A stretch of 64,000 bases of DNA. It comes from Antedon mediterranea (Eukaryota > Echinodermata > Crinoidea > Comatulida > Antedonidae). A program made the position numbers and the translations under genes. Below, piece by piece: positions 1 through 64,000 of this stretch. The stretch covers positions 22,798,365-22,862,364 of the forward strand of contig NC_092678.1 of assembly GCF_964355755.1 (NCBI RefSeq), given 5' to 3'. The notes below the pieces were generated by a model. It did not search any database and was not told where the DNA came from. It saw only the letters and a program-made list of their open reading frames with translations. How positions within the stretch are numbered: the first letter of the stretch is position 1; every line of letters begins with the position of its first letter.

Positions 1-698
1 CAATGTCTGACCCAGTTCAGGCTTTCCAATTATTTCGAAATATCTTTTTATATATGACTTTATGTTGGTTTTATCAAATCCTTTCTTCACTTTTACAAAT
101 ACGTCACAATGTCTGTGTAAACGCTAAGTAAATGAAACTGGTCGTGAAGTCAGAATAACTGTACTGTCTTCCAGTTCTTCACGTTTTAATATCATTGAAA
201 TATCTACCCCAAATTTTAATTCATCTAATCCGTCTATTAGAAAAACTAATTCTCTGTTGTGTTTCTTTATATAATGTTGTATACTTGCCTGCTTACTTAC
301 ACATAGATCTAACTTCAACTGAACTCTATCAACGATTATGTCTGTGATGGTTTGACCTGGTTCGATGTCTCTGGCGTTTACAAGAAATAATATTTTACCG
401 TCAAACGTAGCATCAGAATCAGATGCCCAGTTATAAGATATGAATTGAACCAAGGTTGTCTTACCAATTCCCCTATTTCCAGTAATCAATATTTTAGGTG
501 AGTCTTTGGACTTTATAATAGACAATAATTCTTTTAATGATGTGCCCATTCTTTTTCCCCTCTCTATGATATAAAGCTCTGGTTCAGTAAACATCTCAGA
601 AATATTGTAATATGTATCTCCTCTGTACATTGGTGGTCTTAGGCATGTGTCGTTCAATTCCCTTTTCTGCTCCGCTAATATCAAATTTCGAATAGTTT
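1..698 (-). pseudogene. Gene A: NACHT exon fragment with in-frame stop
   Basis: This is the 5' part of the giant NACHT exon of the leftmost cluster gene; the rest lies beyond the window edge. The exon opens at 698 after a TTTATTTCAG acceptor and reads ETIRNLILAEQK, matching the start of the other NACHT exons. Walker A (GNRGIGKTT) and Walker B (LVFLIDGLDEL) are intact, and the TSRP sensor motif follows. Just after TSRP the codon complementary to 124-126 is TAG. The same frame then continues to position 1 with clear NACHT homology (CDVFVKV, then IKSYIKRYF, then PELGQ). So this is a premature stop beside a one-codon insertion, not a natural end. The Walker A loop has R where paralogs have G. I call it a pseudogene or null allele; a base-call error at the stop is the alternative. 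Confidence 0.8.
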
Positions 699-867
699 CT
701 GAAATAAAAAAAAGCAAATAAATTGTGCCTATATAAACTATTAGAAACATATAAAATAAGAAACAAATACTCAAAATAAGACGCAAATTATTGTAATGTT
801 TTTAAACAGTCAGTGTTATTCTATCGTAAATTAAATTCGTGGTTATTAATGTGCTAAACATAATTAC

Positions 868-987
868 CTGTGTCCATGGAGTGCTGGTAATCATCATCAT
901 TATAATTACTAAATGCTGTTACTTCATGGCCTGAAACCTTCGCAAAAACACCCAAAATTACAACAATGAATGCAGTGGCCATTAAAA
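868..987 (-). CDS. Gene A: transmembrane-helix exon
   Basis: This 120-nt, phase 1-1 exon sits just upstream of the NACHT exon. Its acceptor is TTTAG before 987 and its donor is GTAATT after 868. It encodes a hydrophobic helix (MATAFIVVILGVF) followed by a polar tail rich in Asp, Asn and Tyr. The helix is recognisably related to the TM exons of genes D (AIAFIVVILAV) and E (AFSVVILAVIL). I found no DED exon upstream of it before gene B begins, so gene A either lost its N-terminal domains or starts elsewhere. Confidence 0.65.
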
Positions 988-2320
988 CTAAAGAAATAAT
1001 ATAACAGTATTTTTTTTAAACATTTACAAGTAAAACATCGATGGACAACCATATAATGTAATTATGCTTAAACAAAAAAGATGACATCCCACATAGCAAA
1101 GAAACGAGGTGAATCACTATAATGATCGTTCGCCTTTCAAAGAAATGTATACTAGACGTTGAAGAGCCCGCAAAGTGTAAACAAAAAAATATAGGGCCTA
1201 AAACATTTTCGAAAATTATTATTTTTGCCACGCGAATTGAACTATGTAAACGAATTACGCCTTCTCTGTTGGGAATACATAACTTATGAAAGCTTCAGAC
1301 ATAATAATTGCATATAAAATTACGTTTTTCAGTAATTTATTCAAGTCCATATTATATCAGACACTTCAAATTCAGAACGAGTTAGAAGACGGTATTGTTG
1401 ATAAGAAAGAGGTCAATATTTATTTAAAGAGGTTGGAACCATAAAATATTGGAAAAGTATATATAGAATAGGCCTAAATTATTAGAAAATCTTTTATATT
1501 GCCTTAGTGTTTGAATTTATTGTCGAATTTATTATACCCCAGGTTACTTTGAGATTAGATTTAGCTTAGTCAATGGAAGTATGTTATGCTCCAATGTCAA
1601 ATTTATTTCTAAGATATGTTTTCAAATATGTTTAAATTACACAAGTTTAAATATATATTATTTATATCTTTAATTAATTAATTCGTTTGGCTGTTTAAAT
1701 GATTTATGTTTTGAAGATTGAATGGAAAATGAAGAAGAATTCTAAAAATGTGATATAGGCAGGTAGTGAGATATATCAATGTGTTGTTCGAGTGTGTTTT
1801 AGATAAAGTAGAGAAAAATGGATAATATAGTATTTATTAGTTCTGTTTTTGAAATTTTAAAAGGTTAATGTTAAAGTCACCCAATTAAATTACAATCAAT
1901 ATGTACTATTTAAAGTGGTTCATCTTTTTTAAAGAAACATTTTTTAATCCGGTGGGTTGTAGCCTAAATAATACCTAATTATTCAGCATTTTAGTTAGCC
2001 AAAACTTATGATAATTCGTTAAGAAAAGCGTGTTAGAATTAATCTCGCGATTACGATTACACTACATTCCGGCAGTTTTTGTGCATTAGTTGTTTGTGAT
2101 GTTCTCGGTCACTGACTAATTTCTTGGAAAAATGACACTATTTGGGCTACCTACCTGTAAAAAATGGTTTCGGTGCTCTTCTCCGTTCCGCTGCTGGTTT
2201 TCCTATTGGTTCCGCTATTGGTCGCGGTGCTAAAGTACAAGTACATTATTGTACACACAGATTCAACAAGAAACTCATTTAAAAGCTTCACCAAAAATGT
2301 AAATACAATTCGAATCTATT
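988..2320. other. Gap: AT-rich, no supported gene
   Basis: No coding exon can be supported here. A 33-codon plus-strand ORF at 2132-2233 is rich in Cys, Trp and Phe, and the overlapping frame reads as a Gly/Ala-rich peptide. Neither has homology I can name. A TAGGGCCTA footprint-like motif lies at 1192-1200. Confidence 0.4.
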
Positions 2321-2748
2321 TTATTGAATACTATAATTATTAAGCCACACGGAAAAAAGTTGTTGGACATCATCCCCATTATGTATGCAATGTGCAATGA
2401 CAGAAACTTTATCCTGTAAGTTGTAGTTGTGGCCGTTAATCAGCCCATCTTTTACAAATTCTGAGCTTTTTAACCGTTTATTTGTACTCAGTGTCGCTGT
2501 AAACTGTGTAGGTCTAATGGCAGGTAATCCAGCTCTATTGATAACTAACTGTATATTTCAGTATTCACCAAACTAGTATATCTGTCACATGATTTGTGAC
2601 GCCGTGGATGTCGGAACTTGTATGCGCGCGCTTCAATGATTGATGATATGAAATATTCTAATAATTCTAATTCGGACGATGAAATGCTTTCTACAAAGTT
2701 CTTAATGATGTGGTCAGTTTCACAGTTAAAATTCATTTGATTTTCCAA
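2321..2748 (-). other. Unidentified coding-like segment, probably frameshifted
   Basis: Two abutting minus-strand frames look protein-like. The first runs from an ATG at 2748 down to 2545 and contains DHIIKNFVESISSSELELL, an amphipathic helical pattern. The second is open from 2557 down to a TAA at 2321-2323 and contains FVKDGLINGHNYNLQDK and GDDVQQLFSVWLNNY. The two frames differ by one base near 2545-2557, so one ancestral protein of about 140 aa with a frameshift is plausible; a small intron is less likely. I do not recognise the family. It is not obviously a DED exon, although it lies where gene A's upstream exons would be expected. Confidence 0.35.
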
Positions 2749-3762
2749 TAATCAATTACTAGCTTATGTGCCTGATAATTGATTGAGAAATGTTTGTTAA
2801 CAAATTACACCACTAATATAGTTATAATAGTAGGCCTACAGTATTAACATCGCCACATAAAGTGAAGGCTATAAGTTTACCATTCTGTAGTTTTTGTATA
2901 ATATTTAACTTTTGTTTAATTAGAAGACTCAGTAACAGACACTAACAATAACAGACAAATGTAGAAATTACAAGTTTAATAGTAATAGTAAACAAAGATT
3001 GAAACCTAAACCATTTTGTCATTTCATCAAATTAACCCAGTAAACCGTTACATAACAAATACATTAATGAAACAACATTCATTTATTTATTTATTTATAA
3101 ACTTATTTTACATGGTTGACATTTTCATTAAAAATAATGTTCTTACAAATGGTCCATGATTAAAGAAATGCATGCGTAAATATGAACAGTCATAAGTTAC
3201 AAGTTACAAAAAAACATTTTTTGTTTTTTTTGTTTTAGATTATAGAAAGACATTCATTATTCAAGAAGATAAAAAAAAGATACTTTTTAAGCACGCACTC
3301 AATTGATTTTTTTTAAATTATCTAAAACACATTTAAACCAATAGATTATTACAAATTATCAGTAACAAAGATGTTTAAAGCTTATTACTGATTAACATAA
3401 GCAATATGAAATGATAAAAACACGTCGCTATTCTTTCAGAACCTCGTAACCTATAGATTAGAAAAAGAATATTGCAAAACGGATTAAAGATTAAACTATA
3501 AAACATGGTAGAGCAAAATAAATGTGTCTTATCCTCTTTCATGTAAAAATATAAAATAGATTAACAAAATACATTAACTAATTCATATTAATTATTTTAT
3601 ATTATATTATCATAACAACTCAAGTCTTCTATTTCTAATGTTATATGTGTTATGTTCCTTTTTTTGTTTCTGTTATTTTTTTTTAAATAGTGATGCGATT
3701 ATTACGTTATTGTATTGTTATTACCATCAAAAGTACGATATCAATACTGAATATTATAGTGA
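2749..3762. other. Gap: AT-rich intergenic, no gene seen
   Basis: Downstream flank of gene B. It contains only AT-rich sequence with poly-T/poly-A runs and no ORF that looks coding. Confidence 0.4.
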
Positions 3763-3768
3763 TTTATT
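3763..3768 (-). terminator. Candidate poly(A) signal of gene B
   Basis: The minus strand reads AATAAA about 40 nt beyond the gene B stop codon at 3809. This is a suitable position for a short 3' UTR; several other AATAAA hexamers follow in this AT-rich stretch. Confidence 0.35.
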
Positions 3769-3808
3769 GATCTCGACATACATACATACTTAAATTACAA
3801 TGTTCATT

Positions 3809-6645
3809 CTATATATTTACAGGTAGATGTACATTGAATCTTTTAACAGAATATACATAAATAAAGAAAATAATACAACAACAAATACAATAATTTATAT
3901 CGAAATAATAAAGAAGAAAGTAGATCAGAGCGAAGAAGAATAAAATGGAACAAAGGGTTATTATAATAGATATAATATAAAAATGCACTGCTTCGTATAA
4001 AGTTATCTTATATCTAAGACTCCGATAAAGTATATATTTGTAAAAATGCCATTCCTCTATGTCTAATATTACCTTATTGTTTGTTCTACTAAAAACTAAG
4101 AATGGAATCATATAATTATTATTAACATTTTTATTATTGTCATTATTTGTCAATATTAAATTGTTTTTTATTATTAATTTATTTCTATAACACTCGTTTA
4201 GAAAGGCATTGACAATATCACCTGATAGTCTACAATCATTCATAGAAAGACGTATTAAGTTTGGAAATGTAATAAATATGTTAGCTAGTGTACTTCCGTT
4301 GATTGATGATAGGTCAATACCATCCAACGTAAGAATACTCCATCTAAATTTGTACTGCCAAGGTGATATTAAAAGATCGTGTAACTGTTTTGCTGATAAA
4401 TGATAATGGTACCATTCCAATCCATTTGCTTTCAAATAATTTGGTACTTTTAATGCATTGATAACTTTTGCTAGTGAATAACTATCAACATTTGAAAGAT
4501 CGTTCGAAATTAAATTGATGAAATTTGGTTTTGATTTTAAATAGTTTGTATCTACTTCCCTCAACATATCAACTATTTGGTTGCTTGATAAATGACACCA
4601 ACTCAAATCAAAATTTTTTAAATCTTTAGAAGTATTTAATATGTGACCTAATAGACTCCCATTGATACAAGGAAGATTTTGACTCGAGAGCAAATATGTT
4701 TTCAACTTGACAAATTGTTTAAGTTTGTATCGTTCTAACATCTCGTTAATACGTTTACACTGACTTTGTGAATATAATCGTAGAGCGACTTTTTCTAGGT
4801 TTGGACAGTTTTCAATTAATTTGAACAAATGTGGACCAGAAAGGTTACTAAAAATATATTCAAAAAACAAAAAATACCGTATTTCCTCATCATAATCGTA
4901 TTTCTGCCATTCGTTAGAAAGAATTTCAAGAGCTTTATCACCCCATTTATAAAGTAATGTTGTTAAACATTTATTATTGACAAAAACGGCATATTCATAT
5001 TTGTCATTGTATCTTAAAAACATTGTCATGTGAGCTACTAGCCTACACACATTTTCAAACGACGCTGTAGTTGAACTTTGAATGATTAATTCCACATTTG
5101 ATATTACTGTATTACTGTCTTTTATAAGTTCATCTGAAAACAATGTCAGAAGTTTGATCCAGTGTAAATTGTCACTAAAAATAAATGTTTTAAAGGAATT
5201 CCGTAAATTCTCAACATGTGGTTTCATTTTAGGAGATATTTGATTGTCCAGTGATGTCGTTACTTTTTCTTCATGCTCTTTACTTACATATTTAAAATAT
5301 TTTGCAAATGAGTAATAATTTGACGCCCTATTCACCAACCAGTGTCTCATTAATTTGTCAGCATGAGGTCCTAGAAAACTGATAGTGAAAACTCTTGTCA
5401 TGTGTAAATACGGGTTTGTTCTTATTTCCTCGCATTCCTCAGAATCTAAACTAACAATTTCATTAGCCAAATAGTAACCAGCTAGAGCTTCTGACAATAA
5501 CTTATATGGCCATCGGTAGGTCTCCTTAAAATTATCCTGAACAATTGGTTCTTCTTTGTAAACAAATCCTAATTCTAACGATAATTTAACTAAAGTTTCA
5601 TTTTTTCCAACATTTTTTAATTCTGTGTCAGTAAAATATAGCAAATTATTCTGTAACCTATTGTAACTAATGTTTCCTAATATCAAAATTGCATTTTTAT
5701 ACTCAATCGGAATGTCTTCAAAGTCTATCACTTTTGTAGTACAGCTATCACCTCTGTTTTTGTATTGATTTAAAAAGGAAAGGAAAATTTCTTTAAACAA
5801 ATTTGAAAAATTATCTGGGCTTACTTGATGGTGTTGCCACATTGTACACACTTTAAGTAATAAAAATGGGGATGAAAATAGTTGTGGAAACATGTATGTG
5901 TGATCAAAATCAACTTTATAGTTTTCAATTAATGACTGACCCAATGTATAATTGTTAATTGATTTGAAATATCTGTTTATATAGTAAAGTATATTTTCTC
6001 CAGTGAATCCCTCCACCTTAACATGAACATCGTAATACTTTTGTAAACTTTCAGTGAAACCTGGGCGCGATGTGAGGACAAGTGTGCTTTCTTCCAATTC
6101 TTCGCGTTTTAATATCATTGGAATATCAACTCCAGAGTTTAACTCATCTAATCCATCTATTAAAATAACTAATTCTTTTTCATGTTCTTCTATAAAAGTT
6201 TTTATAGTAGTTTTATTTATATCAATACCTGTTTTTTTACGAAAGTTCTTTAACTCAACTTTATCAACGATTATATCTGTGATGGTTTGATTTTCCTCGA
6301 TATCTCTGACGTTTACAAGAAATAATATTTTACCAGCAAACGTTGCATCGTTGTCAGTCGCCCAGTTATAAGCTATATATTGAAGTAATGTTGTCTTGCC
6401 AATTCCTCCGTTTCCTGTCATCAATACTTTACATGATTTTGTAGAATTTATAATAGCCAATAGTTCTTGTAATGATGTATATTTTTCTTTTTTCTCTCGT
6501 TTTACAGTAGTGTATAATACTGGATCGGTAAACATCTGTGAAATATCATAAGTTGTAAACCCTTCTCTCCATGTCGGTGGCCTTATGCTTGGGTCTTTGA
6601 ATTTTGTTTTCTGGTCTGCCGTTAAATATTTTTTAATAATCTCAT
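3809..6645 (-). CDS. Gene B: NACHT-LRR exon with hydrophobic C-terminus
   Basis: This giant terminal exon (about 945 codons) carries the signalling ATPase and sensor of an NLR-type receptor. It opens after a TTTCAG acceptor as DEIIKKYL. Walker A GNGGIGKTT is near exon residue 80, Walker B LVILIDGLDEL near 160, and the sensor TSRPGF near 195. Then come the helical region with SPFLLLKVC and the NLR-type LSEALAGYYLA motif. Leucine-rich repeats follow (for example SSINGSTLANIF, LIRLSMNDCRLSG). The last 80 residues contain two hydrophobic segments (IISIIITLCSILFFF and ICCCIIFFIYVY) likely to enter a membrane. The coding sequence is unbroken. With exons 6833-6901, 7527-7682 and 8034-8559 the predicted protein is about 1195 aa. 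By family precedent it should oligomerise on ATP binding and recruit DED partners; the ligand is unknown. Confidence 0.88.
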
Positions 6646-6832
6646 CTGAAATCAATTAGGAATTATTCAATGAACAAAAAAACTACATTTATTGAAAACT
6701 CACATGAAATAAAATAACAGTACAGTCCAAATAAAACCTAAAAGACGTAGGAAGGTAACATTTTAGAATCTGAAACTGGCAAATAGCAGAATCTCTGTGT
6801 GTTACGCCAGTCATAAAAATATAAGTACTAAC

Positions 6833-6901
6833 CTGTTGATTCATAGAAGTACAAAGTACCTAAGATGACGACAGTGATGGCAATTAATGTCATTGGTAAA
6901 A
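6833..6901 (-). CDS. Gene B: transmembrane-helix exon
   Basis: This exon of 69 nt (23 codons, phase 1-1) lies 187 nt upstream of the NACHT exon, with acceptor TATATAG and donor GTTAGT. It encodes almost nothing but a hydrophobic helix (LPMTLIAITVVILGTLYFY) ending in EST, which joins DEII of the next exon. The reading frame is continuous through both splice junctions, which supports the model. Confidence 0.75.
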
Positions 6902-7526
6902 CTATATATATATAAAAGATTAAACTGTTACTCAATTAAAATAACATAACATAACATGTATATAAATAATACTGTCAAATTATTGAAACATTATTGAAAT
7001 AATGCTTATTTTTTTCGGAACATGAATGTTCCGTATGTTTAGTTGTATGAAAAATGTCTCATGCGTATTTTTTTTAAAGCCACGGCAATTAAAAAAAATA
7101 CCATGGCAACCTTAAAAATGAAACACCACGGCAAATTATAAATGAAACATCACGGCAAAGTATACAAAATGCTATGGCAGAAGTGAGTTACAACGGCGGA
7201 AGTGAAACCCTTGGAATCTTCGATTTTTTCTGAGGCAAGTAATTATTTCCTCGAACAATTGATGTAAATAAATATATGGCTATAATGAGCATAGACTTTT
7301 CCTTAGGGGGCTTAGACGTACGTTCGCAATGACCTTGAAGGCAATCAAAACAGAATACCGAGTAAATGATCAAACAATCATGCTAGTTTCACACCAGAAC
7401 ACACACTAACTTACACCAACAAAATGTTATCTTGCTCTTTAGTCACGTGTGTTTACCTGCGGATCAATACGATCGTTTTGCTCATTGGTAGCATGCATGC
7501 TCCGGAATTTAAGCTTAATTACCTAC
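6902..7526 (-). other. Gene B intron with a short degenerate repeat
   Basis: Intron between the acidic linker and the TM exon. Positions about 7078-7200 hold four to five diverged copies of a unit containing CCACGGCAA and ATGAAACA. No other feature is seen. Confidence 0.4.
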
Positions 7527-7682
7527 CTGTAACTATTGATACTACGTGTTCCATTTGTTCCTCTGCATTCTCTTCTGCTTCCTCATTTTGTTCCTCTGCA
7601 TTCGCTTCTGCTTCCCCATTTTGTTCCTCTGCATTCGCTTCTGCTTCCCCATGTTGTTCCTCTGCATTCGCTTCTGGTTCTT
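7527..7682 (-). CDS. Gene B: acidic 11-residue-repeat linker exon
   Basis: Exon of 156 nt (52 codons, phase 1-1) with acceptor CCAATAG and donor GTAGGT. It encodes three to four copies of an 11-aa unit, EANAEEQNGEA, from a 33-bp tandem repeat, followed by MEHVVSIVTG. The product is a strongly acidic, Gln/Ala-rich helical linker between the DED pair and the TM helix. The same position is held by a Gln/Ala/Pro repeat in gene C and by basic exons in D and F. The plus-strand Ser/Cys/Phe-rich ORFs over this repeat are shadows. Confidence 0.7.
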
Positions 7683-8033
7683 CTATTGGTTTAACAAGTT
7701 TAAACTTAACAAAATGTGTAACTACAAATCCCATATGTTAATGGCCCTTTTCCGGTAAAATACAAGCCTACATACAAACTTCAAAGATTGAAATAGTAAA
7801 TCAAATCCCTTTCGAAGTAAATTCATTAATTAAAACATGTCAATTAAGAACAAATTTCTGGAAAATACTAACATTAATGGAAATTATAATAATTGGTAAT
7901 TAACCAATACTTATTAACATACCTCCAATGTATGTTTGAGGTCTAAGTATTCTTAACATCTCAATGAATTTCATTATTTAGAACAAGGATCGTGATATCA
8001 TTATAATGATAACGAGATACATACAGTACATAC

Positions 8034-8559
8034 CAATAAGTAGCATTAGTGTTTCTTTTCCTTTTTGTCTGAGACAGTCCGCAAACTTTTTTATTTTGTC
8101 TGGTTCATCTGCAAGATGTTTGTCAATCTCAAGATGAAGCACTGCATCCCAAATATTTCTGTAGTTATGTTGGTTTATTTCGTAGAAAGCAGTAACACAT
8201 AGCAATTCACCTTGATCATCAACTTGGCTCATGGCTTTATACAGTTGCTTACGATAAGAGGACAACTTTGGTCCATCCAGTGTATTCTGAACCCCATTGT
8301 TATTCATGTACCTTCTAACATGGTCTTTAGCCTTCTTCACTCCAAATAGTTCCGTAATCTCAAATAGTAAGTTAATATTAGTAGGTGTGATGTAAGCTTT
8401 TTCTTCGAGTATATTGAATAAATTGTGTCCGATAAAAGCTGAATTTCTAATATCACCCACATCTAGGTGATCAAACAAGATGCATTTTAACCGAAGGTAA
8501 TTGTTCCCGTTAAAACATGTACTTAGGTTTGCTTTCAAGGTCTTAAAACCTTCTTCCAT
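8034..8559 (-). CDS. Gene B: first coding exon, tandem DED-like domains
   Basis: The protein starts with ATG at 8559 (MEEGFKTLK). In gene E the equivalent exon starts five codons earlier with MADST; here that upstream ATG is mutated, so the second Met is the start. Residues about 5-90 resemble a death-effector fold (LRLKCILFDHL, LFNILEEKAYITPTNINLL). Residues about 98-172 repeat the fold (YRKQLYKAMSQV, NIWDAVLHLEI, IKKFADCLRQKG). A tandem DED as in caspase-8 or c-FLIP is the closest architecture. The usual RxDL signature is not seen. The exon ends phase 1 at donor GTATGT after 8034. Expected role: homotypic recruitment of DED adaptors or caspases. Confidence 0.72.
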
Positions 8560-8784
8560 TGTAGAATTTATTTTTTTGTACTATTGGATGAGTGTAAGTA
8601 ATATTTTATACTATCTTATGACAGCAACAACCCATAGAATATTAGATGATCTGTTTCCTTAAATCAAGTTAAAAAACAAAGGGAAAACCAGTTTTACAAA
8701 ATGTCCTCGTTTGTTATCCAAAAATATACAACTTATCATTGACATATGAATGATTTACTTCAGGAAAAGGCTATTTCGTATAAT

Positions 8785-9542
8785 TAGTCGCGTGGAAGCG
8801 ACTCTATAGTTCACTAAGTCGGTCGGTCGGTCTGTCTGTCTGTCTGTCTGTCGGTCTGTCTGTCGGTCTGTCTGTCCGGTATCACTATGCGTTTTATCGC
8901 TTTATGACCTTATCTTGATATCAGTTTAATCTAGCTAAGTCAATTTTTCACAGAATATTCCTTATGGCCAGGAATCGATGTGGTTATGTTTTCACGGTGC
9001 GCAATAAAAAATTACGCGGTCTACGCACGATTTAACGAAATCACGTTTGTAATCATATCTTAACAACCATGAATCACAATTAAATAAAATTTGGTACTCA
9101 TAAATTTCAGGGCATAAATCATCATATGGCAATACAATTACGTGCGTAGCGCATGTAACGCATGCGTACGCGCGCTTAAAATTTTCAAAATTTATTTTCG
9201 ATGAAATAAGAGTACGTTTCAGGCAATTTTAAGCGTTTACAAAATTGCCATGAGTGCGCAGATTTTTGCGCGCGCACTGCGCGTTAAATGTTATTGCGCA
9301 CACTTTTTGCCCGATTTCTGTTTTCTTGACTTAATTTTCAACTCGAAATTACGTTATACGAGCACGTCAAATGTGACAAAAAATATAAATGTTTTTAAAC
9401 ATTTCAACATTTTTAAACATGTTCAGTAATTTCGGTCAGTATAGTTCACTATGTCGGTCGGTCCGTCTGTCTGTCGGTCTGTCTGTCTGTCGGTCTGTTT
9501 GTCTGTCGGTCCGGTATCACTATGCATTGTACCACGCGACTT
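8785..9542. mobile_element. TIR-type repeat with GGTC/TGTC arms, copy 1
   Basis: The left edge reads TAGTCGCGTGGAAGCGAC, then TATAGTTCACTA, then an array of GGTC and TGTC units, then CCGGTATCACTATGCG. The right edge repeats the array and ends CCACGCGACTTA. The interior from about 8900 to 9390 is nearly identical to 32700-33200, including a CpG-rich stretch with GCGCGCACTGCGCG. No transposase is visible. The plus-strand ORF over the array is a repeat artefact. Confidence 0.6.
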
Positions 9543-10462
9543 AATGGCTGTTGGCCTTGTTATCTACTACAGTTTACTTTTGTCTCAACGTTGTGTTAAT
9601 TGTGGAAGTTTGATCAGTCAGTCATCACATCGAATATATACATTTTTTATCTATAAACGAAGAAGATAGCCCTAAAAATTAGATACACAATTTTCAAACT
9701 GGAATTTCTAAAGAAAATACAAAACAAATGTTGTTATCGAATTCAATGTAGGGTCAGGCCTACAGTGGCTTATGTTGACTAGTCTTGTACTTTCATCGCA
9801 CCATAATCGAATTTAGATCACCTCGACGAAAGTGCGACAAACCAAACCAAAATATTGAATGTGTTTTAAGGCAAGCTAAATCGCCAAAAATATGATCGTA
9901 TAATAAAACAGGAATACTTATATTATAAATTAGAGTACCGTAATTCAATATCAATTTAAAGTATCCAAGTATCCAGGCCTACTAGCACTTTTTTTCAATA
10001 CTGTATAAAGTGTATTTATTGTATTCTTTGCATAGTCCCAAAACAGCATAATTCAATACACAGCGGACGTGTTTCAGTCGAGCTCTCTAGGCATGACATT
10101 TCTCTGAACAATATACAGTATAGCCCGGGAATTTTGAACGAGTCCGGCCGACACAGATAGGCACAAAGGCACTCCTTGGGCCTAGTTCAAGTGTCTTTCA
10201 ACCTCGCATTTTTTAAAGCAACTAAAATATTTTTATAGCATGTTGTTTGTATAGCTGTCTGTATATTGATGATATTTTTATATGCTTCTTCATGCTGAAA
10301 TTTTACATGCATTTTTAATCTGAAATTGTGTACGGATTTTAACTGTATTTGTATCGTTGTTTTTTTTTTGTATGATCTGTTTACGGTACCGTATTGACTC
10401 ATTTCATAGCCGGTAAGTTTCTTCTTGATGGATTTTGACTTGGATTAGATTGTTGATTTATC
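9543..10462. other. Gap: LINE 5' flank and short host repeat
   Basis: No gene. About 9974-10058 (starting CCAGGCCTACTAGCAC) is repeated nearly exactly at 14271-14350, on the far side of the LINE, and less well at about 62106-62190. The LINE therefore sits inside a locally duplicated host repeat. The exact 5' end of the LINE cannot be fixed by eye. Confidence 0.4.
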
Positions 10463-11943
10463 ATGGCTACGTTTCGACATACCGGTTTGCCTACTCTATT
10501 AGTGATCCTGCTGGCGGTGATAACAAAATGGAATGCCAGGGATGTCCAGAGAAATTCCAATGTTTTGCGTACAAGGAGTCCGTTTAAGGAATTCTTCACT
10601 AGCCAACATGGAATCACAGCACTTAAATTATGTTCTACGTCATACTTTGAAAAGGTATATCCACGTAAACACGGTCACGGAGGAAAAACTAAAACACGGG
10701 CAATACGACTTGGAGTTTTATTGAGACATTTTGCGTTTATGATTCTTGTTTTAAGTGGAGATATATCGTCTAACCCTGGACCCACAACTTGTGATCCATG
10801 TGGGCTGTGTTCAGGATCTGTGAAATCAAATCAACGAGGTATCTGTTGCGATGGATGTGACTCATGGTACCACATTAAATGTGCGAATATCTCTATTAAA
10901 GAATACAATCGCCTTGCCAAATCTGGCATTGCTACTCATGTATGGTACCTATCTTCAGTGATTCATTATTTGAAGATGATACTATTAATATATCTGATGT
11001 TTCGTACACAGAGTTATTAAATGCCAATTTGGAAAACGAAGATAGGCTGCTCAACGAGTTGGAATGTAAACTTCTTTGTGGTAAGGGTTTGATATTTATT
11101 CACCTTAACGTTAGAAGTCTACGTAACAAAATCGATCAAATTAGAGATATTGCAAAAAATACGAACGCATCAGTCATTGCAATAAGTGAGTCGTGGCTCG
11201 ATGATTCAATCAATGATGCTGAAATAAAAATAGAAAATTTCTCCATAGAAAGGAAAGACAGAAATGGAAAAGGGGGTGGAGTGTGTTTATATATACGCAA
11301 TACTATTTCATACTCAGTCAGAAATGATTTGGACAGAGAGGATATCGAATGCAAATGGATTGATATAATTTTGCCAAAGTCGAAGCCAATTTTAACCGGT
11401 GTATGCTATCGCCCACCAAAACAAGGTACATTTTTTAACTGTTTAGAAAACCTGCTTATGACTGTTGGAAACTTCATTGCTCAAGAAATTATTATTCTTG
11501 GAGACTTTAATGTAAATGTTTTAAATTGTAATCGTAACAACTATGAGTCAGTGACTAACTTCTGTAATATTTTCGGTCTTGAACAACTTATCACTGAACC
11601 AACTAGGATCAGTGATAACAATAGCTCAGCAATAGATTTGATCTTTGCCAGTGATCCTTTAAAAATTAAGGCCAGTGGAGTAATTCCTATTGGACTAAGT
11701 GATCACTTTTTAACGTTTTGTAGACGAAAACGGACTAATATCATTTCTGGCATACACAGAACAATTGATGTTAGATCAATGAAAAATTACAGTTCTGATT
11801 CACTGACTCATATGCTTAATAGTATTGACTGGTCAGATTGTATTAGTTTAACTTGTGTTCAATCTTCATGGGAAACATTTAAAGATAAGTTTCTGCGTAT
11901 AATTGATTCAATTGCTCCTAAAAAAAAGTTAGGGTTAAAGTAA
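10463..11943 (+). pseudogene. LINE: 2A-like peptide, PHD finger and APE endonuclease
   Basis: From ATG 10463 the frame gives a hydrophobic stretch (FAFMILVLSG) followed by GDISSNPGP, a 2A-like ribosome-skipping motif. Next is a Cys-rich PHD-like finger (CDPCGLC, CCDGCDSWYHIKC). Near 10930 the frame shifts by one and the last Cys pair of the finger is not seen. The next frame (10942-11943) has APE endonuclease motifs: LNVRSLRNKID, ISESWLD, GGGVCLYIRN, ILGDFNVN and LSDH. It stops at 11943 because of an indel in an 8-A run; the neighbouring frame continues KDQPWFDSEL into the RT region. Both lesions mark the copy as inactive unless they are assembly errors. Confidence 0.8.
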
Positions 11944-11999
11944 AAGATCAACCATGGTTTGACTCAGAATTAAGAGATCTTATTAGGCAAAGAGACAAA

Positions 12000-13946
12000 A
12001 TGTTAATTAGATATCGTAGTACAAAGGATGTGATGCATCTCAAAGGTTTTAGAAAACTCCGAAATAGTGTAAATTATAAAATTAAAAAAGCTAAAGTAAA
12101 TTTTTATTCTGAACAACTTCAAGAAAATAAATACAAACCAAAACAATTATGGAAAGTTCTTAAAGGTCTTGGAACCTCTAAATCAAATAATAATGACAAG
12201 AAACAGGTTAGTCTTGAGATCAACAATGAATATGTTCATGATAAGAAAGAAGTTGCTGAAGAGTTTAATTCGTACTTCACCAACGTTGCTGGAGAGCTAG
12301 TAAACAAACTTGACCCTCCTAGTAATACTTATAACTTGGAACATGTCAATGTCTTTTACAGTAGCAAAGGTGTCTTTCCTAATGATTTTTCTTTCATAGA
12401 ATTATCTGAAGATAATGTTCTTAAAGCTTTGACCAAATTATCGACGAGTAAAGCTACCGGAATAGATACTTTACCAGCCAAATTCTTCAAAGATGGGGCT
12501 TCTGCAATAGCAAAACCATTAACTCATATTATTAAGTTGTCCTTCACATCCGGTATTGTACCCAAAGAATGGAAATTAGCGAGAGTCATCCCAATTCACA
12601 AAAAGGGTAGTAAAACGGTGGTAGGTAACTATCGTCCGGTGTCTATACTCTCGGCTTTTTCTAAAGTTGTTGAAAGACTAGTACATGACCAATTGATGGA
12701 ATACCTTAATTCACTTATCTATGATTTCCAATGTGGGTTCCGAGCAAATTTTTCGACAGATCTTTGTTTAATTCACCTAACTGACCATATTAAAAAGAAT
12801 TGGGATAAAGGTAATTTAACAGGTATGATAGTCTTAGACCTACAAAAGGCTTTCGATACTGTAGACCATCAGATTTTACTAGGCAAAATGAGAGCATTAG
12901 GATTGTCCCAAACAGTAATAGGTTGGTTTAAATCATATTTAACAGATAGATGGCAGGTAGTTGATAATTGTGGTACTCTTTCAACGTGGAAAAAAATAAC
13001 ATGTGGGGTCCCTCAGGGGTCAATATTGGGCCCACTGTTGTTCTTAATGTATGTGAATGATATGGAATCTGCATTGAGTAGTAAACTGCTCCTTTATGCC
13101 GATGATTCTGCTATAGTTGTATCTAATAAAAGTGTCGCCAATATACAAAATGTATTGTCAAAAGAATTAAAATCTATTAATTCTTGGTTATTAGATAATA
13201 GATTGTCATTGCATCTAGGCAAAACGTATTCAATTCTATTTGGATCTAAACGTAAACTCAGAAATCAACAAGAATTGAAAGTTACATGCAATGATTATAT
13301 AATCACAAACAAACCTACAGTAAGTTATCTAGGACTTGAACTCGATAACAATCTAACTGGAGATTATATAGGTAAATCAGTTATAAAGAAAGTAAACTCA
13401 AGGGTAAAATTTTTATATAGAAATAGAAAGTACTTAACTTTCAGAGATCTTAAGTTACTAGCAAATAGTTTGGTGTTATGCCTTTATGATTATGCTTGTA
13501 GCGTGTGGTACTCTGGATTAAAAAAAACATTAAAAGTTAAATTGCAAACTGCACAAAATAAGACGGTCAGATGTATTCTTGGTCTTGAACCAAGGGATCA
13601 CATTGGGGCTAATGAATTAAACAAACTGAATTGGCTCCCAGTAGACTTAAGAGTTAAACAGATAAAACTTTGTCACATGTATCGTATTATTAATGGATTA
13701 AGCCCTACGTTTATGAATGATGGTATTAGTAGAGCAAATGTAATTCACCAGTACAAAAATACTAGATTTGCAACTCAATCAATTTATAGACCATATATAG
13801 GTAACCACTCCCAAACAACCTTTGTTAACACGGCAATAACGTCATGGAATCACCTGCCAAAATTGATACAGTGTTCAGAAACCATCAATCAATTCAAAAG
13901 AAATATCAGGAAACATCTCAAAGAGGTTATGCTTGAAAGATTATAA
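12000..13946 (+). pseudogene. LINE: reverse transcriptase region
   Basis: Intact 648-codon frame with the standard RT blocks: IPIHKKGSK, NYRPVSILS, QCGFR, VLDLQKAFDTVDH, GVPQGSILGPLLFLMYVND and the catalytic LLYADDS. A C-terminal region with WNHLPKLI follows. The frame joins the endonuclease frame after one base of correction near 11925, so this is the C-terminal part of one polyprotein and its Met at 12000 is not a true start. The TAA at 13944-13946 precedes the 3' UTR and GAAAT tail. Confidence 0.87.
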
Positions 13947-14137
13947 TTTATATTTATATTGTTGCTACATGTGTTATTGTTTATTGTAAATGTTTATTCT
14001 TATGGTGTTTTTATCCTTAAGGGCCACAATGGAAATAAGTTTGACCTTTGGTTACTTTTTTGTGTTACCCTGAATTCATTCTTTGTATTTTTTATGTTGT
14101 GTTATTTTATGAATTCGAATAAAGAAATGAAATGAAA

Positions 14138-14600
14138 TATTATTACTCCTACTAACTATTATTACTACTCCTACTATTATTACTATTACTGTCCGTCTAA
14201 TACAAAATGTGTATATTAATTGAAAGTTTAACAAAATAATGCTCACGGTGTGTTATTCCGTCTGCCTATCCAGGCCTACTAGCACTTTTTTTCAATACTG
14301 TATAAAGTGTATTTATTGTATTCTATGCATAGTCCCAAAACAGCATCATTTAATTATTGAATTATTACTCTACTATTATTATTACTCCTACTATTATTAT
14401 TACTCTACTATTATTATTACTCTACTATTATTATTACTCCTACTATTATTATTACTCTACTATTATTATTACTCTACTATTATTATTACTCCTACTATTA
14501 TTATTACTATTTATTATTATTATCAGTCTGATACAAAATGTGTATATTAATTGAAAGTTTTAAAAAAAAATGCTGACGGTGTGTTATGTCGTCTGCTTGC
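14138..14600. repeat. ATT/ACT microsatellite and tandem duplication
   Basis: Runs of ATTATTACTCCT and related units flank a duplicated module. The module contains ATACAAAATGTGTATATTA, seen at about 14198 and 14531, followed by a GGTGTGTTAT stretch. The Tyr/Leu/Ile-rich ORFs here are microsatellite translations. Confidence 0.6.
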
Positions 14601-15738
14601 TAAAAAGATAGGGCGTACTTCGTTATATAACAGTCCACCATTCGTCTTTCGTCATTTTGTGTAATGTCATTCCGTCATATATTATGTAGTAGGCAAACTC
14701 AGTCGCAAAATGGCTTATGAATTGAAAAATAAACCCATATTTTAACAGAAATGCAGATTATATAGGCATATTCTAATTATTTATATACTCTACTACTTAC
14801 TTATTTCTTCCAATTTCCAATGAACAATGACAGTAGTCTTTATTGCATTCTGTGTTTAGTAACAAATATACACTTTTCACAGTATTTGCTCTGCATTGCG
14901 TATTATCGTAGAGTAAACAACAATGATCGTCACAATGTGGACTTTACTCTCAACAATAGAGAGACTCTGTCCCTCATTTATCAATTCACATGATATGAAA
15001 AATAAACACCATCACTTTAATCAATCCCTTTGTACTTGTCTGAGGTGGTACATTCCAGTTCTATTATATCTAACTATAGAAAACTTACTCCAACAAAAGC
15101 AAATTTATTTTCGGTGCTAAACCTATTGGTACATCTAACAAGATTCTTGAAATGTTTTCGTCGACAGTAAACTTTTTTAATCACTCACAGTTTTCAATGT
15201 TAATAGACCTATAATGTAATTAAGACGTTATACCAAGATGAATGTCTGTTCATTATAACATAGTATGACATTTTGCAACAGTACCTCTAAACTGTAGAAT
15301 TTGCAATGTTTATTAGTAGGCCTAGTTTTAAAATATGCCAAATTTAATTTCCAGGTTGACCTATCGATTTTAAAACCAATAAAAAAAAAGGTAACGAAGC
15401 ATAATTACAATGCATATTTTATTTAATCAAAGGCATTGGTTAAACATAACTTGAAATACTTGGCCATAAAACAAATAAATAGTACAAACCAAGTGATGTT
15501 TTTCGGTAATACAGTAATATATATTAAAAGACCACAATTTCAGATAAAGGTTAATTTCATATTTTATTCCATTCTTTTTTCATCTGAAAACAATTAAAGT
15601 TAAAACTATTGCCACTAATGTATTTAAGACAACTACCTAAAATGTACGTAAATGTACCTTCATTTCTGGAGGGATACACTTTTTCGTGTTCTTTTACAAT
15701 TTAAGATATTTGAGAATGAATAATAATGATGTGATGCC
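14601..15738. repeat. Dispersed host repeat, copy 1
   Basis: Blocks between about 14640 and 15440 recur at about 33600-36000 and 61140-62050, including TTTGCTCTGCATTG and CAGGTTGACCTATCGATTTT. No gene is seen. The last 100 nt before 15739 resemble the middle of a NACHT exon and are discussed under gene F. Confidence 0.45.
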
Positions 15739-16256
15739 CTAATTACCAACCAGTGTTTCATGAATTTTCTTGATTTTGCATGGTTCATTAGCTAGTACTT
15801 CAATTTCTAATTTAAAAACGACATTCCAAATATTTTGTAAGTTATGATGTTTTAGGTTGTAGTAAGAAACCAAACGTTTTAATGCATCTGGATGAACTTG
15901 TCTCATGGCTTTAAACAGTCGCTTCCGATCATCTGACAACATTGTATCATCATCAATATATTGAAGTCTGTTGTCCTTCATATACTGTCTTATAAGATCT
16001 TCGGCAGGCTTCACTTCTGTTAGCTTCGTAATCTCTAATAGCAGACTTACATTAGTAGGTGTGATTAAGCCTTTTAATTCAAGTGCATTAAACAAGTCAT
16101 TTCCAATAGCATCTGTAGTATCACTAACACTTAAATAGTCAATTAGACAGAATCTTAACCAATAATATCTTTCACCCTCATAATATCTACTGAGATCAGC
16201 ATTCATGGTTTTAAACTTTATTTTAGATTCTGTAATTTTACTGTATTTTATTGTGT
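15739..16256 (-). CDS. Gene F: terminal DED-like exon with NACHT scars
   Basis: Last exon of a NACHT-less family member (172 codons and a stop). The acceptor is TTTTGCAG before 16256, phase 1. It opens DTIKYSKITESKIKFK, which resembles the first 17 residues of the NACHT exons (DEIIKKYLTADQKTKFK). It then switches to a DED pair (LFNALELKGLITPTNVSLL; later LFKAMRQV and NIWNVVFKLEI). The second fold is cut short at KIKKIHETLVGN, where DNA matching the NACHT-exon segment LMKHWLVNR begins. A DED module thus seems to sit where the NACHT core used to be. With the five upstream exons the predicted protein is about 414 aa. I infer a membrane-bound DED adaptor or decoy. Confidence 0.68.
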
Positions 16257-16761
16257 CTGCAAAAAAACAACAAATTGTATACATTAATTAATTCTTAATT
16301 CTACATTAATTCTTCTATTTCTGGTTAAAGGTCTTGATCGTATTAAACGGCATACACAAACAGGAGAAATAATATACAAAAATAATAACAGTACTGAGAT
16401 CAGCGTTAATTGTTTGAAACGAACTGAGTTGATGCATACATTACGTCACAAATGTCCGTATTGCGTCAACTAGTATGGCTCACTGACACTCGACGCAGCT
16501 CTCTCATGTCGTAGGCCTACTGTGTCGTAGGCTTAAACTTAACATTTTTTGTGTCTATCGCGCTAAAATTGAGGTTTTATTGTTGGAAATGCTATTAGAA
16601 GTCTATAAATATCATATTTCGTTAAATTAACACTTTGAATTGACAGGTCTTGGTAGGTCTTGGTAGGTCTTGGTATTTAGGAAAACCCGTTTGAACGGTT
16701 TGGGATTTGTCAATGAATTGTGCTGTGTCTAAATTACATTACATACGGTATACAAATTATT

Positions 16762-16850
16762 AGTCGCGTGCAACGCGACTCCACAGCTCACTATGTCGGT
16801 CGGTTAGTCGGTTGGTCGGTCGGTAAACACTAACTTGAGCACGCGACTGC
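16762..16850. repeat. Solo fragment of the TIR repeat family
   Basis: Lies in the gene F intron. It reads TTAGTCGCGTGCAACGCGAC, then a short run of GGTCGGT units, then GCACGCGACTG. It matches the ends of the 32526-33554 element but is only about 90 bp. Confidence 0.45.
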
Positions 16851-16975
16851 AGCCATGTATATGCCATAGCCATAGGGATTTAGTTCCCATTTGCGTTACC
16901 TGCGACTAACTTTGTGGTTGTTTTGTTGTTGGCAATAAACAATAAGAATTAATGTGAAAATTAATAGTTACCTAC

Positions 16976-17065
16976 CATAATCACTTTCCGTTAATTTGCG
17001 ATCCAAAACAAAACATGAGAATATGTTAGGAATAGCTATTACGATTGCAATGACCAGTGCTAAAA
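16976..17065 (-). CDS. Gene F: transmembrane-helix exon
   Basis: Exon of 90 nt, phase 1-1, acceptor TTAATAG, donor GTAGGT. It encodes VLALVIAIVIAIPNIF followed by a polar tail ending KLTESDY, similar to the tail of gene C's TM exon (QLTESDE). The joins to both neighbouring exons are in frame. Confidence 0.7.
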
Positions 17066-17256
17066 CTATTAAGGAAAAAACAAACATTTATCAAAGTTAA
17101 TTGTGAAGTTTCACTCCAAAATTGTAGATTAAAGTACAATAAAAAAAGAACAAATTAGTAATTCATAATTATGATTAATTCACAGTATGAATTGCTTTTT
17201 ATGATTGATAGTGAATTTATCGAAAATAATTATAAGTTTTTATGATCAACACTTAC

Positions 17257-17316
17257 CTGTACATATGGCTATAGGCTTCTTACATGATGAAGATATCCAG
17301 TTATGTTTAACTTGTT
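17257..17316 (-). CDS. Gene F: 20-codon linker exon
   Basis: Exon of 60 nt, phase 1-1, acceptor AATTTAG, donor GTAAGT. It encodes a basic, Cys-containing linker (QVKHNWISSSCKKPIAIC). Supported by consensus splice sites and an open frame; no homology recognised. Confidence 0.5.
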
Positions 17317-17580
17317 CTAAATTTAAATTAACAAAATAAAATTCTAAAATAAGTTAAAATATTAATATAAATTTTAAATCATAGTAAGCAACCAAATTCC
17401 AAATTTATTCCATAGCTAATTCTTCTTCATTAAATTATGATTAATTAGATTTTGATATTTTTGTAATTACTTTCACACGGTCATTATTATTATGTATCAG
17501 TTAGGAAATGTATTCTTAACTTCCTCAGCTACCCACAGGTGATGATTGTTCTTTGTAATTCAATACAATAAAATACTTAC

Positions 17581-17601
17581 TATTATTACGCGTTCCTTTG
17601 C
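17581..17601 (-). CDS. Gene F: 21-nt microexon
   Basis: Seven codons (GKGTRNN), phase 1-1, flanked by CTTATAG and GTAAGT on the minus strand. Good splice sites and frame preservation support it; RNA data would be needed to be sure it is used. Confidence 0.4.
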
Positions 17602-17978
17602 CTATAAGAATAAAATTAAATATCAAATATGTATTATGATTAAAACTGATCTAAATAATTCAGTTGATTTTTGATGAACATTAATCAGGTTTGATCTATT
17701 GATAGAGTTGCATCAATTTTATAATATATCTCCAATATATATAAACATATCTCCAAAAAAGTTGGAGATTTTTCATTAAATTTAGATAACAAAGCTAAAA
17801 TTTAAGGCCCTATTTCAGGATTACAGAGCATGCATGGTTTAAGTTCATTTGATGATTACTTCTTCTTCTTTTTTTATTAGTTATTAGAAAAGAAAAAATA
17901 AATTAAAAGAGGCTTTTGAATACATTGCATAACATAGGTCAATGTTACATACACATTTACGATATTCTTTATGCTTAC

Positions 17979-18023
17979 CGAAACGTGTAGGCCTAATTGG
18001 TTTACATTTATATTTCCGGTTAC
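17979..18023 (-). CDS. Gene F: basic linker exon (GNRKYKCKP type)
   Basis: Exon of 45 nt, phase 1-1, acceptor CCTACAG, donor GTAAGC. It encodes NRKYKCKPIRPTRFG. Gene E carries the same sequence at 56072-56110 without RP and gene D has a related exon at 49010-49057. The two extra codons are a GGCCTA insertion at 17990-17995 relative to gene E. The cluster of positive charge near the membrane helix would favour the cytosolic side. Confidence 0.6.
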
Positions 18024-18088
18024 CTGTAGGATAGAAATAAAAATACAATATGTAACAAAATTCAAACCAAAATAATGTCATTAACCCA

Positions 18089-18096
18089 TGACGTCA
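18089..18096. promoter_or_regulatory. CRE-like palindrome in gene F intron 1
   Basis: TGACGTCA, with further ACGTCATT half-sites downstream. Gene E intron 1 has two perfect copies at the paralogous place (56160-56167 and 56176-56183). Gene D keeps only a degraded ACGTCATTTACC. Confidence 0.35.
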
Positions 18097-18559
18097 TTTA
18101 CCAAAGAACGTCATTTATCCATAACCAATAATATCATTTTAGTCTCTGTTGTGACACTATAGATCATTCTCTATGACTGTTTTTTTTTTTCAAACATGAT
18201 GGAGCGGTTATGATTTATTTTGTAATGGTTTGCGCCACCTACAGGTCAATATCATCATTACATTATATGATAATGAATGGTGTACGAGTAGCTCACGTTG
18301 TTTTGTGTTTCATACATCTATCTTACAGTATTTGTAGTTACATAATATTTGAATGTTCAATCACAGAAAATGGAGTCTCATCAAGCCCTTTTCCCTCTCT
18401 TGCACCCGTGCACCCCAATGTTTAGTATTCACTAGATTTGTTAATGATGTTACTAGATAGGCTAAGCTCCATACCTGTAGAACAATATTGTATTGTTTTC
18501 TAAAACAAATGTAATGAGTAAATAAAAAAGAAGCTCTTTATCGAGATTGGTAGACATAC

Positions 18560-19070
18560 CTAGTAGAATATGATGTGCCACATTGTTTAGTAGTTTTGCA
18601 AATATTTCAATTTGTTGTTGTGAATCTAAGTTTCCGGCTTTCTCAATGTGATATACAGCATCCCAAATGTTGTCGTAGTTGAAGGCACTCAGTTGATAGA
18701 AATCAATCACATTCCTTAAGTCATCTTTGTCTACGTTAGTAAGCGCTGTAAACAGTGCTCTGCGGTAGTTAGTTATTATTGTCTCTGATGTGTTATTACT
18801 GCATTGAACAGTATTCTTGTATTCTGTTATACAATTTATCGCTGATTTCTGATTAGTTACTTCAGCAATGTCCAACAACAGCCTCACATCAGTTTTTGAG
18901 ATAAATCGGTTACGAGTAAGTGTATTAAATAGGCCCATGGCTAATTGATCTAGATATCCAATAGGTATAACACCATATAGAAGCATTCTTAACTTCCGAA
19001 CTTCAGTGCCAGCATAGAGTTTGCTAAGTTTTTCCAGAAACATGCGGTATTTAAGAACATTTTCGTTCAT
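18560..19070 (-). CDS. Gene F: first coding exon, tandem DED-like domains
   Basis: ATG at 19070 lies 8-10 nt inside the exon, just after a TTTTCAG acceptor, so an untranslated exon exists upstream. The 170 codons form two death-fold units: residues about 5-85 (RKLRMLLYGVIPIG, LFNTLTRNRFISKTDVRLLL) and about 98-170 (YRRALFTALTNVDKDDLR, NIWDAVYHIEKAGNL). The exon ends phase 1 at GTATGT after 18560. It is a close paralog of the gene D exon at 50167-50668 and more distant from B and E, so two DED lineages exist in the cluster. Confidence 0.72.
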
Positions 19071-19539
19071 TTTTAATCTGAAAACAAAAATCTATTACTA
19101 GTAAAAAACTCACAATATTAACACAATTTGGAACAATTTTTATAAATTTTAGCCAGCTAAGGACTGGAAAAATCGTTCAAACGTAAGCAATTAATGTGTA
19201 GGCCTAACTTTCTAACTATGCATAGTCCCAAATGTTCAACACACCCTGACCTGAAGAATCTTTAGTTTAAACTACATTAGGCCTACTAAATCAATATCAA
19301 CATTACAGTTACTACCAACAATATCACTGACCTATTTCAATGTATTGGAAATAACAGCCTTATAAATTAAAATTAGATTTTCTTCAACAGTATTTCTTTC
19401 TTTTTTTGATCATCTCCATTTTTTCTGATTGAAGTTTGATCAGATGCCTCGTAAACTGATCGAAACGTTTAGTGCAAGAACTATATAATACTATATGTAC
19501 TGATTTATACTTTACCAGTTGTTGTTTCTTTCTGATGAA

Positions 19540-19870
19540 CAGTAACGGTAGGCGTATTCAAAATCGACAAGACAAGTTCCAAAATGGTTGCTGTACACTG
19601 AACCGTAACATCTCAGGGTTGACTTTATCGTTTTTTCATTTTAATATCTACTTGTTTTTTTGTCTAGTGTAGGCCTATGTCTACTGTTAAATCCAATTCA
19701 GAAGAGTTTGCAACAAAACTGATTAATTGAACCTGAACCTGTGTAAATCCTATTTTAATGCACTTGTGCTAAATAAATTGCCTATGAATATACTGTCGAC
19801 AACAAGTATTTGGAAGTATTATATGTAGAGTATTGTATATTATTCAGTAATTATTCTATTTCACTGAAGC
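19540..19870 (-). promoter_or_regulatory. Conserved 5' flank of gene F
   Basis: Two blocks recur upstream of the gene E DED exon at about 58020-58370: AAAATGGTTGCTGTACACTG and, about 220 nt on, ATTCAGTAATTATTCTAT followed by TCACTGAAGCG. A weaker match lies at 39430-39670, upstream of gene C. The shared position before DED exons suggests a promoter region carried along by gene duplication. No TATA box or start site can be fixed. Confidence 0.35.
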
Positions 19871-20348
19871 GCGTCTACATGGGTCGTAGTCTATGAGTGG
19901 ACGTTAACGTGCCAGTGATCTTACTGCGTAACCTCTAGTATTCCATCGCTGGGTCGGTGGACGGGCTTATTAGGTCAGGCTAAGTTTGTAGCTTGGCTTA
20001 GCCTAGATCCTTAATTTTCTGAACAAATGTTGTCGTCCTAGTGATAAAACTCAGGCCAAAACCTGTAGTATTTTGTATATGTAGTATATTCTTGTGAGCT
20101 TTATTCAATCAATTATATTATTATTTTTAGTCATAATAATGTGTAGTATTATACTGGCAATTAAAAAAAAATTATATTTGTAGCTATATTCTATGCGACC
20201 GAGAAGGTAAGACGTACACATACGGAGCTCCGCCACAAATATTTTATACTTTGCCAACACCAATTACGCCTGGTCATTCTTTTGGATTTCATAAAGTAGT
20301 AAGTTATCTTACCTTTAATCACATCATTAACAGTATTTAATCATTAAA

Positions 20349-21137
20349 ATGAGTACTAGAAAGAGTAAAAAATCGGCCGATCCAACGCCTACAACCGACT
20401 CAATTGAAACTGCCGCTACTACAAATGACGCGTCAGCACAAATAAATGCCCTTCGTAGTGAGCTCCAGAAATTTGCAGCTGATATTAACTCAAAAATTGA
20501 CAATGGAATTAAATCAATTAAAGATAATCAACAGGTATTGATCAGCAGAATGGAAGAAATAGAAAATAAACAATCTGTTATGGAAAAATCACTGGAATTT
20601 GTTTCGAAAAATACAACTGAAATAAAAACGGAAGTGACTGGACTGGAGGCTAGCGTCACTTTAATTGAAGCGGAACTGAAAGAAAAGGGTGACAGAATCA
20701 GCGTTTTGGAAAAGGAATTACTCAAAATGGAAAGATACAGTAGGAGTTTCAATCTAAGATTCGGAGGCATCCCAGAAAAGGAAGGAGAAAATCCGATAGA
20801 TGAAATATCAAATTTAATAGGTAATGAACTTGACTTAGCAGGCGTTACCATTGAAAACGCACACAGAACGGGTAGGCCTAAAACCGGATCGCAAACAACA
20901 GTCCCCAGACACATAATAGCGAAATTTCTATACAGACCGCAAAGGTTCTCTATCCTATCAAAGGCTAAAAAAATTAAGAAAAAAAGCTTTTATGTCATGG
21001 AAGACCTACCCCTATCTGATGTGAAAAAAAAAACATCAACTAAAGGATGTAATGTCGAAGGCATATCTAGCAGGCAAGCACCCGTCTTTTCGTAACGGCA
21101 CATTGTACATAGATGGAATGCCTTATCGTGAATAGTC
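20349..21137 (+). pseudogene. LINE ORF1-like protein, frameshifted
   Basis: From ATG 20349: a Ser/Thr-rich start, a long coiled coil (residues about 30-135), an RRM-like core (RSFNLRFGGIPE) and the C-terminal ENAHRTGRP plus RHIIAKFLYRP motifs. This is the layout of L1-type ORF1 RNA-binding proteins. An A-run near 21023-21033 shifts the frame. The neighbouring frame completes the domain as RNGTLYIDGMPY and stops near 21137. No endonuclease or RT of the same element follows; the next RT, at 21395, belongs to a different, truncated LINE. Confidence 0.75.
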
Positions 21138-21394
21138 CTAATGACGCAATCAGAATGTAATTTGAATAGCTATTCAAGTATTTATCGCACATTGACACGT
21201 AGGCCTATTTTATATAATCGTATATTCTACCTTTAGAAGGCCTAGTAGACGTGTGCATTGCGTTTTTTATGTACATATACGAGAACCATTATGTTATGTT
21301 GGACCATCATGGACCTGATTATTTGGCGGAGCAAAGAAGCAAAGAAATTGACTATTTATTTATAATACTTACTTTGTAATGAACTTGCATATAT

Positions 21395-23130
21395 GTATTC
21401 ATAGGAGGTGGCGATGATAGAGTTACACCATACGTTATTAAATTGATTTCTCCATTCATTATTAATCACCTTACGTTCTGTATTAATTCATCTTTTTCTT
21501 CAGGTAGTTTTCCCAATTATTTAAAGTTAGCAAAAGTTATTCCAATTTTCAAGAAAGGTAGACAAGATATACTTTCAAATTACAGACCCATTTCACTACT
21601 TAGTACCTTTTCCAAAATCATTGAAAAATTAATGTACTCCCGTCTCTATGAGTTCCTGGATTGCAATAACGTACTCTTTGCTCATCAATATGGTTTTCGT
21701 AAATCTCATTCCACTTCACATGCAATCCTTGATCTCATAAATAATGTAACAAACTCCTTTGAAAAAAGACAATTTTTGTTATCTGTCTTTGTTGACTTAT
21801 CCAAGGCCTTCGATATTATAGATCACCGTATACTTATTAATAAACTTAACAATTATGGAATCAGGGGTATTACCTTAAACTGGTTTCGTAGTTACTTAAG
21901 TATGAGGAAGCAATATGTCTCGTTTGGTAATTGTATATCACCAGAGGAGGAGATGACATGTGGGGTGCCACAAGGGTCGGTTCTTGGCCCTCTCCTTTTT
22001 TTAATTTACGTAAATGACTTATCCAGAGTCAGTGACACCCTCCATGTCATCTCCTTTGCTGATGACACTACACTATTTTTTTATCATTCAGATTTAAAAG
22101 TTTTATTTTCTATAGTTAATAATGAATTGTCAAAATATAATGACTGGTTCATCTCAAATAAACTCCTTATAAACTCCATGAAAACCAATTACATTCTTTT
22201 TCATACACAACGTCAATCGTTAGACCTTACTGATTACAATATATTTATTAATGGAGATAACATTAAACAAACGTCAGAGACTATGTTCCTTGGTGTTTTA
22301 ATCCAGGAAAACTTGAGATGGACCAGTCATCAGAATCATATTGCAAATAAAATTTCTAAAACAATTGGGATTATAAATAATCTTAAGCACACTTTTCCCC
22401 GGCGTATCCTTCTTTCATTATATAATACTTTAATTTTACCTCATCTTTATTATTGTAACATTATTTGGGCTGCAGACTATCCATCACATCTCGATAAACT
22501 TAATAAGCTGATTAAGCGTGCTATTAGAAATATTACTTTTACGTCTCGCATTACTCCATCTGAACCTTTATTTTATGAACTTAAGTTACTGAAGTTAGGT
22601 GATATACATAAATTGCAAAGTGCCTCTTTTGTCTTTCAATATTTTTCTAACAATCTTCCTTCTCCCATGATGAATTTATTTAACACTGCTGATTTCAACC
22701 ATGGTCATAATTTAAGAAGTACTGTTCATAAGTTTCAGTTAACTATTCCTTTTGTAAGATTAACTAGTTCTTCCCACTTTATTTATGTTTCTGGCCCTTT
22801 AATTTGGAATCAATTAGATACCAGTATTGTTAACTCTTCCTCTCTCCCAACTTTTCGTAAAAAACTTAAAAGTAATTTGTTATCATTGTACTCAAACTAG
22901 ACCTTCAAACTGTTTTTGTCATGAGTTTTTTATTTTATTTAATAATTACATACAAATGTATTTTTTTCTTTGGTTTATAGGTCTTGCGTGACAAGTATTC
23001 TCTTCTTGCAAGATCCTCTATTAATGGTATTTTTTTGTATTTTCTCATTATAAATTATCATTCTTTTTTTATTGTATTGTTTTACCATTGATAGAAACTA
23101 ATAAATGTTGAATTATTATTATTATTATTA
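21395..23130 (+). mobile_element. 5'-truncated LINE
   Basis: The element begins inside the RT domain (GGGDDRVTPYVIKL in frame from about 21404) and ends with AATGTTGAATTATTATTATT, an ATT-repeat tail near 23105-23130. 5' truncation of this kind is usual for target-primed reverse transcription. The RT differs clearly from the 10463-14137 LINE, so it is a separate family. Confidence 0.82.
21443..22900 (+). pseudogene. Reverse transcriptase, C-terminal part of LINE
   Basis: Uninterrupted frame of 485 codons with IPIFKKGRQ, NYRPISLLS, QYGFRKSHST, FVDLSKAFDIIDH, GVPQGSVLGPLLFLIYVNDL and the catalytic SFADDT. A C-terminal domain ending PLIWNQL follows. The N-terminal RT fingers and the endonuclease are missing. 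The lack of inactivating mutations suggests a fairly recent insertion. Confidence 0.85.
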
Positions 23131-23523
23131 TATAACAATAACACGTGAAGTAAAATATTTTAAAGAGACAATAAATTATAATCTTAAATAAGAGTTTAAA
23201 TGTTTAAAAAAAAATAACATTTTAAAATATAAGACCAGAATAGTTTATTTATTTAGATAAAATCGAGAATGGTAAATATTTTGTTCATGATACGTTGAGA
23301 TTTTAGGTACAGTATTAAAATATTTGCTAATACATTTTTTTTTTAATAGACCGATTTCTCTTTATTTTTCTTCTGAGTTATCAAGGCTATTCTATTACAC
23401 AAGTTTTTCGGTGTTAACATAAAGTATTTATTATAATTATTAAAATTAACTCTTTATTTAAAATTACCAATTAAAATCGGTAAGTCACAGTTTGTAAATA
23501 TAATTAATGTACTTTACTACATT

Positions 23524-23818
23524 CTCAGAAAATCATCGCGAGACCATTCTCCGCCAATCATCGCGAGACCATTCTTCTCCACCAATCATCGCGAGACCAT
23601 TCTCCGCCAATCATCGCGAGACCATTCTCCGCCAATCATCGCGAGACCATTCTCCGCCAATCATCGCGAGACCATTATTCTCCGCCAATCATCGCGAGAC
23701 CATTCTTCTCCGCCAATCATCGCGAGACCATTCTTCTCCGCCAATCATCGCGAGACCATTCTCCGCCAATCATCGCGAGACCATTCTCCGCCAATCATCG
23801 CGAGACCATTCTCCGCCA
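23524..23818. repeat. 25-bp minisatellite
   Basis: About 12 head-to-tail copies of a 25-bp unit, AATCATCGCGAGACCATTCT then CCGCC, some copies with 3 extra bases (TTC). Each unit contains the palindrome TCGCGA. The ORF with repeated RQSSRDHS across it is a repeat translation. A perfect TGACGTCA follows at 23847-23854. Confidence 0.85.
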
Positions 23819-24409
23819 TGATTAGTGGTAAACTTTTGCAGAGCTATGACGTCATACATCCACTCGTCAAATAGCGAACGCGCCAAATACCACTTCGTGA
23901 ACATGCCAGTCGCAGCGCATAGCATGGAATATCATAAAAATGACGTCGTAGTGTAGCAGTCGTCACAGTGGACGTGCAAAAAAAAATTTCATGAGGAACG
24001 TTGAAAAGACAATAAAAAGAAGTATACAATTACTATCCGTATCGTATGTTTATCTAACACAAGTATGACATTTTTGTGAATATTTCTTAAATAAAATTGT
24101 TTGTTAAAACCATGTTTGTTTGTATGTGATCACAACAATTAAGAATGTGTATTTATAATGTGGGTTCAAGAGAGGACATTTTTCTGATTAAAAAAAGATA
24201 TCCTTGTTAATATGAGACTCACTACAACAATGACTACAATATAATTACATTCAAATCACTAAATGGGAGAAAATCTTATTTTAGTGTGACTTTTAATTTT
24301 ATTTTGAAATTTATTTCAAAACATTATTACCCTTAAATTTTCAACTTTACTGAACATTTTAGCAGTATTGCAAAAAACCTGTTATTTACAACAACTGTGA
24401 ACTACTCCA

Positions 24410-25900
24410 CCCTATAATGTATATGTATTTACTATTTATTTATCTCAATTTATTCAATAACACTAAACTGTTCTTTCCATCAAATGTAGTCACTTGATGA
24501 CATTATTTTGCTGTATATTAATTACAGAATTAATTATAGAATCTTCATTTCAAGCTCTAGTTATATCATCTCATTAACAGAATAAATAGTTGAAAATAAA
24601 AATTTGATATTTTGTTGCTTAGTTTTCTGTACACATTATGCTTGGAATGAATCATTAAATTTGTTTTATGCATTTCAATTAACTGGTACTGGTTCAGGTA
24701 ACCGTCTACAAGATACATTCTGGTAGCTATTGACATAAAGTTGTTGATTGAATTTCTTCTTATAAACTAGTATCGCAGATTTTCATTTACAAAACTACAT
24801 TTGAGGTTATACAGACGTTTAATATAATGCCTATATGCCTTTACTTCGCCTCATCACAGATATTTCCCAATTTTGAAGTGTTTATTTTCAGAAGAATACG
24901 ACACATGTCAGTTTGTGTTGAGAATAAACGATTTTATTTTCCAAATTGTACAAGTTCTGATTAATTATGAAAATTTAAAAAAATATCTGAAATATACTGT
25001 CACCGTTTACATTTAAGAATTTAATTTGGGAAAACGTTGAATGCGGTAAAGCAACACAATGTATGTCAAAATAGTTTTGTCGTCTAAAGTGAATGTGCTG
25101 CCACCTATATTGTTGTGTTCACGCTTGAGTAAGCTCATTTGCATTCTTTCTTCACCAGATGTATTTTATGTTTATGGCGTTCCAGCCCACGTGTCTGAAA
25201 TGTGTTTACTATTGCTACGTTGTGCGGAAGTTGTTTAAAGAAATCTAGGCCGAACATTTGTCATGCCAGGACTCAAGGAGTGACTACGGGGTAAGCTTGC
25301 ATTAACTTATATTCCTTTTAATGTAGAATTATTAGGCCTAGCCACATTTTATTTATTACAGTACAATACAGTTAGCTTTAATGATACGCGTACGAGTAAA
25401 GTACAGTAGGGTCTGTCAATACTGTACGCATTCTTATAGTGTTCTTCCTTGTAGTCGGTAATGCGTGTAACATGAATATTCATATCACTACCTTATTGAA
25501 TATGCATGATTTCCGCATTTGCATACATACGGGAAAACATTGCGTAATGGACAGATATAAAGACCATTGACCAAGTTTAATAACAATAAACACAATTGTA
25601 CAATAAATCGAATCAAATTTAATTTAATCAAGTTATATTATACCCACAAAAAGAGAAAATACACACTCATAAAACGAATTTATAATTTAAAACGATTATA
25701 AAAACTAATAAAATGTATCCTCCGTTTATATAATCGATATTATAAATTAAAATATAAAAATATTGAGGCCCGATAACGATCGACGATAAATAGATAAATA
25801 TAGATTTGTCTTACATAAAACAAAATAGATTCAAAAGTTATCCTATACTTCTAGGATAAACAATAGGCCAATATCAATAATAATAAATAACAATAGTACT
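24410..25900 (+). repeat. Gene-3' flank block, copy 1 (candidate + strand first exon)
   Basis: One of three paralogous blocks (others 40660-41960 and 51530-52470), each just beyond the 3' end of a NACHT gene. About 25100-25300 is best conserved: CACCTATATT, then GTTCCAGCCCACGTGTCTGA (E-box CACGTG), then a plus-strand GTAAGC donor. It may be a promoter and first exon of a plus-strand transcript running antisense to the NACHT gene. No long ORF is conserved in all three copies. Confidence 0.45.
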
Positions 25901-26122
25901 TTTACATACCCTGTATTTAAAATAGATACAAAACAACAACAATTAGTAATGAACAACAGTAAGATTGTCTCCTGATACTTTACTTTAAAAAATACCATAA
26001 ATAATAGATAGGATCATTGAATATCCATCGATATTCAAGGTAGTATTTAAACGGAGTAAGCGACATTTTGATTCAATATACGAAACGCAAATACCGTAAT
26101 ATGTTATTTGAATAAATCTAGC

Positions 26123-28917
26123 TTAATTAGTTATGACTAAAGGTACAAAACATAAGAAAATATAATGGTTAAAATTAATAATAGAAAAAGTGAAATATAT
26201 CCTCATAAGAATAGAAGAATATAAGAAGATGTAGCTATAATTATTAAATATATTAAAACTAACTTTATACAAAATATTTAAAAGACGAAATAAATGCGCT
26301 TTAAATATAGTTTTACATTTAGTTTCTATATACCAACTGTAATAGTTCAACTCTTCTATTTCTAATGTTTTGTGATTTTCTTCAATTACTAAAACAAATG
26401 TTGGGATTAATGATGTACTGTAAATATTCGTAATGTCATTTCCATTGACAGATATCAGGTCACTTTTGATCATTATATGATTTTTATAACATTCACTTAG
26501 CATTTCATTTACAATAGTACCTGTTAAATTACAATTATACATAGAAAGATGTGTTAAGTTTGGAAATATAATCAATATAATAGCTAGTGTACTTCCGTTG
26601 ATTGATGATAGGTCAATGCCATCCAAAATAAGATTATTCCATCTAAATCTATAACGAGTAGGTGATATTAAAAGATCGTGTAATTGTTTCGCTGACATAT
26701 AATACCTGTCCCAAGTATCATACAGTTTGTATAATGTCTAATTTTTTCTTTACTTCGGTATCAATATATGAAAGATCAATTCCTTCTAAATTGATAAAAA
26801 TGTCTGATGATGTTAGATAGTTTATATCTAGTTCATTAAACATGTCACCTATTTGTTTGCTTGATAATTGAGAATTCGCCACAATGAAAGTTTCTAAATC
26901 TTTGGAAGTGTTTAATATACGACCTAATAGAGATCCATTGATAAACTCCGGATATTTGGTCTGAGACTAAAACTCTTCAATTTAACAAAAGCTTTACTAT
27001 GTTCACATCCTTCTAACATTGTGTTAATATGTGAACCACTTATATTATATTCCATATAACGTATGTGGAGCTCTTTTAAATTTGGAAAGTTTTGAATTAA
27101 TTTGCAAATCTGTGAGTCAATTGTAGTGTTATATTCGAAGGAATCAATAGTCCACCAAAAATTATGTACTTCCTCACCAAAACGATATTTTTTCCATTCG
27201 TCTGAGAGGATTTTAAGAGCTTTATCACCCCATTTATGAAGTAATTGTATCATACACCTACTGTTTCGACTTTGATCCAGATATCGTAAAAAGATTTCAA
27301 TGTGTGCTACTAACCTACCTACTTTACCAGATGACTCAATGTTTGATTCTTCTATGATTGATAATATAGTTTTAAATATTACCCGCTTGTTTGTAAAATC
27401 TGCAAACAATTTTATTTGTTGGAATAAGTGCAAATCTTTTTCATATAGCAACTTAAAAGAATTTTTAAAATTGTCAACATGCATTTTCATTTCTGATGAC
27501 ATATGTTTATCCAATGACTTCACTACATTTTGTTCGTGCTCTTGATTTACATATTTAAAATATTTTGAAAGCGAGTAATAATTTGAGGCCCTGTTTACCA
27601 ACCAGTGTCTCATCAATTTGTCTGCATCGAGACCTAGAAAACTAATGGTGAAAACTCTTACCATATGTAAATACGCGTTCGTCCTAAATTTCTCACATTC
27701 CTCAGAATCCAAAGTATCAATTTTGGTAAACAAGTAAAACCCGGCTAATGCTTCTGACAATAACGTGTGTTGATATCGATAGGTGTCCACATAATTATCC
27801 TGTACGATAGGATCTTCTTTGTAAACAAACCCAAAGTTTAGCAATAAGTCTACTAAAGTTTTATTTTTTGTAAGCTTATTTAATTCTGTTTCAGGAAAAG
27901 ATACTAAATTATTCTGTAAACTATTGTAACTAATGTTTCCTAATATTAGAATTGCATTTTTATACTCACTCGGAATTTTGTCGAAGTCTGTTACTGCGTT
28001 TGTAGTATCAGATCTGCCGCTGTATTGATTTATAAAGAAACGAAATATTTCTTTAAACAAATTTTGAAAATTATCTAGGTTTAGTTCTTTGTGTTGCCAC
28101 ATACTACACACTTTAAGCAACAAAAATGGTGATGAAAATAGTTCTAATATATATTTGTCATCACCACCCCAAAGATCTCTAGAATCAGAATCAAGTTTAA
28201 ACTTCTCAATTAATTTCTGACCCAGTTCTGGCTTTTCAATAGATTGGAAATATCTGTTAATATAGGGCTTTATGTTTTCTACATCGAATCCTTCCACTTT
28301 TACATGTACGCCATAATATTTATGTAAATGTTCAGTAAATCCCGGTCGTGAAGAAAGAATAACTGTACTGTTTTCCAATTCTTCTCTTTTTAATATCATT
28401 GGAATATCTACCCCAGATGTTAACTCATCTAATCCATCTATCAGAATAACTAATTCTTTGTCGTGATCTTCTATAAACGTTTTTATAATTGTTTGATTGA
28501 TATGGAGACCTATTCTACGAAAATGTATTAGTTTAACTTTATTAACTATTGTATCTGTGATAGTTTGACCTGGTTTGATGTCTCTGAGGTTTATGAAAAA
28601 TAATATTTTACCAGCAAACGTCATGTCAGAATTTTTCGCCCAGTTATAAGATATATATTGAAGTAATGTTGTCTTACCAATTCCCCCATTTCCAGTAATC
28701 AATACCTTACATGATTCTCTGGACTTTATAATACCCAGTAATTCTTGTACAGATGTGTTCTTTTCTTTATTCTCTACAGTAGTGTATAGTACTGGATAGG
28801 TAAACATCTGGGAAATATTATAAGTTTCAAAATGTGTTCTCCATATCGGTGGCCTTATCATTTCGTTCTTTAACGTTTCTTTCTGTTGTGCTGTTAAAAA
28901 TTTTCGAATAGTCTTAT
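26123..28917 (-). pseudogene. Gene C: NACHT-LRR exon with two frameshifts
   Basis: The exon opens after TTTTCAG as DKTIRKFL. NACHT is intact for about 660 codons: Walker A GNGGIGKTT, Walker B LVILIDGLDEL, SSRPGF and LSEALAGFYL. At about 26945, before FINGSLLGRIL, the frame shifts by one and the first frame ends at 26924. LRR coding continues in the next frame (FINEXT: FINGSLLG, SSKQIGDMFNELDINYL) until a second shift near 26715-26730. It then resumes as MSAKQLHDLL and runs to a stop at 26123 through a hydrophobic tail. Without correction the product is an NACHT protein lacking most of the LRR region and the membrane tail. Sequencing error is possible for each indel, but two in one region favour decay. 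Confidence 0.78.
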
Positions 28918-29018
28918 CTGAAAACACACAAAAAGAGAATATTATCTGTTGAAACACATATTAAATCTGAACGTGGAAAATAGTGAGCTTTATTGAAATC
29001 ATAGTTACAAATACATAC

Positions 29019-29105
29019 CTTCATCACTTTCTGTTAATTGTGTATCCGAAACTTGGCTTAAGAAACTGTTGAGTACGATGCCAATGATGATGATCAGCAG
29101 TACTA
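29019..29105 (-). CDS. Gene C: transmembrane-helix exon
   Basis: Exon of 87 nt, phase 1-1, acceptor TTTTATTAG, donor GTATGT. It encodes VVLLIIIIGIVLNSFL followed by a polar tail ending QLTESDE, which joins DKTIRK of the NACHT exon. Confidence 0.72.
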
Positions 29106-29545
29106 CTAATAAAATTATGATTTTTTTTTAATTGAAAAAAACAATATAAATGTAGACAATATCCACAACTCAAAAGTTTAACAATATTAACATCATTAGA
29201 ATATATACAAATACAAAGAATAATAAATAAAAATGTTAAAATCTAAATATAATTTCAATAAACTGTAAATATTCCAAACCATAATCTTTGTCACAACCAA
29301 AATACTGTATAATCAATTCTTTCTTCATTATGATTATAAACAGGAATAATACTCAAATATTGTTAAATAAGTTAATAAAAACATAATATTTAGTAGGTGC
29401 TAATTCAAAATATTGGCTAATATTGTCTATGACACTGAAAAATAATTTTTTTTTATGTTACTTGTGTCCCAAAATGCCTTATATACTGGCCTTGATCAGA
29501 CTGAGTTCGTAAGCAATGCAGAAAGCATGACATTAATTTATTTAC

Positions 29546-29866
29546 CTCTTTTATTGAATACCGGTGCTTGTGCCGGTGCTTGTGCCGGTGCTTGTGCCGG
29601 TACTTGTGCCGGTGCTTGTGCCGGTGCTTGTGCCGGTGCTTGTGCCGGTGCTTGTGCCGGTGCTTGTGCCGGTGCTTGTGCCGGTGCTTGTGCCGGTGCT
29701 TGTGCCGGTGCTTGTGCCGGTGCTTGTGCCGGTGCTTGTGCCGGTGCTTGTGCCGGTGCTTGTGCCGGTGCTTGTGCCGGTGCTTGTGCCGGTGCTTGTG
29801 CCGGTGCTTGTGCCGGTGCTTGTGCCGGTGCTTGTCCCGGTGCTTGTCCCGGTACTTGATCTGCTG
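29546..29866 (-). CDS. Gene C: Ala-Pro-Ala-Gln repeat linker exon
   Basis: A 12-bp minisatellite (GGTGCTTGTGCC on the plus strand, about 24 copies) appears to be protein coding. On the minus strand it lies between a branch-point-like TACTAAT with a CAGCAGCAG acceptor and a GTAAAT donor. The 321-nt exon is phase 1-1, like all its siblings, only in the frame that reads Ala-Gln-Ala-Pro repeats (start DQVPGQAPGQAP, end APVFNKR). That gives about 100 residues of flexible or extended linker between the DED pair and the TM helix. The His/Lys/Arg, Thr/Ser/Gly and plus-strand Cys/Val/Leu frames are repeat artefacts. Copy number is likely polymorphic. Confidence 0.55.
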
Positions 29867-32335
29867 CTGAAGTATGTATTCATATGTATTAGTATAAACA
29901 AAACATCTCCGTGACATATTGACATTTTAAGTTAAATAAAAGGATGCGACACCTCCTGTCGTATATCCTTTATCGCCTATAAAGATAAACACACAAACAT
30001 TGCTGTATGTTTACCGTACCACTCTACAGTTGAGTAATTTTTGTATATTTATACATGGGTGATCGAGTAACCTTTTCAACATTGTATAGGCCCTGCTTAG
30101 GTGATGGTCTTTTACTTAAATGTCAATAACTCATTTTCAATGAGGCCCATTCACATTCAATCGTTATCGTCTTAGTGTAAATGGGCCTTAAACAAACATA
30201 CTTATACTTCGGCACTAGAAACAGCGCCGGTAGCCTACACAAACTATAGTTTGAAAATGATGGACAATGATACAGCATCACGTTTTTTTAAAAATTGTAA
30301 TTAAAAATAAAAGCCTATAACACCTCTCTTCTGCTTGCACGATTTTCAATAAATATATAAACAAAACCATCCAATAATGTAAAACAAGATTGTTTAAATA
30401 TTGAAAATCGAAAACAAAATAACTAACTAAATATATTGGCGATGAAGAGACGATTATTTAACGTTACCGTGATTAGGTTACTTCACACCATCCCAACATA
30501 ATTCGAGTTAATTTATTCCTAGCATCTTTAATTAATTTATTTATGTTTTTTAAAGAAACATTTGTTAGTGTTGTTCAATATCCATACACTATTTAGGCCT
30601 ATATGGTTTGAGTGATATTGTGTGTCTTGACAAATGCGTAACTTAAACTGCCTGCGTGTCCCAGTACTTGATCCGCTGCTGAAGTATGTAGGCCTATTCA
30701 TATGTATTAGTATAAACAAAACATCTCCGTGACATATTGACATTTTAAGTTAAATAAAAGGATGCGACACCTCCTGTCGTATATCCTGTACCGGTACCGG
30801 CGCTGGTTCTAGTGCCGAAGTATAAGTTTGTTTAAGGCCCATTTACACTAGGACGATAACGATTGAATGTGAATGGGCCTTTAAACTTTGCAAATGAGTT
30901 ATTGACATTTAAGTAAAAGACAAGTTAAAGACCATCATAAATAGGGAGTTTTCGCAATCTTACGAATACGATAACAAAAACGCACACGTATTCGTTTTTC
31001 GTAAGCCAGTTAAAATCTGTTTCACATGGCAACGAAATATTGAGGGCGCCGTCCAAAATATGACTGGTAAATTTGAGCGAAGCGCTGGTACGTGTCGCTT
31101 GGTGCTTGGCTGCCTAAGCCTAGCGTAACATCAAAGCGAGTGAGGACTTTAAAAACTGCTATTTATCAAAATTGACCTGGCATTTTAGTAAATTACTTTA
31201 TTCAAATGCAAAATGTGCAAAATAGATCAAAAACTATACTCGTTTTGTAGTTACGAATATGACTGGTGATATTCGTCAACACGCACACGCTTTACGAATA
31301 TGAAATGGGGATCAGCTCAAAAGTTTCACAAATGTGTGACGTATCCGCCGTTTTCGTTATCGTATTCGTAAGGTTGCAAAAACTCCCTAATATACAAAAA
31401 TTACTCAACTGTAGAGTGGTACGGTAAACATTACAGCAATGTTTGTGTGTTTATCTTTATAGGCCTACACAAACTATAGTTTAAAAAAAATAATGGACAA
31501 TGATACAGCATCACATTTAAAAAAAATTATAATTATAAATAAAAGCCTATAACACCTCTTCTGCTTGCACGATTTTCAATAAATATATAAACAAAACCAT
31601 CCCATAATGTAAAACAAGATTGTTTAAATATTGAAAATCGAAAACAAAATAAAATACGATATGTACTAAATATATTGGCCATGAAAAGACGATTATTTAA
31701 CGTGACCGTGATTAGATTACTTCCTGTACACACCATACCAACAGAATTCGAGTTCATTTATTCCTAGCATCTTTAATGTGTTTATTTATGTTTTTTAAAG
31801 AAACATTGTTCGTTTTTTTCAATATCCATACATTATTTATATAGTTTATTCGATGTTGTGTGTCTTGACAAAAAGGGTGACTTAAGCCGCCTGTGCGGTA
31901 CTTATTAACGTGGCCCTTCTGTATTTGTTACGTGTAGTTAATATTATAGTTGTAATTCCTCATATTGATACTTTATAATCATAATCATAAGATGTTATCA
32001 CATAAAAAAACGAAAAAAGGGGAATGCATTAAACATTCTTTGGCATTCCATAGATACAGTTAAAAATAATCTGAATTATTAGTTTAGTGACTACCATACA
32101 CAACATCCGTATCAACTGATTGCCAGCGGAGCTAGACATCTGGTAATATTTGTATAGATAAATCTACACTTTCGAGGCAAAATAAACGGGATAAGACGGG
32201 ATAAATCGTAACATTATTATTATAATAGGTTAAATCAATATTAATATAAATTATCCACTGTAATTATGATGATGCAAACTGTCTAGCGCCCCCTATATTG
32301 TCCTAATTTATGCCATAATTAATCTCAATAATTAT
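29867..32335. repeat. Gene C intron: inverted and direct duplications
   Basis: The sequence just upstream of the repeat exon (29867-29965) is repeated at 30677-30787. A block at about 29985-30235 is repeated in inverted orientation at about 30800-31460, interrupted by the MITE. A block at about 30235-30560 is repeated directly at 31460-31800. Parts recur in gene E's first intron at about 56545-56900. No gene is seen. Confidence 0.55.
30944..31387. mobile_element. MITE with GGGAG...CTCCC ends and TA flanks
   Basis: 444-bp element whose ends are an imperfect inverted repeat of about 40 bp: GGGAGTTTTCGCAATCTTAC at the left, and its complement with a few changes at the right, both leading into CGTATTCG / CGAATACG. 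It is flanked by TA on each side (942-943 and 388-389 of the respective kb). No coding capacity. It splits one arm of the surrounding inverted duplication, so it inserted after that duplication formed. Confidence 0.65.
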
Positions 32336-32525
32336 TCATGATTTCTGCCTTAACTTGATAGGAGTAAAAACAAGGCCAACAGCCATTAAGTCGCGTGCTA
32401 CAATGCATAGTGATACCGGACCGACAGACAGACCGACAGACAGACCGACCGACCGACATAGTGAACTATACTGACCGAAATTACTAAACATGTTTAAAAA
32501 TGTTGAAATGTTTAAAAACATTTAT
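32336..32525. repeat. Inverted partial copy of the TIR repeat
   Basis: Reverse complement of about 9390-9590: contains CATAGTGATACCGGACC, GACC/GACA arrays, ATAGTGAACTATACTGACCG and the AAACATGTTTAAA stretch. It abuts the complete element at 32526. Confidence 0.5.
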
Positions 32526-33554
32526 ATTTTTAGTCGCGTGGAAGCGACTCTATAGTTCACTATGTCGGTCGGTCTGTCTGTCTGTCTGTCTGTCGGTCTG
32601 TCTGTCGGTCTGTCTGTCGGTCTGTCTGTCGGTCTGTCTGTCGGTCTGTCTGTCGGTCTGTCTGTCTGTCTGTCTGTCGGTCCGGTATCACTATGCGTTT
32701 TATCGCTTTATGACCTTATCTTGATATCAGTTTAATCTAGCTAAGTCAATTTTTCACAGAATATTCCTTATGGCCAGGAATCGATGTGGTTATGTTTTCA
32801 CGGTGCGCAATAAAAAATTACGCGGTCTACGCACGATTTAACGAAATCACGTTTGTAATCATATCTTAACAACCATGAATCACAATTAAATAAAATTTGG
32901 TACTCATAAATTTCAGGGCATAAATCATCATATGGCAATACAATTACGTGCGTAGCGCATGTAACGCATGCGTAAGCGCGCTTAAAATTTTCAAAATTTA
33001 TTTTCGATGAAATAAGAGTACGTTTCAGGCAATTTTAAGCGTTTACAAAATTGCCATGAGTGCGCAGATTTTTGCGCGCGCACTGCGCGTTAAATGTTAT
33101 TGCGCACTCTTCTTGCCCGATTTCTGTTTTCTTGACTTACTTTTCAACTCGAAATTACGTTATACAAGCACGTCAAAAGTGACAGGCCACGCACGTGTAA
33201 ATTAAAAAAATATAAATGTTTTTAAACATTTCAACATTTTTAAACATGTTCAGTAATTTCGGTCAGTATACTACTTATTACAAAAATGAATTTGAAAAGC
33301 ACAAGAGTAATATAAAGAAAACATGGGGTGTCATAAACTCATTATTAGGTAGGATGAAACATCAAGAAAACATAACCACATCGATTCCTGGCCATAGGAA
33401 TATACTGTGAAAAATTGACCTAGCTAGATTAAACTGATATCAAGATAAGGTCAGAAAGCGATAAAACGCATAGTGATACCGGACCGACAGACCGACAGAC
33501 CGACCGACCGACCGACATAGTGAACTATAGAGTCGCTTCCACGCGACTAAAAAT
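32526..33554. mobile_element. TIR element with GGTC/TGTC microsatellite arms
   Basis: Element of about 1.03 kb bounded by ATTTTTAGTCGCGTGGAAGC and its reverse complement. Each arm (over 200 bp) continues through TATAGTTCACTATGTCGG, a GGTC/TGTC array of different length on each side, CCGGTATCACTATGCG, and a unique stretch up to CATCGATTCCTGG-like sequence. The interior matches 8900-9390. No transposase is visible, so it is non-autonomous. Between about 33266 and 33350 it holds a short LINE-like coding fragment (YYKNEFEKHKSNIKKTW). Confidence 0.65.
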
Positions 33555-33913
33555 GTGTAGTGGCACTATTTTTAGAACCGTATAAAGTGCATATATAACA
33601 GTCTACTATGCCTAGTTGTAAATAAGTATTAAATCCTAAGAAGCGTTAGACTTCATCTATTTTGTATTACAGTATTACTCTTACTATTATTATACCTATC
33701 AGTCTAATATAACAGAAATTTTAAAATGTTTAATGGAAGTAGGGCCTAATGCTTACGGGTTGTTTTATAGCGTATGTTTAATAGGCCCTACTTTGTTAGT
33801 AAGACAGTCCGCCACCATATTCGTCTTTCGTCATTTTGTACCGTCTCTATCTATATATCTCAAGCAGTTTTATAGATCGATAAATAATAACAATGTAATG
33901 TATGATACCGTAT
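33555..33913. repeat. Dispersed host repeat, left half of copy 2
   Basis: Matches about 61140-61430, including GCTTACGGGTT, GTCATTTTGT-like and ATCGATAAATAA stretches. The foldback element interrupts it at 33914. Footprint-like TAGGGCCTA (33740-33748) and TAGGCCCTA (33782-33790) lie here. Confidence 0.45.
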
Positions 33914-35661
33914 CCGGATATTCACCCCCTGGACATTTACCCCCCGGACAACTACCCCTCGGACAACCACCACCTGGACCACTACCCCCTTAGGACAACT
34001 ACCTCTTTAGGACAACTACCCCTTTAGGACAACTACCCCCGGACAAATACCCCCCGGACAACTACCCCCTTAGGACAACTACCCCCTTAGGACAACTACC
34101 CCCCGGACAACTACCCCCCGGACAATTACCCCCTAGGAACAATTACCCCCCGGACAATTACCCCCGGACAATTACCACCCAGAAAACTATCCCTTTAGAA
34201 CACCCTAACCACTCAGACCATTCAACAACCTGACTCTGCAACAGTGTATAATAGGAATTAATAACTATATTTTAATTCGTTACTTTGACGAATTACTATT
34301 CATTATTGTAAACAAAAGTAAAAGATTGAACATAAATATAGCCTAGTATAAACTGAAGATTGTCACACATGATCATAGGATAGTCGAACGTATTATATAG
34401 TACTCCCTGTATTTACTGTAAAGACTGGGTTCGCTAATAATAATAATAATTTTTGCGTCAGGACAATGCTTCGATAACCACTGGTCTTAAAAGAATTAAT
34501 TTTTGTCTCAAATTTGTCATATATGTATTTTTGTACACTTGAAGAATAATATCACTTTTGATATTTGACCTCAATGTTCACTCACCGAATAAACGTCGAT
34601 CTTTAAATAAATTCCCCTCAAATAAACGGTGACCATGTCACTCCCATGAAACATCATATGGAATAATCGGCGTCTATTTCCATTAGATTATACCCCCTCC
34701 CATTGAATAAACAACTTTCTTCCAATAAATGTCCACCTAAAAACGACCTAAACAATAAACAGCCCAGGCCGTTTTTTCAATAAATACGGTACTTTAAATC
34801 TAGCACATCTAGGGTCTTCTTGCGTGCTGTTAAACAGAATAATCGGTTAAAAACGGGTGTTTCGAAACTAGAGACCCGAGACCAGAGACCCAATACGAAA
34901 AGGGAGACCTAAATATACGAAAAGGGAGTCCCACGTACGAAAAGGGAGACCCCACTATACGAAAAGGGAGACCCCACTATACGAAAAGGGAGACCCTAAT
35001 ATACGAAAAGGGAGACCTAAATATACGAAAAGGGAGACCCAGTTATACGAAAGGGAGACCCAGTTATACGAAAGGGAGACCCAAATATACAAAATGGGAG
35101 ACCCAAATATACGAAAAGGGAGACCATAGGTCTCCCTTTTCGTATTGGGTCTCGTGTCAGGTCTCTGGTCTCGGGTCTCTCTAGTTTCGAAACAACCGTT
35201 AAAAACAGATGATTTCATTTTTACAGAAACCGGTCCTATATATTTGTCTACTTTTGGATGGGGGAGGGGGTTAGTTGACCGGGGGGTAGTTGACCGGGGG
35301 GTAGTTGACCGGGGGGTAGTTGACCCGGGGGTAGTTGACCCGGGGGTAGTTATCCTAAGGGGGTAGTTGTCCTAAGGGGGTGGTTGTCCTAAGGGGGTGG
35401 TTGTCCGGAGGGTAGTTGTCCGGGGGGTTGTTATCCTAAGGGGGTAGTTGTCCTAAGGGGGTAGTTGTCCGGGGGGTAGTTTTCCGGGGGGGTAGTTGTC
35501 CGGGGGGTAGTTGTCCGGGGCGTAGTTGTCCGGGGGGTAGTTGTCCGGGGGGTAGTTGTCCTAAGGGGGTAGTTGTCCTAAGGGGGTAGTTGTCCTAAGG
35601 GGGTAGTTGTCCGGGTGGTAAACATCCGGGGGGTAACTGTCTAGGGGGTAGGTGTCCTAGA
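33914..35661. mobile_element. Foldback-type element with minisatellite arms
   Basis: The left arm (33914 to about 34195) is an array of GGACAACTACCCC-type units; the right arm (about 35255-35661) is the same array in opposite orientation. Together they could form a long hairpin. ACCGTAT flanks both sides (33907-33913 and 35662-35668), a candidate 7-bp target duplication. The paralogous copy at about 61420-61450 runs through the site without the insert. The Drosophila FB family has this design: inverted arms made of short tandem subrepeats. The middle contains a further inverted repeat and AT-rich sequence with no transposase. Confidence 0.65.
34843..35207. repeat. Inner inverted repeat with ACGAAAAGGGAGACC array
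   Basis: Left arm about 34843-34912 (GTTTCGAAACTAGAGACCCG) and right arm about 35125-35207 (its complement) enclose about eight units of 22-24 bp containing ACGAAAAGGGAGACC. It lies wholly inside the foldback element. ORFs across it are repeat translations. Confidence 0.7.
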
Positions 35662-37767
35662 ACCGTATGATACATGAGTAACAGCGTCATAATATAATGT
35701 AGTTTAATAGTTATGTTAACGTAGGCCTACAAATATTATAATAATTATTTTAATTTAATATGCCGATTTTGTTAGGAAATGTGCAGATTTAGTGATATTC
35801 TATTCCATTCTTATTGGTTTGAACTTATTTCTTCCATTTTCCAATGAACCATAGCGCTAGGAATTCATTGTGTTTAGTAACACAACGAGACCCTTCACAA
35901 TTATTTTATTTGCTCTGCATTGAGTAGGCCTATTGATATTGCAGATTAAATAACGTTAGGTGAACTAAATAAATTGAAAGGATTGTTATGGTACAGTAAG
36001 TCCATTTGTCGTTTATCAAAGATGATGGAGTGGTTATGACCATTGGATTTATTTTGTAATGGTTTGCGCCACCTACAGTTCAATATCATCATTACATTAT
36101 ATGATAATGAATGTTGCATGAGTAGCTCACGTTGTATTGTGTCTCATACATCTATCTTACAGTATTTGTAGTTACATAATATTTGAATGTTCAATCTCAG
36201 AAAATAGAATCTCATCAAACCCTTTTCCCTCTCTTGCACCCGTGCACCCCAATGTTTGGTATTCACTGGATTTGCTAATGATTTCTGTCTAGTATTACTA
36301 GTAAATACAATTAAAACTAGATTTGAACTCGTCACTACGGACGAGTTAGGTTATCCGCAGTGCAAAAGCCACGTGCACGTCATACGTTAGAATAGTGCGC
36401 GCAAAAAAATAAAACGATTATGGCATTGAAAAATGTTAGTGCGCTCTCTATGTTGCGTCGCGTCTAAGTATATACGGTATAACACTATATACTGTATACG
36501 TACTACATACAGTGCAGAATAGGTGAAAATAAGTGACCAAAGTTATTGACGCATTTGAACATGATGACGTCATCACAATTTTTAAAATGGTGGATCATGC
36601 GAAAGGTAATTGATTGATCTAGACAATATAAAAAAATTGAGTGAAATGGAATAAGGATAAGTAGAGATGCGCTCTATTAAATTGACGAGCTATGACGAAA
36701 GAGAAAAAAATCCTATATTTTATATTCGGGTGGCCATACGATGACGTCACAATGTCTGGTTAGCCATATCAATGCATGATTCGAGAAAAACAACTCATCT
36801 ACTTCCAGAATCTGAAATTTTAAATATTTTCACCTCGGAGTTTAGAATCTATGACTGTTTTAAAAAAGGCATAATTTTGACGAATTTTTGAACTTTTTCT
36901 TCAAAAACGCGCGCAAACTGTTCAATTCTACGTGCTCGTATGACGTGATTTTAAGTCGAAATTGATTGAAAATTGGTAAATGTACTAGAAAAGGCTGAAA
37001 AAACAAAAATCAAGCAAAAAAAAGATGTTTTTGCGCTACGTGCGCACGCGCGCGTAAAAAATATGCGCACGCGTGGGAATTTTTGAAATGCTCAAAATGA
37101 CCTGAAACGCGTAGAAAGTTGATTAGAAATGAATTTTTCGCAATTTGAAATTTTAAACGCGCGTGCGCGCGTAACTTTATGTCAAACATGCCATTTTTAA
37201 TCCATAGAAAGTTTGCCCTTGATATGACTTAAATGTTCACTAAGTGTCATTACAAAATGACTTTTGCTTTTTAGTCTATGTTAAATACGCGAAATTCATA
37301 AAATCGCGCGTAGCTTACGCTGCGCGACTCTAAAGTAAAAAAACCAGCTGTCCTGCACTTCTACAGATAGAGGTAAATCTTCTGACAAAGTTATACGATG
37401 TAATGTTGATCAGAATTTGAGATACACGTGACACAAAATTTTGGGAAAGAAAGAAGAATAACATAGAAAAAAAAAAAAAAAAAAAAGATCCTGACAATAA
37501 CAAGAGGTTATCCGCCAAGAGCGGATAACCAATAAAGCCTAAATAAATTTCAAAATCTCATAAATATATTTAACACAACCACTAATAGTATACTGTGTTG
37601 ACTCTAAATTTATTGTGAATAATTTGTTATTTTGAACACCAAAGTGAAGCATACGAGCACTTTTAAATCATGTAACGATATAAACACATAGTCAGTTAAA
37701 GGTTGATTGGTTGATTATAATGGAATGAAAAATTGATAGATTAATTGCCATATTCTGGATTACTTAC
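35662..37767. other. Gene C first intron: host repeats and CpG-rich block
   Basis: 35669-36010 is the right half of the dispersed repeat copy 2 (cf. 61440-61760). 36024-36290 is nearly identical to 18205-18440 in gene F intron 1 and partly to 56284-56460 in gene E intron 1. About 36340-37540 is richer in CpG (runs of GCGCACGCGCGCG) and is bounded by GGTTATCCGC motifs. It may be another transposon, but clean ends were not found. No gene is seen. Confidence 0.4.
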
Positions 37768-38310
37768 TGTTATTCACATCAACAGAATTGATTAAATGGT
37801 TGAGTCTATTTCTTTTTAACATCTTAATGAATTCCTTCATGTTTTCTTCCGAGAGAATCTTGTTTCGTTCAAGATCTATGATCAAACTCCAGCTATCTTC
37901 ATAATGTTTAAACATTGTTTCTTCATACATCTCACTTATCTTTGTTGTATCTCTATCTGTCATAGCATTGCCTAGCCGCATTATCTTCTGTCTGTGTTCA
38001 TTAAATTCCAACATTCTCTCTTCTGTTGGTTGTAACATTTCTAATCCTGCTATTATGTGTATTCGGTCCCAGAGTCCATCTTGTTTTGTTACACTAATGG
38101 TATCATATATAAGAGTGGGATTGTTGTGATTCAGTCCTTGATAAGTATACAACAAGTTTAACAAGTACATCATTGACGACGCGTTCTCTAGTTTACCTTT
38201 ATCTGGCACCAAATCTTCGTACAACACTTTAATCATCTTGATTTGGCAAAATTGGTCAAACCAATTTGCCACAGTACTTTTCAACTGTATGAATTGATCG
38301 TCTGTTAAAG
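37768..38310 (-). CDS. Gene C: DED-like exon (divergent tandem pair)
   Basis: Exon of 543 nt, phase 1-1, acceptor CTCTCACAG before 38310 and donor GTAAGT after 37768. Unlike the other DED exons it starts phase 1, so a short upstream exon with the Met should exist; the in-frame ATG at 38335 lies in the acceptor tract. It encodes two DED-like units: about residues 1-95 (LKSTVANWFDQFCQIKMIKV, LWDRIHIIAG) and about 100-180 (HRQKIMRLGNAMTDRD, then IDLERNKILSEENMKEFI). The second is the most DED-like helix pair in the cluster. I assign it to gene C because the next exons in this direction are the 29.5-29.9 kb linker and 29.1 kb TM exons and shared intron-1 sequence lies between. Confidence 0.65.
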
Positions 38311-40432
38311 CTGTGAGAGTAAAAATACATATCATTGTGTTATTTTATTTCTAATATTTATATTATGATAATGAACAACTGCAACAGAAAACAACCACAC
38401 GGAGTAGTACAGGATGTGACATGTATCCTAAATAACATTAACAATTCTAATATTATTATCTTAAGGTGTGAATAATTAACAACAAAAATGTGCAGACTTT
38501 TATTGTGTTAGCGAGATATTTAAGGTCAAAGGTCAGTGACTTTTATGTAACATTTGATGTCTTATAACTCCTCAACCCCTGGGTTTAAAAGGATAAATGT
38601 AGTGTCATTAGGAGTCACAAAAATAAATACAACTTTTGCAACTTTTTAATAATTCCATTGGTCAGATATACAAGGTCAAGGGTCAATGACTTTATTTAGT
38701 ATATAATGGCTCATAACTATTTAACAACTGCACACAACAGGACAAAAGTGTTCCTGAATCGGTTTTACTGACCACATATATTCTTGATTCACCATCAATG
38801 TTTTTAAAAAATTGTATAAGTTGAATCTAATTAATAAGTACAAATCTTAATTTCTGCCGATGTCATTGTTATTTTATTTTTATATGTTAATATATTGTAT
38901 ATATCCTTTTATAGTTTTAGCTGTTAGTTTTTTTAGGTTTTCAACCTTGTACAAGCTTTTAGCTTTTGTTGTTGATCCTTTTCATCTTTTATGCATTTTA
39001 TCTTTGACATGTTTTATGATTTTTATGTTTTTTTGATGAATAAAATGAATGAAATGAAATGAAATGATTCAGTACATTGTTTGTCTATTTGTGACTTTAT
39101 AGTCAGAGATATATGATAATTCAATACAGGCAGTCATTTTGGATTTTGGCCGCCATTTTGGAAGATCGAAAACTGATTGGCTGGCTTCTAGGCAAAAATC
39201 AATTTGTAGGTCAAAAGAAGTCTCATGCCAAATTTGGCGCCACTCGCCTTAATCACTATATAATGTCCATTTTCACAAATGGAATAAACATCTAATTGAT
39301 TTAAATGTAAATTATTGAGACCGGGATCTCGTTTTTTACTTATGTTTAGTATATTTTACCTGTTTCTGTTCCTTCCATGTTTTCTGGTGAACAAAGGTGG
39401 CGGTTGCTTATATTCAATATAGTATATATAGTATTTTGACAAAAGACTAGTTGCAAAATTGTTCCTGTGCAGTAGACTGAATCTCACAGTTGACATCTAA
39501 AACTCAGTAAAGTAACGATAACTTAACATTGGTGGTGTAGACCTATTAATGTACGTATCTAACTAGATAAATTGTAAGAATAGTCGGTAACATATTGTCG
39601 ACAAGTACTTTTGTTAACAGTATATTAATTCTGTATTATTATATTTCATTGAAGCGACACAGCCACGTCACAATTAATGAATACCAACAACCTGATCAAA
39701 AGCCTTATAGTAATATCGTATCAAAAAATAGGTATGGAATGAGGAATTTATAGTCCGGTTTTACACATATATACAGTATTATATTCATTCATTTAAATGA
39801 GTATATAATTGTAACCATATTAGTATTTTGGTATTACTACTTTGGATATATGATGAGGTTGATTAAACATTTAAAACTATACAGAATCTCGACATCCTTG
39901 TGTTCAGTAGAATTGATCGTTTTTCATTAAATGTACCGGTTCACTGAATCATACATAGTATAACTAAATATACGCTTGCTCTATGCTATGTCGGTTTTAG
40001 CTTTGCATTTAGTTTTGCAACTTATGGAATCGATCATAGTATAACATTTTAGGTGGAATATTTTAATCAATCATTGTACTTCTTTTCGGCATTGAAAACT
40101 TCGTGTTCTAGGTCTATTTATAACTAACTAACTAAACTATTTTTCTCCCGCGTATGCTGTTTTTGACGTTTGTTTGTAACGTGATTTCGTTTAAAGAAAT
40201 ATAATAATCATTATCTTACAATGAAATGCCAACAAACTGCCTGTTGAGGGCAGTAGACTAATACATAAAATTATCATTTTCATTTATTACGTATTCTGTA
40301 TTGTTATTTTCAATTATATGTAATTAGGACTACTGTTATAGGAGAATCTTAGAAATGATAAAACCAATAATATGAATTGTGAAATATAACGACATTCAGT
40401 GTACCATTTGGCGTTCTTTAGTTAGGCCCATA
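38311..40432. other. Gap: 5' flank of gene C and repeats
   Basis: A DR1-type AGGTCAAAGGTCA is at 38523-38535, with a diverged duplicate at about 38670. About 38880-39066 looks like a LINE 3' end (AATAAAATGAATGAAATGAA tail). About 39430-39670 is a weak match to the conserved 5' flanks of genes F and E. No gene can be supported; the 60-codon ORF near 39113 is not convincing. Confidence 0.35.
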
Positions 40433-40560
40433 CCACTATAGGCCTATTATCCACTATAGGCCTATACCACTATAGGCCTATTATCCACTATAGGCCTATA
40501 CCACTATAGGGCTATTATCCACTGTAGGCCTATACCACTGACAGTAGGCCTATTATCCAC
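40433..40560. repeat. Short tandem repeat containing TAGGCCTA
   Basis: About four copies of a unit near 34 bp containing ACTATAGGCCTATTATCCAC, each with one or two TAGGCCTA palindromes; one copy has lost a base (TATAGGGCTA). Confidence 0.7.
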
Positions 40561-40659
40561 CATCGTATTTAAAAAAAATGTTGGTCTATGATGCAAACTG
40601 ACGTCATCTGATTTTTATATTCGAATTATGCTATTATAAAAGAAACCCTGTTATTTACA

Positions 40660-41960
40660 CCAACTGTGAACTACTCTATAATGTATATGTATTTACTATT
40701 TATTTATCTCAATTTATTCAATAACGCTAAACTGTTCTTTCCCCAAAGTTAGTCACTTGATGACATTATTTTGCTGTATATTAATTAAATAACAATTATA
40801 GAATCTTCTTTTCAAGCTCTAGTTATATCATCTCATTAACAGAATAAAGGATTTAAAATAAATTTCGCCATTGACATAAAGTTGTTGAATTTCTTCTTAT
40901 AAAATTGTATCACAGATTTTCATTTACAACACTACATTTGAGTTTATACAGACTTTTAATATAATGCCTATACTTCGCCTTATCACTGATATTTCCCAAA
41001 TGTTCTTCGATTTTGAAATTCTTTTTATTCTGACCGATTAGTGTAGCAGTGTTTATTTCCAGAAGAATACGACACATTTCAGTTTGTGTTGAGAATAAAC
41101 GATTTTATTTAACAAATTGTACAAGTTCTGATTAATTATTAAAACAATAAATATCTGAAATATACTGTCACCGTTGACATTTAAGAATTTTATTTTGGAA
41201 AACTTCGAATACGATAAAAGTAGGCAACACAATTTATGTCCAAATACTTCTTTCGTCGTCTAAAGTGAGTGTGCTGCCACCTATATTGATGTGTTCACGC
41301 ATGAGTAAGCTCATTTGCATTCTTTCTTCACCAGATGTATGTTATGTTTATGGAGTTCCAGCCCACGTGTCTGAGATGTGTTTACTATTGCTATATTGTG
41401 CGGATGTTTTTTTAAAGAAATCTAGGCCGGACATTTTTCAAGCCAGGACTCAAGGAGTGAATACGGGGTAAGCTTGCATTAACTTATATTCTTGTTAATG
41501 TAGAACTATTAGGCCTAGCCACATTTTAGTAGTGCAGTGGTTACGTACGAGTACGTACGAGTAAAGTACAGTAGGGCCTGTTAATACTAGACGCATTCTT
41601 ATAGTGTTCTTCCTTGTAGTCGGTAATGCGTGTAACATGAATATTCATATCACTACCTTATTGAATATGCATGATGTCCGCATCGCATATTTACATACGG
41701 AAAAAATGCGTAATAAACAAAATTGTACAATAAATCGAGTCAAATGTAATTTGATCAAGTTATATTATACCCCAAAAAAAAAAGAAAATACACACTCATC
41801 AAACTAATTTATAATTTTTAAAACGATTAATAAAAACCAATAAAATGTATCCTCCGTTTATATAATCGATATTATAAATTAAAATAAAAAATATTAAGGC
41901 CCGACAATGATCGACGATAAATAGATAAATATAGAGTTTTCTTATATAAAACAAAAATAT
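40660..41960 (+). repeat. Gene-3' flank block, copy 2
   Basis: Second copy of the block described at 24410-25900, with the same CACGTG context and the GTAAGC donor after about 41467. In this copy the segment before the donor is open from ATG 41265 for 68 codons, but the frame is broken in the other copies, so coding is unlikely. It ends with an AT-rich stretch matching 25600-25800. Confidence 0.45.
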
Positions 41961-42917
41961 ATTAAAAAAGTTTACATTCTGGAACTATATGATAACCATC
42001 TTTAATCCAATCAAATGACATAATGATCAATAAGAAAAATATAACCGTTGTTGTATCGTCACGATATTTTTGTACTAGCTAATCATGACGTCATTTGATT
42101 GTGAAAATATTATATTTGTATCAAACACAGCATAAATGGTTATCTTATAATTCTAGGATAATTTTTTTTGTTTCATGTATATTTTCTAGTTTACGTCGAT
42201 CATTATCGTTGTAGTACAAATGGGACTTTATACTACTTATCATACTGGATACCAATGAAAACAGTGTGGTTATATTTATAACTTACTAAAAACGAAGAAT
42301 CATCATAAAACCATTGTCAAGCACGCCATTTCAATGCTGTAGTTTGAAAATGTTCAACCAAGTAACTGTATAACAGCTTCATTTGAATCACCTTTATTTA
42401 AACATTAAAAAAAAATCTGATTACAGTATCATAATTTTTTCATTTAACTTTTTTACTCGACGTATATATGATGAAGTAGGCTACTATTAATATAATAAAT
42501 AACAATAATAATAATAATTTATTTATTTATTGGGTTTGTTTTATACATAGCCTATATTTAAAATAGATACAAAATCACAAAAATTAGTGATGAATCACAG
42601 GAAGAAAACAAGACCTACCCATTAAAAAAATTGTTTCTTTTCTAAATACTAGCCATGGTCATGAATTGACCTCACTTGTCTTTTACCATACAGTTTTTCT
42701 AATTTATTCATTTATTCTTTTTCTTTTCATTTTTTGTTAAGGCTCGCCCACCACAAGATGTTTTTTTTTTCATCTTCAAGGGCATCTGCATTCATACTCT
42801 TACCTCAGAGTCTTTGCTTTGTACGTTATTATCTTTTATATCAGAGTAGTAAATAAATGTTATGAAACAAGACAATATGAAAGGTTAAAATTAATAATAG
42901 AAAAAGCGAAATGTATC
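41961..42917 (-). other. Decayed 3' end of gene D, beyond the insertion
   Basis: AT-rich. The segment at about 42890-42917 (GGTTAAAATTAATAATAGAA) matches 26165-26190 in gene C, which there encodes the C-terminal tail. The original 3' end of gene D thus lies here, separated from the gene by the transposon at 42918. No intact coding remains. Confidence 0.55.
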
Positions 42918-43029
42918 GGAAGTATCAAAATCTCCCTGCTCCAATCCAAGATTTCTTCTAGGCATACCTAAATATCTACTACGTCATCATATATCGTAAT
43001 TTCATCCGTTAGCGGCTGTGTACACCTGT

Positions 43030-43335
43030 CCTGACAAATAATAAATTTATTATTTGTCATCCGTTAGAGCAGGTAACTATGTACAATGGCATCATAAATT
43101 ACCTGCCCTGACGGATGGCAAATAATACATTTCTTATTTGTCATCCGTCAGAGCAGATAACTATGTACAATGGAATCATAAATTACCTGCCCTGACGGAT
43201 GGCAAATAATACATTTCTTTGTCATCCGTCAGAGCAGGTAGTTGCTATGTAGGCCTACAGTAGAATCATACAATACATGACCTGACGGATGACAAATAAA
43301 TAAATGTCTTAGTTGTCATCCGTCAGGACAGGTAA
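43030..43335. repeat. Array of four hairpins
   Basis: Four tandem units of about 70-95 bp. Each contains an inverted repeat: GACGGATGGCAAATAA-like on the left and TTATTTGTCATCCGTC-like on the right, framed by CCTG...CAGG. The first unit has a shortened left stem. The fourth has a GGCCTA insertion just before it (43252-43257). Confidence 0.7.
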
Positions 43336-43372
43336 ACAAACGGCTTTATGCACAGTGGATTCTATATATGGG

Positions 43373-45777
43373 GCATTCCACAGTATTTGGTCCATGGGCT
43401 TAAACATTTCATTTACTGATTTTGATGTAACCCTTGGCCATTTCTCAAAATAGACACATATTGAAGTTTATAATAACATTTTTTTTTATTTTTCTATTTA
43501 TTTTTTAGTTAAATATTAAATATGAAAAAAACATATTTGACGTGGACATTTTTAATCCTATTTATTTCATAGACTATGCATCTTATTACTATTTTTTCAA
43601 CATATATAGTTACTTTATGTATCAATAATACATAATCAAGTATTTAATTACAATTTTGTTTTTTTTTATATTAATTTCATACATGCATTTCAAATTCATA
43701 AATGTCCCGTCCGCGACGATGTAGGCGGTTTTTTTTACATTTATTTTAAAAGTAATGATGCAAAAATCTTGATAATTCATTTTCTCCTCCTGAGCACTAT
43801 ATCTCATTATATTATGAACACATTTTTTTTAAATTTTATATTTTGATGAAAATATCATATTTCAAAAATATATTGTTACAGACGGGACATTTTTGTTACG
43901 GACGGGACATATCATTTAAATCCTAATTATTTCACAAACCATGAATCTTGTAAACATTTTTTTACCAGATATAGCTACTCTATGTTCCTATTGCACATAG
44001 TCAGGCATTTTATAATACATATTTTGTTTATTAAATTTCATATATATATTTCAATAATTGTCCCATCCGCGACATTTTAATAGTAGTTTTATAGTGTTTT
44101 TTACATTTCAGTTACAAGTATTGATACCACAATTTAATATTTTGTTTTCTCATTTTGAAAACTATATGCAATACATTATATACAAATATTTTGAAACTTT
44201 TGCTGAAAATATCATATTCAAAAATATATTGATGACATTTTTCGTAGGAACGGGACAGGCATTTTTGTTAAGAACGGGACATACATTTAAATCCTTTTCA
44301 TTTCATAAAACCATGCATCTTGTTAACATTTCCCCATAAATATATTGTAGTTCAAGTTCAATCAAGTATTTTATTAAATTGTTTATAAATTTAATACTTG
44401 CATTTCAAAGTTCATAATTGTTACTTCTTAGACATTTCGAGTGGGTTTTTTTCCTCACTTGTGTTTGTTGAAGTAATGGTTCCACAATAGTTATTTAATT
44501 CTTAATTTTAAATCTTAATTTTCAACTGCTAAGGATATTTAATTTCAATAGATTTCATTCATCTTTTTATTTCGGAATTAAACAAGTTTTTTAAAACTTG
44601 TATTATGTATTTAAAAAAAACATTACTATAAAAAATTATTGAATGTTACGGATGGTGCATTTTTTTTATGGACGGGATTGCATTATTTTAAGAATTAAAA
44701 AGTGTTTTGTACTGTAGGCTGGTAAGTACTGTACAAAGGTCTTAACTTTTGTTTATTAATCCGGTCTGTGTTTAAAATAACAATCCACAAAAGAACAATA
44801 CCAAAATCCAAAACAACATGACCAGTATGAATGGGAGTATTTGGTGCGGTCATCACTTTGTAGATTTCATTCTTTGTGAATTTGCAACCAAGAACCTTTT
44901 TTTTGTAAATCAGATACTAAATAATTAAGATTTAATTTAAATAGAAATAGGCCTACAGTGATATTAAATCCAAGCAAGGATAGAAGAAAATTTTAGATGC
45001 AACTTGGTTCCACTAACAAATTCAGACGTCAAACGCCAACGCCAATTTTTAAAGATTCGCCTTAAATGTGTTACTATCTTGAACTGTTGTGTAATATGCC
45101 AAGCATAGCTTTTATATTAGTGTAAATAAATATTTTGATAACATTTAACAATATTGCTTCTATTATAACTCTTCGAATAATTAATTTTATAAATAATATT
45201 TCATATTTATGAATTTTAATATTTTCACTTGACATAAACTTTTAAACAGTGTTTCAAAGGTTGAATTATATTTTGATTTGGAAATAAAAGATTACATTGA
45301 TGTAAAAACTTATTTTTTTATTTTTTTAATAGCAAAACAATTTTTTAACGTGGACAAAAGTGTCTTGTCCGCGACGTTAGAAATGTCCCGTCCGTAACGA
45401 CATATACTGTAAATCATATTTATTAATAAATTTGCAGTTAAATTTTTATAATTAACATTCAGTTATCTAAAACAACTATCTGGCAACATAATTATACAAA
45501 ACAAATTTTAAAATCTCTTTTAAATGAGGAGAAATATTACAATACGTAAACCTTCTTAAAAGTCATGTCCATTTGCCGTCCCATCCGTGACGCATACAAT
45601 TTTCAATTTTTTGTATACAGTCTTTTTTCTTTTTTTGACTTTCATAATTAACATTGGCCATATATGTATACATTTATTCTACTTTGAATCTTGTATTTTT
45701 TTTTATTTTTAAGATATGTCTCGTTATATTCTCAAAAATGTCTCGTCCGTCTGTAAAAAAAAAATACTGTGGAATGC
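43373..45777. repeat. Nested inverted-repeat-bounded block with 370-bp tandem units
   Basis: GCATTCCACAGTATTT at 43373-43388 is perfectly inverted at 45762-45777. Inside, at least three diverged units of about 365-370 bp follow one another (landmarks CATGCATCTT-like at about 43573, 43940 and 44309). GGACGGGACAT / GTCCCGTCC motifs recur through the block. This may be a separate transposon inserted in the larger one; the duplication at its edges is unclear. Confidence 0.5.
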
Positions 45778-48596
45778 ACTAAATATGAAGACGTAGTAGG
45801 GAAGTAGGCAATAGTAGAAGAGGTCCTGGATTATAGTAGGGACATTTAGATCCTTCCAAATGTATCTTCGTAAGAATAGAAGAAAATAAGAAGATGCAGC
45901 TTTAACTAATAAATGTATTAAACCTATAATCAAAAAATTTAAAAGACAAAGTAAATGCGCTTTAAACATAGGTTTATTAGTTTCTATATACCAACTTAGA
46001 TAGTTAAACTCTTCTATTTCTAATGTTTTGTGATTCTCTTCATCTCTTAAAACAAATGTTGGAATTATTGATGTAGGCCTACAGTAAACATTTCCGACGT
46101 CATTTCTATTGATAGATATCAGGTCACTTTTGATTATTATATTATTTTTATAACATTCACTTAGCATGTCATTAACAATAATACCTGTTAAATTACAATT
46201 ATTCATAGAAAGACATCTTAAGTTTGGAAATATAATCAATATATTAGCTAGTGTACTTCCATTGATCGATGATAGGTCAATCCCATCCAAAAAAAGATTA
46301 TTCCATCTAAATCTGTAACGACTAGGTGATATTAAAATATCGTTTAATTGTTTAGATGACATATTATAATTACCCCAAGTTTGGCTTCGATGGCAATGCC
46401 GTGCCTCTGTTAAATTGATAATGTTTCCAAGTAATTCGGTATCAATATCTGAAAGATCATTTCCTTGTAACTTGATAATATTTTTTTTGGACTTTAGATA
46501 GTTTATATCTACTTTATTAAACATGTCAACTATTTGTTTGCTTGATAAGTCAGAATGCACACTGAAATCTTTTAAATCTTTAGAAGTGTTTAATATACGA
46601 CCTAATAAAGACCCATTTATAAACGCTGGTGAGTAGATCATTAGCTTAAAAGTCTTCAATTCAACCAAAGCTTTACTATGTTCACATTCTTCTAACATTG
46701 TGTTAATATGTGAACCAACTATATTATAACCCATATGATGTATGTCCAGATGTTTTAGATTATGGAAGTTTTGAATTAGTTTGCAAATCTGTGAGTCAAT
46801 AGTAGTATTATATTTGAAGTCATCAATGGACCACTGAAATGTATATACTTCATCACCAAAACGGTATTTTTTCCATTCTTCTGAGAGGATTTTAAGAGCT
46901 TTATCACCCCATTTATGAAGTAATCGTATCATACACCTACTGTTTCGACTTGGATACAGATATCGTAATAAGATTTCAACGTGTGCTACTAACCTACATA
47001 CATTATCAGGTGACTCAATGTTTGATTCTTCTATGATTGATATCATAGTTTCAGATATTTCTCTTTCTCCCTTGTTTGTAATGTCATCTGCAAACAATTT
47101 CATTTGTTGGAATAAGTGCAAACCGCGGTAATTTGTGTTTAAAGAAAATCTGAAATTTTCAACATCTATTTTCATTTCAGATGACATGTGTTTATCCAAT
47201 GATTTCAATACCTTTTCTTCGTGCTCGTTATTTACACGTTTAAAATAATCTAAAAAAGAATAATAATTTGATAGCCTATTTACCAACCAGTGTTTCATTA
47301 ATTTGTCTGCATTAGGACCCAGAAAACTGATAGTGAAAACTGTTATCATTTGTAAATACCCGCTCGTCCTTAACTTCTCGTATTCCAAAGATGTTAAAGT
47401 CTCCATTTTGTTAGACAAGTAAAACCCGGCCAGAGCTTCTGACAATAACTTATGTGGACATCTGTATGTTTCCACAAATTCATCCTGAACAGTAGGGTCA
47501 TCTTTGTAAACAAATCCTAATTTCAACGATAAATCAACTAAAGTTTCATTTCTTACTAGTTCAAGTAATTGTATTTTAGAAAAATGAAGTTTATTTCTTT
47601 GTAAACCAATGTAACTTATTTTTCCTAATATTATAATTGCATTTTTATAGTCAGTGGAAATTTTGTCAAAGTTTGATATCCGTTTTTGCTTATTACTTCT
47701 GTTAATGTACTGATTTAAAATGGAACGGAAGATTTCTTTCAAAAAATGTTGAAAATCTTTTGGAATTATTTGTTCGTGTTGCCATATAACACACATTTTA
47801 AGTAATAAAAATGGGGATGAAAACAGTTCAAATACATTTTTGTGATCACCACCCCAATTATTTTTCACTGAATCAAGTTTGAATTCGTTAATCAATAACT
47901 GGCCCAGATTAGAGTTGTTTACAAAATTGAAATATCTATTTATATATGGTTTTATGTTTTCTGTGCAGAATCCGTCTACTTTTACATATACATCAAAATG
48001 TTTATATAAGCTTTCAGTAAAACCCGGCCGTGAAGTCAGAATAACTGTACTGTCTTCCAATTCTTCTCTTTTTAATATCAGTGGAATGTCTACCCCATAT
48101 GTTAACTCATCTAATCCATCTATCAGAAGAACTAAATCGTTGTCGTATTTCTCAATAAAAGTTCTTATAATAGTTTTATTTACATACATATCAGATTCTT
48201 TACGAAATGTCTTCAGCTTAACTGAATCAACGATAATATCTATGATTGTTCGACCTTTCTTGATGTCTCTTACGTTAACAAGAAATAATATTTTACCAGC
48301 AAACGTATCATCGGAATTGGTCGCCCACTTATAAGATAAATATTGAAGCAAGGTTGTCTTACCAATTCCACCATTTCCTACCATTAATACTTTACAGGAG
48401 TCTTTAGACTTTATAATATCCAATAATTCTTGTAATGATGCGTCGACTTTTCTTTTTTCTATATTCAGTACTGGATCTGTGAACATCTGTGAAATGTCAT
48501 ACTCTTGATCTTCTCTCCATGTAGGTGGTCTTATATTTGGGTCTTGGAATTTTTTTCTCTGTTTTGCTGTTATGAAGTTTCTTATAATATGCTCAT
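45724..48596 (-). CDS. Gene D: NACHT-LRR exon with transposon-derived C-terminus
   Basis: Terminal exon of about 957 codons. The acceptor before 48596 gives DEHIIRNF; the first Met in the frame (48486) is internal. Walker A GNGGIGKTT, Walker B LVLLIDGLDEL, TSRPGF and LSEALAGFYL are intact and the frame is unbroken. LRR-like units run to about 46100 and a hydrophobic helix (LNFLIIGLIHLLV) follows. From 45857 downward the codons come from the inserted transposon, so the last 44 residues (from about KDLNVPTIIQ) replace the tail seen in gene C. A GGCCTA at 46076-46081 adds two residues (RP-type) relative to gene C. With exons 48753-48833, 49010-49057, 49830-49880 and 50167-50668 the protein is about 1184 aa. 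Confidence 0.86.
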
Positions 48597-48752
48597 CTGA
48601 AATGAAGGCATTTAGTAATTCAATTCAACTTATAAAAAGTATAATAGACACAAAAGACGATTTTTCCGGAATTTAAATCTGGCAAACAGTCTACAATGAA
48701 CCTATAAAATACAATTTCAAAAAGTTCTGTCTGTATTAATAAATGTTATTAC

Positions 48753-48833
48753 CTTTTGTTAATGTGGGGTGTGAAAATGTGTATGCGAGTATGACAGCTA
48801 AGATGACGACAATGAATGCAATGGCCATCGGCA
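48753..48833 (-). CDS. Gene D: transmembrane-helix exon
   Basis: Exon of 81 nt, phase 1-1, acceptor TTACAG, donor GTAATA. It encodes VPMAIAFIVVILAVILAY followed by TFSHPTLTK. In-frame joins on both sides. Confidence 0.75.
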
Positions 48834-49009
48834 CTGTAACAAAGAAAAATGTTGAAGTTTAGGCCTTATATTTCTTTACTTTATTTATAAAGTTACAAGT
48901 ACATGATGTACACATGAATTGTAAACTAAAAGACGCCTTCTATTTCTTATCTATCTTGTTATTTTCCATTCATTATAAAACACATTTTGGCAGGTTGTTA
49001 ATTGCTTAC

Positions 49010-49057
49010 CGGTACGTGTAGTTTTAGATTTAGATTTCCGGTTACCCAGAGTTGACA
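49010..49057 (-). CDS. Gene D: basic linker exon
   Basis: Exon of 48 nt, phase 1-1, acceptor CATACAG before 49057, donor GTAAGC. It encodes VSTLGNRKSKSKTTRT. Relative to gene F the original acceptor (AG before GTAACC) is lost (GG). A new AG 12 nt upstream restores an open, in-phase exon. Confidence 0.5.
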
Positions 49058-49829
49058 CTGTATGGTGAAATAAAATTACAATGTGTAATCAATTCAAGAA
49101 GCACTAATAACGGAACGTCATTTACCCAAAACCACTCACTACTGTACCAATCATTACTATACTATTCTTATTACTTATTTATAAAAGGGAGCGTTCGCAT
49201 CCGTCGGGACGGTAATTAACAAAGCGTGACGATTACTTCGAGAAAACCTGACGCCCTCTTCTTCTCATCCTCCTAACGTAGTCATTAGACCCTGTAAACG
49301 TGGGCTTGGTGGGTGTATTTCAAAAAATTCTTCGAAGTCTGTAATTTTAGTTAAATAATACTGTGTACTTCGGCTAAAGATGTATCGTCCCCCACAATCA
49401 TGAAAATATATAGGCCTATATAATATATATATAATAATAATATATAAAATCAGACTTTGAATAGGTAATTTTGCAGTTTTAATTAAGTTATTCACTTACA
49501 TAGAAGAAAAATTATGCTTTCACTTATAAAAAGGTAAAATATTAATATACAGTCAAATTAAAAAAACAAAAAACCATTTTGACACACTTCTTTTGCTGTA
49601 AGTTACAGTTTTTTTCAGGGAAATAATTTTTGGTCAAAGTGAATAACTATTATGTAACATTAAAATGGCATATTCAATAACAAAAATTATTTTTTTTAGA
49701 AGACAATATATCTTTGATAATACCTACATAATCCTCAATTATTTATGTATTAATATTTTGTACTACAAAACATCGCATTTTAACCCCTTTCTGAATAGTT
49801 GTTCTGTCACTGGCTACTCTGATACATAC

Positions 49830-49880
49830 CTGCCATTGTTGTTGCTGAAGCCGGTATCAATGTAGACTGATAGGGTTTAG
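49830..49880 (-). CDS. Gene D: 17-codon linker exon
   Basis: Exon of 51 nt, phase 1-1, with a pyrimidine-rich acceptor ending ATTACAG and donor GTATGT. It encodes AKPYQSTLIPASATTMA, a Ser/Thr/Ala-rich linker. Supported by splice sites and frame only. Confidence 0.42.
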
Positions 49881-50166
49881 CTGTAATTAAGGTGTAATAT
49901 GCACAAAAGAAATAAGATAAAAGTTTAAACTTCACCAAATTGTTACTAAAATTGAAATATACAGTATTATTTTTATTAATATCTTTGTTATTTTGAAATT
50001 ATATTCAAATAAATGGCATGGTCTTTGATATAATTTAGTTTTCGCATTTAGTTTTACTCCATGGTTGTCAGAGGAAATACTCTCAAGACATCATTTGCAT
50101 GATTTCTAAAACAAATTTAATGAGAAAATACAAAAGAAGCTCTCTATCGAGATGTGGTAGGCATAC

Positions 50167-50668
50167 CTAGTAGAATATGCTGTGCCACATTGTTTAGTAG
50201 TTTTGCAAATGTTTCAATTTCTTGTTGTGAATTTAGTTTTCCGTCTTTCTCAATGTGATATACAACATCCCAAATGTTGTCGTAGTTGAAGGCACGCAGT
50301 TTGTAGAAATCAATCACATTCCTTAGGTCGTTTTTGTCTACGTTAGTAAGCGTTGTAAACAGTGCTCTGCGGTAGTTGGTTATTATTGTCCCTGGTGTGT
50401 TATTACTGCATTTAACAGTATTCTTGTATTCTGTTGTACAATTTGTCGCTGATTTCTGATTAGTTACTTCAGCAATGTCCAACAACAACCTCACATCAGT
50501 TTTTGAGATAAATCGATAGCAATTAAGAGTATTAAATAGGCCCATGGCTGACTGATCTAGACCGCCAATAGGTATAATACCACATAGAAGCATTCTTAAC
50601 TTCCGAACTTCAGTGCCAGCATAGTGTTTGCTAAGGTTTTGTAGAAACATTTGGTATTTATCGTCCAT
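50167..50668 (-). CDS. Gene D: first coding exon, tandem DED-like domains
   Basis: The start is ATG at 50668 (MDDKYQMFLQNL). The in-frame Met at 50752 lies upstream of the acceptor TTTTTTTCAG and is intronic. Two death-fold units: about 5-85 (RKLRMLLCGIIPIG, LFNTLNCYRFISKTDVRLLL) and about 95-167 (YRRALFTTLTNVDKNDLR, NIWDVVYHIEKDGKL). The exon ends phase 1 at GTATGC after 50167. It is very similar to the gene F exon, pointing to a recent duplication. Confidence 0.74.
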
Positions 50669-51529
50669 TTTGAATCTGAAAAAAAAATTATTAGTAAAAA
50701 AAATATGACTAAAAAATGACCATATAGGTCTAATTACGAAAGCAAGAACCATGAATAATCATCTAAGACAAGCTAAAACATTTAAACATAAGAAACTTTA
50801 ATTTTAAAATGATAATTTTATATTACTTAATGATTAATAATAATACGATTAATACAATTGTAGGCCTGGTTTCCCCTAACAGTACACAGTATACGCCTAT
50901 ATTTCTATGCACAATGCATTATTAGTCCAAAATCTGAAACACAGCCTAAAGAATCTATACAGGCACATTTATTAAACTAAATTATTACTATATATTTAGT
51001 ATAATGTAAAGTTAATATTAATTAAAAGTTTATACAGATGCTCACGGTATGTTTTATCCCGTATGTTTTTCTGAAATAATATGAGACCGTCCACCTTTGC
51101 GTTGTTCGTAACTCTGATGGCATTTACCCAGTGTCATAAATCGAAAATAAAACAATATAGTCAATGGTGCATAAAATACGAATAAGCGCATAACAGAAAT
51201 TCAGTTATAATCGTGTTTACTTTATTGACATTTTCGATAAACCAATTCATTTAAAATCTAAAAGGCCGTTGTATAAAAAGAATTTGAATATTACTTGTAA
51301 ATTAATATTAACTTCTAAATCGAATACACATTTGTTGTAGTTTCTCTTTGTGGAATTAACCGTTTTAGTTTGTAGTATTCCTAAATTGATCATCATAATA
51401 ATAATAATATTTGCAACATTTTATATATAAATTTCTATATTTCCCACCACTTCTTAATTTGAATAGAAAAAAATAAAATAGATTTAAAACTACTCCTGAA
51501 CATTTTAGCAGTGTCGCTGAAAAAAACCC
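50669..51529. other. Gap: gene D 5' flank
   Basis: AT-rich with no supported gene. An untranslated first exon of gene D should lie here, because the DED exon begins with a splice acceptor. Confidence 0.3.
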
Positions 51530-52470
51530 TGTTATTTACACCAACTGTGAACTACTCTATAATGTATATGTATTTACTATTTATTTATCTCAATTTATTC
51601 AATAACGCTAAACTGTTCTTTCCCCAAATGTAAACTTGATGACATTATTTTGCTGTATATTAATTACATAACAATTATAGAATCTTCATTTCAAACTCTA
51701 GTTATATCATCTCAATAACAGAATAAATAATTGAAAATAAAATTCGATATTTTGTTGCTTAGTTTTCTGTACACATTATGCTCACAGTGAATCATTTCAT
51801 TTAAGAAAGTTGGAATTTCTTATTATAAAATAGTATCACGAATTTTCATTTACAACATTGCATTTTAATTATACACATTTTTAATATAATATATACTTCG
51901 CCTTATCACCGATGTTTCCCAGTGTTCTGTAGGCCTAATTAAATTTAAATCTGACCGAGTTGTAGCAGTCTTTATTTTGAGCGGAAGGAGTACGGCACAC
52001 TTTTCCAGTGTGTGTTGTGAATAAATGACCAACATTGTATTTACCAAATTGTACAAGTTAATACAATTTTAAATCAATAAATATCTGAAATAGTAATTTG
52101 AGAATTTAATTTTGGAAAATGTTAAATACTACACAATTTATATCCAAATTTCATTCGTAATGTGAGTTGGCTGCCACCTATATTGCTGTGTTCACGCTTG
52201 AGTAAGCTCATTTGCATTTTCTCTTCAACAGATGTATTTTATGTTTATGGCGTTCCAGCCCACGTGTCTGAGATGTGTTTACTATTGCTATTGTTTTGTA
52301 CAGACGAAATCTAGGCCCGACCTTTGTCAAGCCAGGAAGTACTCAATCACACGGTAAGCGGCGCATTTGTTTATTTTTCTTGTTGATGTATAACTCCTAG
52401 GCCTAGACACATTTTATCGTTTAGCTTTTAGTGACTGTAGTGAGTACAGAAGTAAAGTATCAATAGGCCT
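51530..52470 (+). repeat. Gene-3' flank block, copy 3
   Basis: Third copy of the block at 24410-25900, here just beyond the 3' end of gene E. The CCCACGTGTCTGAGATGTG core and a GTAAGC donor near 52352 are kept. Confidence 0.45.
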
Positions 52471-52707
52471 ACTTAAGAGATGTAAAGACACAAAAACGAC
52501 TACAAACAGAAATAGAGAAAAAAACAATTAGTTTAATAAAATATCGTAAACATAAACATCTATAAATAAGCCATTGGGCATAAACGATAATAATAAATCT
52601 AAATGTACATGGAGTTACTCCCTGGTAATATTAATCATGGAGAAATAAGTTATCTCTTTATGTATTAATCAAGTTAACTTAGGCCAGGGAGTTGTAAATT
52701 AATTATT

Positions 52708-55616
52708 TTATAACTCTCTGCTTAGGCCTAGAAGAACTGTAAACAATATACACAAACATTTAATAAATAAACTAAGACTAATCAAATAAATGAAATGATA
52801 AAATCGAATGTATCCTCGGTTATGTAATACATATAAAAGAAGATAATAACATGTTATCAGACTTAAGAACGCTATTTTGTGATTATATATAGAACTTTCT
52901 AAAAACAAGTTCAGTCGATGTTTATTTCGTTTTTGTATTATACAACTGTGATAAGGCCTAAGGTCCAATGACTGTCCTTTCAATGTTATACTACTGTTTG
53001 TTCGTGTGATAACCATTGATTTGAATAATAATTTATCATGAATATCATACAAGTAATTTCCATCAAGAGATATTAAATCAACTTTAATTCCCTTTCCAGA
53101 ATATCTTTTTAGCAAGTCTATAACATTATAATTTACTAATTTACAGTAATTCATAGAAAGGCGTTTTAAGTTTGGGAATTTAATAAATATATTAGCTAGT
53201 GTACTTCCGTTGATTGATGATAGGTCGACAAAATCTAAATTAAGAAATTTCCATTTAAATCTGTAACGCTTAGGTGATATTAACAGATCGTGTAATTGTT
53301 GGGCGGATAAAGAATGAAGAAACCAAGAAAATCCATAAAGTGTATCATTTACATCAGATATAATTAATGAATTGATAAGATTCGCAAGTAAATTACTATC
53401 AAGATTTGAAAGATCATTGTTCTCTAAATTGATAAAATTCTCTTTTGACTCTAAATAGCTTATATCTACTTCATTCAGCATATCAACTATTTCGGCGCTT
53501 GATAAAGAGCAATTACTTAAATCAAACATTTCTAAGTCTTTATAAACATTTAAAAAATGACCTAATAAAGCTCCGTTGATGTTTGACAAATTATTGTTCC
53601 CAAGAAGAAACCACCGCAAGTTAACAAATGTTTTACTGTGTTTACATTCTGTTAGCATTGAGTTAATAAGTGAACTGTGTGATGCACCCTTTGAGTCTCT
53701 CGAAAAACGTATCAATAGTAGGCTTAGGTTTGGAAAGTTTTGAAATAATTTGCACATGCGTGAGCCAGTATGGCGCCTATATAAAAAGCGTGAATCATCT
53801 TCAATAAACATAAAAGAACGTATTTCTTTGCCTACATTATATTTCTTCCATTCAAAAGAGAGAATCTCAAGGGCCTCATCACCATGTTTTTCAATTAGTT
53901 TAATCAAATATCCATCCCGATTATATTGGGTTAGGTCTGCTTGTATGGTATCAGCATTATATAATTGTAATATTATTGAATAGTGAGCTATAATGCTACA
54001 CATACATTCACAATGTTTATTATACTCCATCATACTTGACGATATCATTCTTGTTATGTTATTACTATCTTTTCTAAGTCTATTACGAAATATATTTAGT
54101 AATTCTATTAAATGCAAATTGTCGTTGCAAACAAATTTTCTAAATGAATCCCTTAAATCGTTAACGTCCATTTTCATTTGTGGAGAGATTTGTTTATCCA
54201 GTAATGTTAATACTTTTTTTTGGTATTTTGGATTTACATATGTGAAATATTTGGAAAAGGAATAATAATTAGAGGCCCTATTTACCAACCAGTGTTTCAT
54301 GAGTTTGTCTGCATTGGGACCTAGAAAACTAATAGTGAAAACTGTTACTATTGGTAAAAGTGGGTGAAGCCTTATTATCTCGCATTCTAATGGATCTAAA
54401 GTCTCAATTTTATTAGACAAGTAATATCCAGCGAGTGCCTCTGACAATAACCTATGTGGACTTCGGTAAGTCTCCAAAAAACTATCCTGAACAGTAGAAG
54501 TATCTTTGTAAACAAATCCTAATTTTAGTGCTAAGTCAACTAAAGTTTCATTTTTAACTAGAGTGTTTACTTCAGTTTTAGTAAAATGAAGTAAAATTCG
54601 TTTTAAACCAATGTAACTAATTTCTCCTAATATTATAATTGCGTTTTTATAATCTGTGGGAATGTTGTCAAAGTCTGTTATTGCCTTTGTAGTAGGTTCA
54701 TCCCTTCTATTAATGTACTGATTTAAAATCGTGCGGAAAATTTCTTTAAACAAATGTTCAAGATTTTTGGGAATCATTTGCTGGTGTTCCCACACAACAC
54801 ACATTTTAAGTAAAAGGAAAGGAGATGAAAATAGTTCAAATATGTATTTATGATTACCGCCCCAACTAGTTACATCATCTGAATCAAGATTAAATTCACT
54901 AATCAATAACTGACCCATTTTAGACTGTCCAATAGATTTGAAATACCTCTTGATATATGGTTTTATGTTCTTTATGTCAAATCCTTCTACTTTTACACGT
55001 ATGTCATAATATTTATGTAAACTTTCAGTAAAACCCGGTCGTGAAGTAAGAATAACTGTACTCTCTTCCAGTTCTTTACTTTTTAAGATCATTGGAATAT
55101 CAACTCCAGAATTTAACTCATCTAATCCATCTATCAGAAAAACTAATTCTCTGTCGTGATCCTCTATAAACATTTTTATAATTGTTTTATTAATATGGAG
55201 ACCTGTTTTTTTACGAAAACGTTTTAGGTCAACTTCATCAACTGTTGTATCTGTGATTGTTTGTCCTTCTTTGATGTCTCTGAGGTTTACGAAAAATAAT
55301 ATTTTATCAGCAAACGTAGTATCAGAATTTGTCGCCCAGTTATAAGATATATATTTAAGTAATGTTGTCTTACCAATTCCCCCATTTCCAGTAATCAATA
55401 CCTTACATGAGTCTCTGAACTTTATAATATCCAATAATTCTAGTAAAGATGTGTGCTTTTGTTCTCCATTTGGTGTACTGCTGATATATAGTTCTGGATC
55501 GGTAAAGATTTGTGAAATATTATGATAGTTATCTTCTCTGAACGTTGGTGGTCTTATAAATGGATCTTTGAATGTTTTTCTCTGTTCTCCTGATAAGAAA
55601 TTTCGAATAAGCTCAT
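52708..55616 (-). CDS. Gene E: NACHT-LRR exon with hydrophobic C-terminus
   Basis: Terminal exon of about 969 codons after a TTTCAG acceptor (DELIRNFLSGEQ). Walker A GNGGIGKTT, Walker B LVFLIDGLDEL, TSRPGF, SPFLLLKMC and LSEALAGYYL are all present and the frame is unbroken. LRR-like units include LEMFDLSNCSLSSAEI and LKRLSMNYCKL. The last 70 residues contain two hydrophobic segments (IAFLSLITCYYLLLYVL and HFIYLISLSLFI). With exons 55762-55866 and 57045-57606 the frame is continuous and the product is about 1191 aa. Confidence 0.88.
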
Positions 55617-55761
55617 CTGAAATAAATGAAAAGCAAGTATAAACCATTAATAACATTGAAGATTTTTTTAAAATTTGAAACAGTAAATTTCTAATGACCG
55701 TTAGGTAGCGTCTATTAAAAAAAAATTATTATAATAATAATTATAATATTATAATAATTAC

Positions 55762-55866
55762 CTTCTGTTAATATGTGATCTGAAAATTTGTTCGCAAAAA
55801 CGTGGAATAAGTATGAGAGTATGACGGCTAAGATGACAACACTAAATGCAAAGACCATCGCTAAAG
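55762..55866 (-). CDS. Gene E: transmembrane-helix exon
   Basis: Exon of 105 nt, phase 1-1, acceptor TTTTTAG, donor GTAATT. It encodes LAMVFAFSVVILAVILSYLF followed by a polar tail ending HILTE, which joins DELIRNF. Confidence 0.75.
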
Positions 55867-56071
55867 CTAAAAACAAATTTAAGGTATATTTCAGGATTGC
55901 TGAAGAGCATGCACGGTTTAAGTTTATTTGATGATTACTTTTTCTTTTTTTTTTATTATTATTAGTTATAGGAAAGAAAAAATATATTAAACGAGGCTTT
56001 TGAATACATTGCATAACATCTGTTACATTGCAAATTCATTAATACACATTTACGATATTCTTTATGCTTAC

Positions 56072-56110
56072 CGATACGTGTAGTTGGTTTACATTTATAT
56101 TTCCGGTTAC
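56072..56110 (-). pseudogene. Gene E: basic linker exon with lost acceptor
   Basis: 39-nt relic of the NRKYKCKPTTRIG exon. Its donor GTAAGC is intact, but the AG that precedes it in gene F is AT here, and no other AG lies close upstream. Because the exon is phase 1-1, skipping it leaves gene E in frame. A weak 54-nt candidate replacement (56493-56546, reading RQEQVQVRERGTQEQ) exists but its donor is poor. Confidence 0.5.
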
Positions 56111-56159
56111 ATGTAGGTAAGAAATAAAATTACAATACGTAATAAAATTCAAATACAAA

Positions 56160-56183
56160 TGACGTCATTAATTCATGACGTCA
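56160..56183. promoter_or_regulatory. Paired CRE-like palindromes in gene E intron 1
   Basis: Two perfect TGACGTCA sites, 16 bp apart start to start, at the place paralogous to 18075-18100 in gene F. Confidence 0.35.
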
Positions 56184-57044
56184 TTTACACAAAGAACGTC
56201 ATTTACTCATAACCAATACAGTACTATTATTTTGGTGTCTGTTGTGACACCATAGATCATTCTCTGTGACCAGTTGTTTCCAAGATGATGAAGTGGTTAT
56301 GAAAAAATACCGCCAATGATTTATTTTAAAGGTTTGTGCCACCTACAGGTCAATATCATCATTAAATTATACGATAATTACTGGTACACGTAGGTCATGT
56401 TGTATTGTTAATCATACATCTATCACAAAAAATGTAATTATGTAATTATTTAAGATTCCTAATATGACAGTAAGGCTACGCACCAAAAACACTTGTTGGT
56501 TGTTCCTGTGTTCCTCTCTCTCTCACCTGCACTTGTTCCTGTCGTTCTGAAGTATAAGTGTTTTTGTTTAAACTTTGCAAACAATCCCCATGAGGTATTG
56601 ACATGTACGGTAAGTAAAAGGTAAGACCATCACATAAGTAAGGGCCTATACAACAGGTCTATCTATCTATGAAAGTTCAATCAAAAATAAATATACAATA
56701 ATAATTCATATATTTGTACTAAATTACTCAAAATGTAAGAAGAGTGGTGCACATTACAGCAATGTTTCCATTCGTGCATTTTGTATGTTTATCTATATAG
56801 GCCTTTAAGCGTGACTTAAACTGCCTGCGCGGTACTTAGGCTTTCTGTTCTTTTACGTGGAATTAGATAATATTATAGCTGTGATTCCTAAATTTGACAA
56901 GTTAAGGTAGAAATAAAATTAATAGCAAATAACTGATAAAGTGAAACTATTTACATTTTTTATTTAGCATTATGGGAGATTATATTTTTAGAACATCATT
57001 TATTTTGTGGATCTATTTTTAGAGATAAAGAATAAAATACATAC

Positions 57045-57606
57045 CATTGTTAAGTAAAATATCTTTTCCATTTTTATTGAGACAACTTGCAAACCTTTGT
57101 ATTTTCTCTGGTTCATTTTCGAGCCGTTTGTCAATTTCCAGATGAAGCACTACATCCCAAATATTGGTGTAGCCAAAGTCGCCTATTCCATAAAAGGCAA
57201 CAATTCCTCGCAATCCACCTCGATTGATCCAGTAGGGAAGAGGGTAACTGTTGACCTGTTTCATTGCTTTATACAGTCGCTTACGATAAGACGACAACTT
57301 TGGTCCATCCACTGCTTCCTGAACCCCATTGTCATTCATGTACTTTCTAACAAGATCTTTAGCCTTCTTCACTCCAAATAGTTTCGTAATCTCTAATAAT
57401 AAGTTAATACTAGTAGGTGTGATGCAACCCTTTTCTTCAAGTTCATTGAATAAATTGTGGGCTATAAAATGTGGATTTGTAATGTCACACAGATCTAGGT
57501 GATCAGACAAGATGCATCTTAACCGAAGGTAATTGTTCCCGTTAAAGCATGTACTTAGTTCTGCTTTCAAAATATTAAACCTTTCTTCCATTGTAGAATC
57601 TGCCAT
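57045..57606 (-). CDS. Gene E: first coding exon, tandem DED-like domains
   Basis: ATG at 57606 (MADSTMEERFNILK); an in-frame second Met five codons on is the start used by gene B. The 187 codons form two death-fold units: about 10-95 (LRLRCILSDHLDL, LFNELEEKGCITPTSINLLL) and about 102-185 (YRKRLYKAMKQV, NIWDVVLHLEI, IQRFASCLNKNGKD). A 12-residue insertion around LPYWINRGGLRG lengthens the second unit relative to gene B. The exon ends phase 1 at GTATGT after 57045. Confidence 0.73.
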
Positions 57607-58019
57607 TTAAAGTTTTGTATTCTTGGATTTATGAGTGTAAGTAATATTTCATACTATCTTATAATAGCAACATCAACAACACTATTAGAGAAAAAAAACA
57701 AAGCATCATTAGATTATCTTTTCCTTAAATCAAGATAAAAATACAGGTAGACCACCTTTTTTACAAAATGTCCTCGTTTGTTTTCAACTATATCCAATAT
57801 CCTTGTAAGATATGGGAAACAACATCCTTATGAATGATTTACTTCGTTCATGACGACACATACCTGTATATATTCAGGAATCAAGTTTTAACTTTTTACT
57901 CCAGTTTACCTTTGGAATCGTGACGTTAGTGCAATTCAGAATTTATAGGATCAATTTTTAATGTATACTTTACCTGTTTTTTTATGATAGACAATGATGA
58001 ATAGTCGTATTAAAAAATC

Positions 58020-58370
58020 TGTTAACAAAGACTAGTTTCCAAAATGGTTGCTGTACACTGAACGGTAACACCTCAGGGTTGATTTTCAAGCCTCAGTTTC
58101 TCTACTTATTATTCTGTGCTACAACGTCGATATTTAATGGTCTTCTCCTGGTTTTGTCAAAAATTCCAAAGTCCCTTTGAATTATTTAACCTGTGTATGC
58201 CCTATATTAACGCACTTGTCGAGCTAAATAATGTGTGTAAGAGAAGTCTATCGACAACAAGTACGTTGTTGGATTGGAAAAGCATGAAACGCATATAGAG
58301 TATTATATATATATTATTCAGTAATTATTCTATGTCACTGAAGCGTATTTAAACGGGTCCACTTCAACGA
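58020..58370 (-). promoter_or_regulatory. Conserved 5' flank of gene E
   Basis: Matches the gene F upstream region (19540-19870): AAAATGGTTGCTGTACACTG, CTCAGGGTTGA, CGACAACAAGTA and ATTCAGTAATTATTCTAT in the same order. It lies about 400-750 nt before the gene E start. Candidate promoter; no core elements identified. Confidence 0.35.
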
Positions 58371-58969
58371 ACGTTTTGTAACCACTAACAAGCATGAATA
58401 GATGTTGTTGTGAATATTAACTATACATTGTGTTTGATAACAACAATTAAATAGAACGTGTATTGATAATGATGAAGGGGATGAAGCTTGAAGAAAGGGT
58501 TATGTGAAATAAGCACATTTAAAAGGAGATTTCAAACGTCAATTTAGATACCCATCTTTATCTTTCTTATTAAAAAAAATAGACATAGAATCAATCATGA
58601 CATGTTATCACTTGATTAAAAAAAAGAAAATAAAGGGAATACATTAAACATTCTTTGGCGTTCCATAGATACACTTTTGTGATACTTGTAGATAAAAGAA
58701 GGTAAAATGGGGTTTAAATTACAGTGGCTGATTTATACTATAGTCTTGAATTTTGATTGCACCTTAATCGAATTTCGATCACGTCGACAAAAATTGCAAC
58801 TAATCAACCACTAAATTGTCAAATATTTAAAACTATATCAGACAGGATAAATCGTAACAAAGCTTAAATTTTCACCTATTACAGTACAATATTAATCTAA
58901 ATTATCCACTGCAGTATGATAATGCAAACTGTCTAGCGCCCCCTATATTGTCCTAATTTATGCCACTAG
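58371..58969. other. Gap: no gene seen
   Basis: AT-rich. A short stretch at about 58920-58965 (CAAACTGTCTAGCGCCCCCT) repeats 32276-32320. Confidence 0.35.
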
Positions 58970-60798
58970 ATGGTACGCTCGCTAGGTTGTGCCCACATGG
59001 TTCTGGAATACATAATAATTTCAGTGTTAAAGAACAGGCGATTTCAAATGTACGTACCGCAGGACAATAATACATGTCGTTTACAGGAACAAATAAATAA
59101 TAGACACTGTGATTTATGTACTCAACTAAAATTAGCACCCTGGGAATTACTTCCGAAAGAGAAACTTGTCACAAAATGAGACAAATTGTTTAAGTCAAAT
59201 TTAAACAAACTTAATTTGTGTTTTGTATGTAACATTAGGGTTGAGGGATGGGGAAGAGGATGGGTGCAAAGAAGAACAATTTTTAAATATATTCTTTATC
59301 CATTTAGTAACGAAATAACGTATTCTTTAACGGTATGGTTCGGTAGCGCTACCGAAAATGAAAAGCGTGACCTAAATAGAAAAGTCAAGACCGCATCGCG
59401 TATAATTGGATCTGCACAACTGCCTTTGGAGAACATATTTTCGGATCGTCTTCTGAAAAAGGCAGTGGCTATCAAAGATGATCAATTTCATCCGGCCTCT
59501 AGTATGTTCCAGTTGATGCGCAGCGGTCGGCGATTTCGTTCTATTAAGGCCAATAAGGCACGATTTACAAATAGTTTCTTTCCAGGATCTATTAGAGCCT
59601 TAAATATGATGTAGACACTTTTTTTTGTAATGTTTTTGTTTTTGAGTTCGTGTTGTGTCCGTTGGATATTGTGCTCCGCCAACAGAGCAAACAGAATTTC
59701 TATGTTTTTCCTAAAACAAATGATAATAAATGATACTTGAAACTTGAAACTTGAAAATATTAATTGTTTTCATGTTTTACAAATAATATACCACTATACA
59801 CAGTAAAACATTGCGATTTAATACTTTGTTGAAACTATCACCGTCGATTGAAATAGTAGGCCTATAGTACATGTAACGATACATCACTACGACGTGTATA
59901 ATATGTTGTTCTGCGTTTAGGGCATGTGATGTACCGTAGGCCCATCCTCTACTGGTTTTACAACGCTACTCATGCCAGTGAGGGAAGGGTGATGATGTGG
60001 GTGGTTTAACTGCAATAATAAAGATGTGTACATAATATACGGCGAGTGAAAGCGCTAGCTCATTATCTGTTTAAACAAGAATATTTCTTACAAAAAACGC
60101 TGCTCGCTTATTGTTATTGCTAAGGTCAAGTCTGGGGGTCACTTCATCACGCCTAGATACTTCAAGTATCCTATTACAAACAAAAACTTCAATGGACTGT
60201 TTTGATAACAATTCAATGATTATCTGACAGCGAATTATAGTAATATCATGGGACTCATAAATACCAGAAATGCTTTGGGATTTGTCGTTAGACTCTTTTC
60301 CCAGCCGTTTTTTGATTCAACAGGTGGTACCTATAAATTATAGTGGAGTTTTCCATTTTAACAAAAATGTCAAAGTGTAGTACTATAAAGCTGCTTGATT
60401 TCATCTAATGAATGAGTCATCTCGTGTGACGTAGCGGGCTAGAGCAGCAGCGTGAAAAATGTATATCCAACCTCTGCAGCACAGATTGAAATGGTTGGGT
60501 TGGTTGGAAAAAAAAATGGATCGAATTTCTGTTATGAGTATACAGTACTTGCCTTTACGACGCCTGAGGGAATAGACACTTGTGGAACAGAGATTGGAAT
60601 GTTCCATTCATCGCAAATCAATACATTTGTATAAACGTATATTAAATCTATCAAACTAGTATTTTTTTTTTTTTAAATCGGCCTGTCTTCAACATTATGA
60701 TGCTGTACTCGAGCTGTTCAACCAGTTTTCAGCCATTAAAAACAATTATCGTAGGAGGAGATAGGAAAATGCGAAGCATCCTCGTATAATTGTCTGCG
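58970..60798. repeat. Segmental duplication, copy 1
   Basis: Homologous, in the same orientation, to 62850-64000. Shared landmarks in order: TACGTACCGCAGGACAATAA, GGGTGCAAAGA, TAACGATACATCACTACGAC, GCCAGTGAGGGAAGGGTGAT, GACGCCTGAGGGAATAGACA and GCGAAGCATCCTCGTA. This copy carries a LINE insertion; the second copy lacks it and also lacks about 400 bp around 60060-60470. ORFs across it are not conserved. Confidence 0.75.
59318..59754 (+). mobile_element. LINE 3' fragment with empty-site paralog
   Basis: 437-bp insert encoding the C-terminal end of a non-LTR RT (SLTVWFGSATENEKRDL, KTASRIIGSAQLPL, SGRRFRSIKANKARFTNSF). A short 3' UTR and an ACTTGAA-repeat tail follow. It is flanked by AAATA (59313-59317 and 59755-59759). 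The second duplicate copy at about 63181-63200 reads straight through as the empty site. It differs in family from the other two LINEs. Confidence 0.8.
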
Positions 60799-61139
60799 GG
60801 TATTTTTCAAGACGGACATCCATTAGACAGTGTATACCACGATCGAAAAATTTGGGGCAAATCGTTGAACCTAAATTCGTTTTAATCGTCAATAACTAAT
60901 TATCGAACTCAATTTAATTAGTAAACAGGGTTACATCTGGTGGTTAAAATCAGTACCGAAAGTACGAACCAACTTTATATACCATCGAGTAAACATTCTA
61001 GAAATAACGCGCGATTTACCAAATTTTGCCCTTACGTAAATTTATATATAGATAATGAATCTCATTAATTATTCATGATTTCTGCTCCCGATAGGAGAAA
61101 ATATAATGCGTAGTGCCACTATTTCCAGAACCGCATAAA
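60799..61139. other. Gap: no gene seen
   Basis: AT-rich. A stretch at about 60852-60920 has a related copy near 63375-63440. Confidence 0.3.
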
Positions 61140-62190
61140 TCACATAGGTCTACCAGCCTATGCCTAGTTCGAAATATTATGGTGTATTATTATTATTATA
61201 TTACTACTCTAGACTCTAGCATCTATTTTTTGTATTATTAATATTACCTACTTATTATACTATCAGTCTAAAATAACATTTTCAAAGTTCAATGAAAATG
61301 CTTACGGGTTATGGCGTTTGTTTTCTTCGGTAATAAGTAGACAGTCCACCATATTCGTATTTTGTCGTTTTGTGACGTATCTATATCCACAGTTTCATAG
61401 ATCGATAAATAAAAACAATGTAATGCATGATAAAAACAGTATGAACAAAGAGTCATAACATAATGTAGTTTAATATTTATGTTAACGTAGGCCTACAAAC
61501 ATTATGATAATAATTATTTTAATTTAATATGCCGATTTTGTCAGGAAATGTGCAGATTTAGTGATATTTTATTCCATTCTTATTGGTTTAAACTTGTTTC
61601 TTCCATTTTCCAATAAACCATGGCGCTAGGCATATCCATTGTATTTAGTAACACAACGAGACCCTTCACAATTATTGTATTTGCTCTGCATTGAGTAGGC
61701 CTATTGATATTGCAGATTAAATAACGTTAGGTGAACTAAATAAATTGAATGGACTGTTATGGTACAGTAGGTCCATTCGTCGTTTTTATCAATTCAACTA
61801 CAACTATATATAATAGTATTGCGTGCTCACTTTAAAATAAATACCATCACCTTAATCAAGGCTTTTGTGTTGTCTGTGGTGGTACATTCCAGGTCCATTA
61901 TATCTAACTTTAGGAAACTTATAATCCTAACAAAAGTTGTCCTAGTTTTTAAACATGCCAAATGTAATTTACAGGTTGACCTATCGATTTTAAAACCAAT
62001 ACAAAAACGTAACGAACCATAAATACAATGCATATTTTATTTAATCAAACGCAAACAATTAAAGTAATCAAATATTTTTTTTAATTATCCAGTTAATATA
62101 ATAATAGGCCTACTATATACCAGCACCTTTTTCAATACTGTGTAAAGTGTATTTATTTATTATAACTATGCGTAGTCCGAAAACAGCGTC
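61140..62190. repeat. Dispersed host repeat, copy 3
   Basis: Uninterrupted version of the repeat seen at 33600-36010 (split by the foldback element) and, diverged, at 14640-15440. It gives the empty site for the foldback insertion. Short overlapping ORFs on both strands at about 61820-62030 are not convincing. Confidence 0.55.
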
Positions 62191-62849
62191 ATAGTAACGT
62201 AGTTCTGAATGTGTGTACTTTTGTGGACATTTTCAATAAACCAATTCAAACAACCTTGGCGTGTTTGAAGTTAGACTATTATTTTTCGACAAAAGGCAGT
62301 TAAATAAAGATTTTAACAATTTTTTTTGTAAATATAAACCTCTAAAAGTCTCTGAGAAATGTGGAATGCGGAAATAACAGTGTTATTTCTACTAGTTATA
62401 TGTTTAGCGTGTTTAAAACCCAAACGTGTTTATAGCTACATGTTGTTTTCCTCCACTCCTTTAACAGTCAACATGTCACTATTATATTCAGTCAACATGT
62501 TTAGGTACGTGTTTAGCGTTGCGTGCATATGTTTTTAAAAAACAGCTCCACACATGAGCTCCACACATGGCAAATTAAACACGTTTAAAACCTAAACTTG
62601 TCTTCATATTGCTCTACATGTTTAACAATCAATACGTCACTGATGTGTTGAGTTGGATACAGACTACATGTTTAGAATGTATTTAGAACCTAAACATGTT
62701 CATATCTAAACATGTTTTAAGATCTAAACATTCAAAATTTGTTGCGTTTCACGGAGCGGAAGCGTGCGCCATTATTAAACGAATGCAAATTTTTATATTA
62801 TTATATATTGAATTAAATTAATAATGAGTTAAATTATTGGCTTCGCTCG
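62191..62849. other. Gap with AAACATGTTTAG-type repeats
   Basis: About 62400-62730 holds irregularly spaced copies of ACATGTTTA / TAAACATG-like motifs. No gene is seen. Confidence 0.35.
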
Positions 62850-64000
62850 CGTACCATCTAGGTCGTGCCCACAGATGGCTCTCGAATACATAATAATTTC
62901 AGCGTTAAAAAACTGGCGGTTTTAAATGTACGTACCGCAGGACAATAATACATGTCGTTTACAGGAACGAATAAATAGACACTGTGATTTCTGTACTGAA
63001 CTAAAATTAGCACCCTGGGAATTACTTCCGAAAGAGAAACTTGTCACAAAATGAGACCAATTTTTTAAGTCAAATTTAAACAAACTTAATTTGTGTTTTG
63101 TATGTAACATTAGGGTTGAGGGATGGGAAAGAGGATGGGTGCAAAGAGGAATAATTTTTTAATATATTCTTTATCCATGTAGTAACGAAATATTAATTGT
63201 TTTCATGTTTTACAAATAATATACCACTAAACACAGTAAAACATTGCGATGTAATACTTTGTTGAAACTATCACCGTCCTATTCGATTGAAATAGTATAG
63301 TACATATAACGATACATCACTACGACGTGTATATGTTTGTATAATGTAAAACAATTTGTGAAAACCACCCCTATTCGGGGCAAATCATAAATTCGATTTA
63401 ATCGTCAATAAATATTAAATTATCTAACTCAACTTAATGGTTTTCAATTGTTTCTTAGAGCCAATTCATACTTAAGTTGGTTCCTAACCCTACCCACCAA
63501 AGTTGTTCTGCGTTTTGGGCATGTGATGCACCGTAGGCCTATCCTCTACTGGCTTTACAACGACTCATGCCAGTGAGGGAAGGGTGATGATGTCACGTGG
63601 GTGGTTTAACTACAATAATAAAGATTTGTACATAATATACGGCGACTGAAAACTCTAGCTCATTATCCGTTTAAAAAAATCTATTAAATTAATAATGAGC
63701 ACAGATTGAAAAAAAAATGGATCGAATTTCTGTTATGAGTATACAGTACTTGCCTTTACGACGCCTGAGGGAATAGACACTTGTGGAACAGAGATTGGAA
63801 TGTTCCATTCATTTCAAATCAATACATTTGTATAAACGTATATTAAATCTATCAAAATAGTATTTTTTAAAGAAAATCGACCTGTCTTCAACATTATGAT
63901 GCTGTACTCGAGCTGTTCAACCGGTTTTCAGCCATTAAAAACAATTATCGTAGGAGGAGATAGGAAAATGCGAAGCATCCTCGTATTATTGTCTGCGGGT
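62850..64000. repeat. Segmental duplication, copy 2 (runs off the edge)
   Basis: Second copy of 58970-60798, without the LINE fragment. It has about 160 bp of extra sequence at 63340-63500, and GGCCTA is missing at 63297/63298 where copy 1 has it. It continues to the window end. Confidence 0.72.

What the first reader, a model, noticed from the sequence alone, without database searches (positions are those of the whole stretch)
59859..59864. TAGGCCTA octamers behave like 6-bp insertions at TA: candidate transposon excision footprints
TAGGCCTA occurs roughly 35 times by eye, where base composition predicts fewer than one. In close paralogous pairs one copy has exactly GGCCTA added after a TA: 59859-59864 versus 63297/63298; 30691-30696 versus 29878/29879; 30596-30601 versus 31839/31840; 43252-43257 versus 43167/43168; 46076-46081 versus 26417/26418; 17990-17995 versus 56082/56083; and, more diverged, 35927-35932 versus about 14902. 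TA to TA-GGCC-TA is what an element with a TA target duplication and GG...CC ends would leave on excising with two bases of each end. Variants TAGGGCCTA (1192, 33740) and TAGGCCCTA (33782) fit three-base remnants of GGG...CCC ends. A MITE with TA flanks and GGGAG...CTCCC ends is present at 30944-31387. Two insertions fall in coding exons and add two codons.
Basis: partly seen in the sequence, partly recalled or inferred. Interest (0 to 1): 0.88.

Follow-up and report, generated by a model that had tools for sequence, protein, structure and literature searches.

The report
Genome littered with transposon-like excision scars
A feather-star genome carries tens of thousands of identical six-letter insertions at TA sites that look like scars left by a cut-and-paste jumping gene whose identity is still unknown.

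Summary
TAGGCCTA occurs 36 times in the window (0.53 expected), 128,596 times in the 354-Mb genome and 44 times in 190 kb of spaced samples (1.9 expected, 44 distinct left flanks). The host is a crinoid, probably Antedon mediterranea (inferred). In repeat alignments without satellites and MITE copies, 7 of 42 TA-GGCC-TA sites have a copy reading exactly TA, against 4 of 840 other TA-N4-TA sites (p 1e-7). Polarity is gain: in one MITE family 34 copies are empty and 2 filled, and an ancestral TAGGCCTA shows no GGCCTA deletion in 40 copies. TACAGTA/TACTGTA, the known Sleeping Beauty footprint, is also enriched and inserted at TA. Best reading: excision footprints of a TA-targeting transposon with GG...CC ends, keeping two bases per end. 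The source element was not found; genome searches for its transposase did not complete.

The parts
59857..59864 (.). TAGGCCTA; GGCCTA absent from the paralog at 63296 (TA) and from L024 (one further difference): derived insertion
30689..30696 (.). TAGGCCTA; paralog at 29878 has TA
30594..30601 (.). TAGGCCTA; paralog at 31838 has TA
43250..43257 (.). TAGGCCTA in one unit of an 84-bp tandem repeat (43035-43326); the two aligned sister units in direct orientation lack GGCCTA
46074..46081 (.). TAGGCCTA in the coding exon of a NACHT gene (ORF on - strand, 45724-48624); adds Arg-Pro; followed by CAGTA where the 26417 paralog has TACTGTA
17988..17995 (.). TAGGCCTA; two paralogs (about 56082 and 49003) lack GGCCTA, with small further differences
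35925..35932 (.). TAGGCCTA shared by the 61696 copy; comparison with about 14902 not verifiable
40423..40560 (.). 34-bp tandem array carrying six TAGGCCTA copies; amplified satellite, not six separate events
30942..31389 (.). TA-flanked MITE, GGGAG...CTCCC ends; member of a multi-copy family; rejected as the main footprint source
56217..56223 (.). TACAGTA; two paralogs have TA: second (Sleeping Beauty-type) footprint class
23308..23314 (.). TACAGTA; one paralog has TA

Best explanation
TAGGCCTA is the excision footprint of a cut-and-paste DNA transposon of the Tc1/mariner kind. The element inserts at a TA, preferably R-TA-Y, and duplicates it, giving TA-GG...CC-TA. On leaving, the transposase cuts the non-transferred strand two bases inside each end, so both flanks keep a GG 3' overhang. 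GG and GG cannot pair, so end joining keeps both and fills in, giving TA-GG-CC-TA: six bases added to the original TA. A second class of elements with CAG...CTG ends and a three-base stagger leaves TA-C(A/T)G-TA; those overhangs anneal with one mismatch, so only three bases remain. Shown here: the words, their excess, TA precision, gain polarity and a target bias. Inferred: the transposon, the two-base stagger and the repair steps. Not found: the GG...CC element.
For: Genome count 128,596 against 1,587 for the word read backwards. 44 against 1.9 expected in 190 kb, 44 of 44 left flanks distinct. Among words XY-core-XY with cores of 2-6 bases and at least 12 occurrences, TA-GGCC-TA has the highest z (65); TA-CAG/CTG-TA leads the three-base cores (z 21). 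AGGCCT ties for the commonest 6-bp indel class in repeat alignments (4 of 33 loci). Exact empty copies: 9 of 168 GGCC sites (10 with one mismatch allowed) versus 5 of 1,084 other TA-N4-TA sites; 6 of 73 CAG/CTG sites versus 14 of 1,080. Without three arrays and the MITE copies: 7 of 42 versus 4 of 840 (p 9.6e-8) and 6 of 42 versus 9 of 824 (p 3.3e-5). Gain polarity: 34 MITE copies empty, 2 filled, 4 mutated or unclear; an ancestral TAGGCCTA in the same 40 copies is intact in 34, substituted in 6, deleted in 0; three aligned NACHT paralogs lack the coding insertion. G stands before TA at 35 of 88 footprint flanks against 17.5% of all TAs (p 7.9e-7). Papers (passages only): Sleeping Beauty leaves TAC(A/T)GTA, 5 bp added (PMC4378557, PMC3432063); Tc1 breaks have non-complementary two-base 3' overhangs (PMC4490562); Stowaway/Osmar5 keep 1-4 bp TIR fragments next to TA, Passer 0-4 bp (PMC1925063, PMC9976928).
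Against: No element with TA flanks, GG...CC ends and an R-TA-Y target context was found. The only GG...CC family seen (GGGAG MITE) has the wrong target context, and none was polymorphic between paralogs in 304 kb. No transposase was identified; the genome search for one did not complete. The remnant is more uniform than described ones: TA-flanked GGGCC or GGCCC together 5 against 44, whereas Tc1 breaks in worm germ cells gave 26 distinct products in 103 animals (PMC4490562) and rice excisions give complex patterns (PMC4423477). The GGCC sites with empty copies are about seven independent events, because copies of one insertion count more than once. The target bias is clear for TAGGCCTA but weak for TACTGTA (54 G of 230 in the spaced sample) and absent for TACAGTA in the window (11 G of 56).
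Confidence: 0.7

Rival explanations
1. No element was ever there: a TA-directed break (for example a staggered cut at TA) is filled in and extended by two untemplated bases, or by self-complementary GGCC, before joining. A nuclease and a polymerase would write GGCCTA directly.
For: The insert is palindromic and very uniform, and no donor element was found in the sample.
Against: A second insert, CAG/CTG at TA, is identical to a known transposon footprint. No such enzyme is known to me (recall, not searched).
Confidence: 0.13
2. The GGGAG...CTCCC MITE family itself (window 30942-31389 and relatives) leaves TAGGCCTA when it excises.
For: Right TSD (TA on both sides in 20 of the first 20 copies) and right terminal bases; 921 first-look candidates, 40 scored.
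Against: G stands before TA at 3 of 67 MITE ends but at 35 of 88 footprint flanks in the spaced sample, p 1.3e-7; before TA the MITE has A 41, T 21, G 3, C 2.
Confidence: 0.06
3. TAGGCCTA is an old abundant word and GGCCTA is lost between the two TA repeats by slippage.
For: TA...TA is a short direct repeat that could mediate deletion.
Against: 0 exact deletions in 40 MITE copies with an ancestral TAGGCCTA; at the sites listed the filled state is never the majority. Deletion also does not explain the abundance.
Confidence: 0.03
4. TAGGCCTA is a selected protein-binding motif or part of amplified satellites.
For: Satellites carrying it exist in and next to the window and inflate totals: 93 of 161 occurrences in the 114 kb around the window lie in three arrays.
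Against: 44 of 44 spaced-sample sites have distinct flanks; a binding site would arise mostly by substitution, not by exact 6-bp insertion at TA.
Confidence: 0.05

Closest known systems
Sleeping Beauty / Tc1-like canonical footprint TAC(A/T)GTA
   Same: TA duplication with terminal transposon bases left between; this exact word is also enriched and polymorphic here
   Different: That footprint keeps three bases and adds 5 bp; TAGGCCTA keeps 2+2 and adds 6 bp
Caenorhabditis Tc1 excision (two-base non-complementary 3' overhangs; the TACATGTA footprint is recalled, seen in no call)
   Same: Two bases of each end kept, palindromic four-base remnant between TAs
   Different: Ends would be GG...CC instead of CA...TG; TACATGTA is not enriched here (12 versus 20 expected, both strands)
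Stowaway / Osmar5 footprints in grasses (PMC1925063)
   Same: 1-4 bp TIR fragments next to duplicated TA
   Different: Footprints there are varied; here one form dominates
PIF/Harbinger and ISL2EU
   Same: Harbinger TIRs start GG (PMC4423477)
   Different: TSDs are TWA and AT, not TA (PMC4482050)

Membership tests
Tc1/mariner (IS630-Tc1-mariner) excision footprint | Target TA duplicated | tested here: met
   Empty copies read TA, filled read TA-GGCC-TA
Tc1/mariner (IS630-Tc1-mariner) excision footprint | 2-4 terminal transposon bases between the TAs | tested here: inconclusive
   Length fits (4 bp), but the element supplying GG...CC is unknown
Tc1/mariner (IS630-Tc1-mariner) excision footprint | Derived gain, not loss | tested here: met
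Tc1/mariner (IS630-Tc1-mariner) excision footprint | Matching element and DDE transposase in the genome | not tested
   The genome search with PF13358 did not complete; Pfam scan of 10 hand-picked sample ORFs gave no transposase
GGGAG MITE as source | Same target-site context as the footprints | tested here: not met
   G before TA 3 of 67 ends versus 35 of 88 footprint flanks
Sleeping Beauty-type footprint (the TACAGTA/TACTGTA class) | 5 bp CAGTA/CTGTA gained at TA | tested here: met
   6 of 73 sites with exact empty copy versus 14 of 1,080 controls; 6 of 42 versus 9 of 824 without arrays and MITE copies
ISL2EU | AT target duplication | tested here: not met
   TSD is TA here; AT in PMC4482050
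PIF/Harbinger | 3-bp TWA target duplication | tested here: not met
   Only TA is duplicated

The most novel reading that the evidence does not exclude
No transposon made these scars: the animal, or a parasite enzyme in it, has a TA-directed insertion process that writes GGCC(TA) at R-TA-Y sites across the whole genome, so that tens of thousands of TAs have been rewritten without any element ever having been present.
Probability: 0.12. Interest if true: 0.9.

Novelty: new variant of a known kind. Interest (0 to 1): 0.62.

Why it matters
Footprints are usually studied one at a time. Here a single footprint is so uniform and frequent (44 dispersed copies in 190 kb, which would scale to about 80,000 genome-wide) that it could serve as a fossil counter of transposition and as a clean source of small directed insertions, one of which added two codons to a NACHT gene. 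If the 2+2 reading is right, it predicts the end bases, stagger and target context of an element not yet identified in this genome, so it can be searched for.

Tried and rejected
GGGAG MITE as the main source: rejected on target context. Deletion polarity: rejected. Candidate GG-ended inverted repeats in the sample (40 of 47 rows were shown): the GGACAACTACCCCC pairs are tandem satellites. L019 6989-8624 (GGTATCCC ends) has a TTAGTAG repeat outside each end, so it looks like an element with a longer TSD; its exact end word occurs in no other of the 69 loci then held, and inexact matches in the window are at chance level (6 versus 5.4). L026 4941-7711 shows only a short match. L020 (CCGTAAAACC ends) would predict TACCGGTA, which is rare (6 versus 2.3 expected). 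L023 lies in an ORF. Split-alignment search for TA-flanked insertions between paralogs: 74 candidates, none with matching GG...CC ends. CAG/CTG swaps between paralogs: in the table of aligned TA-N3-TA words 10 of 11 CAG cells matched and none was CTG; two apparent swaps (46074, 2831) were seen outside that table. A looser indel list put AGGCCT at 5 of 65 six-base rows (four sites; tied with AATTAC) and ACAGT at 7 of 108 five-base rows (three sites plus one that is no footprint), so the indel evidence for CAG alone is thin there. Viral contigs scanned for one double footprint word: 0. Pfam scan of 10 sample ORFs: no transposase. An earlier flank count (85 G of 222) had left in a satellite upstream of the window; it was redone on the spaced sample alone (35 of 88) and the conclusion held. 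Papers: 10 library searches; in the listings I saw (30 of 182 papers, 10 of 240) nothing treats TAGGCCTA as a footprint. Only passages of papers were read, and only openly licensed papers are held; Plasterk 1991 on Tc1 footprints is not held.

Full report
The window and its source. The window lies at G000:C9:22798365-22862364 of a 354.4-Mb genome in 18 contigs. The best protein matches of its NACHT gene are from the crinoids Antedon mediterranea and Anneissia japonica. The contig lengths of six Antedon mediterranea hits (38,962,182; 31,901,198; 30,557,870; 28,587,047; 26,055,566; 22,273,604) agree with C3, C5, C7, C8, C9 and C11 (38,956,436; 31,897,500; 30,548,870; 28,582,174; 26,049,364; 22,267,044) to within about 0.03%. 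I infer a feather star, probably Antedon mediterranea. The top hit is only 56% identical to the query, so this rests on contig lengths and kinship.

Is the word there and in excess? TAGGCCTA occurs 36 times in the window. Order-2 simulations give a mean of 0.53 and a maximum of 3 in 60 runs. It is the commonest palindromic octamer (36, next 19). Of cores made of G and C alone between two TAs, GGCC occurs 36 times and no other four-base core more than twice. Six of the 36 belong to one tandem array, leaving 30. Genome-wide the exact count is 128,596 against 1,587 for the word read backwards. That total includes satellites: in the 114 kb around the window 93 of 161 occurrences lie in three arrays (73 about 29 kb upstream, 14 about 4 kb upstream, 6 at 40423-40560). 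Nineteen 10-kb stretches at round positions on ten other contigs hold 44 against about 1.9 expected (88 against 3.74 counted on both strands), and all 44 have different left flanks. Scaled up, that is about 80,000 dispersed copies.

An unbiased look at word shape. Words of the form XY-core-XY with a repeated dinucleotide, cores of 2 to 6 bases and at least 12 occurrences were ranked by excess over an order-2 model in 254 kb. TA-GGCC-TA had the highest z (160 against 5.1 on both strands, z 65). Among three-base cores TA-CAG-TA/TA-CTG-TA led (238 against 66, z 21). Several of the other high scorers belong to tandem repeats, for example the 12-bp repeat at 29561-29858. TACATGTA (12 against 20), TAGGTA/TACCTA (79 against 100) were not in excess and TAGGGCCCTA was absent.

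Insertion or not? In self-alignments of the window GGCCTA is present in one copy and exactly missing in the other, leaving one TA, at 30594, 30689, 43250, 46074 and 59857, and with one neighbouring difference at 17988. In an indel list made without naming the motif, AGGCCT (up to rotation and strand) tied for the commonest 6-bp class (4 of 33 loci; AATTAC also 4), and ACAGT was 4 of 61 five-base loci (AAAAC had 6); the four ACAGT loci are TA to TA-CAG/CTG-TA, two of them one site seen in two alignments. In 326.8 kb (19 spaced stretches, 114 kb around the window, 39 MITE copies) I then compared every TA-N4-TA and TA-N3-TA site that has an aligned copy with good flanks. Copies reading exactly TA were found for 9 of 168 GGCC sites (10 with one mismatch allowed) and 5 of 1,084 others, and for 6 of 73 CAG/CTG sites and 14 of 1,080 others (Fisher p 2.4e-6 for 10 of 168, 1.3e-5 for 9 of 168, 0.001 for CAG/CTG). 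Leaving out the three arrays and the MITE copies gives 7 of 42 against 4 of 840 (p 9.6e-8) and 6 of 42 against 9 of 824 (p 3.3e-5). The ten GGCC sites are about seven independent events: L021 twice, L043/L044, and two copies upstream of the window probably each count one event twice. Sites are not events, so the p-values are indicative. Sites 17988 and 43250 did not meet the flank rule and are not in these counts.

Polarity. In a MITE family aligned over 40 copies, two copies (L043, L044) carry GGCCTA at a TA where 34 read exactly empty and 4 are mutated or unclear. Whether the two share one event is open: they differ by 3.4% and neither is the other's nearest relative. The same 40 copies have an ancestral TAGGCCTA elsewhere: 34 intact, 6 with one substitution, none with GGCCTA lost. 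One copy, L037, has a gain that makes TACAGTA at a TA. The NACHT exon at 46074 encodes Arg-Pro that three window paralogs lack. In DNA, two paralogs read exactly TA there (26417 and one about 12 kb upstream of the window), a third lacks the six bases with other differences, and a fourth is too poorly aligned to tell. At 59857, 17988, 43250 and L026:5415 two or more other copies lack the insertion. Among the GGCC and CAG/CTG sites with empty copies listed, the filled state is never the majority.

Target context. In the spaced sample the base before TAGGCCTA (both sides, read outward-in) is G 35, A 24, C 18, T 11 of 88, against 17.5% G and 33.8% T at all TAs (p 7.9e-7 for G); in the window outside the array it is G 29 of 60. 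TACAGTA in the spaced sample shows A 64, G 58, T 24, C 16 of 162, a similar shift. TACTGTA, its reverse complement, shows it only weakly (A 77, T 56, G 54, C 43 of 230), and in the window TACAGTA shows none (11 G of 56). Strand symmetry gives no reason for the difference; I read it as sampling over a background of chance occurrences, but the shared bias is therefore only suggestive. An earlier count (G 85 of 222) had left in a satellite and is superseded.

The element at 30942-31389 belongs to a family with 921 first-look candidates, 40 of them scored. Twenty of the first twenty fetched copies are flanked by TA on both sides and end GGGAG or GAGAG and CTCCC or CTCTC. Of the next nineteen, 14 have TA at the left end (five have AA, TT or an altered end), 14 of 14 recognisable right ends have TA, and five right ends were not recognised. 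Before TA it has A 41, T 21, G 3, C 2 at 67 ends. Against 35 G of 88 for the footprints this gives p 1.3e-7. It can supply at most a minority of the footprints. A search for TA-flanked gaps between paralogs in 304 kb (74 candidates) showed no other GG...CC element.

Mechanism. Sleeping Beauty leaves three terminal bases and so adds five at TA, as TACAGTA or TACTGTA (PMC4378557 and PMC3432063, passages). The first paper says these two words occur at over 300,000 places in the mouse genome; here they occur about once per kilobase (196 in 190 kb). Tc1 leaves breaks with non-complementary two-base 3' overhangs (PMC4490562, passages). Stowaway and Osmar5 leave 1-4 bp fragments next to TA (PMC1925063), Passer 0-4 bp (PMC9976928), and Tc1/mariner elements in general 2-4 bp (PMC7913693). 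An element with TA target, GG...CC ends and a two-base stagger would leave GG overhangs that cannot pair, so that joining keeps both: TAGGCCTA. A CAG overhang pairs with its partner except in the middle, so three bases remain, with A or T. The two words therefore fit one enzymology with two kinds of ends. The numbers are not absurd: if exact footprints survive to about 12% divergence, at an assumed 5e-9 substitutions per site per year, 80,000 footprints need some 3,000 per million years, a few per thousand generations and genome. These rates are assumptions, not measurements.

What is not shown, and what speaks against. The element and its transposase were not found. The genome-wide searches that would help (transposase family, genome count of TACAGTA) were asked repeatedly and never answered. 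No second individual or species was available. The remnant is unusually uniform: worm Tc1 breaks gave 26 distinct products in 103 animals (PMC4490562), and rice excisions are described as complex (PMC4423477). The model explains the uniformity only if almost all heritable excisions keep exactly two bases per end.

Noticed in passing
window, 190-kb sample, L026:5415, L037, 56217, 23308: TACAGTA/TACTGTA, the Sleeping Beauty footprint word, is enriched about 3.6-fold (238 versus 66) and shows exact TA-empty copies.
   Followed up: yes
46074-46086; 2831-2843 with L013:1501: TAGGCCTA is directly followed by CAGTA while a paralog has CTG at that place; could be independent repair outcomes of one excision.
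   Followed up: partly
40423-40560 and about 4 and 29 kb upstream of the window (L030, L071): Satellites carrying TAGGCCTA have amplified the octamer into arrays (6, 14 and 73 copies).
   Followed up: partly
124-801, 3809-6655, 26123-28960, 45724-48624, 52708-55725 and L028, L071: Cluster of related NACHT-type ORFs (Pfam NACHT confirmed for 45724-48624 only) with small ORFs between, one (37760-38344) matching the death effector domain below Pfam's cut-off.
   Followed up: no
30942-31389 and 39 fetched copies: TA-flanked MITE family of about 450-510 bp with an ancestral internal TAGGCCTA and A or T before its target TA.
   Followed up: yes
L019:6989-8624: Inverted repeat TAGGTATCCCAATG with TTAGTAG outside both ends: possible element with a 7-bp or longer target duplication.
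   Followed up: partly
33924-34195 and 35266-35657: Two arrays of the same 15-bp unit in opposite orientation about 1.1 kb apart.
   Followed up: no
window: TGACGTCA occurs 8 times in the window; GACGTC is also enriched in the 190-kb sample (50 versus 16.8).
   Followed up: no
29561-29858: 12-bp tandem repeat CCGGTGCTTGTG, about 25 copies at 98% matches, open in several reading frames.
   Followed up: no
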